DNA of 44,365 nucleotides. It comes from a bacterium (GTDB lineage: Bacteria > Cyanobacteriota > Sericytochromatia > S15B-MN24 > VGJW01). How positions within the stretch are numbered: position 1 is the stretch's first letter; each line of letters starts with the position of its first letter. The DNA lies in the NCBI GenBank assembly GCA_021781555.1, contig JAJXWQ010000021.1, positions 1-44,365 on the forward strand, read 5' to 3'. Positions 1 to 44,365 of this stretch are shown here, one piece after another. The notes under the pieces were generated by a model. It had not been told where the DNA came from. It saw only the letters and a list, made by a program, of their open reading frames with translations, and did no database searches. Position numbers and translations under genes: made by a program.

Positions 1-40
1 GTCGGGACGGGGAAGAGAGTGGTAGGATCTTGCATGTGAT

Positions 41-95
41 GGCCGGGCCTCCGGTGGGGTTGTGTTGCAACAATAGCCTACCGTTGGGCCCGGCC
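41..95. other. long inverted repeat in the miaB leader
   Basis: Perfect 9-bp arms GGCCGGGCC (41-49) and GGCCCGGCC (87-95). Inside them CGGTGGG and CCTACCG can also pair with one G-T. It lies about 65 bp before miaB. No T-run follows on either strand, so it does not look like a classical intrinsic terminator. It could be the 3' end of an upstream transcript or a leader hairpin. I see no gene in 1-159. Confidence 0.4.
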
Positions 96-159
96 TTCCA
101 ACAAGCTCCGCGAATTTTCCGGGCTAGGGGTTTTCCCGCTTCTGGATGCGTTCGAGGCC

Positions 160-1539
160 ATGGCTGAACTCAAAGTCTACCTGCGTTCCTTTGGATGCCA
201 GATGAACCTCTCGGATGCCGAGCGGGCGCTGGGTCTGCTGGCGCGCCACGGCTACGAACCCACCGTTGACGAGGCCCAGGCCGACCTGCTGCTCGTCAAC
301 ACCTGCGCGATCCGCGAGAAGGCCGAGGACAAGCTCTTCTCGCTGCTGGGCGAGTGGCGTCAGATCAAGCGGCAGCGCCCCGGAGTGATCCTGGCCGTGA
401 TGGGCTGCGTGGCCCAGGAGATGAAAGACGAGATCCGCCGGCGCAATCCGGCGGTCGACGTGGTCGTGGGGACGCACAACTTCCACGAGCTCGGCGACCT
501 CATCGAGGAGGTCCGCGAGACGCGATCGCCCATCACGCGCATCGGTCGACTCCGGGACGCGCTTCCCGACGACCTGCCGACGATCCGTGACGGCAGGTAC
601 CACGCCTGGGTGCCCGTCATCTACGGTTGCTCGTACTTCTGCAGCTACTGCATCGTTCCGTTCACCCGAGGACCCTTCCAGAGCCGAGAGCCAGGGGCGA
701 TCGCGCGCGAGGTGACGGCCCTGCTGGCCGAGGGGTACCAGGAGATCACGCTCCTGGGCCAGACCGTGGATCGTTACGGGCGGGATCTGCCCGAGCCCAC
801 GACCCTGGCCGCCTTGCTGCGGCGACTGTCGCCGCTGCCGGGCCTGGCTCGCATTCGCTTCCTGACGAGCCATCCCGTGGACCTCGACCTGGAGCTGGTG
901 CAGACCGTGGCCGAGCTTCCGAACGTGATGGAATACTTCCACTTCCCCATCCAGAGCGGATCGGACCGGATGCTCGAGCAGATGAAACGTCAGCACACGG
1001 TGGCCCAGTACCTGGACAAGGTCGCGATGATCCGGCAGCACCTGCCGGGCGCCGCCATCAGCGGCGACCTGATCGTGGGCTTCCCCGGCGAGACCGAGGA
1101 GGATTTCGAGGACACGTTGCGGATCGTGCGCGAGGTCGAGTTCGACTCCAACAACACCGCAGCGTATTCGATCCGGCCCTGGACACCGGCGGGAAAGCGT
1201 GCCGACCAGGTCCCCGAGGAGGTCAAGCGCGATCGCCTGGCTCGCCTCAACGAGACCGTGGCCGAGACGAGCTTGCGCTGCAATCGCCGGCTGGTGGGGA
1301 GCTGGCAAGAAGTCCTCGTCGAGGGCCCCTCGAGCAAGCGCCCCGGGATCTGGACCGGACGGACGCGGGGCAACCGGGAGATCTTCTTCCCGGGCGACCC
1401 GAGCCTCGAAGGCCAGATCGTCCAGGTGAAGGTCGCCTCGGCGCGCCCGTTCACGCTCCGGGGCTTCGTCGCAGGCCGGCCGGAGAGCTGGCCGACGGAC
1501 CACGAGCCGCGGGTACCGCCTGTCGTCGACCTCCTGTAG
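160..1539 (+). CDS. miaB: tRNA-2-methylthio-N6-dimethylallyladenosine synthase MiaB
   Basis: 459 aa, the usual MiaB length. MiaB is a cytoplasmic radical SAM methylthiotransferase that adds a methylthio group to i6A37 in tRNAs reading UNN codons. The N-terminal UPF0004 domain has its three cluster cysteines at C13, C49 and C83. The radical SAM cluster motif is C157-x3-C161-x2-C164 in the segment YGCSYFCSYC. The C-terminal 65 or so residues match a TRAM RNA-binding domain. The start ATG is preceded by GAGG 4 nt upstream. MtaB and RimO are the main alternatives; the NTCAIREKAEDK segment and the overall length favour MiaB. It converges with the radical SAM/SPASM gene, with a dispersed repeat between the two stop codons. 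Confidence 0.95.
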   Translation: MAELKVYLRSFGCQMNLSDAERALGLLARHGYEPTVDEAQADLLLVNTCAIREKAEDKLFSLLGEWRQIKRQRPGVILAVMGCVAQEMKDEIRRRNPAVDVVVGTHNFHELGDLIEEVRETRSPITRIGRLRDALPDDLPTIRDGRYHAWVPVIYGCSYFCSYCIVPFTRGPFQSREPGAIAREVTALLAEGYQEITLLGQTVDRYGRDLPEPTTLAALLRRLSPLPGLARIRFLTSHPVDLDLELVQTVAELPNVMEYFHFPIQSGSDRMLEQMKRQHTVAQYLDKVAMIRQHLPGAAISGDLIVGFPGETEEDFEDTLRIVREVEFDSNNTAAYSIRPWTPAGKRADQVPEEVKRDRLARLNETVAETSLRCNRRLVGSWQEVLVEGPSSKRPGIWTGRTRGNREIFFPGDPSLEGQIVQVKVASARPFTLRGFVAGRPESWPTDHEPRVPPVVDLL

Positions 1540-1540
1540 C

Positions 1541-1654
1541 ATCGGGTCAGATCAAACCGGGAGCAAGCTCTTGCAGGGTGAACGGGTCCCTCTGCGCGGT
1601 CGCTGCGCTGCGCAACCGGGCCCCGTTTGACTCCCAGGGCTCGGGAGCACTCTA
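1541..1654 (+). repeat. dispersed three-arm palindromic repeat, locus 1
   Basis: A degenerate C module (1541-1566, containing ATCAAACCGGGAGC) is followed by one A-B unit (TGAACGGGTCCC at 1579-1590, CCCCGTTTGACTC at 1621-1633) and a shortened C end (GGGAGCACTCTAG, 1643-1655). It fills the gap between the convergent miaB and radical SAM genes. The terminal CTCTAG carries the TAG stop of the minus-strand gene. Confidence 0.85.
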
Positions 1655-2674
1655 GCGGACCCCGCGCGCCGCGGGGCAGGCGAGGTCGGGTGCACCTGTG
1701 GCCTCGCCACGGCCGTAGGTCGCCGCCGGACACCCTCCTCGGCAGCCGCTCCACGCCGCGCACGACGCGCACGCACCATGCGGGCGGTGCGCTCGGATCT
1801 CCTGCAGGAGCGGGTGCTTCTCCCACACTTCGATCAGGTCGTCCTGCCAGACATTGCCGAGCTTTTGCCCGATGCGACAGTACCGGATGGATCCATCCAC
1901 ATCCACCTCCACGAGCTCGGTGCGATCGCAATGACACATGTCGGTCGACAGGAACCACAGGCGCCGGGTGAGGCGGGGATAGAGGTTCGGCAGGTTGTGC
2001 GCGAGCGGATCGAAGAGCATGATCGGGCGCTTGTAGCGGATCGCGACGGCATGCTCGAGGAGTGCCACCAGGACCCGGTGGAAGTCGCCCTGGGTCTCGA
2101 GGCCTCCGGCCGCTTGGCCACGCGCGATCACGCGCTGAACCTTGATCCCCGCGACGCCCAGCTCGCGAGAGAGGTCGAGCAGGCGAGGGATCTCGTCGAG
2201 GTTGCGCCCTGGGATCATGACCGCGCTCAGGACGATGAGCATCCTGGCCTTGCGCAGCGCCGAGATGCCAGCCAGGGCCCGTTCCCAGGACTTCGGACCC
2301 CGGATCGCCTCGTGGGTCTGGCGCGTCGCCCCGTCGAGGCTCACCTGAACCATCTTCAGGCCCGCCTGTCGGAGCGTCCAGGCCTGTGGCAGGTCGATCC
2401 TTGTCGCATTAGTCACCAATCGCAACGTGAAATTATGTCGTCGTGCAAGTTTGATGACATCTGCAAGGTCCGGGCGGGTTGTGGGCTCGCCGCCGCCGAG
2501 CGTGAGGAAGCCCTCGCCCCGGTCGCCATGGTGCCGGCGCAGGCGGTCGAACGTGGTGAGGACCCGCTCGACGTCCTCGAGCGGCATCGGTCGGGCGCCA
2601 AGTCGGTCCTGATAGCAGTGCGAACAGGCGAGGTTGCAGACGCCCGTGACGTTGAGGTGGAAGCGCGGCTTCAA
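1652..2674 (-). CDS. radical SAM/SPASM-domain enzyme
   Basis: 340 aa if started at the TTG at 2674. That TTG overlaps the TGA stop of the preceding gene (TTGA), which indicates translational coupling. The same frame stays open upstream, but that stretch is antisense-type coding of the neighbour and has no better start. The radical SAM motif is C13-x3-C17-x2-C20, followed by GGEP (61-64). The C-terminal third carries SPASM-type cysteines at C247, C249, C266, C302, C305, C311, C315 and C333, the usual ligands for auxiliary iron-sulfur clusters. Families with this layout include peptide maturases (PqqE, AlbA) and sugar or cofactor enzymes. The substrate is unknown, and no precursor-peptide gene is evident nearby. 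The partner gene suggests nucleotide-sugar or glycoconjugate chemistry, which is inference. Confidence 0.85.
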   Translation of the reverse strand: MKPRFHLNVTGVCNLACSHCYQDRLGARPMPLEDVERVLTTFDRLRRHHGDRGEGFLTLGGGEPTTRPDLADVIKLARRHNFTLRLVTNATRIDLPQAWTLRQAGLKMVQVSLDGATRQTHEAIRGPKSWERALAGISALRKARMLIVLSAVMIPGRNLDEIPRLLDLSRELGVAGIKVQRVIARGQAAGGLETQGDFHRVLVALLEHAVAIRYKRPIMLFDPLAHNLPNLYPRLTRRLWFLSTDMCHCDRTELVEVDVDGSIRYCRIGQKLGNVWQDDLIEVWEKHPLLQEIRAHRPHGACASCAAWSGCRGGCPAATYGRGEATGAPDLACPAARGVR

Positions 2675-3738
2675 CGAGCGGACAGTGCTCCGTGCAAGGA
2701 CTGCGCCTTGCGCGCCAGCAGGATCTGCGCCTGCGCGACGTCGGCCTGGCTCTTGACCGGGATGAACCGATCGTCGCGGTCGATCTCGAGGGCGCCGAAG
2801 GCCAGGCGGGCCGAGAGGTCGCCCGCCAGGTGCTCGAACTGTATCACCGGGGTGTCGTCGACCCTCTTCTCCACGACGTACCACGGCAGATCGAAATCGC
2901 GATCGAGGGACCTGGCCTCGAAGCAATAGGTCGCCGTGTTGAAGACCGGAATCGCGTTCTGGTCGACCGTGGGCGGAAACGCAAAGCCCTCGACCAGCTG
3001 GAGCCGGCCATCGACCCGCGCCGGTGCCCCACCCCGATCGCCCGGCGCCTTGGCGGCGACCTCGGCTGTCATCTGGGTCCCGCTGGCAAGGTGGAATCCG
3101 ACGATGGCCATGTCGGGCGTCGCCCCGAGGTTGTCGACGTTCGAGAAGAGCAAGGTGGTCCCGCCGGCGCCGAGGAATTCCGCCAGCAGACCCGCCTGGC
3201 GCATTGCGGAGGGAAAATCTCCGTGCCCGGGCGCCGCATCGTTTTCCTGGCCCCTCGGGTCGACGAAGCGCGCCCCGCTGGCCAGCAGCCGGGGGTACCG
3301 GAATTGCTGGAACAGCCGGACCCGAGCGGGATCGATGCCGAAGTACCCGTGCTCGACCAGGTGGGCGGCCACCGCGTCGTGCGTGTGGAAGCTGGTCATG
3401 ATGTAGATTGGCAGGCGATCGCCACCGATCTCCCGGGCCCATTGGAGCTTCCACCCGAGAAAGCTTTGCCCCCCGAAGATGGGGTAGATCCCCTTGGGCC
3501 GGTCCCAGTTGAACCGCGTCGCCATGCCGCCCGCGAGGATCACGAGGCCGAGCTTCCCTTGTCGCAGGGCATCCGCGCCCCGGGCTTCGAGCTGGCGCCG
3601 CTCCTCGCCGCCCCGAGGCGGCAGCGTGGCGATGTCGCCGGGCGCGGGTGGCATGACCTCGGCCGTCAGGATGTTGTCCGCCGCCGACCAGGATCCGCTC
3701 CTGAACTTCTCTGCCAGGGTCTCGAACGCTGCGTCCAT
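2671..3738 (-). CDS. UTP-sugar-1-phosphate uridylyltransferase, eukaryotic-type UDPGP family
   Basis: 355 aa. Matches the UDPGP family (UTP-glucose-1-phosphate uridylyltransferase or UDP-GlcNAc pyrophosphorylase), which makes a UDP-sugar from UTP and a sugar 1-phosphate in the cytoplasm. Visible motifs are the nucleotide-binding loop GGMATR (70-75) with PK at 81-82, GHGD (171-174), NVDNLGA (200-206), FNT (266-268), EK (290-291), QFE (300-302) and RFIPVKS (324-330). These follow the order of eukaryotic-type UGPases rather than bacterial GalU. It is shorter than typical eukaryotic UGPases. It is first of a two-gene unit, sharing a TTGA stop/start overlap with the radical SAM gene. The specific sugar cannot be read from the sequence. 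Confidence 0.85.
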   Translation of the reverse strand: MDAAFETLAEKFRSGSWSAADNILTAEVMPPAPGDIATLPPRGGEERRQLEARGADALRQGKLGLVILAGGMATRFNWDRPKGIYPIFGGQSFLGWKLQWAREIGGDRLPIYIMTSFHTHDAVAAHLVEHGYFGIDPARVRLFQQFRYPRLLASGARFVDPRGQENDAAPGHGDFPSAMRQAGLLAEFLGAGGTTLLFSNVDNLGATPDMAIVGFHLASGTQMTAEVAAKAPGDRGGAPARVDGRLQLVEGFAFPPTVDQNAIPVFNTATYCFEARSLDRDFDLPWYVVEKRVDDTPVIQFEHLAGDLSARLAFGALEIDRDDRFIPVKSQADVAQAQILLARKAQSLHGALSAR

Positions 3739-3960
3739 GGGGCCATCTTACAGCGGAAAGCCCACCGCGCGGTAATCGAGGATTCCCCTTCCAGGTGCGC
3801 CTGGAGCAGCCCCCTGGCTCTGTCGATCCAGACCCGCCGGGAGGCCCCCGGCAGGTAGGCCGCAAGATCCGATCGCGATCGCCTTTCGTAGGGTACGATC
3901 GCATGCGTCGTGCCGTAGGGCTCGAGTCCCCCGTCTGTTGGTTCCCGCTCGGAGAAGACG
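3739..3960. other. divergent intergenic region
   Basis: Separates the minus-strand uridylyltransferase from the plus-strand VKOR gene and must hold promoters for both. It contains one GCGATCGC octamer (3875-3882) and a TACGAT (3895-3900) that could be a plus-strand -10. No convincing -35 or operator was seen. Confidence 0.4.
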
Positions 3961-4950
3961 ATGCCACAGCCCGGTTCTACCCCACTTCTGTCTTCGCAGC
4001 GCTGGCTGCTTGCGGGGCTCGCCTCGCTGGGGATTTTCGATGCGTCCTACCTGCTCATCGCGCATGCGATGGGGCAGTCCCTGGCTTGCCCGCAGACGGC
4101 CATCATCAATTGCGACGAAGTCGTCACCAGCCAGTACTCGGTGGTGATGGGTTTGCCGGTCGCCTTCTGGGGCCTGCTGGCATACCTGTCCGTGGTCGGA
4201 CTGTCGCTGTGGCCCATCGTGGGGAATCGGCTCGGCCGGGCAACGGACCCTACCCCCGGGACCCCCGACGGCAATCTCTTCTTGCTGCGGGGCCTGACGA
4301 CGGTGATGGCGACGATCAGCAGTTACTTGGTCTACCTGATGGTGGGGGTGATCCATGGCGTCTGCCTGTACTGCATCGGGTCGTTCTTGCTGTCGTTGAC
4401 CTTGTTCGGGATCGCGAACTTCTGGCCGGCGCTGACCAAGGCGAGCGGTCGGGTCGTCATCGGCGGACTCCTCGTGGGGGTTCTGGCCCTGGCGGCTCTC
4501 GGCGCTCCCCCCAACCAATCCGCCGCGGTTCCCGGCATTCCGGGCGGCTTCCCGCCCCAGCCGGGCAGCGGTGTCGTCCCTCAGAACGGCCTCGTGCCCC
4601 TCTCCGAGCCCGTCTATCCGATCCCGACGACCTCCGGGCCGGCCGAAATGGCCCTGGCCAGGTGGCTCGCGGAGAACGGCGCCAGGATGTATGGCGGTTA
4701 TCGCTGCCCGCACTGCTTCCGCGAGAAGGAGCTCTTTGGCCGGCAGGCCTTCCAGCTGATCGACTACGTCGAATGTGACCCGTCGACCTCTTCGGCCCGC
4801 GTCGCTCTCTGCAAGGCGGCAAATATCCGCGAATACCCCACCTGGGAGATCGGCGGCAAGTACTATCCAGGGGAGGCCAACCTCGAGGTCCTGGCCGCCC
4901 GATCCAACTACCCCGGCAGTCAGGCCTTTGCCCGGCACATCCTCCGCTAG
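3961..4950 (+). CDS. VKOR-thioredoxin fusion disulfide-forming oxidoreductase
   Basis: 329 aa. The N-terminal vitamin K epoxide reductase domain has several membrane segments and a periplasmic thioredoxin-like domain follows. The VKOR domain shows loop cysteines C43 and C51, a conserved Ser region with GLPVAFWG, and the quinone-facing CXXC C135-LY-C138. A Pro/Gly-rich linker (about 183-225) leads to a Trx-like domain with C249-PH-C252. The family oxidises secreted proteins: electrons pass from the Trx CXXC through the loop cysteines to CXXC and then to quinone, replacing DsbA/DsbB. Fused forms are well known in cyanobacteria. All six expected cysteines are present, so it should be active. Confidence 0.93.
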   Translation: MPQPGSTPLLSSQRWLLAGLASLGIFDASYLLIAHAMGQSLACPQTAIINCDEVVTSQYSVVMGLPVAFWGLLAYLSVVGLSLWPIVGNRLGRATDPTPGTPDGNLFLLRGLTTVMATISSYLVYLMVGVIHGVCLYCIGSFLLSLTLFGIANFWPALTKASGRVVIGGLLVGVLALAALGAPPNQSAAVPGIPGGFPPQPGSGVVPQNGLVPLSEPVYPIPTTSGPAEMALARWLAENGARMYGGYRCPHCFREKELFGRQAFQLIDYVECDPSTSSARVALCKAANIREYPTWEIGGKYYPGEANLEVLAARSNYPGSQAFARHILR

Positions 4951-4990
4951 CGGAGCGCGCTCGTCGGGGGCTAGCGATCCGGGGTTTGGA

Positions 4991-5914
4991 GTGCCAAGCG
5001 ATTCGCGACGCTGGCGTGACCTGGCTTACGGCCTGGCCACGGTGATCTTCTTCGGCCTTTACACCCCGCTCGCCAAGCGCTGGCTTGCCGATATGCCGCC
5101 GCTGATGTCGACGGGTTTCCTCTACAGCTCGTCGGGTGCAACGCTCGCCCTGCTCGTCGCTGTCCGGTGGCTTGCCGGCTACCGCATCGAACCCCTGCGC
5201 CGACTCAAGCTTGGGGATGCTCGCATCTATGGCCTCGGGGTGGCGTGTGGCGTCTCGGCTTCCTGGCTCCAGCTCGACGGCCTCGGCCAGGTGTCCGGCA
5301 CTGTGGGATCGCTCCTTAGCAATCTCGAGGGCGTCTTCATGGTGGGGATCGCCCTGTTCTTCGGGGAGTCCTTGCGGTTCTCCGAGGCGGTAGGCGCTGC
5401 CGCGATCCTGGGCGGGGCGGTCGTTCTGAGCCTCGGGGCCAGCGGGGGGGCCACGACGCATCTCGGGGGCGTCTTGCTGGTGGCGATCGCATACCTGGGG
5501 TGGGCCAGCGACAACATGACCACGCAGCGCCTGTCCGAGCGCGATCCCATGGCTCTCATGGCGACCAAGTGTCTGCTGGCGGGTGCGGTGAGCCTGGCGA
5601 TCGCGGGGTTGGCGCACGAGCCGCTCCCCCCGATGGCACAGATCGGTCCCGCGCTGCTGCTAGGCGGAATCTGGTGGTCGGCCGCCACGGCCTGCTTCGT
5701 GCTGGGCCTGCGGGCTTTGGGTGGCGCGAAGATGGGCAGCCTGCTTTTCCTCACGCCTTTTGCCGGTGCGATCGGCTCCATCGTGGGACTCAAGGATCCG
5801 GTGACGATGGCGGTGATGGCTGCGGCAGCGCTCATGGGCATCGGCGCCTTCGCTCTGGGACACGGCCACCTCAAGGCGGAGGCCGGTGACCGGGCGGTGG
5901 CGTCCTCGATCTGA
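4991..5914 (+). CDS. EamA/DMT-family transporter
   Basis: 307 aa starting at GTG 4991, chosen because a GGGG tract lies just upstream and the first hydrophobic segment begins about 10 residues in. Two EamA halves of about five transmembrane segments each are visible, with Gly/Ala-rich helices. The end of helix 4 in each half has the family pattern (GSLLSNLEGVF in the first half, AKMGSLLFLTPF in the second). Family members export metabolites such as amino acids or purines, but the substrate cannot be inferred here. It starts 40 bp after the VKOR gene on the same strand and may be co-transcribed. The end is followed by a dispersed repeat and a convergent ABC operon. Confidence 0.85.
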   Translation: MPSDSRRWRDLAYGLATVIFFGLYTPLAKRWLADMPPLMSTGFLYSSSGATLALLVAVRWLAGYRIEPLRRLKLGDARIYGLGVACGVSASWLQLDGLGQVSGTVGSLLSNLEGVFMVGIALFFGESLRFSEAVGAAAILGGAVVLSLGASGGATTHLGGVLLVAIAYLGWASDNMTTQRLSERDPMALMATKCLLAGAVSLAIAGLAHEPLPPMAQIGPALLLGGIWWSAATACFVLGLRALGGAKMGSLLFLTPFAGAIGSIVGLKDPVTMAVMAAAALMGIGAFALGHGHLKAEAGDRAVASSI

Positions 5915-5933
5915 GGCTTGTGAATCTTGTAGT

Positions 5934-6025
5934 GTGAACGGGTCCCTCTGCGCGGTCGCTACGCTGCGCAATCGGACCTCGTTTGGCTCCTTCGGCCCCG
6001 ATGGCTTCGAAGCGGGAGCGGTCTA
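5934..6025 (+). repeat. dispersed three-arm palindromic repeat, locus 2 (degenerate)
   Basis: GTGAACGGGTCCCTCTGCGC opens the A-B unit, whose B arm has drifted to CCTCGTTTGGCTC. The C module remains recognisable as TTCGAAGCGGGAGCGGTCTA. The final CTA (6023-6025) is the complement of the TAG stop of the minus-strand permease. It lies between two convergent genes. Confidence 0.75.
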
Positions 6026-6847
6026 CTCGGCCCCCGACAGGCTCATGGCCCCGGCCGCGGCCAGCACGAGCGCCACGACGGTTATCACTCCGACATCGAA
6101 CCCCAGGCTCCATCGGATCAGACCGGTGGCCCGGGCCAGCACCGAGAGTCGCTGGGTGCCACCGAGAGGCAGCTGGATCAGCGTCGACGAGAACACGAGA
6201 CCCCGAAGGGCGTCGACGCCGTAGGTGAGCGGATCGACGCGCATCAGGATCTTCATCCAACCCGGGGCGGTGCTGAGCGGAAACATGGCCCCCGAGAGGA
6301 AGTACAGGGGCATCACCAGGAAATTCATGATCATCTGGAAGCCTTGCATCGACTTCATTCGCCCGGCGATCGCCACTCCCAGGCTGGTCACGGCGAAGCT
6401 GATGAGAAAGGCCACCACCAGGATCTTGGCCACGACGGCCGCCGTGAGCGATACTCCGACGACGGGCGCGAGCGCCAGGAGGATGATGGCCTGGATCGTG
6501 GCAGTCGTGGCTCCGCCCAGGCTCTTTCCCAGCGCCACCGCACCGCGCGAGACGGGCGCGACGAGGACCTCCTTGAGAAATCCGAACTCGCGGTCCCAGA
6601 TCGTGGACGCGCCGGCGAAGATGGAGGTGAAAAGCAGGCTCATCCCGATGATGCCCGGGAACATGAACTTGAGGTAGTCGATGCCCCCCGGAGCGGTACG
6701 GAGAGTCATCGCGCTGGTGAGGCCCTTGCCCACGACCAGGAGGTAGAGCAGCGGCTGCGCAAACATGGCAACCAGCCGCGAGCGCTCGCGAATCGATACC
6801 TTGAACTCGCGCAGCCAGATGGTGTATATGGCCTGGATTGCCTGCAT
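6023..6847 (-). CDS. ABC-2 type exporter permease (DrrB-like)
   Basis: 274 aa with six predicted membrane segments, typical of ABC-2 membrane subunits. It has the family pattern of a cytoplasmic N-terminus (WLREFKVSIRERSRL), a large Gly-containing second segment and a MPLYFLSGAMFPL stretch late in the protein. It probably pairs with the ATPase gene ending 19 nt upstream. The two-gene layout is that of drug, lipid or polysaccharide exporters of the DrrAB class. The substrate is unknown. Its stop codon lies in the outer end of a dispersed repeat. Confidence 0.88.
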   Translation of the reverse strand: MQAIQAIYTIWLREFKVSIRERSRLVAMFAQPLLYLLVVGKGLTSAMTLRTAPGGIDYLKFMFPGIIGMSLLFTSIFAGASTIWDREFGFLKEVLVAPVSRGAVALGKSLGGATTATIQAIILLALAPVVGVSLTAAVVAKILVVAFLISFAVTSLGVAIAGRMKSMQGFQMIMNFLVMPLYFLSGAMFPLSTAPGWMKILMRVDPLTYGVDALRGLVFSSTLIQLPLGGTQRLSVLARATGLIRWSLGFDVGVITVVALVLAAAGAMSLSGAE

Positions 6848-6866
6848 GGGATCTCCTTGGAAACGC

Positions 6867-7847
6867 CTATCGCCGGCCCTGGCTGCCCCAGCGGCGGGCC
6901 ATCATGCGCATGCGGTCGAGGGGGGTCGCCTCCTCGGCGCGGATCTCACGGCCGGTGAGGTGCATGAAGACGTCGTCGAGGTTGGGCTGCTTGACGGAAA
7001 TGGCCGTGATGCGACCCGGGAAGTCGGCGACGACCCGGGGCACGAACTGGGCGGCGTCTGCCATCTGGAAGTGGACCGTGCCCTCGGATGCCTGCACCGG
7101 AACGCCATAGCGCTCCGCGATGTCCCCCTGAAGCGCGGCATCGCCGGTGATGATCACGGTTTCACCGCCCAGGCTCCGCTTCAGAGCCTCCGGAGTGTCG
7201 AGCGCCTGGAGCTTGCCATGGTCGATGACCGCGATGCGATCGCAGTTCTCGGCCTCGTCCATGTAGTGAGTCGTCATGAAGACCGTGACACCCGACTCCG
7301 ACCGCAGCCGACGCACATGCTCCCAGATCGCGGCTCGGGTCTGAGGGTCGAGGCCCACGGTAGGCTCGTCCAGGAACAGGACCTGGGGCTCGTGCAAGAG
7401 CCCGCGGGCGATCTCGAGCCGCCGCTTCATTCCGCCCGAGAAGATGGAGACGAGGTCCTTGCGGCGGTCCAGCAGGTCGACCATCGTCAGCACCCTGGCG
7501 ATCCGGTCCTGGCGGACGGAGCGCGGGACGTGGTAGAGCATCGCGTGGAACTGCAGGTTCTCCTCGGCCGTCAGCCGGTTATCCAGGGAGGGATCCTGGA
7601 AGACCATTCCGATGGACTGCCGCACCTTGCCGGGCTGGCTCGCGACGTCGAACCCCGCCAGAGTTGCCCGCCCCGCCGTCGGCTTGAGCAAGGTCGACAG
7701 GATCTTGATGGCGGTGCTCTTGCCCGCCCCGTTGGGCCCGAGGAAGCCGAAGATCTCACCGGGTTGGACGACGAGATCGATCCCCGCCAGCGCGGTGACG
7801 TCGCCGTAGCGCTTGATCAGTCCTTGGGTCTCGATGATTGCGCTCAT
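6867..7847 (-). CDS. ABC transporter ATPase (DrrA/CcmA-like)
   Basis: 326 aa. Walker A is GPNGAGKST (37-45), the signature is FSGGMKRR (136-143, F in place of the usual L) and Walker B is VLFLDEP (156-162). A C-terminal extension of about 90 residues resembles the DUF4162 tail of DrrA-type ATPases. It energises the permease encoded immediately downstream. The start ATG at 7847 follows a clear promoter 90-115 bp upstream with an overlapping palindrome, so the operon is probably controlled by a repressor. No regulator gene is adjacent. Confidence 0.9.
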   Translation of the reverse strand: MSAIIETQGLIKRYGDVTALAGIDLVVQPGEIFGFLGPNGAGKSTAIKILSTLLKPTAGRATLAGFDVASQPGKVRQSIGMVFQDPSLDNRLTAEENLQFHAMLYHVPRSVRQDRIARVLTMVDLLDRRKDLVSIFSGGMKRRLEIARGLLHEPQVLFLDEPTVGLDPQTRAAIWEHVRRLRSESGVTVFMTTHYMDEAENCDRIAVIDHGKLQALDTPEALKRSLGGETVIITGDAALQGDIAERYGVPVQASEGTVHFQMADAAQFVPRVVADFPGRITAISVKQPNLDDVFMHLTGREIRAEEATPLDRMRMMARRWGSQGRR

Positions 7848-7924
7848 GGAAGCCTTCAGCTCGGGAACTGGCGCCCCGAGAAACCTGCGTTCCTCCGAGC
7901 GGGTGAAGCAAATTGTTTATCTGG

Positions 7925-7938
7925 GTCTAATTTTAGAC
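7925..7938. promoter_or_regulatory. 14-bp palindromic operator candidate
   Basis: GTCTAA-TT-TTAGAC is a perfect palindrome in an AT-rich island. It overlaps the -10 hexamer of the minus-strand ABC promoter and extends past it toward the start site, where a repressor would block transcription. The binding protein is unknown. Confidence 0.5.
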
Positions 7939-7963
7939 TATCGGATAACTTTCTGCTGGTCAA
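7935..7963 (-). promoter_or_regulatory. sigma70-type promoter of the ABC exporter operon
   Basis: On the minus strand, TTGACC (7963-7958) is followed after 17 bp by TAGTCT (7940-7935). Spacing is ideal and the -35 has 5 of 6 consensus bases. It lies about 90 bp before the ATPase start. Confidence 0.6.
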
Positions 7964-7984
7964 GGGGAAGAGCCTGCTCTAGCC

Positions 7985-8035
7985 TGGCTTTGCCCGGAGC
8001 GGGGTCCTTGGCGGGAAAGCCATCCCACCAAGGAC
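7985..8035. other. overlapping inverted repeats, possible pseudoknot
   Basis: GTCCTTGG (8004-8011) pairs with CCAAGGAC (8028-8035). AAAGCCA (8016-8022), which lies in that loop, pairs with TGGCTTT (7985-7991). Both pairings are perfect, and together they give an H-type pseudoknot topology. The region follows the minus-strand lipoprotein gene, so it may be its 3' UTR. No T-run is seen, and it matches no riboswitch I know. Confidence 0.35.
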
Positions 8036-8099
8036 ACCAGCTCCAAATTTGGGCGCAAGGGTCTCCGGTTGTGCCGGTGGACCCGGACCGACCGGCGAG

Positions 8100-9674
8100 C
8101 TAGCGGCCGGGTGGCTGCTGCTGTTTGGGGTTGGCCTTGTCTTTGTGCGTACGCTTGGCGCGCTGCCAGGGCGCCAGCTTGTATGCGCTTTCCGGATGGG
8201 TCTGCGCGGTCACAGGCGGGACCTGCTCAAGACGAGCGATCGGCGTCTCGGGACGCCGGGCTACCGGCGGTTCGGGACGAGCGATAGGCTGTTCGGGGCG
8301 CGCTACCGGCAGCTCGGGACGGCGGGCTACCGGCTGTTCGGGACGCGCTATCGGAGTTTCGGGACGGCGGGCTACCGGCTGTTCAAGACGAGCGATCGGC
8401 GTCTCGGGACGGCGGGCTACCGGTCGCTCGGGACGCGTGATCGGCAGCTCGGGACGGCGGGCTACGGGCGGTTCGGGACGGGCTATCGGAGTTTCGGGAC
8501 GGCGGGCTACCGGCTGTTCGGGACGCGCTACCGGCAGCTCGGGACGAGCGATAGGCTGTTCGGGACGCGCTACCGGCAGCTCGGGACGGCGGGCTACCGG
8601 CCGTTCGGGACGAGCGATAGGCTGTTCGGGACGGCGGGCTACCGGCTGTTCGGGGCGCCCGATAGGCTGCTCCGGCCGGGCGATGGGCCGTGGCGGTGGC
8701 ATGGCGGGATGCAGGTCGGGAGCGATTCTCTCGGCCTCGCGGCGTATCCTGGTGTCGATCTGCTGGCGGATCGCCCGGTTGCGCTCGATCGCCGGAGTGA
8801 CCGGGACCACGAGCGGCGAGCCGTGTTGCTGGCGATCTTCGATCCGGTGTCGGATGTCGGCGGGAAGCCGGGCGAGACGGTGACGCTGGCCGACCTCGAC
8901 CCGAGCGACGAGGTCCGGGGAGACGGTGACCGGCTCCACGATGCGGCTCTCGAGGTTCGTGATGTCGTTGATGACGTTCGTCGGGCCGAGATCGGGGATG
9001 GGGCTCAGGATCTCGGGCTCGATTTGCAGGGGCGCCGCGACGTCCTCGATGTCGACCGGGGAGACGAAGCCCCTCGACATCGAGATCGGCAAGATCGCGG
9101 AGTACGGTGCCAGCAAAGATGGCACGACCCGGTAGATCGGCACGAACATCCCGGCGACCAGCACCAGCGCGGGATAGACGTAAAGGCCGGCCTCCGGGTC
9201 AAAGAAGGAGAGCGGGACGAAGCGCCCCGTGACGGTCTGGTACGGAATCCAGACCCCGTCGAGGGGCAAGAAGCGACTGTCCTCCAGGACGGCGCTATCG
9301 AAACCTGGGGGAAATCCGACATAGCTTCCCGGTCCACCCGTGAAGATCGACGGCTCGAAGTCCGCGGAGAACTCGTCGGGCGCGATCGTCTGGAGCGAGG
9401 AGTCACCGTAGCTCCGGGGAATCGATGCGGGGATGCTGGTCAACAGGTCCGAGGCCAGCTGGACGGGCGGGGCCGAAGTCTCCTGCGGTGCGATGACGTT
9501 ACCGGGCGAAGGGGGACCGGAGCCTCCGGGGGACACCGCGGCCTGGTGCGCGTCGGGAACGGCCGGTGATACCGGTGATATGGCGCCCGGCTGCGATGCT
9601 GACGTTCCGCAAGCTGCCAGCGTCCCCGCCAGGCAAAAAGCGGCGACTCGAGAAAGGAGCGAGCGGCTGGACAC
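8100..9674 (-). CDS. lipoprotein with Pro-Arg-Glu tandem repeats
   Basis: 524 aa from the GTG at 9674, chosen because AGGAGG sits 5 nt upstream; an ATG 10 codons earlier has no such site. The N-terminus is a lipoprotein signal with lipobox L19-A20-A21-C22, so the protein should be membrane-anchored outside the cytoplasm. Residues about 70-230 form a hydrophobic, proline-containing region of unknown fold. Residues about 328-481 are an uninterrupted series of units built on PIARPEQPVARRPE, a stiff, strongly basic and regularly charged stretch. The C-terminus is lysine-rich (KDKANPKQQQ). Such segments often span the envelope or bind peptidoglycan or acidic polymers, which is inference. I do not recognise the family. 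Confidence 0.75.
   Translation of the reverse strand: MSSRSLLSRVAAFCLAGTLAACGTSASQPGAISPVSPAVPDAHQAAVSPGGSGPPSPGNVIAPQETSAPPVQLASDLLTSIPASIPRSYGDSSLQTIAPDEFSADFEPSIFTGGPGSYVGFPPGFDSAVLEDSRFLPLDGVWIPYQTVTGRFVPLSFFDPEAGLYVYPALVLVAGMFVPIYRVVPSLLAPYSAILPISMSRGFVSPVDIEDVAAPLQIEPEILSPIPDLGPTNVINDITNLESRIVEPVTVSPDLVARVEVGQRHRLARLPADIRHRIEDRQQHGSPLVVPVTPAIERNRAIRQQIDTRIRREAERIAPDLHPAMPPPRPIARPEQPIGRPEQPVARRPEQPIARPERPVARRPELPVARPEQPIARPELPVARPEQPVARRPETPIARPEPPVARRPELPITRPERPVARRPETPIARLEQPVARRPETPIARPEQPVARRPELPVARPEQPIARPEPPVARRPETPIARLEQVPPVTAQTHPESAYKLAPWQRAKRTHKDKANPKQQQPPGR
8230..8690. repeat. coding tandem repeat (VNTR-like)
   Basis: DNA encoding the RPE repeats of the lipoprotein. Units alternate between about 21 and 24 bp, built on CGGGACGNGC-type cores (GGGCTACCGGCTGTTCGGGA and variants). 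They form higher-order blocks of about 45 bp. The near-identity of non-adjacent blocks implies recent slippage or recombination, so copy number probably varies between strains. Confidence 0.85.
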
Positions 9675-9712
9675 GGCTTCCTCCTTGTGTCCACGGGACG
9701 ACACCCGGCGAT

Positions 9713-9839
9713 CCCAGAGGGGTTTCGCCAGACCGTGGGCGAGCCCAGAGCGGTTTCGCCCGGGGCGATCGGGCCGAGGGAGTCAAACAGGGCCCGGTTG
9801 CGGGGCGCAGACGGACCTGTTCAAGCTGCAACAGGTATA
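9713..9839 (-). repeat. dispersed palindromic repeat, locus 3, plus a 17-bp direct repeat
   Basis: Minus-oriented A-B unit: GAGTCAAACAGGGCCCGG (9780-9797) to GTTCAAGCTGCAACAGGTATA (9819-9839), with a degenerate C module at about 9745-9779. Next to it CCCAGAGGGGTTTCGCC (9713-9729) recurs as CCCAGAGCGGTTTCGCC (9744-9760). It occupies most of the 282-bp gap between ftsW and the repeat lipoprotein gene; the rest (to 9956) shows nothing I can name. Confidence 0.7.
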
Positions 9840-9956
9840 GACCAGCCGCGTGCGAAGGCAACCCTGGCCCGACCGGGTTCCGTCGGTCTGACCTTGCCTG
9901 CCGCTGGCCTCGCAGCGCGGGACCAGGGCCCCGCTCCGGCTAACCCGAAAAACCGC

Positions 9957-11120
9957 TCACGAGGAGCTTGGAATTCTCCGTGTGAAGTGGACAAGGGGTT
10001 GGCCAGACGTGCGCGGGGACCGCGAGACGCCGAGGAGGAGGCCCATCGAGAAGAGCGTGACGAGCAAGCTCGTGCCCCCGAAAGAGAGAAACGGCAGCGG
10101 CACGCCGGTCGTCGGGACCGAAGCTGTCACGACGGCAATGTTGAGAAAAGCCTGGAAGACGATGCCCGCCGTGATGCCGGTTGCCAGGAGCTTGGCATGC
10201 ACGCTCCGGGCCCTTTGAGCGATCGAGAAGCCACGCTGGGCCAGCACCACGAACAGAGCGACCACCAGGATCGTGCCGATGAGACCGAGCTCCTCGCCCA
10301 CGACGGCAAAGATGAAATCCGTGTGCTGGATCGGCAGATAGAAGAGTTTTTCCTTGCCCTGTCCCCAGCCCGTCCCGAAGATCCCGCCCGAGCCGATCGC
10401 CAGGAGCGACTGGACGAGCTGGAATCCAATGTCCTTGGAGTGCGCCCACGGGTTCACGAACGCGAGGAACCGGTCGCGCTGGTACGGCGTGTGCAGGACG
10501 TGGTAGGCCGCGGCTGCCAGCCCCACCCCACTGCCTCCGAGCAACCAGGTCAGCGGCATCCCGGCGCACAGGAACATCGCGAAGGCGATCCCGGCCAGGA
10601 TCAGCGTGGTGCCAAGGTCTGGCTGGAAGAGTACCAGGCCGAGGAGACCCAGGACCGGAAGGACGGTCTGGCGCAGATCCTTGCGCGTCCAGGGGCCCTC
10701 TGGTTTGCGCGCCAGGACGTCGGCCAGGTACATCACCATGCCGAGCTTGGCGAACTCCGAAGGCTGGAACGACATCGGCCCCAGGCGCAGCCAGCGGGCA
10801 GCTCCGAGCTGGGAGACGCCGAGATGCGGGACGTACGTGGCGGCCAGAAACGCGGCCGACAACCCGATCATGACCTTGGAAGCCACCCGGAGCCGCTCGG
10901 TGGCGATTCCCGCGCCGAGGAACATGGCGACGAACCCCAGGGTTCCCCAGGCCACCTGCTTCTTGAAGAAGAACAGACCGTCCGAAAGGCGGAATTCGGC
11001 CGACGGCGCCGAGGCCGACAGGACCATGAAGAAGCCGAAGACGGCCAGGATGATGGCCACGCTCGCGAGGGGACCGTCCCAGGCGAGCGCGCCGGCGTTT
11101 CGACGGGATACGGCGGCCAT
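9957..11120 (-). CDS. ftsW: septal peptidoglycan glycosyltransferase FtsW
   Basis: 387 aa, about ten membrane segments, SEDS family. FtsW polymerises lipid II at the septum with its partner class B PBP (the ftsI product in this cluster). Visible motifs are GAARWLRLGPMSFQPSEFAK, PDLGTT, a FAVVGEELGLIG segment and TGVPLPFLSFGGTS. RodA is the paralogue with the same fold; location at the end of the dcw block favours FtsW. It is separated from murD by 78 nt, a larger gap than elsewhere in the block. No murG, murC, ftsQ, ftsA or ftsZ follows. Confidence 0.93.
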   Translation of the reverse strand: MAAVSRRNAGALAWDGPLASVAIILAVFGFFMVLSASAPSAEFRLSDGLFFFKKQVAWGTLGFVAMFLGAGIATERLRVASKVMIGLSAAFLAATYVPHLGVSQLGAARWLRLGPMSFQPSEFAKLGMVMYLADVLARKPEGPWTRKDLRQTVLPVLGLLGLVLFQPDLGTTLILAGIAFAMFLCAGMPLTWLLGGSGVGLAAAAYHVLHTPYQRDRFLAFVNPWAHSKDIGFQLVQSLLAIGSGGIFGTGWGQGKEKLFYLPIQHTDFIFAVVGEELGLIGTILVVALFVVLAQRGFSIAQRARSVHAKLLATGITAGIVFQAFLNIAVVTASVPTTGVPLPFLSFGGTSLLVTLFSMGLLLGVSRSPRTSGQPLVHFTRRIPSSS

Positions 11121-11198
11121 AGGTTTCGTTTAGCTTAACCTGGCCCCGGTACCGAGGTTATGACGTTTCTCACACTTTTCGGGCCCGGTCGCCGGAAG

Positions 11199-12599
11199 TC
11201 AGGGTGAAACTTCCTCCTGGATCGCCCCGACCGCCGGTCGCGCTACCTCGCCGGGTTCGAGTGCCATGACCGCCTTCTTGAAGAGGGAGCCCCGCTCTTC
11301 GTAGTTCTTGAACATGTCGAAGCTCGTGCAGGCCGGACTGAACAGCACGACGCCGCCAGGTCGAGCGAGTGTGCGAGCCATCGCCACGGCGCCCTCGAGG
11401 GAATCGGTGAGGGTCAGGGCCTCGTACCCGGCAGCGCGCAGGACCCGCTCGAAGTACGGGCCGGCTTCGCCCAGCAGGACCACGTGCTCGACCCGGCGCG
11501 ATATCGCCTCGATGAGCGGCGCGATCGCCCCCCCCTTGTCGCGTCCACCTGCGATGAGCACCAGCGGTTCGGCAAAGGAAGCGATGGCCTTGACGGTGCT
11601 GTCGTAGTTCGTGCCCTTGCTGTCGTTGTACCACTGCACGCCGTTTAGGGTCCGCACGGGCTCGATGCGGTGCTCGACCCCGCCGAAGCCGGCGATCGCC
11701 CTCGCGATGACCTCTGCCGCGACGCCGAGTGCGAGCGCGATGGCGGTGGCCGCCAGGCAGTTCTCCAGGTTATGGTCGCCCCGTAGCAGGATGTCGGAAA
11801 CCGGCATGACGCGCAGGGTTGATCCGGCCTTACGCCAGACGATCCAGCCCCCCTCGACGATGACCCCCGTGATATCCTGCCGGCGGCTGAAGAGGAGCAC
11901 CTGTCCGGCAAGTTCGCCCCGGATACTCGAGACCGCGGGATCGTCGGCATTGAGGACGGCCCAGTCGGAAGCGGTCTGGCGAGCAAAGAGCTGCTTCTTG
12001 AGTTCGAAGTAGACCTCCCGCGATCCGTGCCGATTCAGATGATCGTCGGTGAAGTTGAGCCAGGCCCCGACCTTGGGCCGGAAATCGACGACCGTTTCCA
12101 GCTGGAAGCTCGAGACCTCCGCCACGAGGTAATCGCAAGGCTGCTCGGCCAGGGTGACCAGGGGAATCCCGATGTTGCCGCCGAGAGGGGCGTCAAGGCC
12201 GGCCTCGGCGAGGATACGGGCCACGAGCGTCGTCGTCGTGGTCTTCCCGTTGGTACCCGTGATGGCCACGATCGGCGAGGCTGCCAGGCGGTACGCCAGC
12301 TCGATCTCACCGATGAGCTCCACGCCATCCGCCTCGGCGGCCTGCAGGAGCGGCAAGGCCCGAGGCACGCCCGGCGATACGACGATGAGATCCGCGGCCG
12401 CCACGGATCTGGCGTGGCCGCCCGCCTCGAGCTCCACGCCCGCGGGAAGGGAGCCCTGGACTTCCTGCAGTTCCTCGGCCGGCCTCGTATCCGATGCCAT
12501 CACCCGGGCTCCGTGCCGGGCCAGTGCCTCGGCGACCGCCAGGCCGGTCCGCGCCAGACCGATGATGGCCACCGTCCGGTCACTGAAATCTGCAGTCAC
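11199..12599 (-). CDS. murD: UDP-N-acetylmuramoyl-L-alanine:D-glutamate ligase MurD
   Basis: 466 aa. Cytoplasmic ATP-dependent ligase adding D-Glu to UDP-MurNAc-L-Ala. An N-terminal Rossmann-like UDP-binding region begins VAIIGLARTGLA (10-21). The ATP loop GTNGKTTTT starts at 115. The central domain has NFTDDHLNRHG, and the C-terminal domain has WYNDSKGTNYDST and the late LFSPACTSFDMF motif specific to MurD. It starts 12 nt after mraY, in the order expected for an Escherichia- or Bacillus-type dcw operon. Confidence 0.95.
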   Translation of the reverse strand: MTADFSDRTVAIIGLARTGLAVAEALARHGARVMASDTRPAEELQEVQGSLPAGVELEAGGHARSVAAADLIVVSPGVPRALPLLQAAEADGVELIGEIELAYRLAASPIVAITGTNGKTTTTTLVARILAEAGLDAPLGGNIGIPLVTLAEQPCDYLVAEVSSFQLETVVDFRPKVGAWLNFTDDHLNRHGSREVYFELKKQLFARQTASDWAVLNADDPAVSSIRGELAGQVLLFSRRQDITGVIVEGGWIVWRKAGSTLRVMPVSDILLRGDHNLENCLAATAIALALGVAAEVIARAIAGFGGVEHRIEPVRTLNGVQWYNDSKGTNYDSTVKAIASFAEPLVLIAGGRDKGGAIAPLIEAISRRVEHVVLLGEAGPYFERVLRAAGYEALTLTDSLEGAVAMARTLARPGGVVLFSPACTSFDMFKNYEERGSLFKKAVMALEPGEVARPAVGAIQEEVSP

Positions 12600-12611
12600 A
12601 GTCGCTTCCTT

Positions 12612-13595
12612 CTATAGCCAGGCGGCAGCGATGACGGCCGCCAGCAATCCAACGAGTCCAAACCGAGCCACCACCTTGGTCTCCTTGAGCCCCCCGAGCT
12701 CGAAGTGGTGGTGCAGCGGGCTCATGCGGAAGATTCGCTTGCCGCCGGTTGCCTTGAAGTAGGACACCTGAATCATCACCGACAGGGCCTCGCCCACGAA
12801 GACGAGGCCGACCGGCAGCAGGTACAGCTCGAGGTGGCCGATCGCAGCGATCGCGACCATGGCCGCGCCGAGGCCCAGGGATCCGGTATCCCCCATGAAT
12901 ACCTGCGCCGGGTGGGCATTGACCCACAAGAAGCCCACGCAGCCCCCGGCGAAGGCCAGGGGCAGGGCCAGGAGCCCGGGGTGCAGCGCCGGATCGCTCC
13001 AGCGCAGCGTGAGTGCCGCGAGCCCTGCCAGGGCGATCGCCGAGGTCGTGGCTGCAAGGCCGTCCAGCCCATCCGTGAGGTTCACGGCATTGGTAGCGGC
13101 AACCATCACCAGGACGAGGAAGGGCCAGTAGGCCCACCCGAGATCGAGCCGCGTGTGGGCGACGGGCACCCACACCCAGGGCGCGTGCTGGAAGCTTGCC
13201 AGGGCTCCGGCAAAGACGCTCCCCAGGCCCACCTGAGCGAGGAGCTTCTGGCGAGCGGAAAGCCCCTTGTTGTGCTTCTTCAAGATGGACAGGAAGTCGT
13301 CGATGAACCCGACCAGCGCGAAGCCTGCCACCACCACGAGCGCCGCGATGAGCTCAGGGGCAGCCGGAATGAACGGCACGCAGGCGAGGATCGACGCCAG
13401 CAGGAAGAACAGCCCGCCCATCGATGGCGTGCCGGCCTTGGCAAGGTGCGATTGCGGGCCCTCCTGCCGGATGACCTGTCGGGCCTTCAAACGCGTCAGC
13501 AAGGCCACTGCCGGCCGCGCCATGGCCACGGTCAGGACCAGCGCCACCACGAAGGCGGGGGACAGCGGGACGAAGGCGAACAGGTGATCTTTCAC
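12612..13595 (-). CDS. mraY: phospho-N-acetylmuramoyl-pentapeptide transferase MraY
   Basis: 327 aa with about ten membrane helices. It transfers phospho-MurNAc-pentapeptide from UDP to undecaprenyl phosphate to give lipid I. Diagnostic motifs are GTPSMGG near the N-terminus, GFIDDFLSI (metal-binding aspartates), NAVNLTDGLDGLA, FMGDTGSLGLG and MSPLHHHFE. It begins 19 nt after murF and precedes murD by 12 nt. Confidence 0.96.
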   Translation of the reverse strand: MKDHLFAFVPLSPAFVVALVLTVAMARPAVALLTRLKARQVIRQEGPQSHLAKAGTPSMGGLFFLLASILACVPFIPAAPELIAALVVVAGFALVGFIDDFLSILKKHNKGLSARQKLLAQVGLGSVFAGALASFQHAPWVWVPVAHTRLDLGWAYWPFLVLVMVAATNAVNLTDGLDGLAATTSAIALAGLAALTLRWSDPALHPGLLALPLAFAGGCVGFLWVNAHPAQVFMGDTGSLGLGAAMVAIAAIGHLELYLLPVGLVFVGEALSVMIQVSYFKATGGKRIFRMSPLHHHFELGGLKETKVVARFGLVGLLAAVIAAAWL

Positions 13596-13614
13596 GGGAC
13601 ACTTACCAGAGGAC

Positions 13615-15006
13615 TCATTCGAGCCATTCTGACAGACCGGCCACGATCTCTTCCAGCCGTCCGGAGCGAGAGCCCTTCACCAGGAGCCGGTCCCCCGATC
13701 GCACGAAGGAGCCGAGCACCCGGACCGCCTCCGCGTTATCACGGCAGGAAGCGGATGGAACTCGAGTCGTGTCGGCGATCCAGGCCGCGACGTCACCGAC
13801 CGTCACCACGAAGTCGACCGGCAGTCCGTCGAGCGCCCGGCCGAGGGCGCGATGCGCCCCCTCGGCGTGATCCCCGAGTTCGGCCATCTCACCGAAGACC
13901 ACGATACGACGGCCCGGGCTGGGGAGGGTGCAGAAGACCTCGAGGGAAGCTCGGGCGGACTCGGGATTGGCGTTGTAGCTTTCGTCGAGGATCTCGACAT
14001 CGCCGATCGCCACCACGCGGCTGCGCCCTCCGACCGCGGGCGGAGCCAGCACGAAGTCGTCCGGCAGCACGATGCCGAGCTGGCAGGCCACGCCGATGGC
14101 CGCCAAGGAGTTGGCCACATGGTGGCTGCCCGGAAGGGAAAGTCGCACCAGGGCCTCGCCCGCAGGCCATGCGGGCCCCTTGCGCCAGGCGGCCCGGAAA
14201 ACCCAAAAATCGCCGTCGGGAACCGGGGTCGAGGCGGCCCAGACGTCGGGATCCACGCCTTGCCCGGCAACCGTCCTGCCGCCGCTGGCCGCATACCAGC
14301 ACACGGCCGGATGGTCCCGACCGATCGAGCGACAAAACGGATCGTCACCATTGAGCACGACCCGGCCCTGGGGGATGGCCCGGACGAGCTCGCCCTTGGC
14401 CTGGGCAATGGCCTCCTGGCTGCCGAGCCTCCCGATGTGGGCCGTGCCGATATTCGTGATGACTCCGATATCAGGGCCTGCCACCTCCGCCAGATAGGCG
14501 ATCTCGCCCGCTCCCCGCATCCCGAACTCGAGAACGGCGCAGCGCGTGCCAGCCCTCAAATCCAGGAGCGTGCGCGGCACGCCGATCTCGTTGTTGAAAT
14601 TGGCATGGCTCTTGGCCGTGGGAAGGAAGCGCCCGACCAGGTCTGCGATGGCTTCCTTCGTGCTGGTCTTGCCCGACGAGCCGGTGACCGCGACGACCGT
14701 CAAACCGAGCTGGTCACGGTGGTGACGAGCGAGCTTTCCGTAGGCGCCAAGCGTCCGATCCACCTGGATGATGGGCGTGCCCGACGGCGCGCCCTCGGGC
14801 CGCTCTGCGAGGACGGCTGCGGCCCCGCGGGATACGGCATCCGAGATGAAGTCGTGGCCATCGAAGCGCTCGCCGTGCAGGGCCATGTACAGGGAACCCG
14901 GACCGATCGTGCGGGTATCGGTCGAGACCGCAAACAGCGGGAGTTCCGGATCCCCGGCCAGGACGGTCCCCCCGGTGGCCCCTGCAACCTCGCCGAGGGT
15001 GAACAT
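13615..15006 (-). CDS. murF: UDP-N-acetylmuramoyl-tripeptide:D-alanyl-D-alanine ligase MurF
   Basis: 463 aa from the ATG at 15006, which begins MFTLGEVAGATGG and lies 17 nt after the murE stop. The open frame continues upstream through murE, but that part is not murF. MurF adds D-Ala-D-Ala to the UDP-MurNAc tripeptide. The ATP loop is TGSSGKTS (108-115), the NEIGVP motif follows, and ESYNANPESARASL marks the central-to-C-terminal transition typical of MurF. It is part of the minus-strand dcw operon. Confidence 0.95.
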   Translation of the reverse strand: MFTLGEVAGATGGTVLAGDPELPLFAVSTDTRTIGPGSLYMALHGERFDGHDFISDAVSRGAAAVLAERPEGAPSGTPIIQVDRTLGAYGKLARHHRDQLGLTVVAVTGSSGKTSTKEAIADLVGRFLPTAKSHANFNNEIGVPRTLLDLRAGTRCAVLEFGMRGAGEIAYLAEVAGPDIGVITNIGTAHIGRLGSQEAIAQAKGELVRAIPQGRVVLNGDDPFCRSIGRDHPAVCWYAASGGRTVAGQGVDPDVWAASTPVPDGDFWVFRAAWRKGPAWPAGEALVRLSLPGSHHVANSLAAIGVACQLGIVLPDDFVLAPPAVGGRSRVVAIGDVEILDESYNANPESARASLEVFCTLPSPGRRIVVFGEMAELGDHAEGAHRALGRALDGLPVDFVVTVGDVAAWIADTTRVPSASCRDNAEAVRVLGSFVRSGDRLLVKGSRSGRLEEIVAGLSEWLE

Positions 15007-15023
15007 GGGTGCGGCTCGATCGC

Positions 15024-16511
15024 TCACCGCGCGGTGTCCAGCTCGCGCAAGGCCTGGCGGGCGACTTCCCGATCGTCGAAGGCGATGCGTCTGCCTTTGA
15101 TGATCTGGTACGGTTCGTGCCCCTTGCCGGCCAGGACGACCGTATCTCCAGGTCGAGCCTGGGCGATCGCCCACCGGATGGCCTCGGCGCGGTCGACGAT
15201 CGTCTCGTGCGGGACGACCATTCCCTGGCGAACCTCGGCGATGATGGCCTCGGGATCCTCGGTCCGAGGGTTGTCGCTCGTGACGATCGCCAGGTCGGCA
15301 AGTTCGCATGCGATGCGCCCCATCAAGGGTCGCTTGGTGCGGTCGCGATCGCCCCCGCAGCCAAAAACCACGATGACGCGCTGACTCGTGATGCCGCGGA
15401 TGGTCTCGAGGACGTTCTGCAGGCCGTCCGGGGTGTGGGCATAGTCGACCATCACGGCGAAGTCTGCATCGGGGGCGCTGACGCGCTCGACCCGGCCCGG
15501 AACCCCCGGGACCTTGGCGAAGGCATCCAGGGCGATCGCGGGATCCAGGTCCAGTGCCATGGTTGCCCCCAACGCCGCCAGGGCGTTGTAGAGGTTGAAC
15601 CGACCTGGAAGCTGCAAGGTGAAGCTGAAAGTCCCGCCAGGAGTCTGGAGCACTGCCCGCGAACCAGCTGGTCCCATCTCGATCTCGCGCAGCGAGAGCG
15701 CCGCCGGGTGGTTCAGCCCGTAGCTCAGGATCCGGGTCACGCCCGCAGCGCGTGCCGCGGCCTCCATCTGCTGGGAGCGCGGATCGTCGGCGTTGATCAC
15801 GGCCGCTCCTCCCTCCCGGAGCGACGAGAAGAGCTTGGCCTTGGCGGCCGCGTAGGCTTCCTCGGTGCCATGGTAATCAAGGTGGTCGCGTGTGAGATTG
15901 GTGAACACCCCGACCGCAAATCCGATGTGCGCCGCCCGATGCTGGTCGAGGGCGTGCGAGGATACTTCCATCGCGACCTGCCGGACTCCGGCCTCGGCCA
16001 TCATGGCCAGGATCTGCTGCAGTTCGGGGGCCTGGGGCGTGGTGAAGCCCAGATCGACGGTCGTCTGGAGGCCGCCGGACCGGTACCGGACTCCGAGGGT
16101 ACCGACCACGCCAGCTGGATGTCCCGAGGCGAGCATGGCTGCCTCGACCAGGTGGGTGGTCGTGGTCTTGCCGTTGGTCCCGGTAACGCCGACGACGTCG
16201 AGAGTGCGTCCGGGAAAGCCCCGAAATGCCGCGGCCGCCCAGGCGAGGGCCTCCCGCGTATCCTCGGCCAGGAGGGCGGGTCCGCCCGCGGCTGCCTCGG
16301 AGCGGCTCACGATCGCGGCGAGCGCTCCCTGGTCGAAGGCGGCCGGCACGAACTGGTGCCCGTCGATATGGGTGCCCCCGACGGCGACGAAGAGGTGCCC
16401 CGGACGTACTGTGCGCGAGTCGTAGCTGATACCGGCGATCTCGGCATCGAGGTCCAGCGCTTCGGCGGAACTCGCCGGCCGGTAACGCGCCGCTACATCA
16501 GCCAGTCGCAT
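15024..16511 (-). CDS. murE: UDP-MurNAc-L-Ala-D-Glu:meso-diaminopimelate ligase MurE
   Basis: 495 aa. It adds the third residue of the peptidoglycan stem peptide. The ATP loop is GTNGKTTTT from 111. The carbamylated-lysine region and MDYAHTPDGL are present. The substrate-selecting motif is DNPR (413-416), which in known MurE enzymes specifies meso-DAP rather than lysine, so the wall is of the DAP type. It starts 117 nt after the ftsI stop codon, the gap holding a degenerate dispersed repeat that separates it from the first three genes. Confidence 0.95.
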   Translation of the reverse strand: MRLADVAARYRPASSAEALDLDAEIAGISYDSRTVRPGHLFVAVGGTHIDGHQFVPAAFDQGALAAIVSRSEAAAGGPALLAEDTREALAWAAAAFRGFPGRTLDVVGVTGTNGKTTTTHLVEAAMLASGHPAGVVGTLGVRYRSGGLQTTVDLGFTTPQAPELQQILAMMAEAGVRQVAMEVSSHALDQHRAAHIGFAVGVFTNLTRDHLDYHGTEEAYAAAKAKLFSSLREGGAAVINADDPRSQQMEAAARAAGVTRILSYGLNHPAALSLREIEMGPAGSRAVLQTPGGTFSFTLQLPGRFNLYNALAALGATMALDLDPAIALDAFAKVPGVPGRVERVSAPDADFAVMVDYAHTPDGLQNVLETIRGITSQRVIVVFGCGGDRDRTKRPLMGRIACELADLAIVTSDNPRTEDPEAIIAEVRQGMVVPHETIVDRAEAIRWAIAQARPGDTVVLAGKGHEPYQIIKGRRIAFDDREVARQALRELDTAR

Positions 16512-16539
16512 GACAACTCCTCTCTGTTCCTTTCCCCGT

Positions 16540-16631
16540 TTGCAAGGGGTCCCTCTGCACGGTTGCTCCGCTGCTCCACCGGGCCCTGTTCGAGTCCTCG
16601 GGCTCGATCCTGTCGAGGCGAAGCTGCGCTA
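16540..16631 (+). repeat. dispersed three-arm palindromic repeat, locus 4 (degenerate)
   Basis: TTGCAAGGGGTCCCTCTGCA opens the A-B unit; the B arm is GGGCCCTGTTCGAGTC and the C module is CTCGGGCTCGATCCTGTCGA followed by GGCGAAGCTGCGCTAG. The terminal CTA (16629-16631) is the complement of the ftsI TAG stop. It lies inside the dcw operon between murE and ftsI. Confidence 0.75.
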
Positions 16632-18407
16632 GACAGAGGGCGAGGCTTCGAGGGTCGGGCTGGGCTCGGAACCGAGGATCCGGAGCGTGGCTGCCGCCAC
16701 GTCGCGAAAGATGGGCGCGGTGGTTTCCGAGGCAAAGTGGGCCTTCTGGGGTGCGTCAAGCGTGGCGAGGATGACGATGCGTGGCTTCTCGGCAGGCACG
16801 AAGCCCAGGAAGGTCGACACGACATCGGGCGAGTAGCCTCGGCCGTCTGGCCAGGCCTTCTGGGCAGTGCCCGTCTTGCCGGCCACATGATACCCCGGCA
16901 CCCGCGCCGCCGTCCCGGTCCCGCCGGGGTCCGTCACCCCCTCGAGCATCGGCAGAAGCTCCTGGGTGACTCGCGTCGAGACGACCCGGCGCATGGGCGC
17001 CGGCGGAAAGGTCTGCACCACCTTGCCGCTTGCGTCCAGGATCCGCTCGATCAGGCGCGGCCGCACGGCGTAGCCCCCGTTGGCAAGGGCGCACTCGGCG
17101 GTTGCCAGTTGCAAGGCTGTCACGGAGATGCCCTGGCCATAGGAGATCGTGGCGTGGCGAATCGGTCGCCAAGGAAGCGGCGGGAGAATGCCGCGGGACT
17201 CTCCGCCCAGCCCGCTTTGGGTCGTCCGGCCAAACCCGAATTTGATGAAGAACGCCCGCTGGACGGAATCCGGCATGCTCCGGCCGATCTGCGATGCTCC
17301 GACGTTGCTCGAAACCTTGAGGATCTGGGCGGGGATGAGATGGCGGATGCCCGGGCCGGGATCGTGATCCCCGATCGACCGATCTCCGATCTGGAGCCGG
17401 GGCGGGCAGGTGAAGACGGTCTGCGGAGTGATGGTCCCGACCTGCAGGGCCGCAGCGATCGTGAAGGGCTTCATCACCGATCCGGGCTCGAAGACCTTGC
17501 TGATCCCCCAGTTCGTGATGACCGAAGGCGAGGCGAGATCCGGGTGATTCGGGTCGTAGGTGGGCAGGGTTGCAAAGGCCAGGACGTCGCCATTCCAGGG
17601 ATTCATCACGATGACGACGCCGTGCGCGGCATCGAAGGTTTGAATGGCCTCCGCCAGCCGGCTCTCGGCCACGTGCTGGATCGCCTGGTCGATCGTCAGC
17701 TGCACGGCCCCGCTCGAGGTCTCGACCGCATCGAGGGGATTCTCGTGAGCATCGCGAAGGATCTCGTTGCCCTTGGCATCGACCTGGATCGCCAGCTGCC
17801 GGGGCGGTCCCATGATCAGCGCGTTGAAGTCGTGCTCGATTCCGGCCAGGCCCCGGTTATCCACGCCCACGAATCCGATGAGGGTCCCCGCAGTCTCGTC
17901 CTTGGGGTAGACCCGCTTGGTCTCCTCGAGCAGGCCGATGCCCGGGATCTTCAGTGCCCGCACCTGTTTTGCGGTCGCACGGTCTTCCTCGCGAGCCAGC
18001 CAGGCCCAGTGATGGCCCGCCAGCGCCTGCTCGAGCTTCGTCTCGTCCACGCCGAGCAGCGGGGCGAGCCGGGCTGCGGCTTGCGCTGGATCCCCCTTGA
18101 AATCTTGCGGCTGCACGTAGACCGACCACGCTTCCTCGGAAACCGCGAGCTGGGCTCCATTTCGATCCAGGATGTCCTTGCGCAGGCTCGCCAGGTTGAG
18201 AATCCTCGTCCGCTGCTGGCGGGCCACGGCGGAGAGGTGCGGCGAGTCCCAGATCTGCAGGTAAGCCAGGCGTGCGATCAACCCGAGCGCGGCCAGGAGG
18301 ATCCATCCGCGCAAGAGGCGGATGCGCGACCGGATGCGCCGCTCGGCCGGGTCCCGAGGCTTGCGAGCACGCCCCGAAACACCGGGGCGATCGGTCGAGA
18401 CCCGCAT
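16629..18407 (-). CDS. ftsI: septal class B penicillin-binding protein (FtsI/PBP3)
   Basis: 592 aa. A basic cytoplasmic tail (1-30), one membrane helix (about 31-50), a dimerisation/pedestal domain and a transpeptidase domain. Active-site motifs are S310-V-M-K313 (SxxK), S366-S-N368 (SxN) and K511-T-G (KTG). It crosslinks septal peptidoglycan with FtsW. There is no C-terminal PASTA domain, unlike many Gram-positive homologues. It starts 3 nt after the ftsL-like gene. Its TAG stop lies in the end of a dispersed repeat. Confidence 0.94.
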   Translation of the reverse strand: MRVSTDRPGVSGRARKPRDPAERRIRSRIRLLRGWILLAALGLIARLAYLQIWDSPHLSAVARQQRTRILNLASLRKDILDRNGAQLAVSEEAWSVYVQPQDFKGDPAQAAARLAPLLGVDETKLEQALAGHHWAWLAREEDRATAKQVRALKIPGIGLLEETKRVYPKDETAGTLIGFVGVDNRGLAGIEHDFNALIMGPPRQLAIQVDAKGNEILRDAHENPLDAVETSSGAVQLTIDQAIQHVAESRLAEAIQTFDAAHGVVIVMNPWNGDVLAFATLPTYDPNHPDLASPSVITNWGISKVFEPGSVMKPFTIAAALQVGTITPQTVFTCPPRLQIGDRSIGDHDPGPGIRHLIPAQILKVSSNVGASQIGRSMPDSVQRAFFIKFGFGRTTQSGLGGESRGILPPLPWRPIRHATISYGQGISVTALQLATAECALANGGYAVRPRLIERILDASGKVVQTFPPAPMRRVVSTRVTQELLPMLEGVTDPGGTGTAARVPGYHVAGKTGTAQKAWPDGRGYSPDVVSTFLGFVPAEKPRIVILATLDAPQKAHFASETTAPIFRDVAAATLRILGSEPSPTLEASPSV

Positions 18408-18410
18408 CCT

Positions 18411-18872
18411 CTAGTAAGCGGCGGCGGCGCCGAGGGACAGTGGCGATAGCGGCCGCGGTGCCTGCCCCGGAGCGGGCGACGGAAGGTAGGCGACGATGCC
18501 GGGGGACACCAGTCCCAGCTGGCTAGCGCGGTCCTGGATGCGATCGAGGGCACGGAGGCTGGAGAGCTCGGCACCCAGACGCACGTTGGCCTCGGACTCG
18601 GTCTGCAGCACCCGGCGCTCCCGCTCGAGGTGGCCCTCGTACGCGACCGTCTGGGTGTACAGGACCACCTGCGCCCCGAACAGGAAAGCCACGATGAACC
18701 CGGGTTGCCTGACGAGCTCACCCAGGCGGGAGGCCACGAGCCCGGGGCTCAGTCTCTTCGCGGTGCGCAGGCGCCTTCGCCCGCCGGATCGTACCGCGGG
18801 CCGATCGATCCGGACTGCGCGCTGGCGCGGCTCGATGGACCGGGGGAGGGTGGCTGTCGATCGGGTGGCCAT
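18411..18872 (-). CDS. ftsL: FtsL-like division protein
   Basis: 153 aa from the ATG at 18872, 2 nt after the rsmH stop; the frame is open further upstream but that overlaps rsmH. A basic cytoplasmic N-terminus of about 65 residues is followed by one membrane helix (about 73-92, PGFIVAFLFGAQVVLYTQTV). A heptad-like coiled coil follows (HLERERRVLQTESEANVRLG) and then a Pro-rich tail. This topology and its position between rsmH and ftsI are those of FtsL, which links FtsB/FtsQ to the FtsWI synthase. Sequence conservation in the family is low, so the call rests on context and topology. Confidence 0.8.
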   Translation of the reverse strand: MATRSTATLPRSIEPRQRAVRIDRPAVRSGGRRRLRTAKRLSPGLVASRLGELVRQPGFIVAFLFGAQVVLYTQTVAYEGHLERERRVLQTESEANVRLGAELSSLRALDRIQDRASQLGLVSPGIVAYLPSPAPGQAPRPLSPLSLGAAAAY

Positions 18873-18874
18873 GA

Positions 18875-19813
18875 CTAGACCCTTCGAGCTCCGCGCAAGC
18901 GTGCGCTGCGGGAGCGGGGATTGGCCGCGACCTCGTCGGGAGCGGCCAGGACGGGCTTGGAGGTGAGGTCCACGAGGCGCGGTTGCCGCCCGCAGACGCA
19001 TGCCGGAAGGCGAGGCGGACAGGTACAACCCTTGGCCTCTGCCCGGATGAATTGTTTGACCCGCCGGTCCTCCAGCGAGTGGAAACTCAAGATCGCCAGG
19101 CGGCCGCCCGGAGCCAGATGCTGGACGGCAAGCGGCAGAGCCCGGTCCAGGCCATCGAGTTCATCGTTGACCGCGATGCGCAGGGCCTGGAAAACTCGGG
19201 TCGCCGGATGAACCCCGGAACGAGAGCGACCCGCGACCCGGCTGACGCAGGCAGCCAACTCGGCGGTCGTCGTCAGGGGACGGCAACGCACGATCTCCCG
19301 GGCCACCCGTCTGGCGTGGGGCTCCTCGCCGTAGATGGAAAAGATCCGGGAAAGCTCGCTTTCCGTCGCCGTGTTGACCAGGTCTGCGGCTGATGGGCCG
19401 ACCGAGGGGTCCATGCGCATATCCAGCGGTCCTGGGCGAGCGAACGAGAAACCCCGTTCCGGGGTGTCGAGCTGCAAGCTGGAAACCCCGAGATCCAGGA
19501 GGATCCCGTCGAACTGCGGCAGGTCGTCCCGCGCCAAGGCGCGGTCGAAAGTATCCTGCAACAAGACGAATCGTCCCCCTTGGGCCTCCAGGCGCCGACG
19601 CGCAAGGGCGAGGGCTTCTGGGTCGCGATCCACACCGTAGAGAACCCCGTCCGGCCCGATGGCCTGAAGAAGGGCGCTACCGTGTCCTGCGAGGCCCAGC
19701 GTACCGTCAAGGACCCGATCCCCCGGTTGCGGGGCGAGCAGCCCCAAGGTGGCTTCGAGCATGACCGGAACGTGCCGGGCCTCACCTCTTACGCTAGAAA
19801 CCGGCTCTCTCAT
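18875..19813 (-). CDS. rsmH: 16S rRNA (cytosine-1402-N4)-methyltransferase RsmH (MraW)
   Basis: 312 aa. Methylates N4 of C1402 in the ribosomal decoding site. The family N-terminus HVPVMLEATL, the SAM-binding DGTLGLAGHG, the ILLDLGVSS segment and the FSFARPGPLDMRMD motif are all visible. GGRLAILSFHSLEDRRVK lies near the C-terminus with nearby cysteines (CTCPPRLPACVC). It is the first gene of the dcw block; no mraZ precedes it, and rnpB with its terminator lies directly upstream. The ribosome-binding site before this ATG is weak. Confidence 0.95.
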   Translation of the reverse strand: MREPVSSVRGEARHVPVMLEATLGLLAPQPGDRVLDGTLGLAGHGSALLQAIGPDGVLYGVDRDPEALALARRRLEAQGGRFVLLQDTFDRALARDDLPQFDGILLDLGVSSLQLDTPERGFSFARPGPLDMRMDPSVGPSAADLVNTATESELSRIFSIYGEEPHARRVAREIVRCRPLTTTAELAACVSRVAGRSRSGVHPATRVFQALRIAVNDELDGLDRALPLAVQHLAPGGRLAILSFHSLEDRRVKQFIRAEAKGCTCPPRLPACVCGRQPRLVDLTSKPVLAAPDEVAANPRSRSARLRGARRV

Positions 19814-19894
19814 CGTCTGTAGTGTGCATCACTTCCCGCCGTTTGACAGGCATTCGGCCGCAAGCCTTTCGGGAGCTCCAGGCCCGAACGAACC

Positions 19895-19930
19895 AAAACG
19901 GTCCCCGAGGCCAGTGCTGGCCCCGGGGAC
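19895..19930 (-). terminator. intrinsic terminator of rnpB
   Basis: On the minus strand GTCCCCGGGGCC and GGCCTCGGGGAC form a stem of 11-12 pairs with a short loop, followed by CGTTTTGG. It begins about 5 nt past the RNase P RNA 3' end and about 80 bp before rsmH, separating the two transcripts. Confidence 0.75.
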
Positions 19931-19934
19931 GTGA

Positions 19935-20398
19935 GCGCGGATCTGTAAGCCGAATTCTGTACCCCGGTCGCCAGGTCGGTGGAAAATGGTAGCAACCATC
20001 TCCGGGACCCGGGGGGACCAAGGTGGTGATCATCCATCTGGGACGGAAGTTCCCTTCCGCCTCGTGCGGCCAACCCGGGGAATCGGCGGGCCGCGTCATC
20101 TCCCCCTGTTTGGCCTTGCTCCGGACGGGGTTTGCCTAGCCGGTCGGTCACCCGACCGCTGGTGGTCTCTTACACCACCTTTGCACCCTTGCCTGGATCC
20201 GACGGTATCCTTGCTGCGCTCGAACCAGCGATGAACTTGCGCCATAAATGATGGTTGAGGCCGGCTATAGAATCCAGGCGGTTTTTTTCTGTGGCACTAT
20301 CCTCGAGGTTTCCCTCACTGGGCGTTACCCAGCGTCCTGCCCTGTGGAGTTCGGACTTTCCTCGAGAACACAGGTTCCCGCGATCACCCGATCCGCAA
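19935..20398 (-). ncRNA. rnpB: RNase P RNA (type A)
   Basis: The minus strand holds the conserved landmarks in order. First comes GAGGAAAGTCCGAACTCCAC (P4/CR-I). Next are GGGTAACGCCCAGTGAGG, GTGCCACAGAAA, and GGCAAGGGTGCAAAGGTGG with GTAAGAGACCACC. The 3' part has AGATGGATGATCACC and TACAGAATTCGGCTTAC. GCGGATC (20396-20390) and GATCCGC (19943-19937) form P1 and fix the ends to within a few nucleotides. This is the catalytic RNA that matures the 5' ends of tRNAs. The length of about 464 nt is slightly above the usual range. It is followed by a strong terminator and then the dcw genes. Confidence 0.95.
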
Positions 20399-20409
20399 CA
20401 CGGTACAAG

Positions 20410-20415
20410 TTTATA
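20410..20415 (-). promoter_or_regulatory. candidate -10 box of rnpB
   Basis: TATAAA on the minus strand, 12 nt before the inferred 5' end of RNase P RNA, in an AT-rich patch. No good -35 is seen, because the upstream DNA is the palindromic repeat array. Confidence 0.45.
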
Positions 20416-20417
20416 CC

Positions 20418-20666
20418 TTTTGCAGCTTGAACGGGTCCCTCTGCGCGGTCGCTTCGCTGCGCAACCGGTCCCCGTTTGACTGCCGCTTGAACGGGTCCCT
20501 CTGCGCGGTCGCTTCGCTGCGCAACCGGTCCCCGTTTGACTGCCGCTTGAACGGGTCCCTCTGCGCGGTCGCTTCGCTGCGCAACCGGTCCCCGTTTGAC
20601 TGCAGCTTGAACGGGTCCCTCTGCGCGGTCGCTTCGCTGCGCAACCGGTCCCCGTTTGACTGCAGG
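20418..20666 (+). repeat. dispersed repeat locus 5: four tandem 60-bp A-B units
   Basis: Units start at 20427, 20487, 20547 and 20607 with an exact 60-bp period and almost no divergence. Each reads TTGAACGGGTCCCTCTGCGC, then GGTCGCTTCGCTGCGCAACC, then GGTCCCCGTTTGACTGCNGC. The leading TTTTGCAG (20418-20425) matches the A-side flank of other loci. It lies between the divergent rnpB and the small membrane-protein gene. All three forward frames stay open because 60 is divisible by three; I do not regard this as coding. Confidence 0.95.
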
Positions 20667-20689
20667 GGGCGGATCCACGCTAAAAAAGC

Positions 20690-20718
20690 TTGACGGCCTG
20701 GATTGTTTGTTCTATTCT
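20690..20718 (+). promoter_or_regulatory. sigma70-type promoter of the small membrane-protein gene
   Basis: TTGACG (20690-20695), 17-bp spacer, TATTCT (20713-20718). The predicted start site falls at about 20725, inside a LexA-like box, and some 45 nt before the ATG. Confidence 0.6.
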
Positions 20719-20719
20719 T

Positions 20720-20733
20720 CGATCATGCGTTCT
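20720..20733. promoter_or_regulatory. LexA-like (SOS) box candidate
   Basis: CGATCATGCGTTCT agrees at 12 of 14 positions with the Gram-positive/actinobacterial LexA consensus CGAAC-RNRY-GTTYC. It directly follows the -10 hexamer, a classic repressor position. GTTCTAT also recurs at 20709 and 20729. The LexA consensus of this lineage is unknown, so the match is suggestive only. Confidence 0.35.
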
Positions 20734-20768
20734 ATGTCCGTCATCCGTCCTACGCGAGGGTAGCCCGC

Positions 20769-21005
20769 ATGATCGCCCAGCTTGCCATCAGACCCCGGCC
20801 TCAGCTTGCTTCCTCGGGGTTCAAGCACGACGCGCTGCCAGGGCCGCAGCTCCGTGTTCTCGCCCCGGGGCGGCCGCGCTGGCGCGTCCGGCGGGGCAGC
20901 CTGGCTTGGTGGACCCGCCGCCTGGTTGATCCCGAGGACCTGATCGCCCTCAAGGTCGTCCTCGTGGTGGCGGTTTTTTTCGTCGGAGCCCTCCTCGGTC
21001 CTTAG
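20769..21005 (+). CDS. small basic protein with a C-terminal membrane helix
   Basis: 78 aa from the ATG at 20769, which follows AGGG at 8 nt. A TTG at 20703 is in frame but overlaps the promoter, so it is unlikely. The N-terminal 57 residues are strongly basic (RPRWRVRRGS, WWTRR). The last 20 residues (LIALKVVLVVAVFFVGALLG) form one membrane helix, suggesting a tail-anchored inner-membrane protein. No family recognised. The promoter with its LexA-like box and the absence of other genes in the transcript recall SOS-induced small membrane inhibitors of division such as SidA, but that is only an analogy. Confidence 0.6.
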   Translation: MIAQLAIRPRPQLASSGFKHDALPGPQLRVLAPGRPRWRVRRGSLAWWTRRLVDPEDLIALKVVLVVAVFFVGALLGP

Positions 21006-21042
21006 TCCCGCCTGGAAAGGACCGGGCCCGGGTCGGCGAGCG

Positions 21043-23436
21043 TTAGCCGCCGGATCCTGTAGAAGCCGAAGAGGTCGACGCCGACGCGGTGCCAGCCTGC
21101 AAGGCCTGAACCATCGCCTGGGTGTTGGACGAATTACCAAACAGGCCCTTGAACCAGCCGAAGAGACCGCCGCCGTTGCCACTCAAGGTCTTGGCAAAGA
21201 CCTGCTTGACCGCCGCCGGCAGCGCCTGGAACCAGCTGCTCGACACAGCGAAGCCCTTGGCGTTGAGGAGCGTCTCCACATCGCTCTTGCTCAGCTGCGA
21301 CGCAACCTGGGCCAGATAGCCCGGTGAGTATGAATCCGGATACTGGAACAGATCGCTGATCGCCGAGGCCCGGCCATCGCCCTTGAGCTTCTTGATGAGC
21401 TCGATGCCCTTGGGGGACCCACCCATGTCCGCGTCGAGGGCCTGCAAGGTGGCTTGGCCATTTTGGTTAATGCCGGCGATCGAAAGGATCGAGCTGGCCG
21501 CGTTGGCCTCACCGCTGTTGATCCACCAGTGGTTGAGCAGGGTTTTGAGCATCGCCCCGCGCTCCGGGTTGGTCGCTTCGAGGAACTGCCGCGAGGTGAG
21601 CTTGGCGATCGCACCCGAGTTCATCTTGGGGATCATCTGCGAGAGCTGCTGCTGAGCGGTTTGCGTGGCCTTGTCAGGCGGATTCTGATTGGCATCGGAC
21701 CAGGCGGTGACCGGGCTTGGGTCGAGTTTGGCCGCCTTGCGGATCGGATCCAGGTCGTTGGGGGTGGCGGCATTGTAGAAGAGCAAGGACTCTTCGTCGG
21801 TCGACAGCCTGCTGTCGTAGCTCCCGCGGAAGTTGGGATCCATCTGACCCAGCGTGTCGGCGGCCGCTGTATATGCGGCCAGGACCTGCTGGCGAGCAGC
21901 TGCCTGCTGCTGCGGATCTTGATTCTGAGTGGCGCTGATGAAGGTCATCAGGGCCTGGCTCAAGGCCTGCTCCTGGCTGTTGAAGCGTACCACCAGAGCC
22001 GCCTGGTCGGGCGCTGGTGTTGCCGAAGCACTCGCCGACGTGGTGCTCGTCGCTCCCGGAGCTGCGCCGTCGGCAGGCTGCGGGGCCCGGAGCTTGGTCG
22101 CAGCAGCTGTCGTCGAGGTCGCCGTGCTGCCACTCGTCGGGCCAGTCGATGCCGGAGCCGAGGAGCTGGCCGCCCCGCCCGCCGCCGGGCCGCCCGCGGC
22201 GGTCGTGGACGCGGTCGCGCTCGAAGAGGACGACGAGGTCAGCGGGGGCAGCACGGCCACCGCCGTCGCGGGGCTCTGTGCGAGGTTGGCGGCGCGCCGG
22301 AACGGAGCCATGTCCGCGGGTTCGGCCACCTTGTAGAACATCATGGCCTCTTCGTCGTTCTCGAGCTTGTCGTTGAATGGCGCAGCCGTGGCCGGATCCA
22401 TCTTCCCGAGGGCGTTGCATGCGGCCTGGTAGGCCTCGAGCGCCTGCCCCTGCAGCGCTGCCATGCGGGCCTGATCCCCGTTGACGCTGGCGGCCGAGTA
22501 GGCCGTGATCGCCTGGCCGAGGGCAGCCTCGGCGGTGCGGAACTGCTCCGCAAGCTGGGCGGGCGACGGAGGCGCGACCGCGCTCGATGTGCTGGCGGCC
22601 GAGACCGAGGAGCTGCTGGTGGGCGCGGCGGTCGAGCTGCTGGTCGGAAGGGGACCCAGCGGCAAGGGGGTGGATCCGATCGAGCTGCTGCTCGGCCCCC
22701 CTCCGGATACGGATCCGGCCGACCCGCCAGAGCTTGCCGGACTGGAGGTCGAGGCCGCGGCCGAGCTGGAACCCGCGCCAGGGTCGGGCGGGAGTTCGTT
22801 TGCCGGGAACCCCATCTGGCCGAGCTGGCCGTACATGGCCGAAAGTTGAGCCTGGCCAGCCGGGCCCAGCTGCCCGGCTGCTTGCGCGGCGGCCTGGTAG
22901 GCGTTCATGGCCTGCTGCTGGGCTGCTTCCATCCCCTGTGCGATCGTCGCGAGGCCGGAGCCAGTGCTGATCGCACTCTGGTAGGCGGCGTGGGCTGCGG
23001 CGAGCTGCTTCTGGGCAGCGTCAAGGGCGGCTTGAGGATCGGAACCCGAGGCGGCTGCCGTCGAGCTGGCGGTCGCCGTGGCCGAACCCGACGTGGCCCC
23101 GGGGGCCGCCCCATCGCGGTGGCCGAGCGCGGCCACCTTGGCCTGGTAAGCCTCGTAGCTCGGGTCGGTCCGGGGAATCAGATCGAGCATCTGCCGGGCC
23201 TGGGCGGCAACAGCCGGATCGCCGCTGCCGGCGGCGGAATCGATGAAGGTCTTGGCCGCAGAGACCACCTTGACCTGGGCGGCTGCCGGATCGCGTCCCG
23301 CAGCCTTGGAAGCTCCCACCGCCTGTAGCAGGATGCTGTCGACGGTCGGTGCGGAAGCAGGGGCGCCGGAATCGCGCTGCAACGCACGGCCAGACAGGGG
23401 CTTGGAGCCCTGGCTCTGCCCGATCGGCTTGACCAT
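21043..23436 (-). CDS. large Ala/Ser/Thr-rich protein with a duplicated domain
   Basis: 797 aa; ATG at 23436 with AGGAGG 7 nt upstream. No signal peptide or membrane segment. A helical domain of about 100 residues occurs at 294-393 and again at 479-578, sharing FxxxExALxQAxxxxxSA, LGxMDP and ENDEEAMMFYKVA versus STDEESLLFYNAA. A weaker, partial copy covers 136-208. Low-complexity Ser/Thr/Ala/Pro/Gly linkers (about 215-290 and 398-478) separate them. Residues 600-770 form another, mostly helical region (AIAKLTSRQFLEATNPERGA, LLNHWWINSGEANAAS). The 1-105 region has a TPR-like feel. I do not recognise the protein. It may be a scaffold or a substrate of a signal-less export route. Confidence 0.85.
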   Translation of the reverse strand: MVKPIGQSQGSKPLSGRALQRDSGAPASAPTVDSILLQAVGASKAAGRDPAAAQVKVVSAAKTFIDSAAGSGDPAVAAQARQMLDLIPRTDPSYEAYQAKVAALGHRDGAAPGATSGSATATASSTAAASGSDPQAALDAAQKQLAAAHAAYQSAISTGSGLATIAQGMEAAQQQAMNAYQAAAQAAGQLGPAGQAQLSAMYGQLGQMGFPANELPPDPGAGSSSAAASTSSPASSGGSAGSVSGGGPSSSSIGSTPLPLGPLPTSSSTAAPTSSSSVSAASTSSAVAPPSPAQLAEQFRTAEAALGQAITAYSAASVNGDQARMAALQGQALEAYQAACNALGKMDPATAAPFNDKLENDEEAMMFYKVAEPADMAPFRRAANLAQSPATAVAVLPPLTSSSSSSATASTTAAGGPAAGGAASSSAPASTGPTSGSTATSTTAAATKLRAPQPADGAAPGATSTTSASASATPAPDQAALVVRFNSQEQALSQALMTFISATQNQDPQQQAAARQQVLAAYTAAADTLGQMDPNFRGSYDSRLSTDEESLLFYNAATPNDLDPIRKAAKLDPSPVTAWSDANQNPPDKATQTAQQQLSQMIPKMNSGAIAKLTSRQFLEATNPERGAMLKTLLNHWWINSGEANAASSILSIAGINQNGQATLQALDADMGGSPKGIELIKKLKGDGRASAISDLFQYPDSYSPGYLAQVASQLSKSDVETLLNAKGFAVSSSWFQALPAAVKQVFAKTLSGNGGGLFGWFKGLFGNSSNTQAMVQALQAGTASASTSSASTGSGG

Positions 23437-23577
23437 GGAGCGACCTCCTGCGGCACGGGAGAACTTGCGGGGCCGGAAGCCCTTGGTCGGATCTTGACTC
23501 CCGCATAGGGAATATATGCCCGGAGGCTTGCCGACGTGCCCGGTTTAACGAGCCATTAAAAGAGACTTCAAACTGTT

Positions 23578-24006
23578 TCAGTCGTGTTCGGGGTGAACGT
23601 CCCGGAGCCAGCCGAGCATCTTCGCGGCGGCGGGAAAGGTTCCGCCCTTGCGCTTGATGGCATCCTCGAGGTTGGCGATGGCATCGTGAATGCCTTCGTG
23701 CCCGGCCTCATCGACGGCCTCCTCGAAGCGCTCGCGCACGCCTTTCTCGTGAAACTCGAGGTAGGCGAGCACCTGGTTGAAACGCCCCTGAGCCGTGCTG
23801 CGCGCCTGCCGGCAGTAGTTGAGAGCCTTGGCCTTGTTCCCGAGGAGAATGTGCAGCCACGAGAGGCTGACTGCAATGCGCACGTCGGTCGGGGCTTGCA
23901 GCTGCAACCGCTCGAAGTGCGTCACCACGTCCATGAGCGGAGCGCCCTCGTCATAGAGCTTGATCCCAGCTTCGTAACCCGCGTCGATCGCCGCCGTCGT
24001 CTGCAT
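23578..24006 (-). CDS. TPR-like helical protein
   Basis: 142 aa; ATG at 24006 with AGGAGG 9 nt upstream. The sequence is a set of amphipathic helices with tetratricopeptide-like spacing (AGIKLYDEGAPLMDVVTHFERL, then ALNYCRQARSTAQGRFNQVL), followed by an acidic helix. No signal peptide or catalytic motif. TPR-like folds generally mediate protein-protein contacts; the partner is not visible. It is the next gene upstream of the large Ala/Ser/Thr-rich protein on the same strand (141 bp away), and the two may be related in function. Confidence 0.7.
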   Translation of the reverse strand: MQTTAAIDAGYEAGIKLYDEGAPLMDVVTHFERLQLQAPTDVRIAVSLSWLHILLGNKAKALNYCRQARSTAQGRFNQVLAYLEFHEKGVRERFEEAVDEAGHEGIHDAIANLEDAIKRKGGTFPAAAKMLGWLRDVHPEHD

Positions 24007-24063
24007 CGCGTGGAACCTCCTAGCCGAGTGTCGAAGGGAACGATCCTAGCACAGAGCCCTTGT

Positions 24064-24726
24064 TCAGTCTCCTCCTACCACCAGGATCGAGTGCCGGGTG
24101 AGCGCAACCTGGCGAAGGTAAACCCGGAGGTGCAATGGCAGTCCGTCGCGCAGCAATTCCCCCGGATAGCCCGCGGCGATGTGGCCGAAAAGGTAGTCGG
24201 GATCGAAGGACAACCCGGATCCCCCGGCCGGCCGGACCATGCCGGAGGTGAGGACCGCGGCCTGTGATGAGGCCAGGATCTCGTCCCGCAGGAACCTCCC
24301 GGAAATCGGCAACCAGCCCGCGTTCGCCGACTCGAAAGCCATCAAGGCGCGTCCGTGGCGAGCCCCCAGATACATCTCGGCCTGCAGGGGCAGGCCGAAA
24401 GCCTCGGCCTGGAGCCGTAGCAGGTGCGGCCCGATCGGCGTGGCCGAAAGCTGTCCCACGGGGCCACCCGCGAGGATCCCGCCAAGAAACCGCACGAGCG
24501 CAGTTTCATCGATCCGCATCCGCAGGGTGCGCACCTTGCCGGTGTCCCCCGCGCGCGTGAAGGCCAGCTCCTCGATCTCGGCAAAGGTTAGCCGCTGGTC
24601 GTGCAGCTCGACCAGCGCCGGGGACGGAGTCGGAAGGGAAAGCAATGGAACACCACGAAGAGGACGATCGCAGGATACGGCGGTCCGGCGAGCCGTGCAA
24701 CGGGTCGTCGGTTTCGGAGTGTTCAT
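24064..24726 (-). CDS. hypothetical protein, possibly DUF2993/LmeA-like
   Basis: 220 aa as drawn; the first 25 residues are atypical and the true start may be internal (for instance the GTG reading VSCDRPLRG). From LVELHDQRLTFAEIEELAF onward, beta-strand-like segments alternate with an LRMRIDETALVRFL segment. The end LPLHLRVYLRQVALTRHSIL also resembles the pattern of DUF2993 (LmeA-type phospholipid-binding) proteins, which are common in cyanobacteria and actinobacteria. The resemblance is by eye and weak. It is divergent from the amidase gene. Confidence 0.5.
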   Translation of the reverse strand: MNTPKPTTRCTARRTAVSCDRPLRGVPLLSLPTPSPALVELHDQRLTFAEIEELAFTRAGDTGKVRTLRMRIDETALVRFLGGILAGGPVGQLSATPIGPHLLRLQAEAFGLPLQAEMYLGARHGRALMAFESANAGWLPISGRFLRDEILASSQAAVLTSGMVRPAGGSGLSFDPDYLFGHIAAGYPGELLRDGLPLHLRVYLRQVALTRHSILVVGGD

Positions 24727-24845
24727 CCGATCGCAACGCGAAATCTACGCAACCGAGCCACGCTGGCGAGCGGTCCAGAAGTGTTGAAACCCCGCATCCT
24801 GGTGTATAGGACGCTCGGGTGACAGATGCAGGAGGCAGCGTCGGT

Positions 24846-25499
24846 ATGACCGGCAGGCGGCGGCCCGTCCTTCCTCTGGCCGTGGCGGCGGTGCTGATCG
24901 GATCCCTTGCGCTCGGCGGTTGGCTGCTGGGCCGGGCCAGGCCGGCGGGGGCCCAGGCGGTCGGGTACGTTCTCCCCAAGCCGCCCGTGATCTGGATGCC
25001 TTCGCCCAACTTCGTGCAGCGGCCTCCAGGCGAGCGCATCGACACGATCATCATCCACGACACGGAGTCTCCGGGCGTGAAGATGGCGCAGACGATCGCC
25101 CGGTACTTCGACGATCCGGCGAGCGGGGTCGCCGCGCACTACGTCATCGGCAAGGATGGCGAGATCGTGCAATGCGTCCACGACGCGGCCGAGGCTAACC
25201 AGGCCGGCATCTCGATGTTCCGGGGCCGCGATCACGTGAACGCTTTTTCGATCGGAATCGAGCTGGTCAATTCGCAGAGCGGCCACGACCCCTTCACGGC
25301 GGCCCAGTACCGGTCCCTCGGGCGCCTGGTCGCCTATCTCGTCACGCGCTATGACATCCCGCTGGACCGGATCGTGGGCCACCACGATGTCTCCATGCAC
25401 CCACAGATCAAGCGGGATCCCGCCAGCAACTTCAGCTGGCAGCGCTTCTTCGACCAGGTCGAAGCCGACCTGGCCTCGGCTCCCCTCGCCTCGCGTTAG
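24846..25499 (+). CDS. N-acetylmuramoyl-L-alanine amidase (Amidase_2)
   Basis: 217 aa from the ATG at 24846, 10 nt after AGGAGG; an in-frame GTG at 24819 lies before that site and is less likely. A basic N-terminus and hydrophobic segment (about 7-29) act as signal or membrane anchor. The zinc amidase fold of the AmpD/PGRP class follows, with metal ligands H71 (IIIHDTES), H179 or H180 (VGHHDVS) and D191 (KRDPASNF). The AHYVIGKDGEIVQ strand and IGIELVN are typical. It should cleave the MurNAc-L-Ala bond in the periplasm. It is a single gene, with no partner in view. Confidence 0.9.
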   Translation: MTGRRRPVLPLAVAAVLIGSLALGGWLLGRARPAGAQAVGYVLPKPPVIWMPSPNFVQRPPGERIDTIIIHDTESPGVKMAQTIARYFDDPASGVAAHYVIGKDGEIVQCVHDAAEANQAGISMFRGRDHVNAFSIGIELVNSQSGHDPFTAAQYRSLGRLVAYLVTRYDIPLDRIVGHHDVSMHPQIKRDPASNFSWQRFFDQVEADLASAPLASR

Positions 25500-25616
25500 C
25501 TGCTGGCCAGCTCGACCGCGCCTGTCACAACCTGGCTTAACGGATCCCATCCGAGCTCCAAAAGGAATCCCAACCGGAAGATCCCGACCGCAGGGTATTT
25601 CTGAATTCGGAATGCT

Positions 25617-27029
25617 TTGCTGGGGGATGTGCTCGCGTTGCCACTCCGGTCCACCGCCTTCCGGAATCGTCCCGGGCGACTGATCGCCTGGCTGGCGGCT
25701 GCGGCGCTGGCCGCCGGGTGCCACTCGCTCTCGCCTGAGGGCATCACGACCCCCATGGCGACCGTCACGGGGACCGTCTTGATTCCATCTCGAGAGGCCG
25801 CCGAAGTTGATCCGGCTGTCCTCTCCGGAACCTCGAGCGGCCCGGTGCCCGTCGCATTTGCTCGCGTACAGGCTCTGGACGGGAGCTTGCGGCCGATCCC
25901 GAGCGTGCCCGAGACTCGGACCGACGCGGGCGGTCACTTCGCCCTGGACGTGCCGACAGGTCGCCCCTACATCCTGCGCTTCCAGGTCGGAGCCACCGAG
26001 CACCCCCTGGATCTCCTCGCCGTCGCCGATCCGACCGATGGCAGCGGTGCCCAGGTCATCACGGTCGATGCCGCGATGCATGTGGCGACCCAGTTGCTCC
26101 TGGATCGGACCGATGGTTTGGATTCGGCCCTCGATGCCGTCGGAGCCGGCGACGTGAGGGCCCTCGTCGATGCCGTGCGGCAGACCCTTTCGGGACAGCC
26201 GGTCGACCTGGCGTCGGCCAAGAGCGTCGACGACGTCGCCCAGCAGGAGGCCCAGGCCGGCAGCGTGGAAAATGTCCTGGATCGCGTCGGTCGGGCGGCC
26301 TCGCAGGCCACCGCAGCTGCGACCGTCCCCGCCACTGCGTCTGACCTGGCGGTGATGTCGAGCGTCGCGTCCGGTGCCGCCCAGGTGCCGCCAACGACGG
26401 GCACGCCTACGGCGACCGCTGCGGTCCCGGTCGCCACGGTCGCGTCACCGGTTCCGACCCCAGCGCCGCCGCCAGCTGCAGCCGTGGCCCTGGCTCCGAC
26501 ACCGGCCGCCACGCCCCAGGCGAGGTCCGGCCCGGACCGGCGCTCGCTCGAGTGGGCAAAAGAGTTCAGCTACGACCTCGGTCCCGCGGTCGATCCCTTC
26601 CGCGCCGCGTTGGAGCGAGCGGGAGTTTCCATCGTGCCCCTCGCTCCACACGAGCGTCGCCGGGTGGTCTCGAGGGCGGCTCATCCGGTGCCTGTCGGTT
26701 CCGAAGCTCGCCGCCGGCTCGGCCCCTTGCAGACGTCCGTCCAGCGGATCGCGCGAGCCGTGCCACTCTTGCGACCTGCCCCGGTTCGACACCCGCTCTG
26801 GACCCTTGGCCCCCCGGTCGTCGCCCCGACCCGCCCGCGGGAAAACGGCGGGACCACCCCACGCTACGGAGCGAGCGTTCGCGCGGCCTGGTGGCGCGGC
26901 CTCGTTTTTGACCTTTTCGGCTGGCTACCCGCCTTGCGCCTCCCAACCTTGCCCTCGAAAGCGGCCCGCCGGACGGCCGATCCGGGTCCGGCGCGGGCGC
27001 GATCGGCGCGCTACGCGGCCGGGGTATAG
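25617..27029 (+). CDS. lipoprotein with carboxypeptidase-regulatory-like domain
   Basis: 470 aa if started at the TTG at 25617; the GTG at 25629 or TTG at 25638 are equally possible because no clear ribosome-binding site decides. A hydrophobic stretch ends in lipobox LAAGC (C at about 35). Residues about 50-135 look like a carboxypeptidase-regulatory or Ig-like fold (VTGTVLIP, VPVAFARVQALDGS, TDAGGHFALDVPTG). A helical stretch and a Pro/Ala/Thr linker (about 250-300) follow, then a basic C-terminal third with Trp-rich hydrophobic patches. Function unknown; an envelope role is likely. The HD-domain gene starts 9 nt after its stop, so the two form an operon. Confidence 0.75.
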   Translation: MLGDVLALPLRSTAFRNRPGRLIAWLAAAALAAGCHSLSPEGITTPMATVTGTVLIPSREAAEVDPAVLSGTSSGPVPVAFARVQALDGSLRPIPSVPETRTDAGGHFALDVPTGRPYILRFQVGATEHPLDLLAVADPTDGSGAQVITVDAAMHVATQLLLDRTDGLDSALDAVGAGDVRALVDAVRQTLSGQPVDLASAKSVDDVAQQEAQAGSVENVLDRVGRAASQATAAATVPATASDLAVMSSVASGAAQVPPTTGTPTATAAVPVATVASPVPTPAPPPAAAVALAPTPAATPQARSGPDRRSLEWAKEFSYDLGPAVDPFRAALERAGVSIVPLAPHERRRVVSRAAHPVPVGSEARRRLGPLQTSVQRIARAVPLLRPAPVRHPLWTLGPPVVAPTRPRENGGTTPRYGASVRAAWWRGLVFDLFGWLPALRLPTLPSKAARRTADPGPARARSARYAAGV

Positions 27030-27038
27030 TGGGGGCAA

Positions 27039-27821
27039 ATGCCCATCAATATCCCGGTCAGGCACAACGCCAAGCTCGACTCCCTGCTCGAGCGGGTTCA
27101 GCGCGACGAGGAGCTCGCCCAGTTGTGGCGCTGTGCCAACGTCAATGCCGTCAACCGGTTGAATCTGAGCGATCACGGTTACGTCCATGTCAAGATCGTG
27201 GCCAATCTGGCGCTCAAGCTCCTGCGCTTCCTGGTCGAGGCCGGGGTCCAGCCTGGCATCGTGCGGGACCACGGTCTCGAGCCCGCCGATGCCGAGGTGG
27301 TGGTCGTCCTGGCCAGCCTGTTCCACGACGTCGGCCTCTCCGTACACTGGGATCATCACGAGAGCTATAGCGTCTTCATTGCCAACCAGCGCCTGCCCGC
27401 TCTCCTGGCCGACCTCTACGAGCTGCCCGACCGCGTCGTGGTCCAGAGCGAGACCTTGCATGCGATCGTCTCGCATGGTGGCGATCGGCGCTGTCTGACG
27501 GCAGAGGCAGGCATCGTCAAGGTTGCCAATGCCCTGGACATGAGCCAGGGGCGTTCTCGGATTCCTTTCGAGGCGGGCATGGTCAACATCCACAGCGTGT
27601 CGGCGCAGGCGATCGACAAGGTGGACATCCGCAAGGGCGAATCCAAGCCCATCAACATCGAAGTCACGATGAACAACTCGGCCGGCATCTACCAGCTCGA
27701 CGCGCTCCTCAAGCAGAAGCTCAAGGCCTCTGGCCTCGCGCCCTACATCGAGGTGACAGCCCGGGTCGAAGGCGTGGTCGACAAGCGACTCATCCAGCTC
27801 TACAACTTCTCGCTGGACTGA
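27039..27821 (+). CDS. HD-domain metal-dependent phosphohydrolase
   Basis: 260 aa. The N-terminal half contains an HD superfamily site: SDHGYVHVK (first His), LFHDVGLSVHWDHHESYS (HD pair plus further His), and IVSHGG. VANALDMSQGRSRIPFE follows, and the C-terminal 90 residues form a beta-rich accessory domain. The family hydrolyses phosphomonoesters or nucleotides; the substrate is unknown. A GGGGG tract lies 3 nt before the ATG. It is co-transcribed with the preceding lipoprotein gene. Confidence 0.85.
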   Translation: MPINIPVRHNAKLDSLLERVQRDEELAQLWRCANVNAVNRLNLSDHGYVHVKIVANLALKLLRFLVEAGVQPGIVRDHGLEPADAEVVVVLASLFHDVGLSVHWDHHESYSVFIANQRLPALLADLYELPDRVVVQSETLHAIVSHGGDRRCLTAEAGIVKVANALDMSQGRSRIPFEAGMVNIHSVSAQAIDKVDIRKGESKPINIEVTMNNSAGIYQLDALLKQKLKASGLAPYIEVTARVEGVVDKRLIQLYNFSLD

Positions 27822-27834
27822 CTCCCGTGCGGTG

Positions 27835-28000
27835 CTAGAGCGCTCCCGGTCTGAATGGATCGAGCCCGATGAGTCAAACGGGGCCCGGTTGCGCAGCGCA
27901 GCGACCGCGCAGAGGGACCCGTTCAAACTGCAAAAGGCATAGAGTCAAACGGGGCCCGGTTGCGCAGCGCAGCGACCGCGCAGAGGGACCCGTTCAAAAC
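27835..28000 (-). repeat. dispersed three-arm palindromic repeat, locus 6
   Basis: One full-length copy in minus orientation: CTAGAGCGCTCCCGGTCTGA (C end, 27835), GGATCGAGCCCGATGAGTCAAACG, then the A-B unit ending GTTCAAACTGCAAAAGGCATA. A second A-B unit follows with a 71-bp spacing (27942-28000). It lies between two convergent genes, 14 nt after the HD gene stop. It is one of the two best reference copies (with locus 9). Confidence 0.95.
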
Positions 28001-28003
28001 GAT

Positions 28004-28411
28004 TTAGAGCCCGCGTCCTCCGGCCATGCTGAAGATGAGGACGCACAGCACGATGGCCGTGATCGCCACGTACAACAGGTCGTGTTCGAGCAGGAAGCCC
28101 ACGAGGGATGCCGCCACGCGCAAGACGGGCGTTGCGATGAGCACGAGCATGCCGAACTGGATCAAGGAGCGGGGATCCAGCGCCACCGCGCCGAAAAAGA
28201 TTCCCGGAACCGAGCGGAGCTGCGCGTCGGGCGGCACGAAGTGGTGGTAGTCCCGGACCGGGGCACCGCCCGTCCGCAGGAGCAGGAGGATCGCACCTGC
28301 CACGACGAAACCCGCTGCGGTCAGGACCCCGGCACGCAGGAGGTTGCCAAGGGCTTGCTCGAGCTTGACATCGTGACGCGAGGACTCATGCTGGCTGGTC
28401 GACGGGGTCAT
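28004..28411 (-). CDS. DUF1634 membrane protein
   Basis: 135 aa with three membrane helices (about 25-46, 82-100, 110-130). It matches the DUF1634 pattern: LEQALGNLLRAGVL at the start, a HHF-containing loop and FGMLVLIATPVLRVAAS in the second helix. DUF1634 proteins are usually encoded beside TauE/SafE transporters, as here. Its ATG shares an ATGA overlap with the stop of the transporter gene, so the two are translationally coupled. The biochemical role is unknown; it may be an accessory subunit. Confidence 0.85.
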   Translation of the reverse strand: MTPSTSQHESSRHDVKLEQALGNLLRAGVLTAAGFVVAGAILLLLRTGGAPVRDYHHFVPPDAQLRSVPGIFFGAVALDPRSLIQFGMLVLIATPVLRVAASLVGFLLEHDLLYVAITAIVLCVLIFSMAGGRGL

Positions 28412-29247
28412 AGCAGTTTTCCCATGGCTCCGTTGATGATCATCTCGATACCCAGGGCCAGCACGACCAGGTTGAAGACGAACCGCAGGACCCTGACGCG
28501 TGCCTGCATGAGCATCCGGGCCCCGAGCATGGATCCGCCCAGTACGCCCAGCATGACCGGCATCGCCAGCCCGGGATCCAGATAACCGCGGTGCAGATAG
28601 ATGCCAGCGCTGGCCGCCGCCGTCACCCCGATCATGAAGTTGCTGGTCGTGGTCGAGACCTTGAACGGGATGCGCATCGCCTGGTCCATGGCCAGCACCT
28701 TGACGGCGCCCGAGCCGATCCCGAGGAGACCCGAGAGCGCCCCCGCCAGCGCCATCAAGCCGAAGCCCGTCGTCACGCCACCGACCTCGTAGCTGCGCTC
28801 GCCGTCTCCGGCGGGATAAGAGCCGGCTAGCCGCAAATGCTGGGCGATGCGATCCGGCTTCTCGGGAGGCGGGAAGTCCCCTTTTTGCCTGAAGGACAGG
28901 TACACCGAACTCAACAGGACGACGCCGAAGATGATGGCGATCGCACTGGGCGCGATGTAGGCGGCCAGGAACGCACCGAAGAGGGCCCCGAGGGTGGTCG
29001 CGATTTCGAGGAACATCCCGATGCGAATGTTGGAGAAGCCTTCCTTGACGTAGGCGGCTGCCGCACCAGACGACGTGGCGATGACCGACACCAGCGAAGC
29101 CCCGATCGCATAGCGGATGTCTACACCGAAGACGATGGTCAGCAGCGGGACGATGACGACCCCGCCGCCGAGGCCCGAGAGGGCGCCCAAAAAACCGGCT
29201 CCGAGGCCGCCAGCCAGGAGGATCGCACTGAAGGTAAGCGTGTTCAA
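28408..29247 (-). CDS. TauE/SafE-family anion exporter
   Basis: 279 aa if started at the TTG at 29247, just before the first membrane helix. No better start is in frame close by, and the site lacks a clear ribosome-binding sequence. Eight membrane segments; the TauE/SafE signature GFLGALSGLGGGVVIVPLL opens the first half and ALAGALSGLLGIGSGAVKV the second. Family members move sulfite, sulfoacetate or other sulfur-containing anions out of the cell. It is coupled to the DUF1634 gene. A divergent intergenic region of 145 bp separates it from the cyclase gene. Confidence 0.87.
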   Translation of the reverse strand: MNTLTFSAILLAGGLGAGFLGALSGLGGGVVIVPLLTIVFGVDIRYAIGASLVSVIATSSGAAAAYVKEGFSNIRIGMFLEIATTLGALFGAFLAAYIAPSAIAIIFGVVLLSSVYLSFRQKGDFPPPEKPDRIAQHLRLAGSYPAGDGERSYEVGGVTTGFGLMALAGALSGLLGIGSGAVKVLAMDQAMRIPFKVSTTTSNFMIGVTAAASAGIYLHRGYLDPGLAMPVMLGVLGGSMLGARMLMQARVRVLRFVFNLVVLALGIEMIINGAMGKLL

Positions 29248-29392
29248 GGGGCTACAAGGACTCTCATCCGGGACGTTGACTTGGAAGAGCGACTTTGATG
29301 ATACCGCAAACAAGAGCATGGGCCCCAACGCGCCCCGAGCTACCCTCCTGTGGACCTCCCCGGAAGAAACCCCGCAAGGGTAGAATGGCAAG

Positions 29393-32300
29393 GTGTCTTG
29401 CCCCGCCTGTCGGGCACCGGTCCCTGCTGGCGCTCGATTCTGTCTGGAGTGCGGCGCCGCCCTTTCGGAGCGGTGTCGGTGCGGTAACGTGCCCCCGGCG
29501 GGTAGCTTGTTCTGCCCGGATTGCGGCGAGCAGGTGGCGAGAAAGCCCGCCGTAGCTAGCACCCTGACGAGCGAAGCTGGTCGCCGCGTCTGCACGATAC
29601 TTTTCACCGACGTCTCGGGGTTCACCGCCATGAGCGAGAAGCTCGATCCCGAAGTGGTCACCGGGATCATGAACTCGTTCTTCAAGGTCTTGACCCGGCC
29701 CATCTACGCCTATGGCGGGACCGTGGACAAGTACATCGGCGACGCCATCATGGCCCTGTTCGGCGCGCCGATCGCGCACGAGGACGATGCCGAACGGGCG
29801 GTGAGCGCCGCGTGGGAGATGCAGATCGCAGCCAAGGAGTTCGCGACCGATCTCGAGGCGCGGATGGGCATCAAGTTGCGGATCCGGATCGGTATCAACA
29901 CCGGCCTGGTGGTGGCAGGGGCCGTGGGCGGCGAGCAAAAGCGTGACTACACGGTGCTCGGGGATGCGGTCAATCTCGCGTCGCGGCTCGAGTCCAACTG
30001 CCGGCCGGGTGAGATCATGGTCTCTGCTGCCACGCAGCGGCTGGCACGGCGTACGTTCTTCTTCACCGGCCTCGAGCCCATCAAGGTCAAGGGGAAGACC
30101 GAGCCGGTAGAGGTCTTCGAGGTGGCGGGGCCCCGCGCCCGGGTCCCCGAGGGCGAAGAGCGGCCTCCGTTTGCCGGCCGCGAGCCGGAGCTCGCGGCTC
30201 TCGGCAATGCCTTCGAGAGCACGCGGCGCGCAACTGCGGAGATCGCGCTGCTCGTGGGCGAGGCCGGCATCGGCAAATCCCGTCTGGCGGCGGAGTTCGA
30301 GAAGCGCGCAACCAGCGCCGGAGCGAGCGTGCTCAAGGCTCGTTGCTTTTCGTACCAGCAATCGACCCCCAACGCCCTGGTCGCTCAGCTCCTGTCCGTC
30401 GTGGCCGGACCCGACCCCGAGCCCGCCGCCCTGGCGGACCTGTGCGCGGCGGCCGGGCTGGCCGAGCCCGAGCTTTCAGCCCGAGCGCTGGGTCATCTTC
30501 TCGGGCGCTCCCTGGATGACGCCGAACTCAGCTCCTTGTCGGCCGAGCAGCTGCAGGCCTACGCCAACCGCACGCTCAACGCCGTCTTGAGGCAGCTGGC
30601 ACGGGGCTCGCGGATCGTCCTGTCCCTGGTCGATCTCCACTGGCTCGACAGCGCCTCGGCCCACTGGCTGGCTTCGGCCCTCATGGATTTCTCGTCCACG
30701 GGCGCTCCGGTCTTCTTCTTGCTGCAGCTGCGCCCCGAAGGCGAGTCGATCCTGAAGGTGCCCGACACCGCCCTGCGCATCCGGCTGGGGCCCCTGGCAG
30801 AGTCCGAGGGCCTGGCCGTGATCGAGGGTCTGCTCGAGGCACCCGCCACCGGGAAGGCGCGCGAGCTCGTCGACGAGGCCCTGTCGCGTGCCGAAGGCAA
30901 TCCCTTCTACCTCTGCGAGATCGTGCGCAGCCTCACCGAGCAAGGCATCCTGACCCGAGAGGGCGTGGCCTGGGTTGCCAGGCAGCGGGCCGGCGTGGCC
31001 TTGCCCGCCACGATCCAGGGCACGGTCGTGGCCCGTGTCGACGTCCTGCCGCAGCCGGCGCGGCAAACCCTCCAGGTGGCATCGGTGGTGGGCCGACGGG
31101 TACCCAAAACGCTCCTCGGTGAGATCCTCGACGATCGTGAGCTCGAGGCCAAGCTCGGCGAGCTCATCGCCGCCGAGCTGGTGCACGTCGGGGCGCACGA
31201 CGATATCGTGTTCAACCAGGCCTTGATCCAGGAGGTCGTCTACGAGGGGCTGCTCGTCAAGACCCGCAAGGCGCTCCACGAGCGGGTCGGCCTGCTGCTC
31301 GAGCGTTCGGCCTCGGACTTCCGGACCCTCGCCCCCGAGCTCGCCTGGCACTTTCAGCGGGCCGAGGATGACCCGAGGGCATCACGTTATTTCGTCCTTT
31401 CGGCGCGGCAGGCCGCCGATCGCTTCGCCAACCTGGAGGCGCGCCAGGCGGCCCGAGGCGCTCTCGAAGCCCTGTCGCGACTGGCCGACCGGGCCGGCGA
31501 CCAGGGAGCCGTTCCCGGCTGCGAGACAGACGCGGCTCAGGACGGCGGGCTCCCGGACCGCGCCGACGTCCTGCTGCAACTGGGCGACGCCGAGTCCGCG
31601 CTCGGCGAGTACGATGCCGCGCTTTCTGCCTACCAGGAGGCGCTCGGGATCGCCACCCCGGAGAACCGGCCAGCCGTGAACCGAAATATCGGGGCGGTTC
31701 TGACGCAGCGCGGGGATTACCCTGCGGCGCGAGCCGCCTTCGCGAGCGCATTGGAGGCCGCGCCCGATGCTCGTGGCCGCGGGGTCGCGCTGGGCCTGCT
31801 GGCGGCCGGCGCGTTTCGCCAGGCGGATTACCCCGCGGCGATCGCTCTGGGCGAAGAAGCGATCGCCTGTCTGGATCCGAGCTTCGATGCCATCGAGGTT
31901 GCCAAGATCGAAAGCATGTGGGGCCTGTGTGCCTGGCGCACCGGGGATCTCCAGGGTGCTGAAGGGCACCACCGGCGCGCGTTGGCCCTCCGTGAAGCTG
32001 CCAGGGATATTTACGGGATCGGCACTTCCCTCACGAACCTGGCTCAGATCGGAAGCGAACTGGGGCACTGGCGCGATGCTCTGCTCCTCGCGCAGAAGGC
32101 GCTGGCGCTCTACGAGCGGATCGGGGACCCGCAGCGCATCGTCGCGGGCGCGATGACCGTCGGCGGCCTCAACATGGATCTCGGGGAATACGCTGCTGCC
32201 AGCGCCAGTCTCGAGCGTGGCCTCGAGCTTGCGATCCAGATCGGCCATCCGCTTTACACCGCGCTCTGTCTGGGCAACCTGGGGGACCTCGAGACCCGGC

Positions 32301-32794
32301 GGGGGAGACCCGCGGAAGCCATCCCCCGGCTGGAGGAAGCCGTGGCGATCCTGGACCGGCTTGGTGGCAAGGGCCACCTGGCCCAGGCCTCCCTGCTCCT
32401 CGGCACGGCCCTCACGCGGGTGGGGCGCCAGGACGACGCCTGGAAGGCCCTGACGTGCGGGCTGGAGCTCGCCGAAGCCACCAAAGAAAAAGCCACGATC
32501 GGTGCCGCCTGCCACCGGATCGCCGGCTTTTATCTTCGGGCCCAAAAGCTCGATGATGCGTTGACGTGGGCGGGCAAGGGCGTGGCGATCCTCCAGGAGG
32601 CCCGGTATCAGCAAGAGCTCGGTCATGGTTACATGCAGCTGGCTGACGTCTGCGCCGCCCTGGAAAACGTGCCGATGCGGAACCAGGCGCGACAGAGGGC
32701 CGTCGAGATCTTCGAACAGATCGGAGCCGAGTTCGAGGCACGCCGCGCCCGCGAGCAACTCTCGGACGAGGCGATTTCCGTCCATCCCACCTGA
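29393..32794 (+). CDS. class III adenylate cyclase with zinc ribbons, AAA ATPase and TPR array
   Basis: 1133 aa from GTG 29393. Two zinc ribbons (C3/C6/C17/C20 and C28/C30/C41/C44) precede a class III cyclase domain (about 65-245) with metal-binding D73 and D117 and the transition-state residues N194 and R198. K113 and D191 are the pair associated with ATP rather than GTP. An AAA/NB-ARC-like ATPase follows, with Walker A GEAGIGKS (289-296) and a VDLHWLDSAS region. Then comes a TPR array to the end (about 650-1120). This is the architecture of large bacterial sensor cyclases in which ATPase and TPR modules gate cAMP synthesis. It acts in the cytoplasm; its input is unknown. Confidence 0.92.
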   Translation: MSCPACRAPVPAGARFCLECGAALSERCRCGNVPPAGSLFCPDCGEQVARKPAVASTLTSEAGRRVCTILFTDVSGFTAMSEKLDPEVVTGIMNSFFKVLTRPIYAYGGTVDKYIGDAIMALFGAPIAHEDDAERAVSAAWEMQIAAKEFATDLEARMGIKLRIRIGINTGLVVAGAVGGEQKRDYTVLGDAVNLASRLESNCRPGEIMVSAATQRLARRTFFFTGLEPIKVKGKTEPVEVFEVAGPRARVPEGEERPPFAGREPELAALGNAFESTRRATAEIALLVGEAGIGKSRLAAEFEKRATSAGASVLKARCFSYQQSTPNALVAQLLSVVAGPDPEPAALADLCAAAGLAEPELSARALGHLLGRSLDDAELSSLSAEQLQAYANRTLNAVLRQLARGSRIVLSLVDLHWLDSASAHWLASALMDFSSTGAPVFFLLQLRPEGESILKVPDTALRIRLGPLAESEGLAVIEGLLEAPATGKARELVDEALSRAEGNPFYLCEIVRSLTEQGILTREGVAWVARQRAGVALPATIQGTVVARVDVLPQPARQTLQVASVVGRRVPKTLLGEILDDRELEAKLGELIAAELVHVGAHDDIVFNQALIQEVVYEGLLVKTRKALHERVGLLLERSASDFRTLAPELAWHFQRAEDDPRASRYFVLSARQAADRFANLEARQAARGALEALSRLADRAGDQGAVPGCETDAAQDGGLPDRADVLLQLGDAESALGEYDAALSAYQEALGIATPENRPAVNRNIGAVLTQRGDYPAARAAFASALEAAPDARGRGVALGLLAAGAFRQADYPAAIALGEEAIACLDPSFDAIEVAKIESMWGLCAWRTGDLQGAEGHHRRALALREAARDIYGIGTSLTNLAQIGSELGHWRDALLLAQKALALYERIGDPQRIVAGAMTVGGLNMDLGEYAAASASLERGLELAIQIGHPLYTALCLGNLGDLETRRGRPAEAIPRLEEAVAILDRLGGKGHLAQASLLLGTALTRVGRQDDAWKALTCGLELAEATKEKATIGAACHRIAGFYLRAQKLDDALTWAGKGVAILQEARYQQELGHGYMQLADVCAALENVPMRNQARQRAVEIFEQIGAEFEARRAREQLSDEAISVHPT

Positions 32795-32856
32795 TTAGCC
32801 GCCATGCCAGGCAGCGCTTCCCGCAAGAATCCGCCCACCCGGAAGGAGACCCCAAC

Positions 32857-33489
32857 ATGCGCCGGATGCCCCTCGCCCTTGCCGCCGCCTTCTTGCTCTC
32901 GGGCTGCCCTGCGCTCATGGGCCTTCTCGGCGGGTCGGTATCGGTGACCGGCACGGTCAAGGCCGAGCTCACCAACGGCGTGGCCTTTCTCGGTTCGAAC
33001 GACATCTACCGCATCTCCAGCTTCTCGAGCGAGTTGCCGATGGCGGGCGGCACCGTCCAGGTGACCGACACCACCGGCGCTGGCGTGGGCGTCGCCTCGG
33101 CGACGACCGACGGCAATGGCAACTACTCGCTCTCCAAGGTGCCGACCGGCAAGACTCTCCTCCTCGTGGCCACCCAGGGGGCTTCGGGCGGTTCGGGGAA
33201 TACCGTGACGGTCGAGGCGCTCTGGAACGGCCAGTCGACCCGGGCCCTGGATACCGTCTCGACGATGGCCGCCGCAGGGATCCTGCACGACAGCGCCCTT
33301 TCCGCCTCGCAGCTGGCGTCCCTCGGCGCGGACAAGATCACGGCCCTCGAGACGGCCCTCGACGCCGCCGTGGGCGATACCGCCAGCATTCCGGATCTCA
33401 CCAGCCCGTCGGATGTGCTGAGCAAGTTCCAGGCCGAGGCTTCCGGGTCGACCTCGGTCGCCAGCGCCTACGCAGCCCTCTCCAAGTAA
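32857..33489 (+). CDS. lipoprotein with carboxypeptidase-regulatory-like domain
   Basis: 210 aa; ATG 12 nt after AAGGAG. Signal peptide with lipobox LLSGC (C17). A beta-sandwich-like region (VTGTVKAEL, MAGGTVQVTDTTGAGVG, TTDGNGNYSLSKVPTG) resembles carboxypeptidase-regulatory domains, and the C-terminal third is helical (SASQLASLGADKITALETAL). It shares its plan with the lipoprotein at 25617-27029, suggesting a lineage-specific family. Function unknown. It starts 62 bp after the cyclase on the same strand. Confidence 0.8.
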   Translation: MRRMPLALAAAFLLSGCPALMGLLGGSVSVTGTVKAELTNGVAFLGSNDIYRISSFSSELPMAGGTVQVTDTTGAGVGVASATTDGNGNYSLSKVPTGKTLLLVATQGASGGSGNTVTVEALWNGQSTRALDTVSTMAAAGILHDSALSASQLASLGADKITALETALDAAVGDTASIPDLTSPSDVLSKFQAEASGSTSVASAYAALSK

Positions 33490-33682
33490 ACCGCGCAAAG
33501 GCAGCGTCCGCTTTTCGCTCTTGGCAGGCCCTGCGATCGGGGCGCCAGGCAGCCCGGCGAGCCATCGGCCGCGGCGATCCGCAAGCTCCGCTCGGCCAGT
33601 ATTTCATCCGGATTAACGTTCGTCAGCCGCCATAAAGCCGCCCGGAGCCGTGTCGAAACGGGATCTCGGGAGGATGCTGGTC

Positions 33683-34282
33683 ATGATGCGCACTCTGGAA
33701 GGTCCGGCGATGGCGGCCGATCCCGCCAAGCTCCTCGAGCAGCTGCCGCTCTTCTACGACTTCAGCCACGAGGAGATCAAGAAGATCGCCGCGATCGCCG
33801 AGGAGGTCCGGTTCGCGCCTCGTCAGATCGTCTACCTGGCTGGGGACCGTGCCGATCGCGTTTACCTGGTCATCTCCGGCCTGGTGCGGATGGCCGCACG
33901 GGACGACGACCAGACCACCCCGGACGACGTCATCGTGCGCAGTCGGGGCCTTTTTGGCGAGGACTGCGCGTTTGACGGATCGCAACGCAGCCTTTCGGCG
34001 ATGGCGATCATGCGCACGCACTGTCTCGCCCTGAGCCGAGAGGGATTGGCTCGGCTCGAAGAGCAGCAACCGCGGATCGCCCTCAAGCTCACCAAGAAGC
34101 TTGCCCGGACGACGAGCATGCGCCTTCAGCAAGCAGCCGCACGGATCCCCTCCGGTGCCTTCGCCGAGATCGCGCCGCTCGAGCCCGACGGCAACCCCCC
34201 GGCCTTGGTCAACCGCACCATCGGCCGGATCGAGCGGGCCTTGGCCGTGCTGGTGACGGTCCGCAAGCCGCGGGCTGTCTGA
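33683..34282 (+). CDS. cyclic-nucleotide-binding domain protein without HTH
   Basis: 199 aa from the ATG at 33683, 9 nt after GGGAGG; a GTG 11 codons earlier is in frame but has no such site. Residues about 12-125 form a Crp/Fnr-type cNMP-binding beta-roll (FYDFSHEEIKKIA, IVYLAGDRADRVYLVISG, LFGEDCAF). The phosphate-binding cassette is atypical (GEDCAFDGSQRS), so ligand binding is uncertain. The C-terminal 60 residues are not a helix-turn-helix, so it is not a normal Crp regulator. It could be an effector in the pathway of the nearby cyclase. The stop codon adjoins a repeat array. Confidence 0.8.
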   Translation: MMRTLEGPAMAADPAKLLEQLPLFYDFSHEEIKKIAAIAEEVRFAPRQIVYLAGDRADRVYLVISGLVRMAARDDDQTTPDDVIVRSRGLFGEDCAFDGSQRSLSAMAIMRTHCLALSREGLARLEEQQPRIALKLTKKLARTTSMRLQQAAARIPSGAFAEIAPLEPDGNPPALVNRTIGRIERALAVLVTVRKPRAV

Positions 34283-34441
34283 AGAGCCGCTTCGCTGCGC
34301 AACCGGTCCCCGTTTGACTGCAGCTTGAACGGGTCCCTCTGCGCGGTCGCTTCGCTGCGCAACCGGTCCCCGTTTGACTGCAGCTTGAACGGGTCCCTCT
34401 GCGCGGTCGCTTCGCTGCGCAACCGGTCCCCGTTTGACTCC
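34281..34441 (+). repeat. dispersed repeat locus 7: tandem 60-bp array
   Basis: One 5'-deleted unit (34281-34324, retaining GCTTCGCTGCGCAACCGG) and two further units starting at 34325 and 34385, in exact 60-bp register. The array begins at the stop codon of the cNMP-binding protein and ends 36 bp before the Sco-like gene. Same orientation as the array at 36464-36666. Confidence 0.93.
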
Positions 34442-34456
34442 TGCGCCAGGCGAGGC

Positions 34457-34462
34457 TGCTAC
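34457..34462 (+). promoter_or_regulatory. candidate -10 of the Sco-like gene
   Basis: TACAAT just before the ribosome-binding site GGGGGAG of the gene at 34477. The TTGACT inside the last repeat unit lies about 20 bp upstream, longer than ideal. If used, the repeat would supply the -35. Tentative. Confidence 0.3.
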
Positions 34463-34476
34463 AATCGGGGGAGCCG

Positions 34477-35100
34477 ATGAATGACTCTGCTCCCGACCTC
34501 AGGTCCGATCCGCCCGTGGGCCCCTCGCCTTCACATCGCGGATCCCGGCTGCTGGCCAACTTCGTGGCCGCGGCGATCGGAGTGGCGATCCTGGCGACCG
34601 GGGTCGCGGGGGTCCTGCTGGCTCCCACCCCGATGCCCGACTTCGCCATGACGGTTCAGTCCGGCAAGACGATGCATCTGTCGAATTTTCGGGGCAAGTG
34701 GCTGCTCGTGCACTTCGGCGACACCCGGCGTCCGGGCGCCGGTCCGAGCGCCGTGGCCTCCGTGGCCCAGGTCCTCGATCAGATGGGCCCCGAGGCCGGT
34801 GGCGTGCGGTTCCTGTTCATCTCGATCGACCCGCGGCACGATACTCCGGAGGTCCTGGGCAGGTACCTGGCGCGGTTCGACCCAGCCTTCATCGGCGCCA
34901 CCCTCCCGCTGCCTGCCCTCACCGCCGTGGCGTCCGAGTTCGGCCTGACCTTCGATCCGGGTGCGTCACCCGCCAGCCTCGAGGACACCATGGACCGCGA
35001 AGGCGGCATCCGCGTCGTCGATCCGGGCGGCCATCTTCGCCCGAGCCTTTCCCCGCCGCTCCAGAAGTCCGACCTCGAGCGGGCCATGGGGCTGATCTGA
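34477..35100 (+). CDS. Sco1/SenC-like protein lacking copper ligands
   Basis: 207 aa; ATG directly after GGGGGAG. A short cytoplasmic tail, one membrane anchor (about 25-49) and a thioredoxin-like Sco domain. The fold landmarks are clear: FRGKWLLVHFG (71-81), FLFISIDPRHDTPEVL (113-127, the Sco SIDPxxDTPEVL motif), ARFDPAFIG (132-140) and VVDPGG (180-185). The CxxxC copper motif expected after FGxT reads T83-R-R85-P-G-A-G89-P, so both cysteines are lost. The conserved His of the later DH motif is R174. Sco proteins deliver copper to cytochrome oxidase; this one cannot bind copper that way and probably has another role. It is convergent with the glycosyltransferase. Confidence 0.85.
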   Translation: MNDSAPDLRSDPPVGPSPSHRGSRLLANFVAAAIGVAILATGVAGVLLAPTPMPDFAMTVQSGKTMHLSNFRGKWLLVHFGDTRRPGAGPSAVASVAQVLDQMGPEAGGVRFLFISIDPRHDTPEVLGRYLARFDPAFIGATLPLPALTAVASEFGLTFDPGASPASLEDTMDREGGIRVVDPGGHLRPSLSPPLQKSDLERAMGLI

Positions 35101-35119
35101 CGGGATTTCTCCGCGGTTC

Positions 35120-36250
35120 TCACCGAACGGCTCGTTTCCAGGTTACGCGCTGGGTTCTCGTGACGAAGCGGAAGAATCCCACCATGAGCGCGAGGTTCAT
35201 CGCGACGAAGTAGCGGGGCGCCAAAAGCAGGCGGCGGCCGCTGCGCTCGAGAATCACGCCGGCGGCTGCGATGGCGTAGAACTCCACCTGCAACGCCAGC
35301 AGGCCGTCGAAGGGTTGCGCGCCCACGAGGGCGAGGTTCGCCAGGAGTGCGGCCAGCATGCAAAAGGGGGACATCCACCGCAGCACCTTGTGCGACCAGA
35401 AGGACCAGACATAGGCCCCTCGCCACATGACCAGCGATCGCCAGCACAGCCCGAGCGCCTGGAAACCACCTGCCCCGAGGCGGATCCGTCGGGCCATCTC
35501 GTCCCTGATCGAACGCGGTGCTTCCTCGAAGGCCAGCGCCTTTGGCCTGAATATCGTCCGCCAGCCAGCCTCTCTCATGCGCAAGGGGATGACGAGGTCG
35601 TCGACGAGGGTCCGGTCCGGGAAGTCCGGCCAGGCTTCGCGGCGTACCGCGTAGATGGCTCCGTTGGCACCGATGCACGAATCCAGGCGGCTTTCCCGCA
35701 GTTTGAGGCCCGTCTCGAGGTTCCAGTAGACCCCCTCGCAGTTCGCCCGCTCGCTCTCGAGGATCAATCGCCCGCAGACCCCACCGACGTGGGGATCCGA
35801 CAACCCCTGCACGAGCTCGCCGAGCGCGTCGTCGGCAAAGTGAGTATTGGCATCCGTGAGGACAAGAACCTCTCCGGTCGCCTCGGCTGCCAGCCGCTTG
35901 AGCATGGCCGGTTTGCCGGACCGCAAGGAGGTGACGAGCACCTTGACGCGCGGGTCGGCCACCTGGCGAGCCAGCTCCACCGTTCGGTCCGTCGAACCAT
36001 CCGAGCCGATGAGGATCTCGAGTCGCTCCGGGGGATAAGCCAGGCCCAGCAAGTTCCGGATCCGGTCGGCGATGTGCTTTTCCTCGTTGTACGCCGAGAC
36101 GAGGATGCTGATCTTGGGCCACAAGCGGGTCACACCGGGCTCGTCACCCGGTCGCAGCGGCACCAGGTAAAGCAACAGCGGATAGCCGACGTAGGTGTAC
36201 AGTACGATGCCAAGCGCCAGGGCAAAGATGGCGGAAAGGATTGCATGCAT
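35120..36250 (-). CDS. membrane-bound family 2 glycosyltransferase
   Basis: 376 aa. One N-terminal membrane helix (about 5-30), a GT-A catalytic domain and two or three C-terminal helices. Catalytic landmarks are ISILVSAYNEEKHI, GSDGSTDRT, LTDANTHF (the DXD equivalent), GANGAIYAVRREAW, TLVDDLVIPLRMREAGW and RRIRLGAGGFQAL in place of QXXRW. This topology resembles processive or lipid-linked polysaccharide synthases and IcaA-like or cellulose-synthase-like enzymes; the sugar is unknown. It is a single gene. The 213 bp upstream of its start (36251-36463) show nothing I can identify. Confidence 0.87.
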   Translation of the reverse strand: MHAILSAIFALALGIVLYTYVGYPLLLYLVPLRPGDEPGVTRLWPKISILVSAYNEEKHIADRIRNLLGLAYPPERLEILIGSDGSTDRTVELARQVADPRVKVLVTSLRSGKPAMLKRLAAEATGEVLVLTDANTHFADDALGELVQGLSDPHVGGVCGRLILESERANCEGVYWNLETGLKLRESRLDSCIGANGAIYAVRREAWPDFPDRTLVDDLVIPLRMREAGWRTIFRPKALAFEEAPRSIRDEMARRIRLGAGGFQALGLCWRSLVMWRGAYVWSFWSHKVLRWMSPFCMLAALLANLALVGAQPFDGLLALQVEFYAIAAAGVILERSGRRLLLAPRYFVAMNLALMVGFFRFVTRTQRVTWKRAVR

Positions 36251-36463
36251 GCCTCGACCTCGCCGTGCAGTCCCGGGGGGCGAACAGCCAGAGGAGCCTG
36301 GAGGCCGCGAAGGGAGATCCGGGCGCTCTGACCGATAGACGTGCGGTTGTCGGTGGCAGCGCGCTCACTTTCCGGCCTGCTCGCAGTCACCCTTTACGGG
36401 CCGAGGAGGCGCTTGTGCCGGTCCCCATTATCGACTGCCGGCCGGTCGCTTCCCTTGTGGGAT

Positions 36464-36666
36464 TTGAACGATGGGTCCCGTGATTCGCTGCGCAACCGGT
36501 CCCCGTTTGACTCCTGCTTGGACGGGTCCCTCTGCGCGGTCGCTGCGCTGCGCAACCGGTCCCCGTTTGACTCCTGCTTGGACGGGTCCCTCTGCGCGGT
36601 CGCTGCGCTGCGCAACCGGTCCCCGTTTGACTCCTGCTTGGACGGGTCCCTCTGCGCGGTCGCTTC
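36464..36666 (+). repeat. dispersed repeat locus 8: tandem 60-bp array
   Basis: A unit with an internal deletion (36464-36517), two full units (from 36518 and 36578) and a half unit (36638-36666) that stops at GGTCGCTTC, the centre of the palindrome. The A arm here is TTGGACGGG, a variant shared by all copies in this array, so they were amplified locally. The right end overlaps the stop codon of the Fur-family gene. Confidence 0.93.
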
Positions 36667-37060
36667 AGTGGCGTCCCTGGGCCTGGCGCCGGCAGCTCTG
36701 GCACAGCCCCGTGAACTCCAGGTTGTGGTCTTCGATCTGGAAACCCGAGGTGCGATAGACTTCGGCCGCGACCTCATCGAGGCCAGGGCAGTGAAGCTCT
36801 TCGATATTGCCGCACAGGCGACACACCAGGTTGTGGTGGCAGTGCATGCCCTGCTCGTGCTCGCAGCCGGCTTCCAGCTCCAGGTCGCAGCGTCGGAACT
36901 TGCCCGTGCTGAGCACGCGGTGTGCCAGACCGTTTTCCTCGAGGCAGGTGAGTACCCGATAGACGCTGACCGGATCCACGCGATCGCCCGCCGCATCGAG
37001 ACGCTCCTGGATCTCGGGCGCGGAAAGCGGACCGGAACTGGCGCCGAGGATCTCGATCAC
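36665..37060 (-). CDS. Fur-family metalloregulator, start unresolved
   Basis: 131 aa from the GTG at 37060. The winged-helix region (LSAPEIQERL, SVYRVLTCLEENGLAHRV) and the dimerisation domain are present, with zinc ligands in HCHHNLVC (73-80) and structural CxxC pairs C80/C83 and C120/C123. The family's first helix is encoded upstream of the GTG in the same frame (reading WAVEQLKTGGFRITKPRRR). That frame has no ATG, GTG or TTG back to a stop inside the PAP2 gene. Either an unusual start is used, the regulator is truncated, or a sequencing frameshift hides an ATG (one lies at about 37129 in another frame). Metal specificity is unknown; the NicO-like gene upstream suggests nickel or cobalt. 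Confidence 0.8.
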   Translation of the reverse strand: MIEILGASSGPLSAPEIQERLDAAGDRVDPVSVYRVLTCLEENGLAHRVLSTGKFRRCDLELEAGCEHEQGMHCHHNLVCRLCGNIEELHCPGLDEVAAEVYRTSGFQIEDHNLEFTGLCQSCRRQAQGRH

Positions 37061-37160
37061 CCGCCGGCGCGGCTTGGTGATTCGAAAGCCCCCGGTTTTG
37101 AGCTGCTCGACAGCCCAGCTGGCATAACCAGCTGCCGTCGCGCGTTCGGTCGTCGCCGTC

Positions 37161-37820
37161 CTAGCCTCTTCTCTGGGCGGGGAGCATCACCATCAGCCCT
37201 CCGAATGCGAACACCAGTCCGCCCAGGAAGCCTCCGAGGACGTCGGTCGGCCAGTGCACACCGAGGTACAGGCGATCGAAACCGATAGCCACTGGCCCGA
37301 GGATGGCAACGGCCCAGACCATGAGGCGCACGAGCGACGAGCGCGAGGTGCGAGCGAAAAGCAGGGCCAGCAAGGGCAGGAGGGCGGTGGCCATCAGCGT
37401 GTGGCCACTCGGGAAGCTGAATCCAGATGCATGGACCGGCCACGGGAACAGATGCGGCCGGGCCTCCCGCACCGCATGCTTGAGACCCTCCGTCGTTCCC
37501 GCCGCAAGGAAGTCCGCGGCGGCGATCGCCACGGCCTCGACCCGCGCCCGCCCCAGCCACGCGGCAAGGGCGATCAAGAGGGAAACGATCGCCACCACCT
37601 CCGGCGCGAAGACCTTGGAGGCCAAAGCAGCCGCCCGTCCCGCCGAAGCGGCGTAGTGCGCGTGGATGGACAGCAACAGTGCCGTGTTGAAGTGCGCGGC
37701 CCGATGGTGTGCCAGGGCGATCATCAGTGCGCCCAGAGCGATCGCGCTCAGGACCGCAAGGCCTCCGAGGGCCACGGGGGGAGAGGAAGAAGTCTGTCGG
37801 ATCGTCGCCATATTCGTCAT
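37161..37820 (-). CDS. PAP2-family membrane phosphatase
   Basis: 219 aa with about six membrane segments. The three-part phosphatase motif is complete: K114-x6-R121-P122, P137-S-G-H140, and R183-x5-H189-x3-D193 within FDRLYLGVHWPTD. The family dephosphorylates lipid phosphates such as undecaprenyl pyrophosphate or phosphatidic acid at the outer face of the membrane. It starts 63 bp after the NicO-like gene and is followed by the Fur-family gene on the same strand, so the three may be one transcript. Confidence 0.88.
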   Translation of the reverse strand: MTNMATIRQTSSSPPVALGGLAVLSAIALGALMIALAHHRAAHFNTALLLSIHAHYAASAGRAAALASKVFAPEVVAIVSLLIALAAWLGRARVEAVAIAAADFLAAGTTEGLKHAVREARPHLFPWPVHASGFSFPSGHTLMATALLPLLALLFARTSRSSLVRLMVWAVAILGPVAIGFDRLYLGVHWPTDVLGGFLGGLVFAFGGLMVMLPAQRRG

Positions 37821-37883
37821 TAGACCGCCCTGCCGCCACGACCGTCCAGAGGACGGCAGGCTACTGCGCCGCAGCCGGCAGCC

Positions 37884-38888
37884 TCATGGGTTTGCCCTGC
37901 CTCCAGCCTGTGCCATCTTCGAACCGGCCGGAGACGGGGGTTCGGGATCCCCGCAGCCTCCCTCCGTATCGCAGTGCGAGCCTCCGCCCGTAGCATCGGA
38001 TCCGGGCCCGGCGGGCGTCGACCGGTCCGGCGCGGCCCTGAGCTCTTGACGGAGCGCCATCCACAGCGTCGACATGCCGACTCCGGCCACCGTCACGATC
38101 ACGAGCGCGAAGTCGAGCCCGAGGCGATCAAGGTTGTGAATGTGCAGGGGCGTCGGGATCTCGAACGCGGCCAGGCCCGGCGCCAGGTAACCCAGCGCGG
38201 CAGCCAGGATGAACGCCACTCCCCCGAAGAGCAAGGTATTGCCTGCGACCTTGCGGGCAATCCGGCGGATCTGGGGCGGGGTGAGCTGGTGCGACTGCAT
38301 CCACGCTCCGACCAGCGCACCGATCACGATCTGGGTCACCATCGTGCCGAGGCCGAACAGGAGTCCGGGTACGAAGCCCAGCCACCGGTCAGGCATCTGC
38401 GGAGCCAGGACCGTGTAAAGGATGAGTGCGAAGGCACCGAAGCCCCATCCGGCAACGAAGCCGTGCACCATGGCCATGGGCATCGAGACGATCTGCTCTG
38501 GCTCCTCGCCCTCGGCGTGCATGACCGTCCGGAGGCCGTGGAGGTGGAAGACGCGCCCCTTACGGCGAACCGCGATTCCGGCCATGGCCATCACGAGCCC
38601 GACGATGAGGTACATGGGGGTCTCGATGGCCGCGCTCCGGAGAAACGGGAAGAGGGCCAGCGCCGCCAGCTCGGAGCCGATCGCCCGCTGGAGCGTGAAC
38701 GCCGCCGAGTATGCGAATCCGGCCTTCATTCCACCGCGTGTCGAATAGCTCCCCACGGCATAGCTGAAGGTGATCGGCCACGTGTGCTCGTCCGGGGTGA
38801 CGCCATGCACGACCCCGAGGAGAAAAGCCGTGACCAGAACCGCGCCGAGCGTCAGCCCGGAGCCAGGAGCCCAGAGGTCGACGTGCAT
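37884..38888 (-). CDS. NicO/UreH-like membrane metal transporter
   Basis: 334 aa; ATG 8 nt after GGAG. About seven membrane helices. The first helix contains H28-GVTP-D33-E-H35, close to the HX4DH metal site of NicO nickel/cobalt carriers and UreH proteins. A His-containing loop (FHLHGLRTVMHAEGEEPE) and a second MVHGFVAGWGFGAF helix resemble the family repeat. The soluble tail (about 285-334) is Gly/Pro-rich with two cysteines (SHCDTEGGC). I infer transition-metal transport, with the Fur-type regulator in the same operon supporting metal homeostasis. The exact family is less certain than the fold. Confidence 0.7.
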   Translation of the reverse strand: MHVDLWAPGSGLTLGAVLVTAFLLGVVHGVTPDEHTWPITFSYAVGSYSTRGGMKAGFAYSAAFTLQRAIGSELAALALFPFLRSAAIETPMYLIVGLVMAMAGIAVRRKGRVFHLHGLRTVMHAEGEEPEQIVSMPMAMVHGFVAGWGFGAFALILYTVLAPQMPDRWLGFVPGLLFGLGTMVTQIVIGALVGAWMQSHQLTPPQIRRIARKVAGNTLLFGGVAFILAAALGYLAPGLAAFEIPTPLHIHNLDRLGLDFALVIVTVAGVGMSTLWMALRQELRAAPDRSTPAGPGSDATGGGSHCDTEGGCGDPEPPSPAGSKMAQAGGRANP

Positions 38889-38952
38889 TGGCCATTCTCC
38901 ATGCGGGGCCCGACGAGTCCGACTCGGCTGCGAGCTGTCCCGACCCCTTGAA

Positions 38953-38981
38953 AGCCTAGCACGACCGGATTCTTATTGCAA
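38953..38981 (-). promoter_or_regulatory. promoter of the NicO-PAP2-Fur operon
   Basis: On the minus strand TTGCAA (38981-38976), 17 bp, TAGGCT (38958-38953), about 65 bp before the NicO-like start. The -35 half lies in a palindrome, so binding there would compete with RNA polymerase. Confidence 0.45.
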
Positions 38982-38994
38982 GTTCCTGCATTAA
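38973..38994. promoter_or_regulatory. Fur-type operator candidate
   Basis: TTAATGCA-GGAACT-TGCAATAA on the minus strand is a 22-bp palindrome with 7 of 8 arm positions matching. It overlaps the promoter -35 and is AT-rich in a GC-rich genome. Its TGC-N8-GCA core is one base shorter than the actinobacterial nickel-regulator Nur box (TGC-N9-GCA). The autogenous Fur-family protein of the operon is the obvious candidate ligand. Confidence 0.45.
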
Positions 38995-39002
38995 GAGATC
39001 CG

Positions 39003-40205
39003 TCAGGCACTCACCACCCGGCCGTAACCCATGATGCAACCCAGCGAGACCTGATCCGTGACGTGCGCTGGAAGGTTGAAGTCGTAGGACTCGGCGATCT
39101 GCGTGGGTTGTCCCGAGGAGTCTACCGCAGTCACGACTGCGACGTGATCGGCCGCGCCATCGCCCCAGTCGAAGAACACCAGGTCGCCGACCTTGGCACC
39201 GCCAGGACCGCCGGGAATGAACTCTTGATGCGCCTTGAAGTAATCGACCATGGAGGGGCAGTAGTGCGGGTCGTCGCCCGCGGCGGAGATGGCTTGACCG
39301 AGGTTGAAGCCAGCCTTGCTCACCGAATCACAGGCAAAATCGGCACAGCACCCGACCTTGTCCGGAACGTAGTAGTACTGGGTCGTATCGTTGGGTGGGT
39401 AGACATAGCCGCTGGCCACGAGGCTGTCCGCTGCCGCGGCGATTGCCCCGTCGAAGCTGCTGGCTGACGCAGGCACGGCCGAACCGGCCTGGATGCCGAG
39501 CCGGCCCCAAGTCTGCGGCCCCACGATGCCATCGACCGCGATCCCCGCGTGGGCCTGGAAAGCCTTGACCGCGGCCAGGGTCGCCGGGCCGAAGATTCCA
39601 TCTACACCCTTGGGATCGAATCCCAGCACGGTCAGACGCTGCTGGAGCTGAGCGACGGCGTTGCCCATGGCGCCCTCTCGAAGCAGCGGGCCGGATCCGC
39701 TCGAACGCGGGCTGCCGGTGGCAGCCGATCCATCGAGCTTGCCCCAGGTCTGCGGCCCCACGACACCATCCACGGCGATGCCCGCGTGAGCCTGAAAGGC
39801 CCGGACCGCAGCGAGCGTGTTGGGTCCGAAGATCCCATCGACGCCCTTGGGGTCGAATCCCAGGGAGAGCAGCCGCTGCTGCAGCGTCCTCACCGCTTGC
39901 CCGGACGCGCCCTCGCAAAGCTCTGGTTCGGCCGAAGGCCCGCCTGCGGCCACCGGGGGCGAACCGGCGCCGGTACCGGAAGGTGCGACGAGCGCGTGGA
40001 GCCCGGCGAGCAGGACCCGGTAACTCGGGCCCCCGCCTGCGCCGCCCGGGCTCGCCGGTGCTGGCCAGCCCGGCAGAGCCGTTGCCTGCTTCCCCGCTGA
40101 CGCCGGGCGAGCGGGAACCGCAAGGGCTCCGGGCGAGGCCGCCCGGCTCGGGCCGGGGAAGTTCTTCCGGGAGCGCAACGGGGTCGGGGCAGCTTGAAGA
40201 GCCAT
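39003..40205 (-). CDS. peptidoglycan hydrolase: two PG-binding domains plus NlpC/CHAP-like peptidase
   Basis: 400 aa from the ATG at 40205, preceded by GGGA; a GTG seven codons upstream is in frame. A Pro/Ala-rich tail of 90 residues, then two nearly identical PG_binding_1 repeats (about 98-157 and 176-236, both with LGFDPKGVDGIFGP and DGxVGPQTWG). The catalytic domain (about 255-400) has a candidate nucleophile among C286, C287 and C292 in GCCADFACDSV, and H354 in DHVAVV after KVGDLVFFDWG. No signal peptide is seen, as for endolysins or proteins exported by another route. No phage genes are nearby. A single gene, probably wall-remodelling. Confidence 0.88.
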   Translation of the reverse strand: MALQAAPTPLRSRKNFPGPSRAASPGALAVPARPASAGKQATALPGWPAPASPGGAGGGPSYRVLLAGLHALVAPSGTGAGSPPVAAGGPSAEPELCEGASGQAVRTLQQRLLSLGFDPKGVDGIFGPNTLAAVRAFQAHAGIAVDGVVGPQTWGKLDGSAATGSPRSSGSGPLLREGAMGNAVAQLQQRLTVLGFDPKGVDGIFGPATLAAVKAFQAHAGIAVDGIVGPQTWGRLGIQAGSAVPASASSFDGAIAAAADSLVASGYVYPPNDTTQYYYVPDKVGCCADFACDSVSKAGFNLGQAISAAGDDPHYCPSMVDYFKAHQEFIPGGPGGAKVGDLVFFDWGDGAADHVAVVTAVDSSGQPTQIAESYDFNLPAHVTDQVSLGCIMGYGRVVSA

Positions 40206-40399
40206 GTGGTTTCCCAAAGCTGGCACCTGGGATAGTACCTACTTCGCCCCGGAACTTACCGATTCGGTTAACGCAAGGCTAACCAACGCACCCAGATCGA
40301 TTAAGTCGTGTCGAGCACCCTTCTCCCGGCCGATCGACCGCGGCATCCCCCGATCGCAAGGACCTTCCCGAAACTGGCCGCCGCCCTGGACCCTCCGAG

Positions 40400-40588
40400 C
40401 TACCGCTCCTCGGATTCCTGGTCCTTGCCCTCCTCGATCAGCTCGCGCACCCGCTGGCCGCCCTCGTGTTCGGCCTCCGCGTCGGTCATTCCGCTGCGCG
40501 GGTGTTCGCCCTTGAACTCCTCCCGCTCCCGCCGAGTGCGATCCTCGTGATCGCGCTCGCGTGGTCCTTCCTGCGGTCTCCTGGCCAT
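40400..40588 (-). CDS. small hydrophilic charged protein
   Basis: 62 aa from the ATG at 40588, preceded by a run of eight G at 4 nt that serves as ribosome-binding site. About half the residues are Arg, Glu, Asp or Lys, with almost no hydrophobic core (ERDHEDRTRREREEFKGE, ELIEEGKDQESEER). This resembles hydrophilin or general-stress-type small proteins, expected to be disordered or a short coiled coil. No family recognised. The 194 bp between its end and the hydrolase start contain no other gene. Confidence 0.6.
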   Translation of the reverse strand: MARRPQEGPRERDHEDRTRREREEFKGEHPRSGMTDAEAEHEGGQRVRELIEEGKDQESEER

Positions 40589-40711
40589 GATTCCCCCCCC
40601 TTTTTTGACTATGGGCATCAGGTTAGCTCCATGGCCTCTGGCGGCAATCCACGTCCGTTTGCCAGGTCGAGCCCTTGGCGAAGCCTGGCGATTCCGAATC
40701 GCAGGAGGCCC

Positions 40712-40975
40712 TCAGGTGGCCCAGGCGCGAGGTCGGAGGGCGCCAGCTCGCCGGGTCGGTTTCCCGGATTTGCGGAGTTCGACCTCGTAGCCCCAGGTCC
40801 GCACCGTCGCCGCCCGGCGTTCGGCCGCTGCGAGGTCGAGATCCAGGTACTGTGAACGTGTGAACGGCCTGTCGCCTTTTTTCATGAACAGGTCGAACCT
40901 GGGTCCGAAGATCGGATCGAGGAAAAGTTGCTCCACGGCCAGCTCCCGAGTCTGTTGGTGGATCCAGCGTGCCAC
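40712..40975 (-). CDS. small protein of unknown function
   Basis: 87 aa with a GTG start at 40975. Balanced composition with a plausible fold: LAVEQLFLDPIFGPRFDLFM, then FTRSQYLDLDLAAAERRAA and TWGYEVELR. No signal peptide, membrane helix or metal motif. No family recognised. It lies 123 bp upstream of the small charged protein gene on the same strand; the tail (TRRAGALRPRAWAT) may not be conserved. Confidence 0.5.
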   Translation of the reverse strand: MARWIHQQTRELAVEQLFLDPIFGPRFDLFMKKGDRPFTRSQYLDLDLAAAERRAATVRTWGYEVELRKSGKPTRRAGALRPRAWAT

Positions 40976-41022
40976 GGCGAGGGCGAGCGGGCAGTGTCAG
41001 CCATTACCTCGTGATGGCCAGT

Positions 41023-41129
41023 AGGCCTTTTGCAGTTTGAACGGGGCCCTCTGCGCGGTCGCTTCGCTGCGCAACCGGGCCCCGTTTGACTCATCGGGCT
41101 CGATCCATTCAAACCGGGAGCACTCTAAG
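41023..41129 (+). repeat. dispersed three-arm palindromic repeat, locus 9 (reference copy)
   Basis: Complete element: AGGCCTTTTGCAG flank, A arm TTTGAACGGGGCCC (41036-41049), hairpin centre GGTCGCTTCGCTGCGCAACC, B arm GGGCCCCGTTTGAC (41077-41090), linker TCATCGGGCTCGATCCA, C arm TTCAAACCGGGAGC (41108-41121), end ACTCTAAG. A and B pair over 13 positions with two G-T pairs; B and C pair over about 9 with one mismatch. It lies between divergent genes. Confidence 0.95.
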
Positions 41130-41225
41130 GGAGGCGATCGCCGATCCCATGGATCTATCCTTGCGGATGCGAGGGTCGGGTTCGACCTCGCCTTGGCCGG
41201 TCGGCGCGAGCGCAGGAGACAGCGC

Positions 41226-41774
41226 ATGGATCCCCTCAAGAAGCGGTCCCGCCAGGTCTGCACGGGTTTTGCGGTCCTGGCAGTAGCCGCTGCTGTCACG
41301 ACGATCGCCCCGGGCCCCGGAAGGTCGATGCCGATCCGGCCCCGGATCGTGAAGCTCTCGACCTACGTCAACGCGCGGTTCTGCTACGCGGTGTCCTTTC
41401 CGCCGGCCCTCCTCGTGCCTCGGGGAGAGGCCGCAGATGGAGATGGACAGGCCTTCGTATCGGCGGACGGAAGGTCGAAGATGGTGGTCTGGGGAAGCTG
41501 GAATGCGCTCGACGAGACGGTGCCAGGCCGGTATGCGGCCGCGCTCGCCGACCTGAAGGGCTGCCGGGTGACCGACCAGGTCCTCCACCACGACTGGTTC
41601 GTCCTGAGCGGGTCCACCGTGCACTTCCGGATCTTCTACGAGAAGCAGATATTGAAGTGCGATCGCTGGCTGGGTCTGTGGATCACCTATCCCTTTGACG
41701 AGCGGCCTTGGTTCGACCTGCTCACGGCAAGGATAGCCCGGTCCCTGCGGCCGACTACGGATTGCTGGTGGTGA
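41226..41774 (+). CDS. secreted protein of unknown function
   Basis: 182 aa from the ATG at 41226, 7 nt after AGGAG. N-terminal signal peptide (about 1-30, KKRSRQVCTGFAVLAVAAAV). The mature part has a beta-rich pattern: CYAVSFPPALLVPRGEAADG, FVSADGRSKMVVWGSW, HHDWFVLSGS, FRIFYEKQILKC, FDLLTARIARSLRP. This recalls widespread small secreted proteins, loosely PsbP-like, but I cannot name the family. Four cysteines might form disulfides, consistent with the VKOR system in this genome. A GCGATCGC octamer lies about 85 bp upstream and another inside the gene. Confidence 0.75.
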   Translation: MDPLKKRSRQVCTGFAVLAVAAAVTTIAPGPGRSMPIRPRIVKLSTYVNARFCYAVSFPPALLVPRGEAADGDGQAFVSADGRSKMVVWGSWNALDETVPGRYAAALADLKGCRVTDQVLHHDWFVLSGSTVHFRIFYEKQILKCDRWLGLWITYPFDERPWFDLLTARIARSLRPTTDCWW

Positions 41775-41833
41775 CGAGCGACCGGATCCGCGTCCCGTCC
41801 CGGCCCCGATCCTGGCGAGAGCCTGTGCCGCTG

Positions 41834-41926
41834 TTGAACGGGTCCCTCGGCGCGGTCGCTGCGCTGCGCAACCGGGCCCCGTTTGAGTCCCCAGGCCCGA
41901 TCCATTCGACCCGAGAGCAATCTTAA
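41834..41926 (+). repeat. dispersed three-arm palindromic repeat, locus 10
   Basis: A arm TTGAACGGGTCCC (41834-41846), B arm GGGCCCCGTTTGAG, C module CAGGCCCGATCCATTCGACC then CGAGAGCAATCTTAA. It lacks the TTTTGCAG flank. It lies between two co-directional genes. The 138 bp that follow (41927-42064) are AT-richer and hold a TAGAAT (42018-42023) that may be the -10 of the next gene. Confidence 0.9.
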
Positions 41927-42064
41927 TCGAGATTTACATGTACTGAAGGCGATGTCTCGGCGATTTGAACGGATCATCTCCGTATTCGACCGAGATAACG
42001 GTGAAGTAAGGGTCGGGTAGAATCCAACGAGGTCCGAACTTCCTGCTGAGGCATTGGTAACAAG

Positions 42065-42412
42065 ATGTCGAAACAAATCTCCCTGGCCCCGGGCGAATAT
42101 CTTTTTCATGAGGGGGATAACTCCCGCGAACTCTACATGCTCCTGTCCGGGGAGATCGAGGCCCTGATCGAGGGGCGCGTGATGGAGGTCCACAAAGAGG
42201 CCGGCAGCATCGTGGGGCAGATGAGCTTCCTGCTGTCCCGGCCCCGAGGTGCCAGCATCCGGGTCACCAAGCCGTCGGAATTCATCGTCTTCGAGGATCC
42301 CGAGACCCTCATCGCCGCGCAGCCCCTGGTCCTGCTGCGCATCGCCCAGAACCTGGCGCAGAGGTTCCGGGGACTCGAGAATCGAGTCGTGAACCAGGGC
42401 CTGCTGGCCTGA
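42065..42412 (+). CDS. stand-alone cyclic-nucleotide-binding domain protein
   Basis: 115 aa, consisting only of a cNMP-binding beta-roll (LAPGEYLFHEGDNSRELYML, LSGEIEALIEGR, GSIVGQMSFLL, PRGASIRVTKPSEFI) and a short C-terminal helix. No DNA-binding or enzymatic domain. The phosphate-binding cassette (GQMSFLLSRPRGAS) keeps the Gly and an Arg, so ligand binding is possible. It may act as a cAMP-responsive adaptor in the pathway of the class III cyclase 10 kb away. No strong ribosome-binding site precedes the ATG. Confidence 0.82.
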   Translation: MSKQISLAPGEYLFHEGDNSRELYMLLSGEIEALIEGRVMEVHKEAGSIVGQMSFLLSRPRGASIRVTKPSEFIVFEDPETLIAAQPLVLLRIAQNLAQRFRGLENRVVNQGLLA

Positions 42413-42529
42413 CGGCTGGCACGTTCCCTGCGGCGTCGCTGACGCAGCTGGCGTCGATCTCGGCTTGGCCGGTCAATCCTTTCGAACCAAGAGCCCTCAT
42501 GACGCCTGCGCGGCTTCGCCCCGGCCGGT

Positions 42530-43480
42530 TCAGACGGGGGCGGGCCCGCAGACGGACGCGGGCTTCGGGATGAAGGGAGCGGCCCAGAACGGCTGCGAGT
42601 TGCGTGTCCCGACCAGGTGCTGGGTGGCGGGGTTGAACTGCAAGGAGTAGGTCACCGGAGATCCGGTGGCCGTCGGATCCGTCTTGGCGGTTCCGGTCAG
42701 CGTCACCGAGCCGGAGGCGTTGGTCCCGGCGGTCTCTTCGGTGAACGCGGAGCAGGGCCCCATGCAAGCAAGAACGCTGCCGTGCAGCGTCGTCCCCGTC
42801 TGTGTCAGGTCCCAGACCTCGAAGGGATTGCAGGCGAGTACCGGACCGGGCGAGGGCTCGCTGGACTGGCCGAAGAGCCACGGACCCGTGAGGTTCGTCG
42901 CCGTTACCGATGCCGTGGGCGACCAGACGCTCACCACCGTCGCCGGCGAAGGTGTAGGGTATCCGCCCGGCGGGGCCAAGGGATTGCCACCCGCGGGAGC
43001 CTGCGGGAAGTAGCTCCCCGAGGCGATCACGACCGAATAGGTTCCTGCCGGCAGGACCGCCGGAATCCTGACGGTCGCGGCACCGGGCAAGACGGCAAGC
43101 ATGGGGATGGCGCAGCCGGAGGCCGTGCTTTCCTGGGTCGCGGTGACCTGCCCGGATACCGTGATCGAGTGGGCCGAGACATCGACCGAGGCCTGGAAGG
43201 ACGTTGGAATGGCCGTATCAGAGAAGCCCCAGGACCCGCTGCCGGTGTAAACCCACGCCGTGATCGGAAAGCTGGTGTCGGCCGATACCGTCGCCGGAGC
43301 ATCAAGGTGAAAGATCGGCGCCGGTAGCTGCACCTGGTGCGAGGCGCAGCTACCGTTGGGCGTGGGAGACGGAGTCGGATCGAAGAGGCCCTGCAACCCC
43401 AGGCAGCCGCCGAGTGCGCTCACCACGGCCGCTCCGAACAGCGGGCCGATGGCGGACGATTTCGCACGAAAGCTGGACAT
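42530..43480 (-). CDS. lipoprotein of unknown function
   Basis: 316 aa from the ATG at 43480, which follows AAAGGTAGG; the frame is open 35 codons further but that part is basic and precedes the signal. Signal with lipobox ALGGC (C26), then a PTPSPTPNG linker. The body is beta-rich and Ser/Thr/Pro/Gly-rich (SITVSGQVTATQ, AATVRIPAVLPAGTYSVVIA). The C-terminal 100 residues look like a lipocalin or META-like strand pattern (WDLTQTGTTLHGSVL, SGSVTLTGTAKTD, YSLQFNPATQHLVGT). No family assigned. It is convergent with the cNMP-binding gene. Confidence 0.75.
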   Translation of the reverse strand: MSSFRAKSSAIGPLFGAAVVSALGGCLGLQGLFDPTPSPTPNGSCASHQVQLPAPIFHLDAPATVSADTSFPITAWVYTGSGSWGFSDTAIPTSFQASVDVSAHSITVSGQVTATQESTASGCAIPMLAVLPGAATVRIPAVLPAGTYSVVIASGSYFPQAPAGGNPLAPPGGYPTPSPATVVSVWSPTASVTATNLTGPWLFGQSSEPSPGPVLACNPFEVWDLTQTGTTLHGSVLACMGPCSAFTEETAGTNASGSVTLTGTAKTDPTATGSPVTYSLQFNPATQHLVGTRNSQPFWAAPFIPKPASVCGPAPV

Positions 43481-43596
43481 CAGCGACCTACCTTTCGTCG
43501 CGCTCGGGAAGGGCTCTTTCCGCCGCTGGATGATCCGGATGCCTCGCCTGGATCGCTGGTCCACGGTTTTCCCGGACCATGACAAAAGTCTGCCCG

Positions 43597-43609
43597 ATCA
43601 TAGTTTATA
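43597..43609 (-). promoter_or_regulatory. candidate -10 region of the lipoprotein gene
   Basis: TATAAACTATGAT on the minus strand offers two overlapping -10 hexamers (TATAAA and TATGAT) about 120 bp before the lipoprotein start, in an AT-rich patch. No clear -35. The rest of 43481-43735 shows no gene. Confidence 0.35.
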
Positions 43610-43735
43610 ACACAGGCTTGCGATCGGGCGTCGGCTCCGGCGCCCGGCCAAGTTCGCAGGGCCCCGGGGCTGGCCTGGTGGCGCGCGGAGAGCTCCGGCT
43701 TCGTGGCGCCGGTCGACCACGACGGCTCGCGCCGA

Positions 43736-44365
43736 TCAGTCGTTTGGAATCCCGTCCACCAGCGAAGGCTCGGCATGATCGAGGGACCGGTCTTGCGCCC
43801 TGAGAGCCAGCCCCGCCGAGGATCCGGAGCTTCGCCGCCCGTTTCGCTCGGTCAGGCTCACGTAGCCCACCAGAATCACGATCAGGACCGTCAGTATCAG
43901 GCTGATCGGGCCGCGACCGTATCCCAGGCCACCGTAGGAGTGCGGCATTCCGAACCAGTCTGCAAACGAAGCGCCGAGAGGACGTGTCATCACGTACGCA
44001 AACCAGAAGGCAAAGACATCGTTCGCCTTGAACACCCCATACAGGAATCCGGGCAAGGCGAAGAGGACCGTGAACAAGAGGCCCGAAGCCAGATAGCCCA
44101 GATGCAAGGTCGACGCCGTCATGTCGCCCGTTGCCGTTCCCAGGGCGAAGGTCGCCAGCACGGTCGCCCAGTAGAACAGTTCCCGGCGTCGGTTCCGGAT
44201 ACTGTGAATGTCCAGCGTCTTCTCGGAACGGAACCACAGGCTGAAGACTGCGACGAGGACGATGGCGAAGACGAGGGCCACGATGAGCCAGTAGACCGCC
44301 GCCCGGGCGTGGCGGGCTATCACGCGGCCCCCCACTCCCCGGGCGGGAGCTCCAGGTGCGGCAGG
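43736..44365 (-). CDS. COG4705-like membrane protein (partial, 5' end outside window)
   Basis: About 210 residues visible; the frame is open through the window edge, so the N-terminal part is missing. Five membrane helices. The conserved pattern is clear: RRELFYWATVLATFALGTATGD, LGYLASGLLFTVLFALPGF, FWFAYVMTRPLGASFADWFG, GGLGYGRGPISLILTVLIVI. These repeats characterise COG4705 proteins (uncharacterised membrane-anchored). Family role unknown. The C-terminal tail is hydrophilic. Confidence 0.8.
   Translation of the reverse strand, partial: PAAPGAPARGVGGRVIARHARAAVYWLIVALVFAIVLVAVFSLWFRSEKTLDIHSIRNRRRELFYWATVLATFALGTATGDMTASTLHLGYLASGLLFTVLFALPGFLYGVFKANDVFAFWFAYVMTRPLGASFADWFGMPHSYGGLGYGRGPISLILTVLIVILVGYVSLTERNGRRSSGSSAGLALRAQDRSLDHAEPSLVDGIPND

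Follow-up and report, generated by a model that had tools for sequence, protein, structure and literature searches.

Why should several genes in one stretch of a bacterial genome end exactly where a dispersed repeat begins? The stretch analysed here (the window) is a 44,365-nucleotide contig of a Sericytochromatia bacterium (JAJXWQ010000021.1 in assembly GCA_021781555.1), which holds about ten loci of a single repeat family (Table 1). A preliminary description had placed the TAG stops of a radical SAM gene, an ABC permease gene and ftsI at the outer right end (its ‘C’ end) of a repeat copy. These three placements are correct, and each stop consists of a duplicated TA plus the terminal G of the element. 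Two further genes cited as ending at a repeat edge do not belong with them. The cNMP-binding protein gene and the Fur-family gene both stop at TGA, the former in a GTC-TGA context that is also present in a second genome of the same genus (G001), where the array is missing, and the latter at an array edge that has no TA junction.

Table 1 Copies of the repeat family in the window and the gene stops beside them.
Feature	Position	Strand	Details
Degenerate element copy, left end altered	1568–1655	+	Profile match hmm 8–109, 66.9 bits; target TA 1653–1654; right junction CTAG
TAG stop, radical SAM/SPASM gene (1652–2674, −)	1652–1654	−	Duplicated TA + element terminal G
Degenerate element copy	5925–6025	+	Profile match hmm 9–108, 62.7 bits; target TA 6024–6025; right junction CTAC
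TAG stop, ABC-2 permease gene (6023–6847, −)	6023–6025	−	TA + element G
Degenerate element copy, left end CTATACC	9767–9840	−	Profile match; junction without gene stop
Old degenerate element copy	16530–16631	+	Profile match hmm 8–95 ends at 16618; right end traced on to TA 16630–16631; absent in G001
TAG stop, ftsI (16629–18407, −), FtsI-type transpeptidase	16629–16631	−	TA + element G
60-nt core array, four units + one element left end (TATACCTTTTGCAG)	20412–20682	+	Profile match
Full element copy + partial copy, convergent genes either side	27835–27998	−	Profile match; absent in G001
TGA stop, cNMP-binding protein gene	34280–34282	+	Adjoins truncated 60-nt array; GTC-TGA also in G001; not element-supplied
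Truncated 60-nt core array	34290–34442	+	Profile match; neighbouring stop not supplied by array
Truncated 60-nt core array, adjoins Fur-family gene	36482–36666	+	Profile match
TGA stop, Fur-family gene	36665–36667	−	At array edge; no TA junction
Near-consensus element copy, intergenic	41022–41128	+	127.8 bits; TA duplication 41022–41023 and 41126–41127; junctions GTAG / CTAA
Degenerate element copy, intergenic	41834–41924	+	Profile match

The three arrays in Table 1 are tandem repetitions of the 60-nt element core, with one or both transposon ends missing. The first adjoins the 5′ end of a bacterial class A RNase P RNA (19930–20399, minus strand), which was the sole match in an Rfam scan of the window. 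Degenerate short-period repeats also occupy positions 8212–8745, within an ORF at 8100–9536 (minus strand).

A short dispersed element with G at both ends

We built an element profile from intact copies and searched the window together with around 770 kb of other stretches of the same genome (G000), 814,845 bases or 21% of the genome in all; draft assemblies were used throughout. The search returned 172 matches at 129 loci, making up 1.7% of the sampled sequence. This extrapolates to some 800 matches genome-wide, a figure that may be too high, as the sampled stretches come from long contigs known to carry an intact copy.

The element is 102 nt long between its flanking TAs and has G as the first base at both ends. 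The left end is GRCCTTTTGCAGTTTGAACGG and the right end, read inward, GAGTGCTCCCGGTTTGAATGG; in their TA context the two ends are TA-GRCCTTTTGCAG and GGGAGCACTC-TA, and the consensus from TA to TA is TAGRCCTTTTGCAGTTTGAACGGGGCCCTCTGCGCGGTCGCTTCGCTGCGCAACCGGGCCCCGTTTGACTCATCGGGCTCGATCCATTCAAACCGGGAGCACTCTA. With both TAs included, 39 of 43 two-ended copies measure 106 nt. Tandem copies repeat with a period of 104, because adjoining copies share one TA. When the ends are compared, both start with G and have an inner GTTTGAAYGG in common, with about 13 of 21 positions matching and the outer bases differing. The sequence is G+C-rich and folds into a strong hairpin (−47.9 kcal/mol, z −3.6).

Miniature inverted-repeat transposable elements (MITEs) are non-coding sequences of 70–300 bp that occur as many near-identical dispersed copies, with terminal inverted repeats of 15–30 bp and an autonomous relative whose ends are the same. 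The family described here is short, dispersed, non-coding and uniform in length, duplicates its TA target and has an empty TTAA counterpart in G001 (see below). It is best classed as MITE-like, with the reservations that its terminal repeat is imperfect and that no autonomous relative was found. Among 38 relatives, matches were restricted to G001 and to a member of the same family (G004), the latter weak and partial, while a scan of named genomes gave one matching record, the unclassified MAG ‘bacterium isolate DBS2-1.bin124’. A second, distinct dispersed repeat lies at positions 915–1060 of another sampled stretch (L047, contig C87) and has more than 30 matches at 80–91% identity in G001.

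Insertion into YTAR with duplication of TA

The base outside each junction varies, being C or T before the left TA and G or A after the right TA, and the end bases of the element are constant. Left junctions read CTAG in 41 cases, TTAG in 10 and GTAG in two. Removing the element from the 43 two-ended copies rebuilds the targets CTAG (30), TTAG (7), CTAA (3), TTAA (2) and GTAA (1), so that 42 of 43 conform to YTAR. The early suggestion of insertion into stop or CTAG sequences is thus correct and can be refined: the element enters YTAR at its TA, which is duplicated. CTAG itself is depleted in the sample, with 379 occurrences against about 754 expected from trinucleotides, and 89 of the 379 are at or in elements.

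One empty site is preserved to the base: G001 has GAGCC-TTAA-CC where G000 has GAGCC-TTA[element]TAA-CC. As the empty site is TTAA, the TA was duplicated on insertion and the base after the right TA came from the target. This bears directly on an alternative in which the repeat is of the RAYT/IS200-IS605 type (REP/REPIN), entering as a single strand on the 3′ side of a tetranucleotide and duplicating no target, with the right-end CTAG as part of the element; such an insertion would predict TTAG. The variable flanking base on both sides also conflicts with it, and the ends read YTAG rather than the GTAG tetranucleotide of GTAG-REPs. In favour of this alternative, the family consists of high-copy hairpin repeats downstream of genes, and the cited account of GTAG-REPs names their ends as a source of TAG stops (PMC3733652). 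Both G000 and G001 have a single-copy Y1_Tnp gene, but neither is a RAYT gene flanked by the repeat: no element adjoins the G001 gene (L216), and a remnant near the G000 gene (L217) is missing from G001. Copies that share a junction are all arranged head-to-tail (nine of nine pairs in the 815-kb sample, none inverted), despite the palindromic target, which would suit a REP. On balance we consider a REP origin improbable.

Junctions coincide exactly with stop codons

For gene calling we wrote our own codon-usage model, which gave 706 genes and 88% coding sequence in the 815-kb sample. An outer junction exactly equals the TAG of a called gene in 44 of 115 intact cases, compared with between zero and two at any of the other offsets between −12 and +30. 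The coincidence noticed in the window is therefore more than chance, and tabulating copies against stop codons, as the preliminary description had proposed, reveals the positional preference whose absence would have spoken against it. Just one gene terminates within an element in a different frame. All 44 junction genes use TAG, whereas the other genes use TGA (395), TAG (205) and TAA (51); partly repeat-derived stops account for 44 of 249 TAG stops (18%). TAG is unusually common as a stop in this sample (249 of 695 called genes).

Both element ends can form the stop, the right in 30 cases and the left in 14 (two-sided P = 0.02). The proposal that a gene always meets the ‘C’ side thus holds as a bias and fails as a rule.

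Called genes contain just one of the 129 element loci. CTAG sites outside elements number 76 at stops, 120 in intergenic sequence and 94 within genes. A stop junction is present at 42 of the 73 loci with an intact junction (58%), which might be taken to indicate that insertion is actively directed to stops, for instance by way of translation termination or of a factor that binds stop codons. However, where both ends are intact the proportion, 19 of 41, matches that of stops among non-genic CTAG sites (76 of 196; P = 0.39), so the target motif and the absence from genes suffice and no ‘stop sensor’ is needed. Other insertions lie in plain spacers with the same YTAR motif. Active targeting is accordingly very hard to credit.

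Decayed copies behave differently. At loci with one remaining end, the surviving junction is a stop in 23 of 32 cases; for intact loci the figure is 21 of 82 junctions (P = 1e-5). All three TAG stops in the window sit at such decayed copies. Purifying selection to keep the borrowed stop would explain this most simply.

The early idea of a 3′-UTR element kept at gene ends, which would make the copy a terminator or mRNA-end hairpin placed or retained there by selection for that function, gains partial support from this retention of the stop-bearing end; the intact copies, whose stop hits do not exceed CTAG availability, give it no support. The strong hairpin would suit such a role, as would the position of 51 of 129 element loci between convergent genes, compared with 110 of 691 gene pairs, an enrichment that arises in part because such spacers hold two stops. 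Yet keeping the stop codon would by itself explain the retained end, a scan for a U-tract terminator at one copy (41022) found none, and orthologues lacking the element keep the gene. We therefore regard selection for a 3′-UTR function as unlikely to account for the pattern. In G001 the same analysis yields 23 copies and eight intact junctions, two of them stops, numbers too small to weigh.

Junction genes keep their C-termini

The single usable comparison genome was G001. It provided matches for 18 genes, namely 16 junction genes and the two edge genes; of the former, three with less than 40% identity were excluded as non-orthologous, leaving 13. The ABC-2 permease site falls outside this comparison, as the G001 contig ends there.

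In all 13 pairs the C-terminus lies within 0–4 residues of that of the G001 orthologue, and in seven the gene ends at the same codon. FtsI is one of these, with GTC-TAG in G000 and GTT-TAG in G001, where the element is absent. Three more genes likewise lack the element in G001 and have TAG there at the corresponding codon (C33:11018, GGC-TAG; C87:16864, GGT-TAG; C87:3926, GTC-TAG). The earlier suggestion that C-termini could be altered is thus not supported. The orthologues' stops in G001 are TAG in seven cases, TAA in two and TGA in four, and for those four the comparison does not reveal an ancestral TAR stop. They include the orthologue of the radical SAM protein, which lacks the element and is one residue shorter. 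A further gene (C15) has AAC-TAG where G001 has AAC-TGA.

Could the stops nonetheless be new, with C-termini lost by truncation? Part of each stop codon is element sequence, and the products of C85:45910 and C85:82188, both junction genes, fall 2–3 residues short of their G001 counterparts. Against this stand the agreement in length of every orthologue pair and the frame, exact at 44 junctions with a single gene ending within an element in another frame. At a YTAR target, moreover, a junction can read TAG in frame only if a TAR stop preceded it; such a TAG cannot be created de novo. As judged from these alignments, truncation is not the rule for junction genes, and as a general explanation it is extremely unlikely.

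At one gene end (C66:8518–8552), the G001 counterpart (in L115) has an element-like sequence of its own, decayed and in the opposite orientation, and a TGA stop. This suggests repeated insertion at one stop.

Search for a mobilising transposase

Neither an autonomous copy nor a transposase with matching ends was found among the DDE_3, DDE_Tnp_1 and Y1_Tnp loci of G000 and G001, and the sampled 21% of the genome contains no coreless pairs of element ends. The source element may be absent or unassembled. The genome has a single IS630-type (DDE_3) transposon (L071, contig C164, approximately 610–2131), which is bounded by perfect terminal repeats (GTACCTCTGCACAGAGG) and flanked by TA/CTAG. We rejected it as the mobilising partner, as these inverted repeats differ from the element ends. 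Older element copies start with TA-TACCTTTTGCAG, which has a faint likeness to the L071 end.

A model for insertion at stop codons

We consider it very probable that the family is a non-autonomous MITE-like element that moved by cut-and-paste into the TA of YTAR, mostly CTAG, duplicating the TA, with stops rebuilt as TAG and intragenic insertions lost. As YTAR holds TAR on both strands, its targets would include any TAA or TAG stop that follows a pyrimidine. When a stop is struck, the gene-side copy of TA plus the G of the element would form TAG and the protein would be unchanged in either orientation, because both element ends start with G. Insertions in stop codons would survive for this reason, as would those in spacers, and those within genes would be selected away. 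The host gene would then depend on the terminal G, so that this end is preserved as the remainder decays. The target, the TA duplication, the empty sites, the exact stops, the unchanged C-termini and the unequal decay are direct observations. We infer that mobilisation was by a DDE transposase, either IS630/Tc1-mariner-like or of a TA-duplicating IS5 subgroup, and that insertions within genes did occur and were purged.

Neither the excess of right-end stops nor the uniform head-to-tail pairing follows from this model, and the pairing counts against it, because random orientation would be expected at a palindromic target.

A more speculative possibility, which we put forward tentatively, is that YTAR specificity and a terminal G at both ends are a co-evolved combination. 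In such a stop-neutral transposon, TAA and TAG stops would serve as safe landing sites. One MITE family could thereby multiply to hundreds of copies even in a genome densely packed with genes, which would then come to depend on its ends.

The model offers a mechanical reason, checkable base by base, for repeats positioned exactly on bacterial stops: the motif contains the stop, which the first base of the element restores. Other TA-inserting repeats can be examined by the same arithmetic, and a repeat-supplied stop codon is not in itself evidence of gene truncation.

Comparison with known systems

Insertion at TA with TA duplication is established for ISY100 (PMC2170065), and IS630 prefers the TA within 5′-CTAG-3′ (Tenzen and Ohtsubo 1991, as cited in PMC2170065). 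Among MITEs, the 107-bp RUP is attributed to IS630-Spn1 (PMC2229807). The element studied here resembles the IS630/Tc1-mariner group and its MITEs in TA duplication and in its CTAG preference. It differs in being G+C-rich with an imperfect terminal repeat, and in that our search found no IS630-type transposase with matching ends; the repeats of L071 are unlike, though L071 too lies in a CTAG site. Correia/NEMIS and ERIC/RU-1 MITEs are short and palindromic, with terminal TA and TA duplication (PMC2229807, PMC2759123), and the present element is likewise short, TA-terminal and TA-duplicating. Fusion with RU-1 is reported to abolish the usual stop of the amidase ECA3499 and so extend the protein (PMC2759123), whereas the element described here leaves the stop in place.

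Stop codons supplied by repeats have precedents. In the cited section of PMC3049150, 36 pneumococcal CDSs take their stop codon from a BOX element, with no strong evidence of truncation. BOX shares with our element the supply of stop codons to flanking genes but has another sequence and modular structure, and that section gives no target-duplication account of BOX stops. GTAG-REPs, associated with RAYT, are hairpin repeats found mainly downstream of genes, whose ends often provide a TAG stop according to the cited account (PMC3733652). There GTAG is described at one end only and target duplication is not mentioned, whereas here TAG arises from both ends via TA duplication. What is new relative to these precedents is a base-resolved mechanism, a count made against a proper background, the empty sites and the unequal decay of the two ends.

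Follow-up and report, generated by a model that had tools for sequence, protein, structure and literature searches.

Eukaryotic UDP-glucose and UDP-GlcNAc pyrophosphorylases (UGP and UAP; PF01704) and radical SAM enzymes with a full SPASM domain are the closest described systems to the two adjacent genes considered here. The full-SPASM enzymes named in PMC10452713 include AlbA, PqqE, anSME, MftC, SuiB, and CteB, and according to the same source the eight SPASM cysteines of other SPASM enzymes bind two auxiliary clusters. In the limited literature collection searched, no paper joined a SPASM radical SAM enzyme with a UDP-glucose pyrophosphorylase or a nucleotide sugar, and none brought together a SPASM radical SAM enzyme, a glycosyltransferase, a precursor peptide, and a UDP-sugar. 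AlbA and the five enzymes named with it act on peptides or proteins. The substrate of AhbD, another full-SPASM enzyme, is a tetrapyrrole, which makes a non-peptide substrate possible for the radical SAM protein described below. BlsE takes cytosylglucuronate as its substrate, and DesII takes a TDP-sugar.

The UDPGP-family enzyme of the window (the whole stretch of DNA analysed, 44,365 nucleotides) shares the fold and the nucleotide-binding, GHGD, NxDNLGA, FNT, and PVK motifs of eukaryotic UGP and UAP, but it is short (355 aa) and bacterial, and its sugar specificity is a prediction. The radical SAM/SPASM protein encoded beside it (rSAM) has the CX3CX2C motif, the SPASM domain, and the eight C-terminal cysteines of the full-SPASM families (MftC, ACGX-system, GeoRSP, NirJ/AhbD, PqqE), but it scores far below the curated cutoffs of MftC, ACGX-system, and the others.

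Organization of the UDPGP/rSAM locus

Both genes lie on the reverse strand. The UDPGP gene (2671..3738, -; 355 aa) starts with ATG at 3738 and ends with TGA at 2673-2671, while the rSAM gene (1652..2674, -; 340 aa) starts with TTG at 2674-2672 and its stop codon ends at 1652. The two share a 4-nt TTGA stop/start overlap (2671..2674, -), for which a preliminary description of this DNA had given exactly the right coordinates. The pair is bordered on its 3' side by a convergent miaB (160..1539, +; TIGR01574 above cutoff) and on its 5' side by a divergent gene for a VKOR-family protein (3961..4950, +; PF07884), which makes it a two-gene unit in the window genome (G000). A terminator scan of the locus found none (1.0 expected by chance), and a promoter scan gave a single promoter-like match, within the rSAM gene (0.2 expected).

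Between the stop codons of rSAM and miaB lies a copy of a palindrome-like intergenic repeat (1591..1615, +). This 60-nt repeat also occurs at window positions 5947-5971, 20421-20665, 34288-34439, and 36486-36664, in places as tandem arrays with a period of 60, and its core was matched 448 times across the 3.8 Mb genome (at most two mismatches), the reversed control 0 times; one unit folds with a z of -2.3 against shuffles. Farther along, the window carries a dcw-type cluster (9957-19813, -) with FtsW-type, MurD-type, second Mur ligase, Glycos_transf_4 (MraY-type), penicillin-binding transpeptidase, and MraW/RsmH genes. A protein at 8100-9704 (-) has by eye a lipoprotein-like start and a long Arg/Pro repeat region encoded by 45- and 66-nt tandem repeats, and matched neither Pfam nor NCBIfam.

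The TTG start of rSAM, as proposed in the preliminary description, falls at the same alignment position in all three orthologues, i.e., in the window genome, in a genus-mate species (G026), and in a genome of another genus of the same family (G013). Upstream of it, no in-frame ATG, GTG, or TTG occurs before a stop in G013 (8 codons) or G026 (60 codons). G000 has its closest one 70 codons away, deep inside the UDPGP gene; translation of rSAM thus very probably does begin at this TTG. It would be a weak start, with a GGAG 13 nt upstream, a poor Shine-Dalgarno spacing by sequence.

The overlap belongs to the class of 1- and 4-nt stop/start pairs, from which translational coupling is predicted here by sequence alone. 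According to PMC6728339, close to 15% of gene pairs in most prokaryote groups overlap co-directionally, whatever the length of the overlap, and under 10% do so in Cyanobacteria. Since overlaps are this common in most groups, an overlap alone is weak evidence. As the present pair illustrates, a shared pathway is not indicated by a stop/start overlap in itself. In E. coli, complex subunits are encoded by 30.4% of the pairs spaced at -8 to +10 nt and by 6.8% of those more than 20 nt apart (PMC10666635); the overlap therefore raises, without establishing, the case for a functional link between UDPGP and rSAM. These spacing data lift the prior for such a link, and the distribution of the two genes, given below, argues against an obligate one.

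Conservation of the pair

The neighbourhood survey confirmed that the pairing extends beyond the window genome, to three genomes of two genera in one family. In the genus-mate G026 (L009/L041), the pair sits, as in G000, between a divergent VKOR gene and a convergent miaB, with the same TTGA overlap (L041, 3193-3196); its rSAM is 78-80% and its UDPGP 85% identical to those of G000. In G013, UDPGP and rSAM are again next to each other on one strand and rSAM starts with TTG, but the overlap is absent and a 75-nt gap takes its place. The neighbours also differ there: a co-directional gene for a C39-type peptidase precedes the pair, and 21 nt after rSAM comes an uncharacterised co-directional gene that is cut by the contig end; with co-directional neighbours on both sides, the unit in G013 may exceed two genes.

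The 75-nt gap of G013 contains a 28-nt palindrome-like repeat, whose pattern has one other exact match in that genome, at the rSAM stop, and six more copies with two mismatches. Two near-identical 28-nt direct repeats (L029, 11048-11075 and 12152-12179) thus bracket the rSAM gene, whose reading frame ends within the second. Probably a short repeat inserted in G013 and removed the overlap there, or else the overlap arose in the other genus. Published reporters showed reinitiation to be nearly abolished at 20 nt (PMC10666635), and with its wider gap the G013 pair should therefore not be translationally coupled. The weak TTG start with its distant GGAG, together with a gap beyond reinitiation distance in G013, leaves the proposed stoichiometric production of the two proteins unsupported.

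The rSAM gene is under purifying selection, with dN 0.123 and dS 0.710 between G000 and G026; its dN/dS (∼0.17) is much like those of UDPGP (0.17) and MiaB (0.16). With this ratio, and with all 11 cluster cysteines (3 + 8) invariant in the three orthologues, rSAM looks like a working gene.

The UDPGP enzyme

The preliminary assignment of the upstream gene to the UDPGP family holds, as does that of its partner to the SPASM-type radical SAM proteins, since PF01704, Radical_SAM, and SPASM are all above cutoff. PF01704 matched UDPGP with 128.1 bits (E 4.7e-37, cutoff 22), the match stopping at profile position 341 of 413, and with 355 aa the protein is shorter than the matching PDB chains (405-641 aa). 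The GGxxT/R..PK, GHGD, NxDN, FNT, and PVK motifs, which we take to be catalytic in this family, are invariant in 13 of 13 aligned sequences (the class alignment holds 13 of the 15 class sequences found). Within the nucleotide-binding motif LAGGMATRFNWDRPK (residues 68-82; 3493..3537, -), the invariant positions are L68, G70-F76, P81, and K82. The structure model of the single protein is confident (pLDDT 90.9), and Foldseek matched it to UAP/UGP structures with TMq 0.73-0.84 among the 50 matches listed. By sequence, the best PDB matches were UGP at 1e-20 and UAP at 5e-19, and UDP-sugar pyrophosphorylases followed at 3e-9 to 5e-8.

We then looked at the five PF00483 loci of G000. Two were above cutoff, one as RmlA-long and one as GlmU; the remaining three, below cutoff, were nearest to mannose-1-phosphate guanylyltransferase (two) and glucose-1-phosphate cytidylyltransferase (one). 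None reached the GalU cutoff of 326.8 bits: four scored 57.9, 110.4, 62.7, and 27.2, and for the GlmU locus GalU was absent among the 25 families listed. As no PF00483 locus of G000 is GalU, the cell probably has no UDP-glucose pyrophosphorylase other than UDPGP, a specificity to which the motifs and the absence of GalU point. In all, the enzyme looks ordinary.

The radical SAM/SPASM protein

Radical_SAM (PF04055) matched rSAM with 94 bits (E 1.5e-26, cutoff 29.5) and SPASM (PF13186) with 24.0 bits (E 4.8e-5, cutoff 21.5). The radical SAM cluster ligands lie in a CX3CX2C motif at residues 13-20 (2615..2638, -), which reads CNLACSHC in G000 and G026 and CNLACTHC in G013. The full SPASM cysteine pattern (C247, C249, C266, C302, C305, C311, C315, and C333; 1676..1936, -) is present in all three orthologues, and these eight cysteines would suffice for two auxiliary [4Fe-4S] clusters. 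Among the best 25 of 64 matches to named NCBIfam SPASM families, rSAM reached no cutoff, the top one being MftC with 118.9 bits against 265; likewise, the G013 orthologue reached none among its best 25 of 74, with ACGX on top at 121.7 bits against 400.

The class also holds a class-wide radical SAM group (group B) that is 29-33% identical to the UDPGP-linked rSAM over most of its length. The full SPASM cysteine set, which rSAM has, is missing in five of the six group B members, and both G000 and G013 carry a group B protein beside the UDPGP-linked one. In a tree of 26 rows, which left aside characterised SPASM enzymes and included group B and the separate f5 lineage described below, the UDPGP-linked rSAM stood apart from both as a separate, long-branched clade with 100/100 support. 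A recent duplication from group B was accordingly rejected as the origin of rSAM. In five of six group B loci (L088, L089, L095, L100, and L101) the radical SAM gene is followed by a conserved protein; the one that was scanned, from L089, resembles TIGR03123/MfnF, of the H4MPT or methanofuran pathway, below cutoff. The UDPGP-linked rSAM is a family-restricted SPASM lineage that lies below the cutoffs of all the named families listed.

Distribution of the two genes

UDPGP was found in 15 of 18 class genomes, including all nine with a completeness of 90% or more and a contamination of 5% or less. A six-frame search found the rSAM lineage in three of the 18, at E under 1e-200, with the next best match at 1.1e-50. 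Twelve of the 15 UDPGP-bearing genomes showed none, three of these 12 being under 90% complete, and it was not found by six-frame search in G001, a 98% complete genome of the same family. These counts, together with the probable role of UDPGP as the sole UDP-glucose pyrophosphorylase, characterise rSAM as an addition specific to this lineage, placed after a housekeeping gene, and for the same reasons the proposal that the two enzymes share a pathway is not supported.

Across the phylum, four of 292 genomes had a match at E ≤ 1e-40; the fourth (G010) was a 33% identical group B relative, located on a different contig from UDPGP. A contig scan of GTDB r220 by short peptide patterns, which picks up close relatives only, turned up the genus-mate together with a single relative of 33% identity, from a Phycisphaerae MAG. 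In the phylum of that MAG, 0 of 294 genomes had rSAM at 1e-35, in a search run without an internal positive control. UDPGP occurs there in 162 of 199 genomes, and no rSAM was found beside it by tblastn (1e-3, seven rSAM queries) in 31 UDPGP loci of that phylum (30 out of this survey plus L049), a minority of those present, with flanks of up to about 1.5 kb and the UDPGP query matching in 31/31. The claims of absence rest on the six-frame searches, which covered the two phyla, and on tblastn of these 31 loci. Plasmid records gave 211 matches to rSAM, all under 60% identity, with the 12 listed at 26.7-29.2%, and none of the 52 stretches of viral sequence that matched a pattern was a relative.

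Around UDPGP itself, miaB lies within a few kb in G001 and in three of five other-family order-mates (G018, G038, and G041). In another genome of the same family (G047 C227; L031), UDPGP is followed by a gene that looks by eye like a short-chain dehydrogenase, and after this comes a radical SAM gene of another kind, whose product carries an HMPTM-type zinc ribbon.

Substrate class and rival explanations

The preliminary description had suggested that the pair makes a modified UDP-sugar or a glycosylated, radical-modified peptide; both are possible but are not supported. The first would follow if rSAM oxidised, decarboxylated, or epimerised a UDP-sugar, or a glycan made from one, in a shared sugar pathway, which we consider unlikely. 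The adjacency in two genera, with the overlap in one, speaks for such a pathway. So does BlsE, a cytosylglucuronate decarboxylase and the top match of the rSAM core in both sequence and structure: it was the best PDB phmmer match (E 1.2e-11), and it headed the VIA-align list with Z 15.8, close to the nucleotide-substrate enzymes viperin (15.7) and MoaA (15.4). However, the BlsE sequence match is confined to residues 38-175 of the core, and the peptide maturases SuiB (15.5) and SkfB (15.2) come within Z 1 of it. With Z values of 15.2-15.8 across all five, structure cannot choose between a sugar, nucleotide, or peptide substrate. The rSAM model (mean pLDDT 60.3) is usable for the core only; residues 243-340, which hold the SPASM region, are under 50. 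Likewise, the prokaryotic viperin (pVip) profile matched rSAM with 60.1 bits over residues 7-126 only, and rSAM has a SPASM domain in addition. The pair has no further sugar gene within its borders, and the 12 UDPGP-bearing class genomes in which the rSAM lineage was not found count against this pathway as well. The stronger form, in which rSAM founds a SPASM subfamily acting on the UDP-sugar of its co-translated partner, or on a derived glycan, appears quite improbable to us; were it true, a nucleotide sugar would be the substrate of a full-SPASM enzyme, and the known SPASM chemistry would be widened.

A RiPP-type maturation, in which a peptide would first be modified by rSAM and the UDP-sugar would then serve to glycosylate it, seems very unlikely, even though many of the best-scoring SPASM families, all below cutoff, are peptide maturases and another SPASM lineage of the class (f5) has an adjoining candidate precursor. 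The short precursor peptide that had been expected near rSAM homologues was not found: no small ORF (at least 15 aa, wholly inside an intergenic space) was common to the three loci, a result that also fits a sugar substrate. The pair is without a glycosyltransferase. Moreover, rSAM begins only 12 residues before its first cluster cysteine, which leaves no room for an N-terminal RRE-like domain, and the f5 precursor-like family has no match in G000, G026, or G013. Only slightly more probable than this, and still unlikely, is that the rSAM gene came by chance to follow a housekeeping gene, whose transcript it shares, and that their overlap is devoid of regulatory meaning. The frequency of overlaps in most groups (PMC6728339), the search that did not find rSAM in the nearly complete G001, and the short direct repeats around rSAM in G013, where the overlap is gone, agree with a neutral adjacency; against it, both genera with rSAM retain the adjacency, and in one of them both species retain the overlap.

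The f5 lineage deserves a description of its own. In four genomes of family f5 (L090-L093), an rSAM/SPASM gene at ∼1400-2540 follows an upstream ORF at ∼830-1437, and the f5 rSAM has the full cysteine set in the three checked. The upstream protein, of 171-187 aa, ends in a C-terminal GC (PGC in the three that are readable), and by a profile built from those same four it occurs in four of 18 class genomes, always beside the f5 rSAM. We regard it as a candidate for an unusually long RiPP precursor.

Proposed role of the pair

Overall, we favour, with moderate confidence, a co-expressed two-gene operon in which a housekeeping UDPGP precedes a lineage-specific full-SPASM rSAM that oxidises a substrate from outside the pair, probably a peptidic one. 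The class-wide UDPGP would most likely serve as UDP-glucose pyrophosphorylase (UTP + glucose-1-phosphate → UDP-glucose + PPi), and the rSAM gene would have been placed behind it in one family. Ribosomes finishing UDPGP may reinitiate at the weak TTG, so that rSAM would be co-expressed, probably at a lower level. The enzyme would then abstract a substrate hydrogen by means of the 5'-deoxyadenosyl radical and pass the electron to its two auxiliary Fe-S clusters, with a net oxidative modification. Its target would probably be the side chain of a peptide or protein whose gene lies elsewhere, in keeping with AlbA and the other peptide- or protein-modifying full-SPASM enzymes named above. The loci themselves show how the genes are laid out and overlap, how they are conserved and distributed, which cysteines rSAM has, and that it is under purifying selection; we infer what the enzymes do, that the genes are co-transcribed, the reinitiation, how strongly each gene is expressed, the kind of substrate, and that no pathway is shared. 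The intergenic search that yielded no peptide, the tetrapyrrole substrate of AhbD, the possibly larger unit of G013, and a UDP-glucose specificity read from motifs and absent GalU weigh against the proposal. Two further observations tell against this operon of otherwise independent enzymes, as both hint at some functional tie: the adjacency in both rSAM genera despite differing neighbours, and the overlap kept in two species at dS 0.5-0.7. In essence, a probable housekeeping gene has gained a lineage-specific rSAM neighbour in one bacterial family, and that housekeeping neighbour is the main genomic clue to rSAM.
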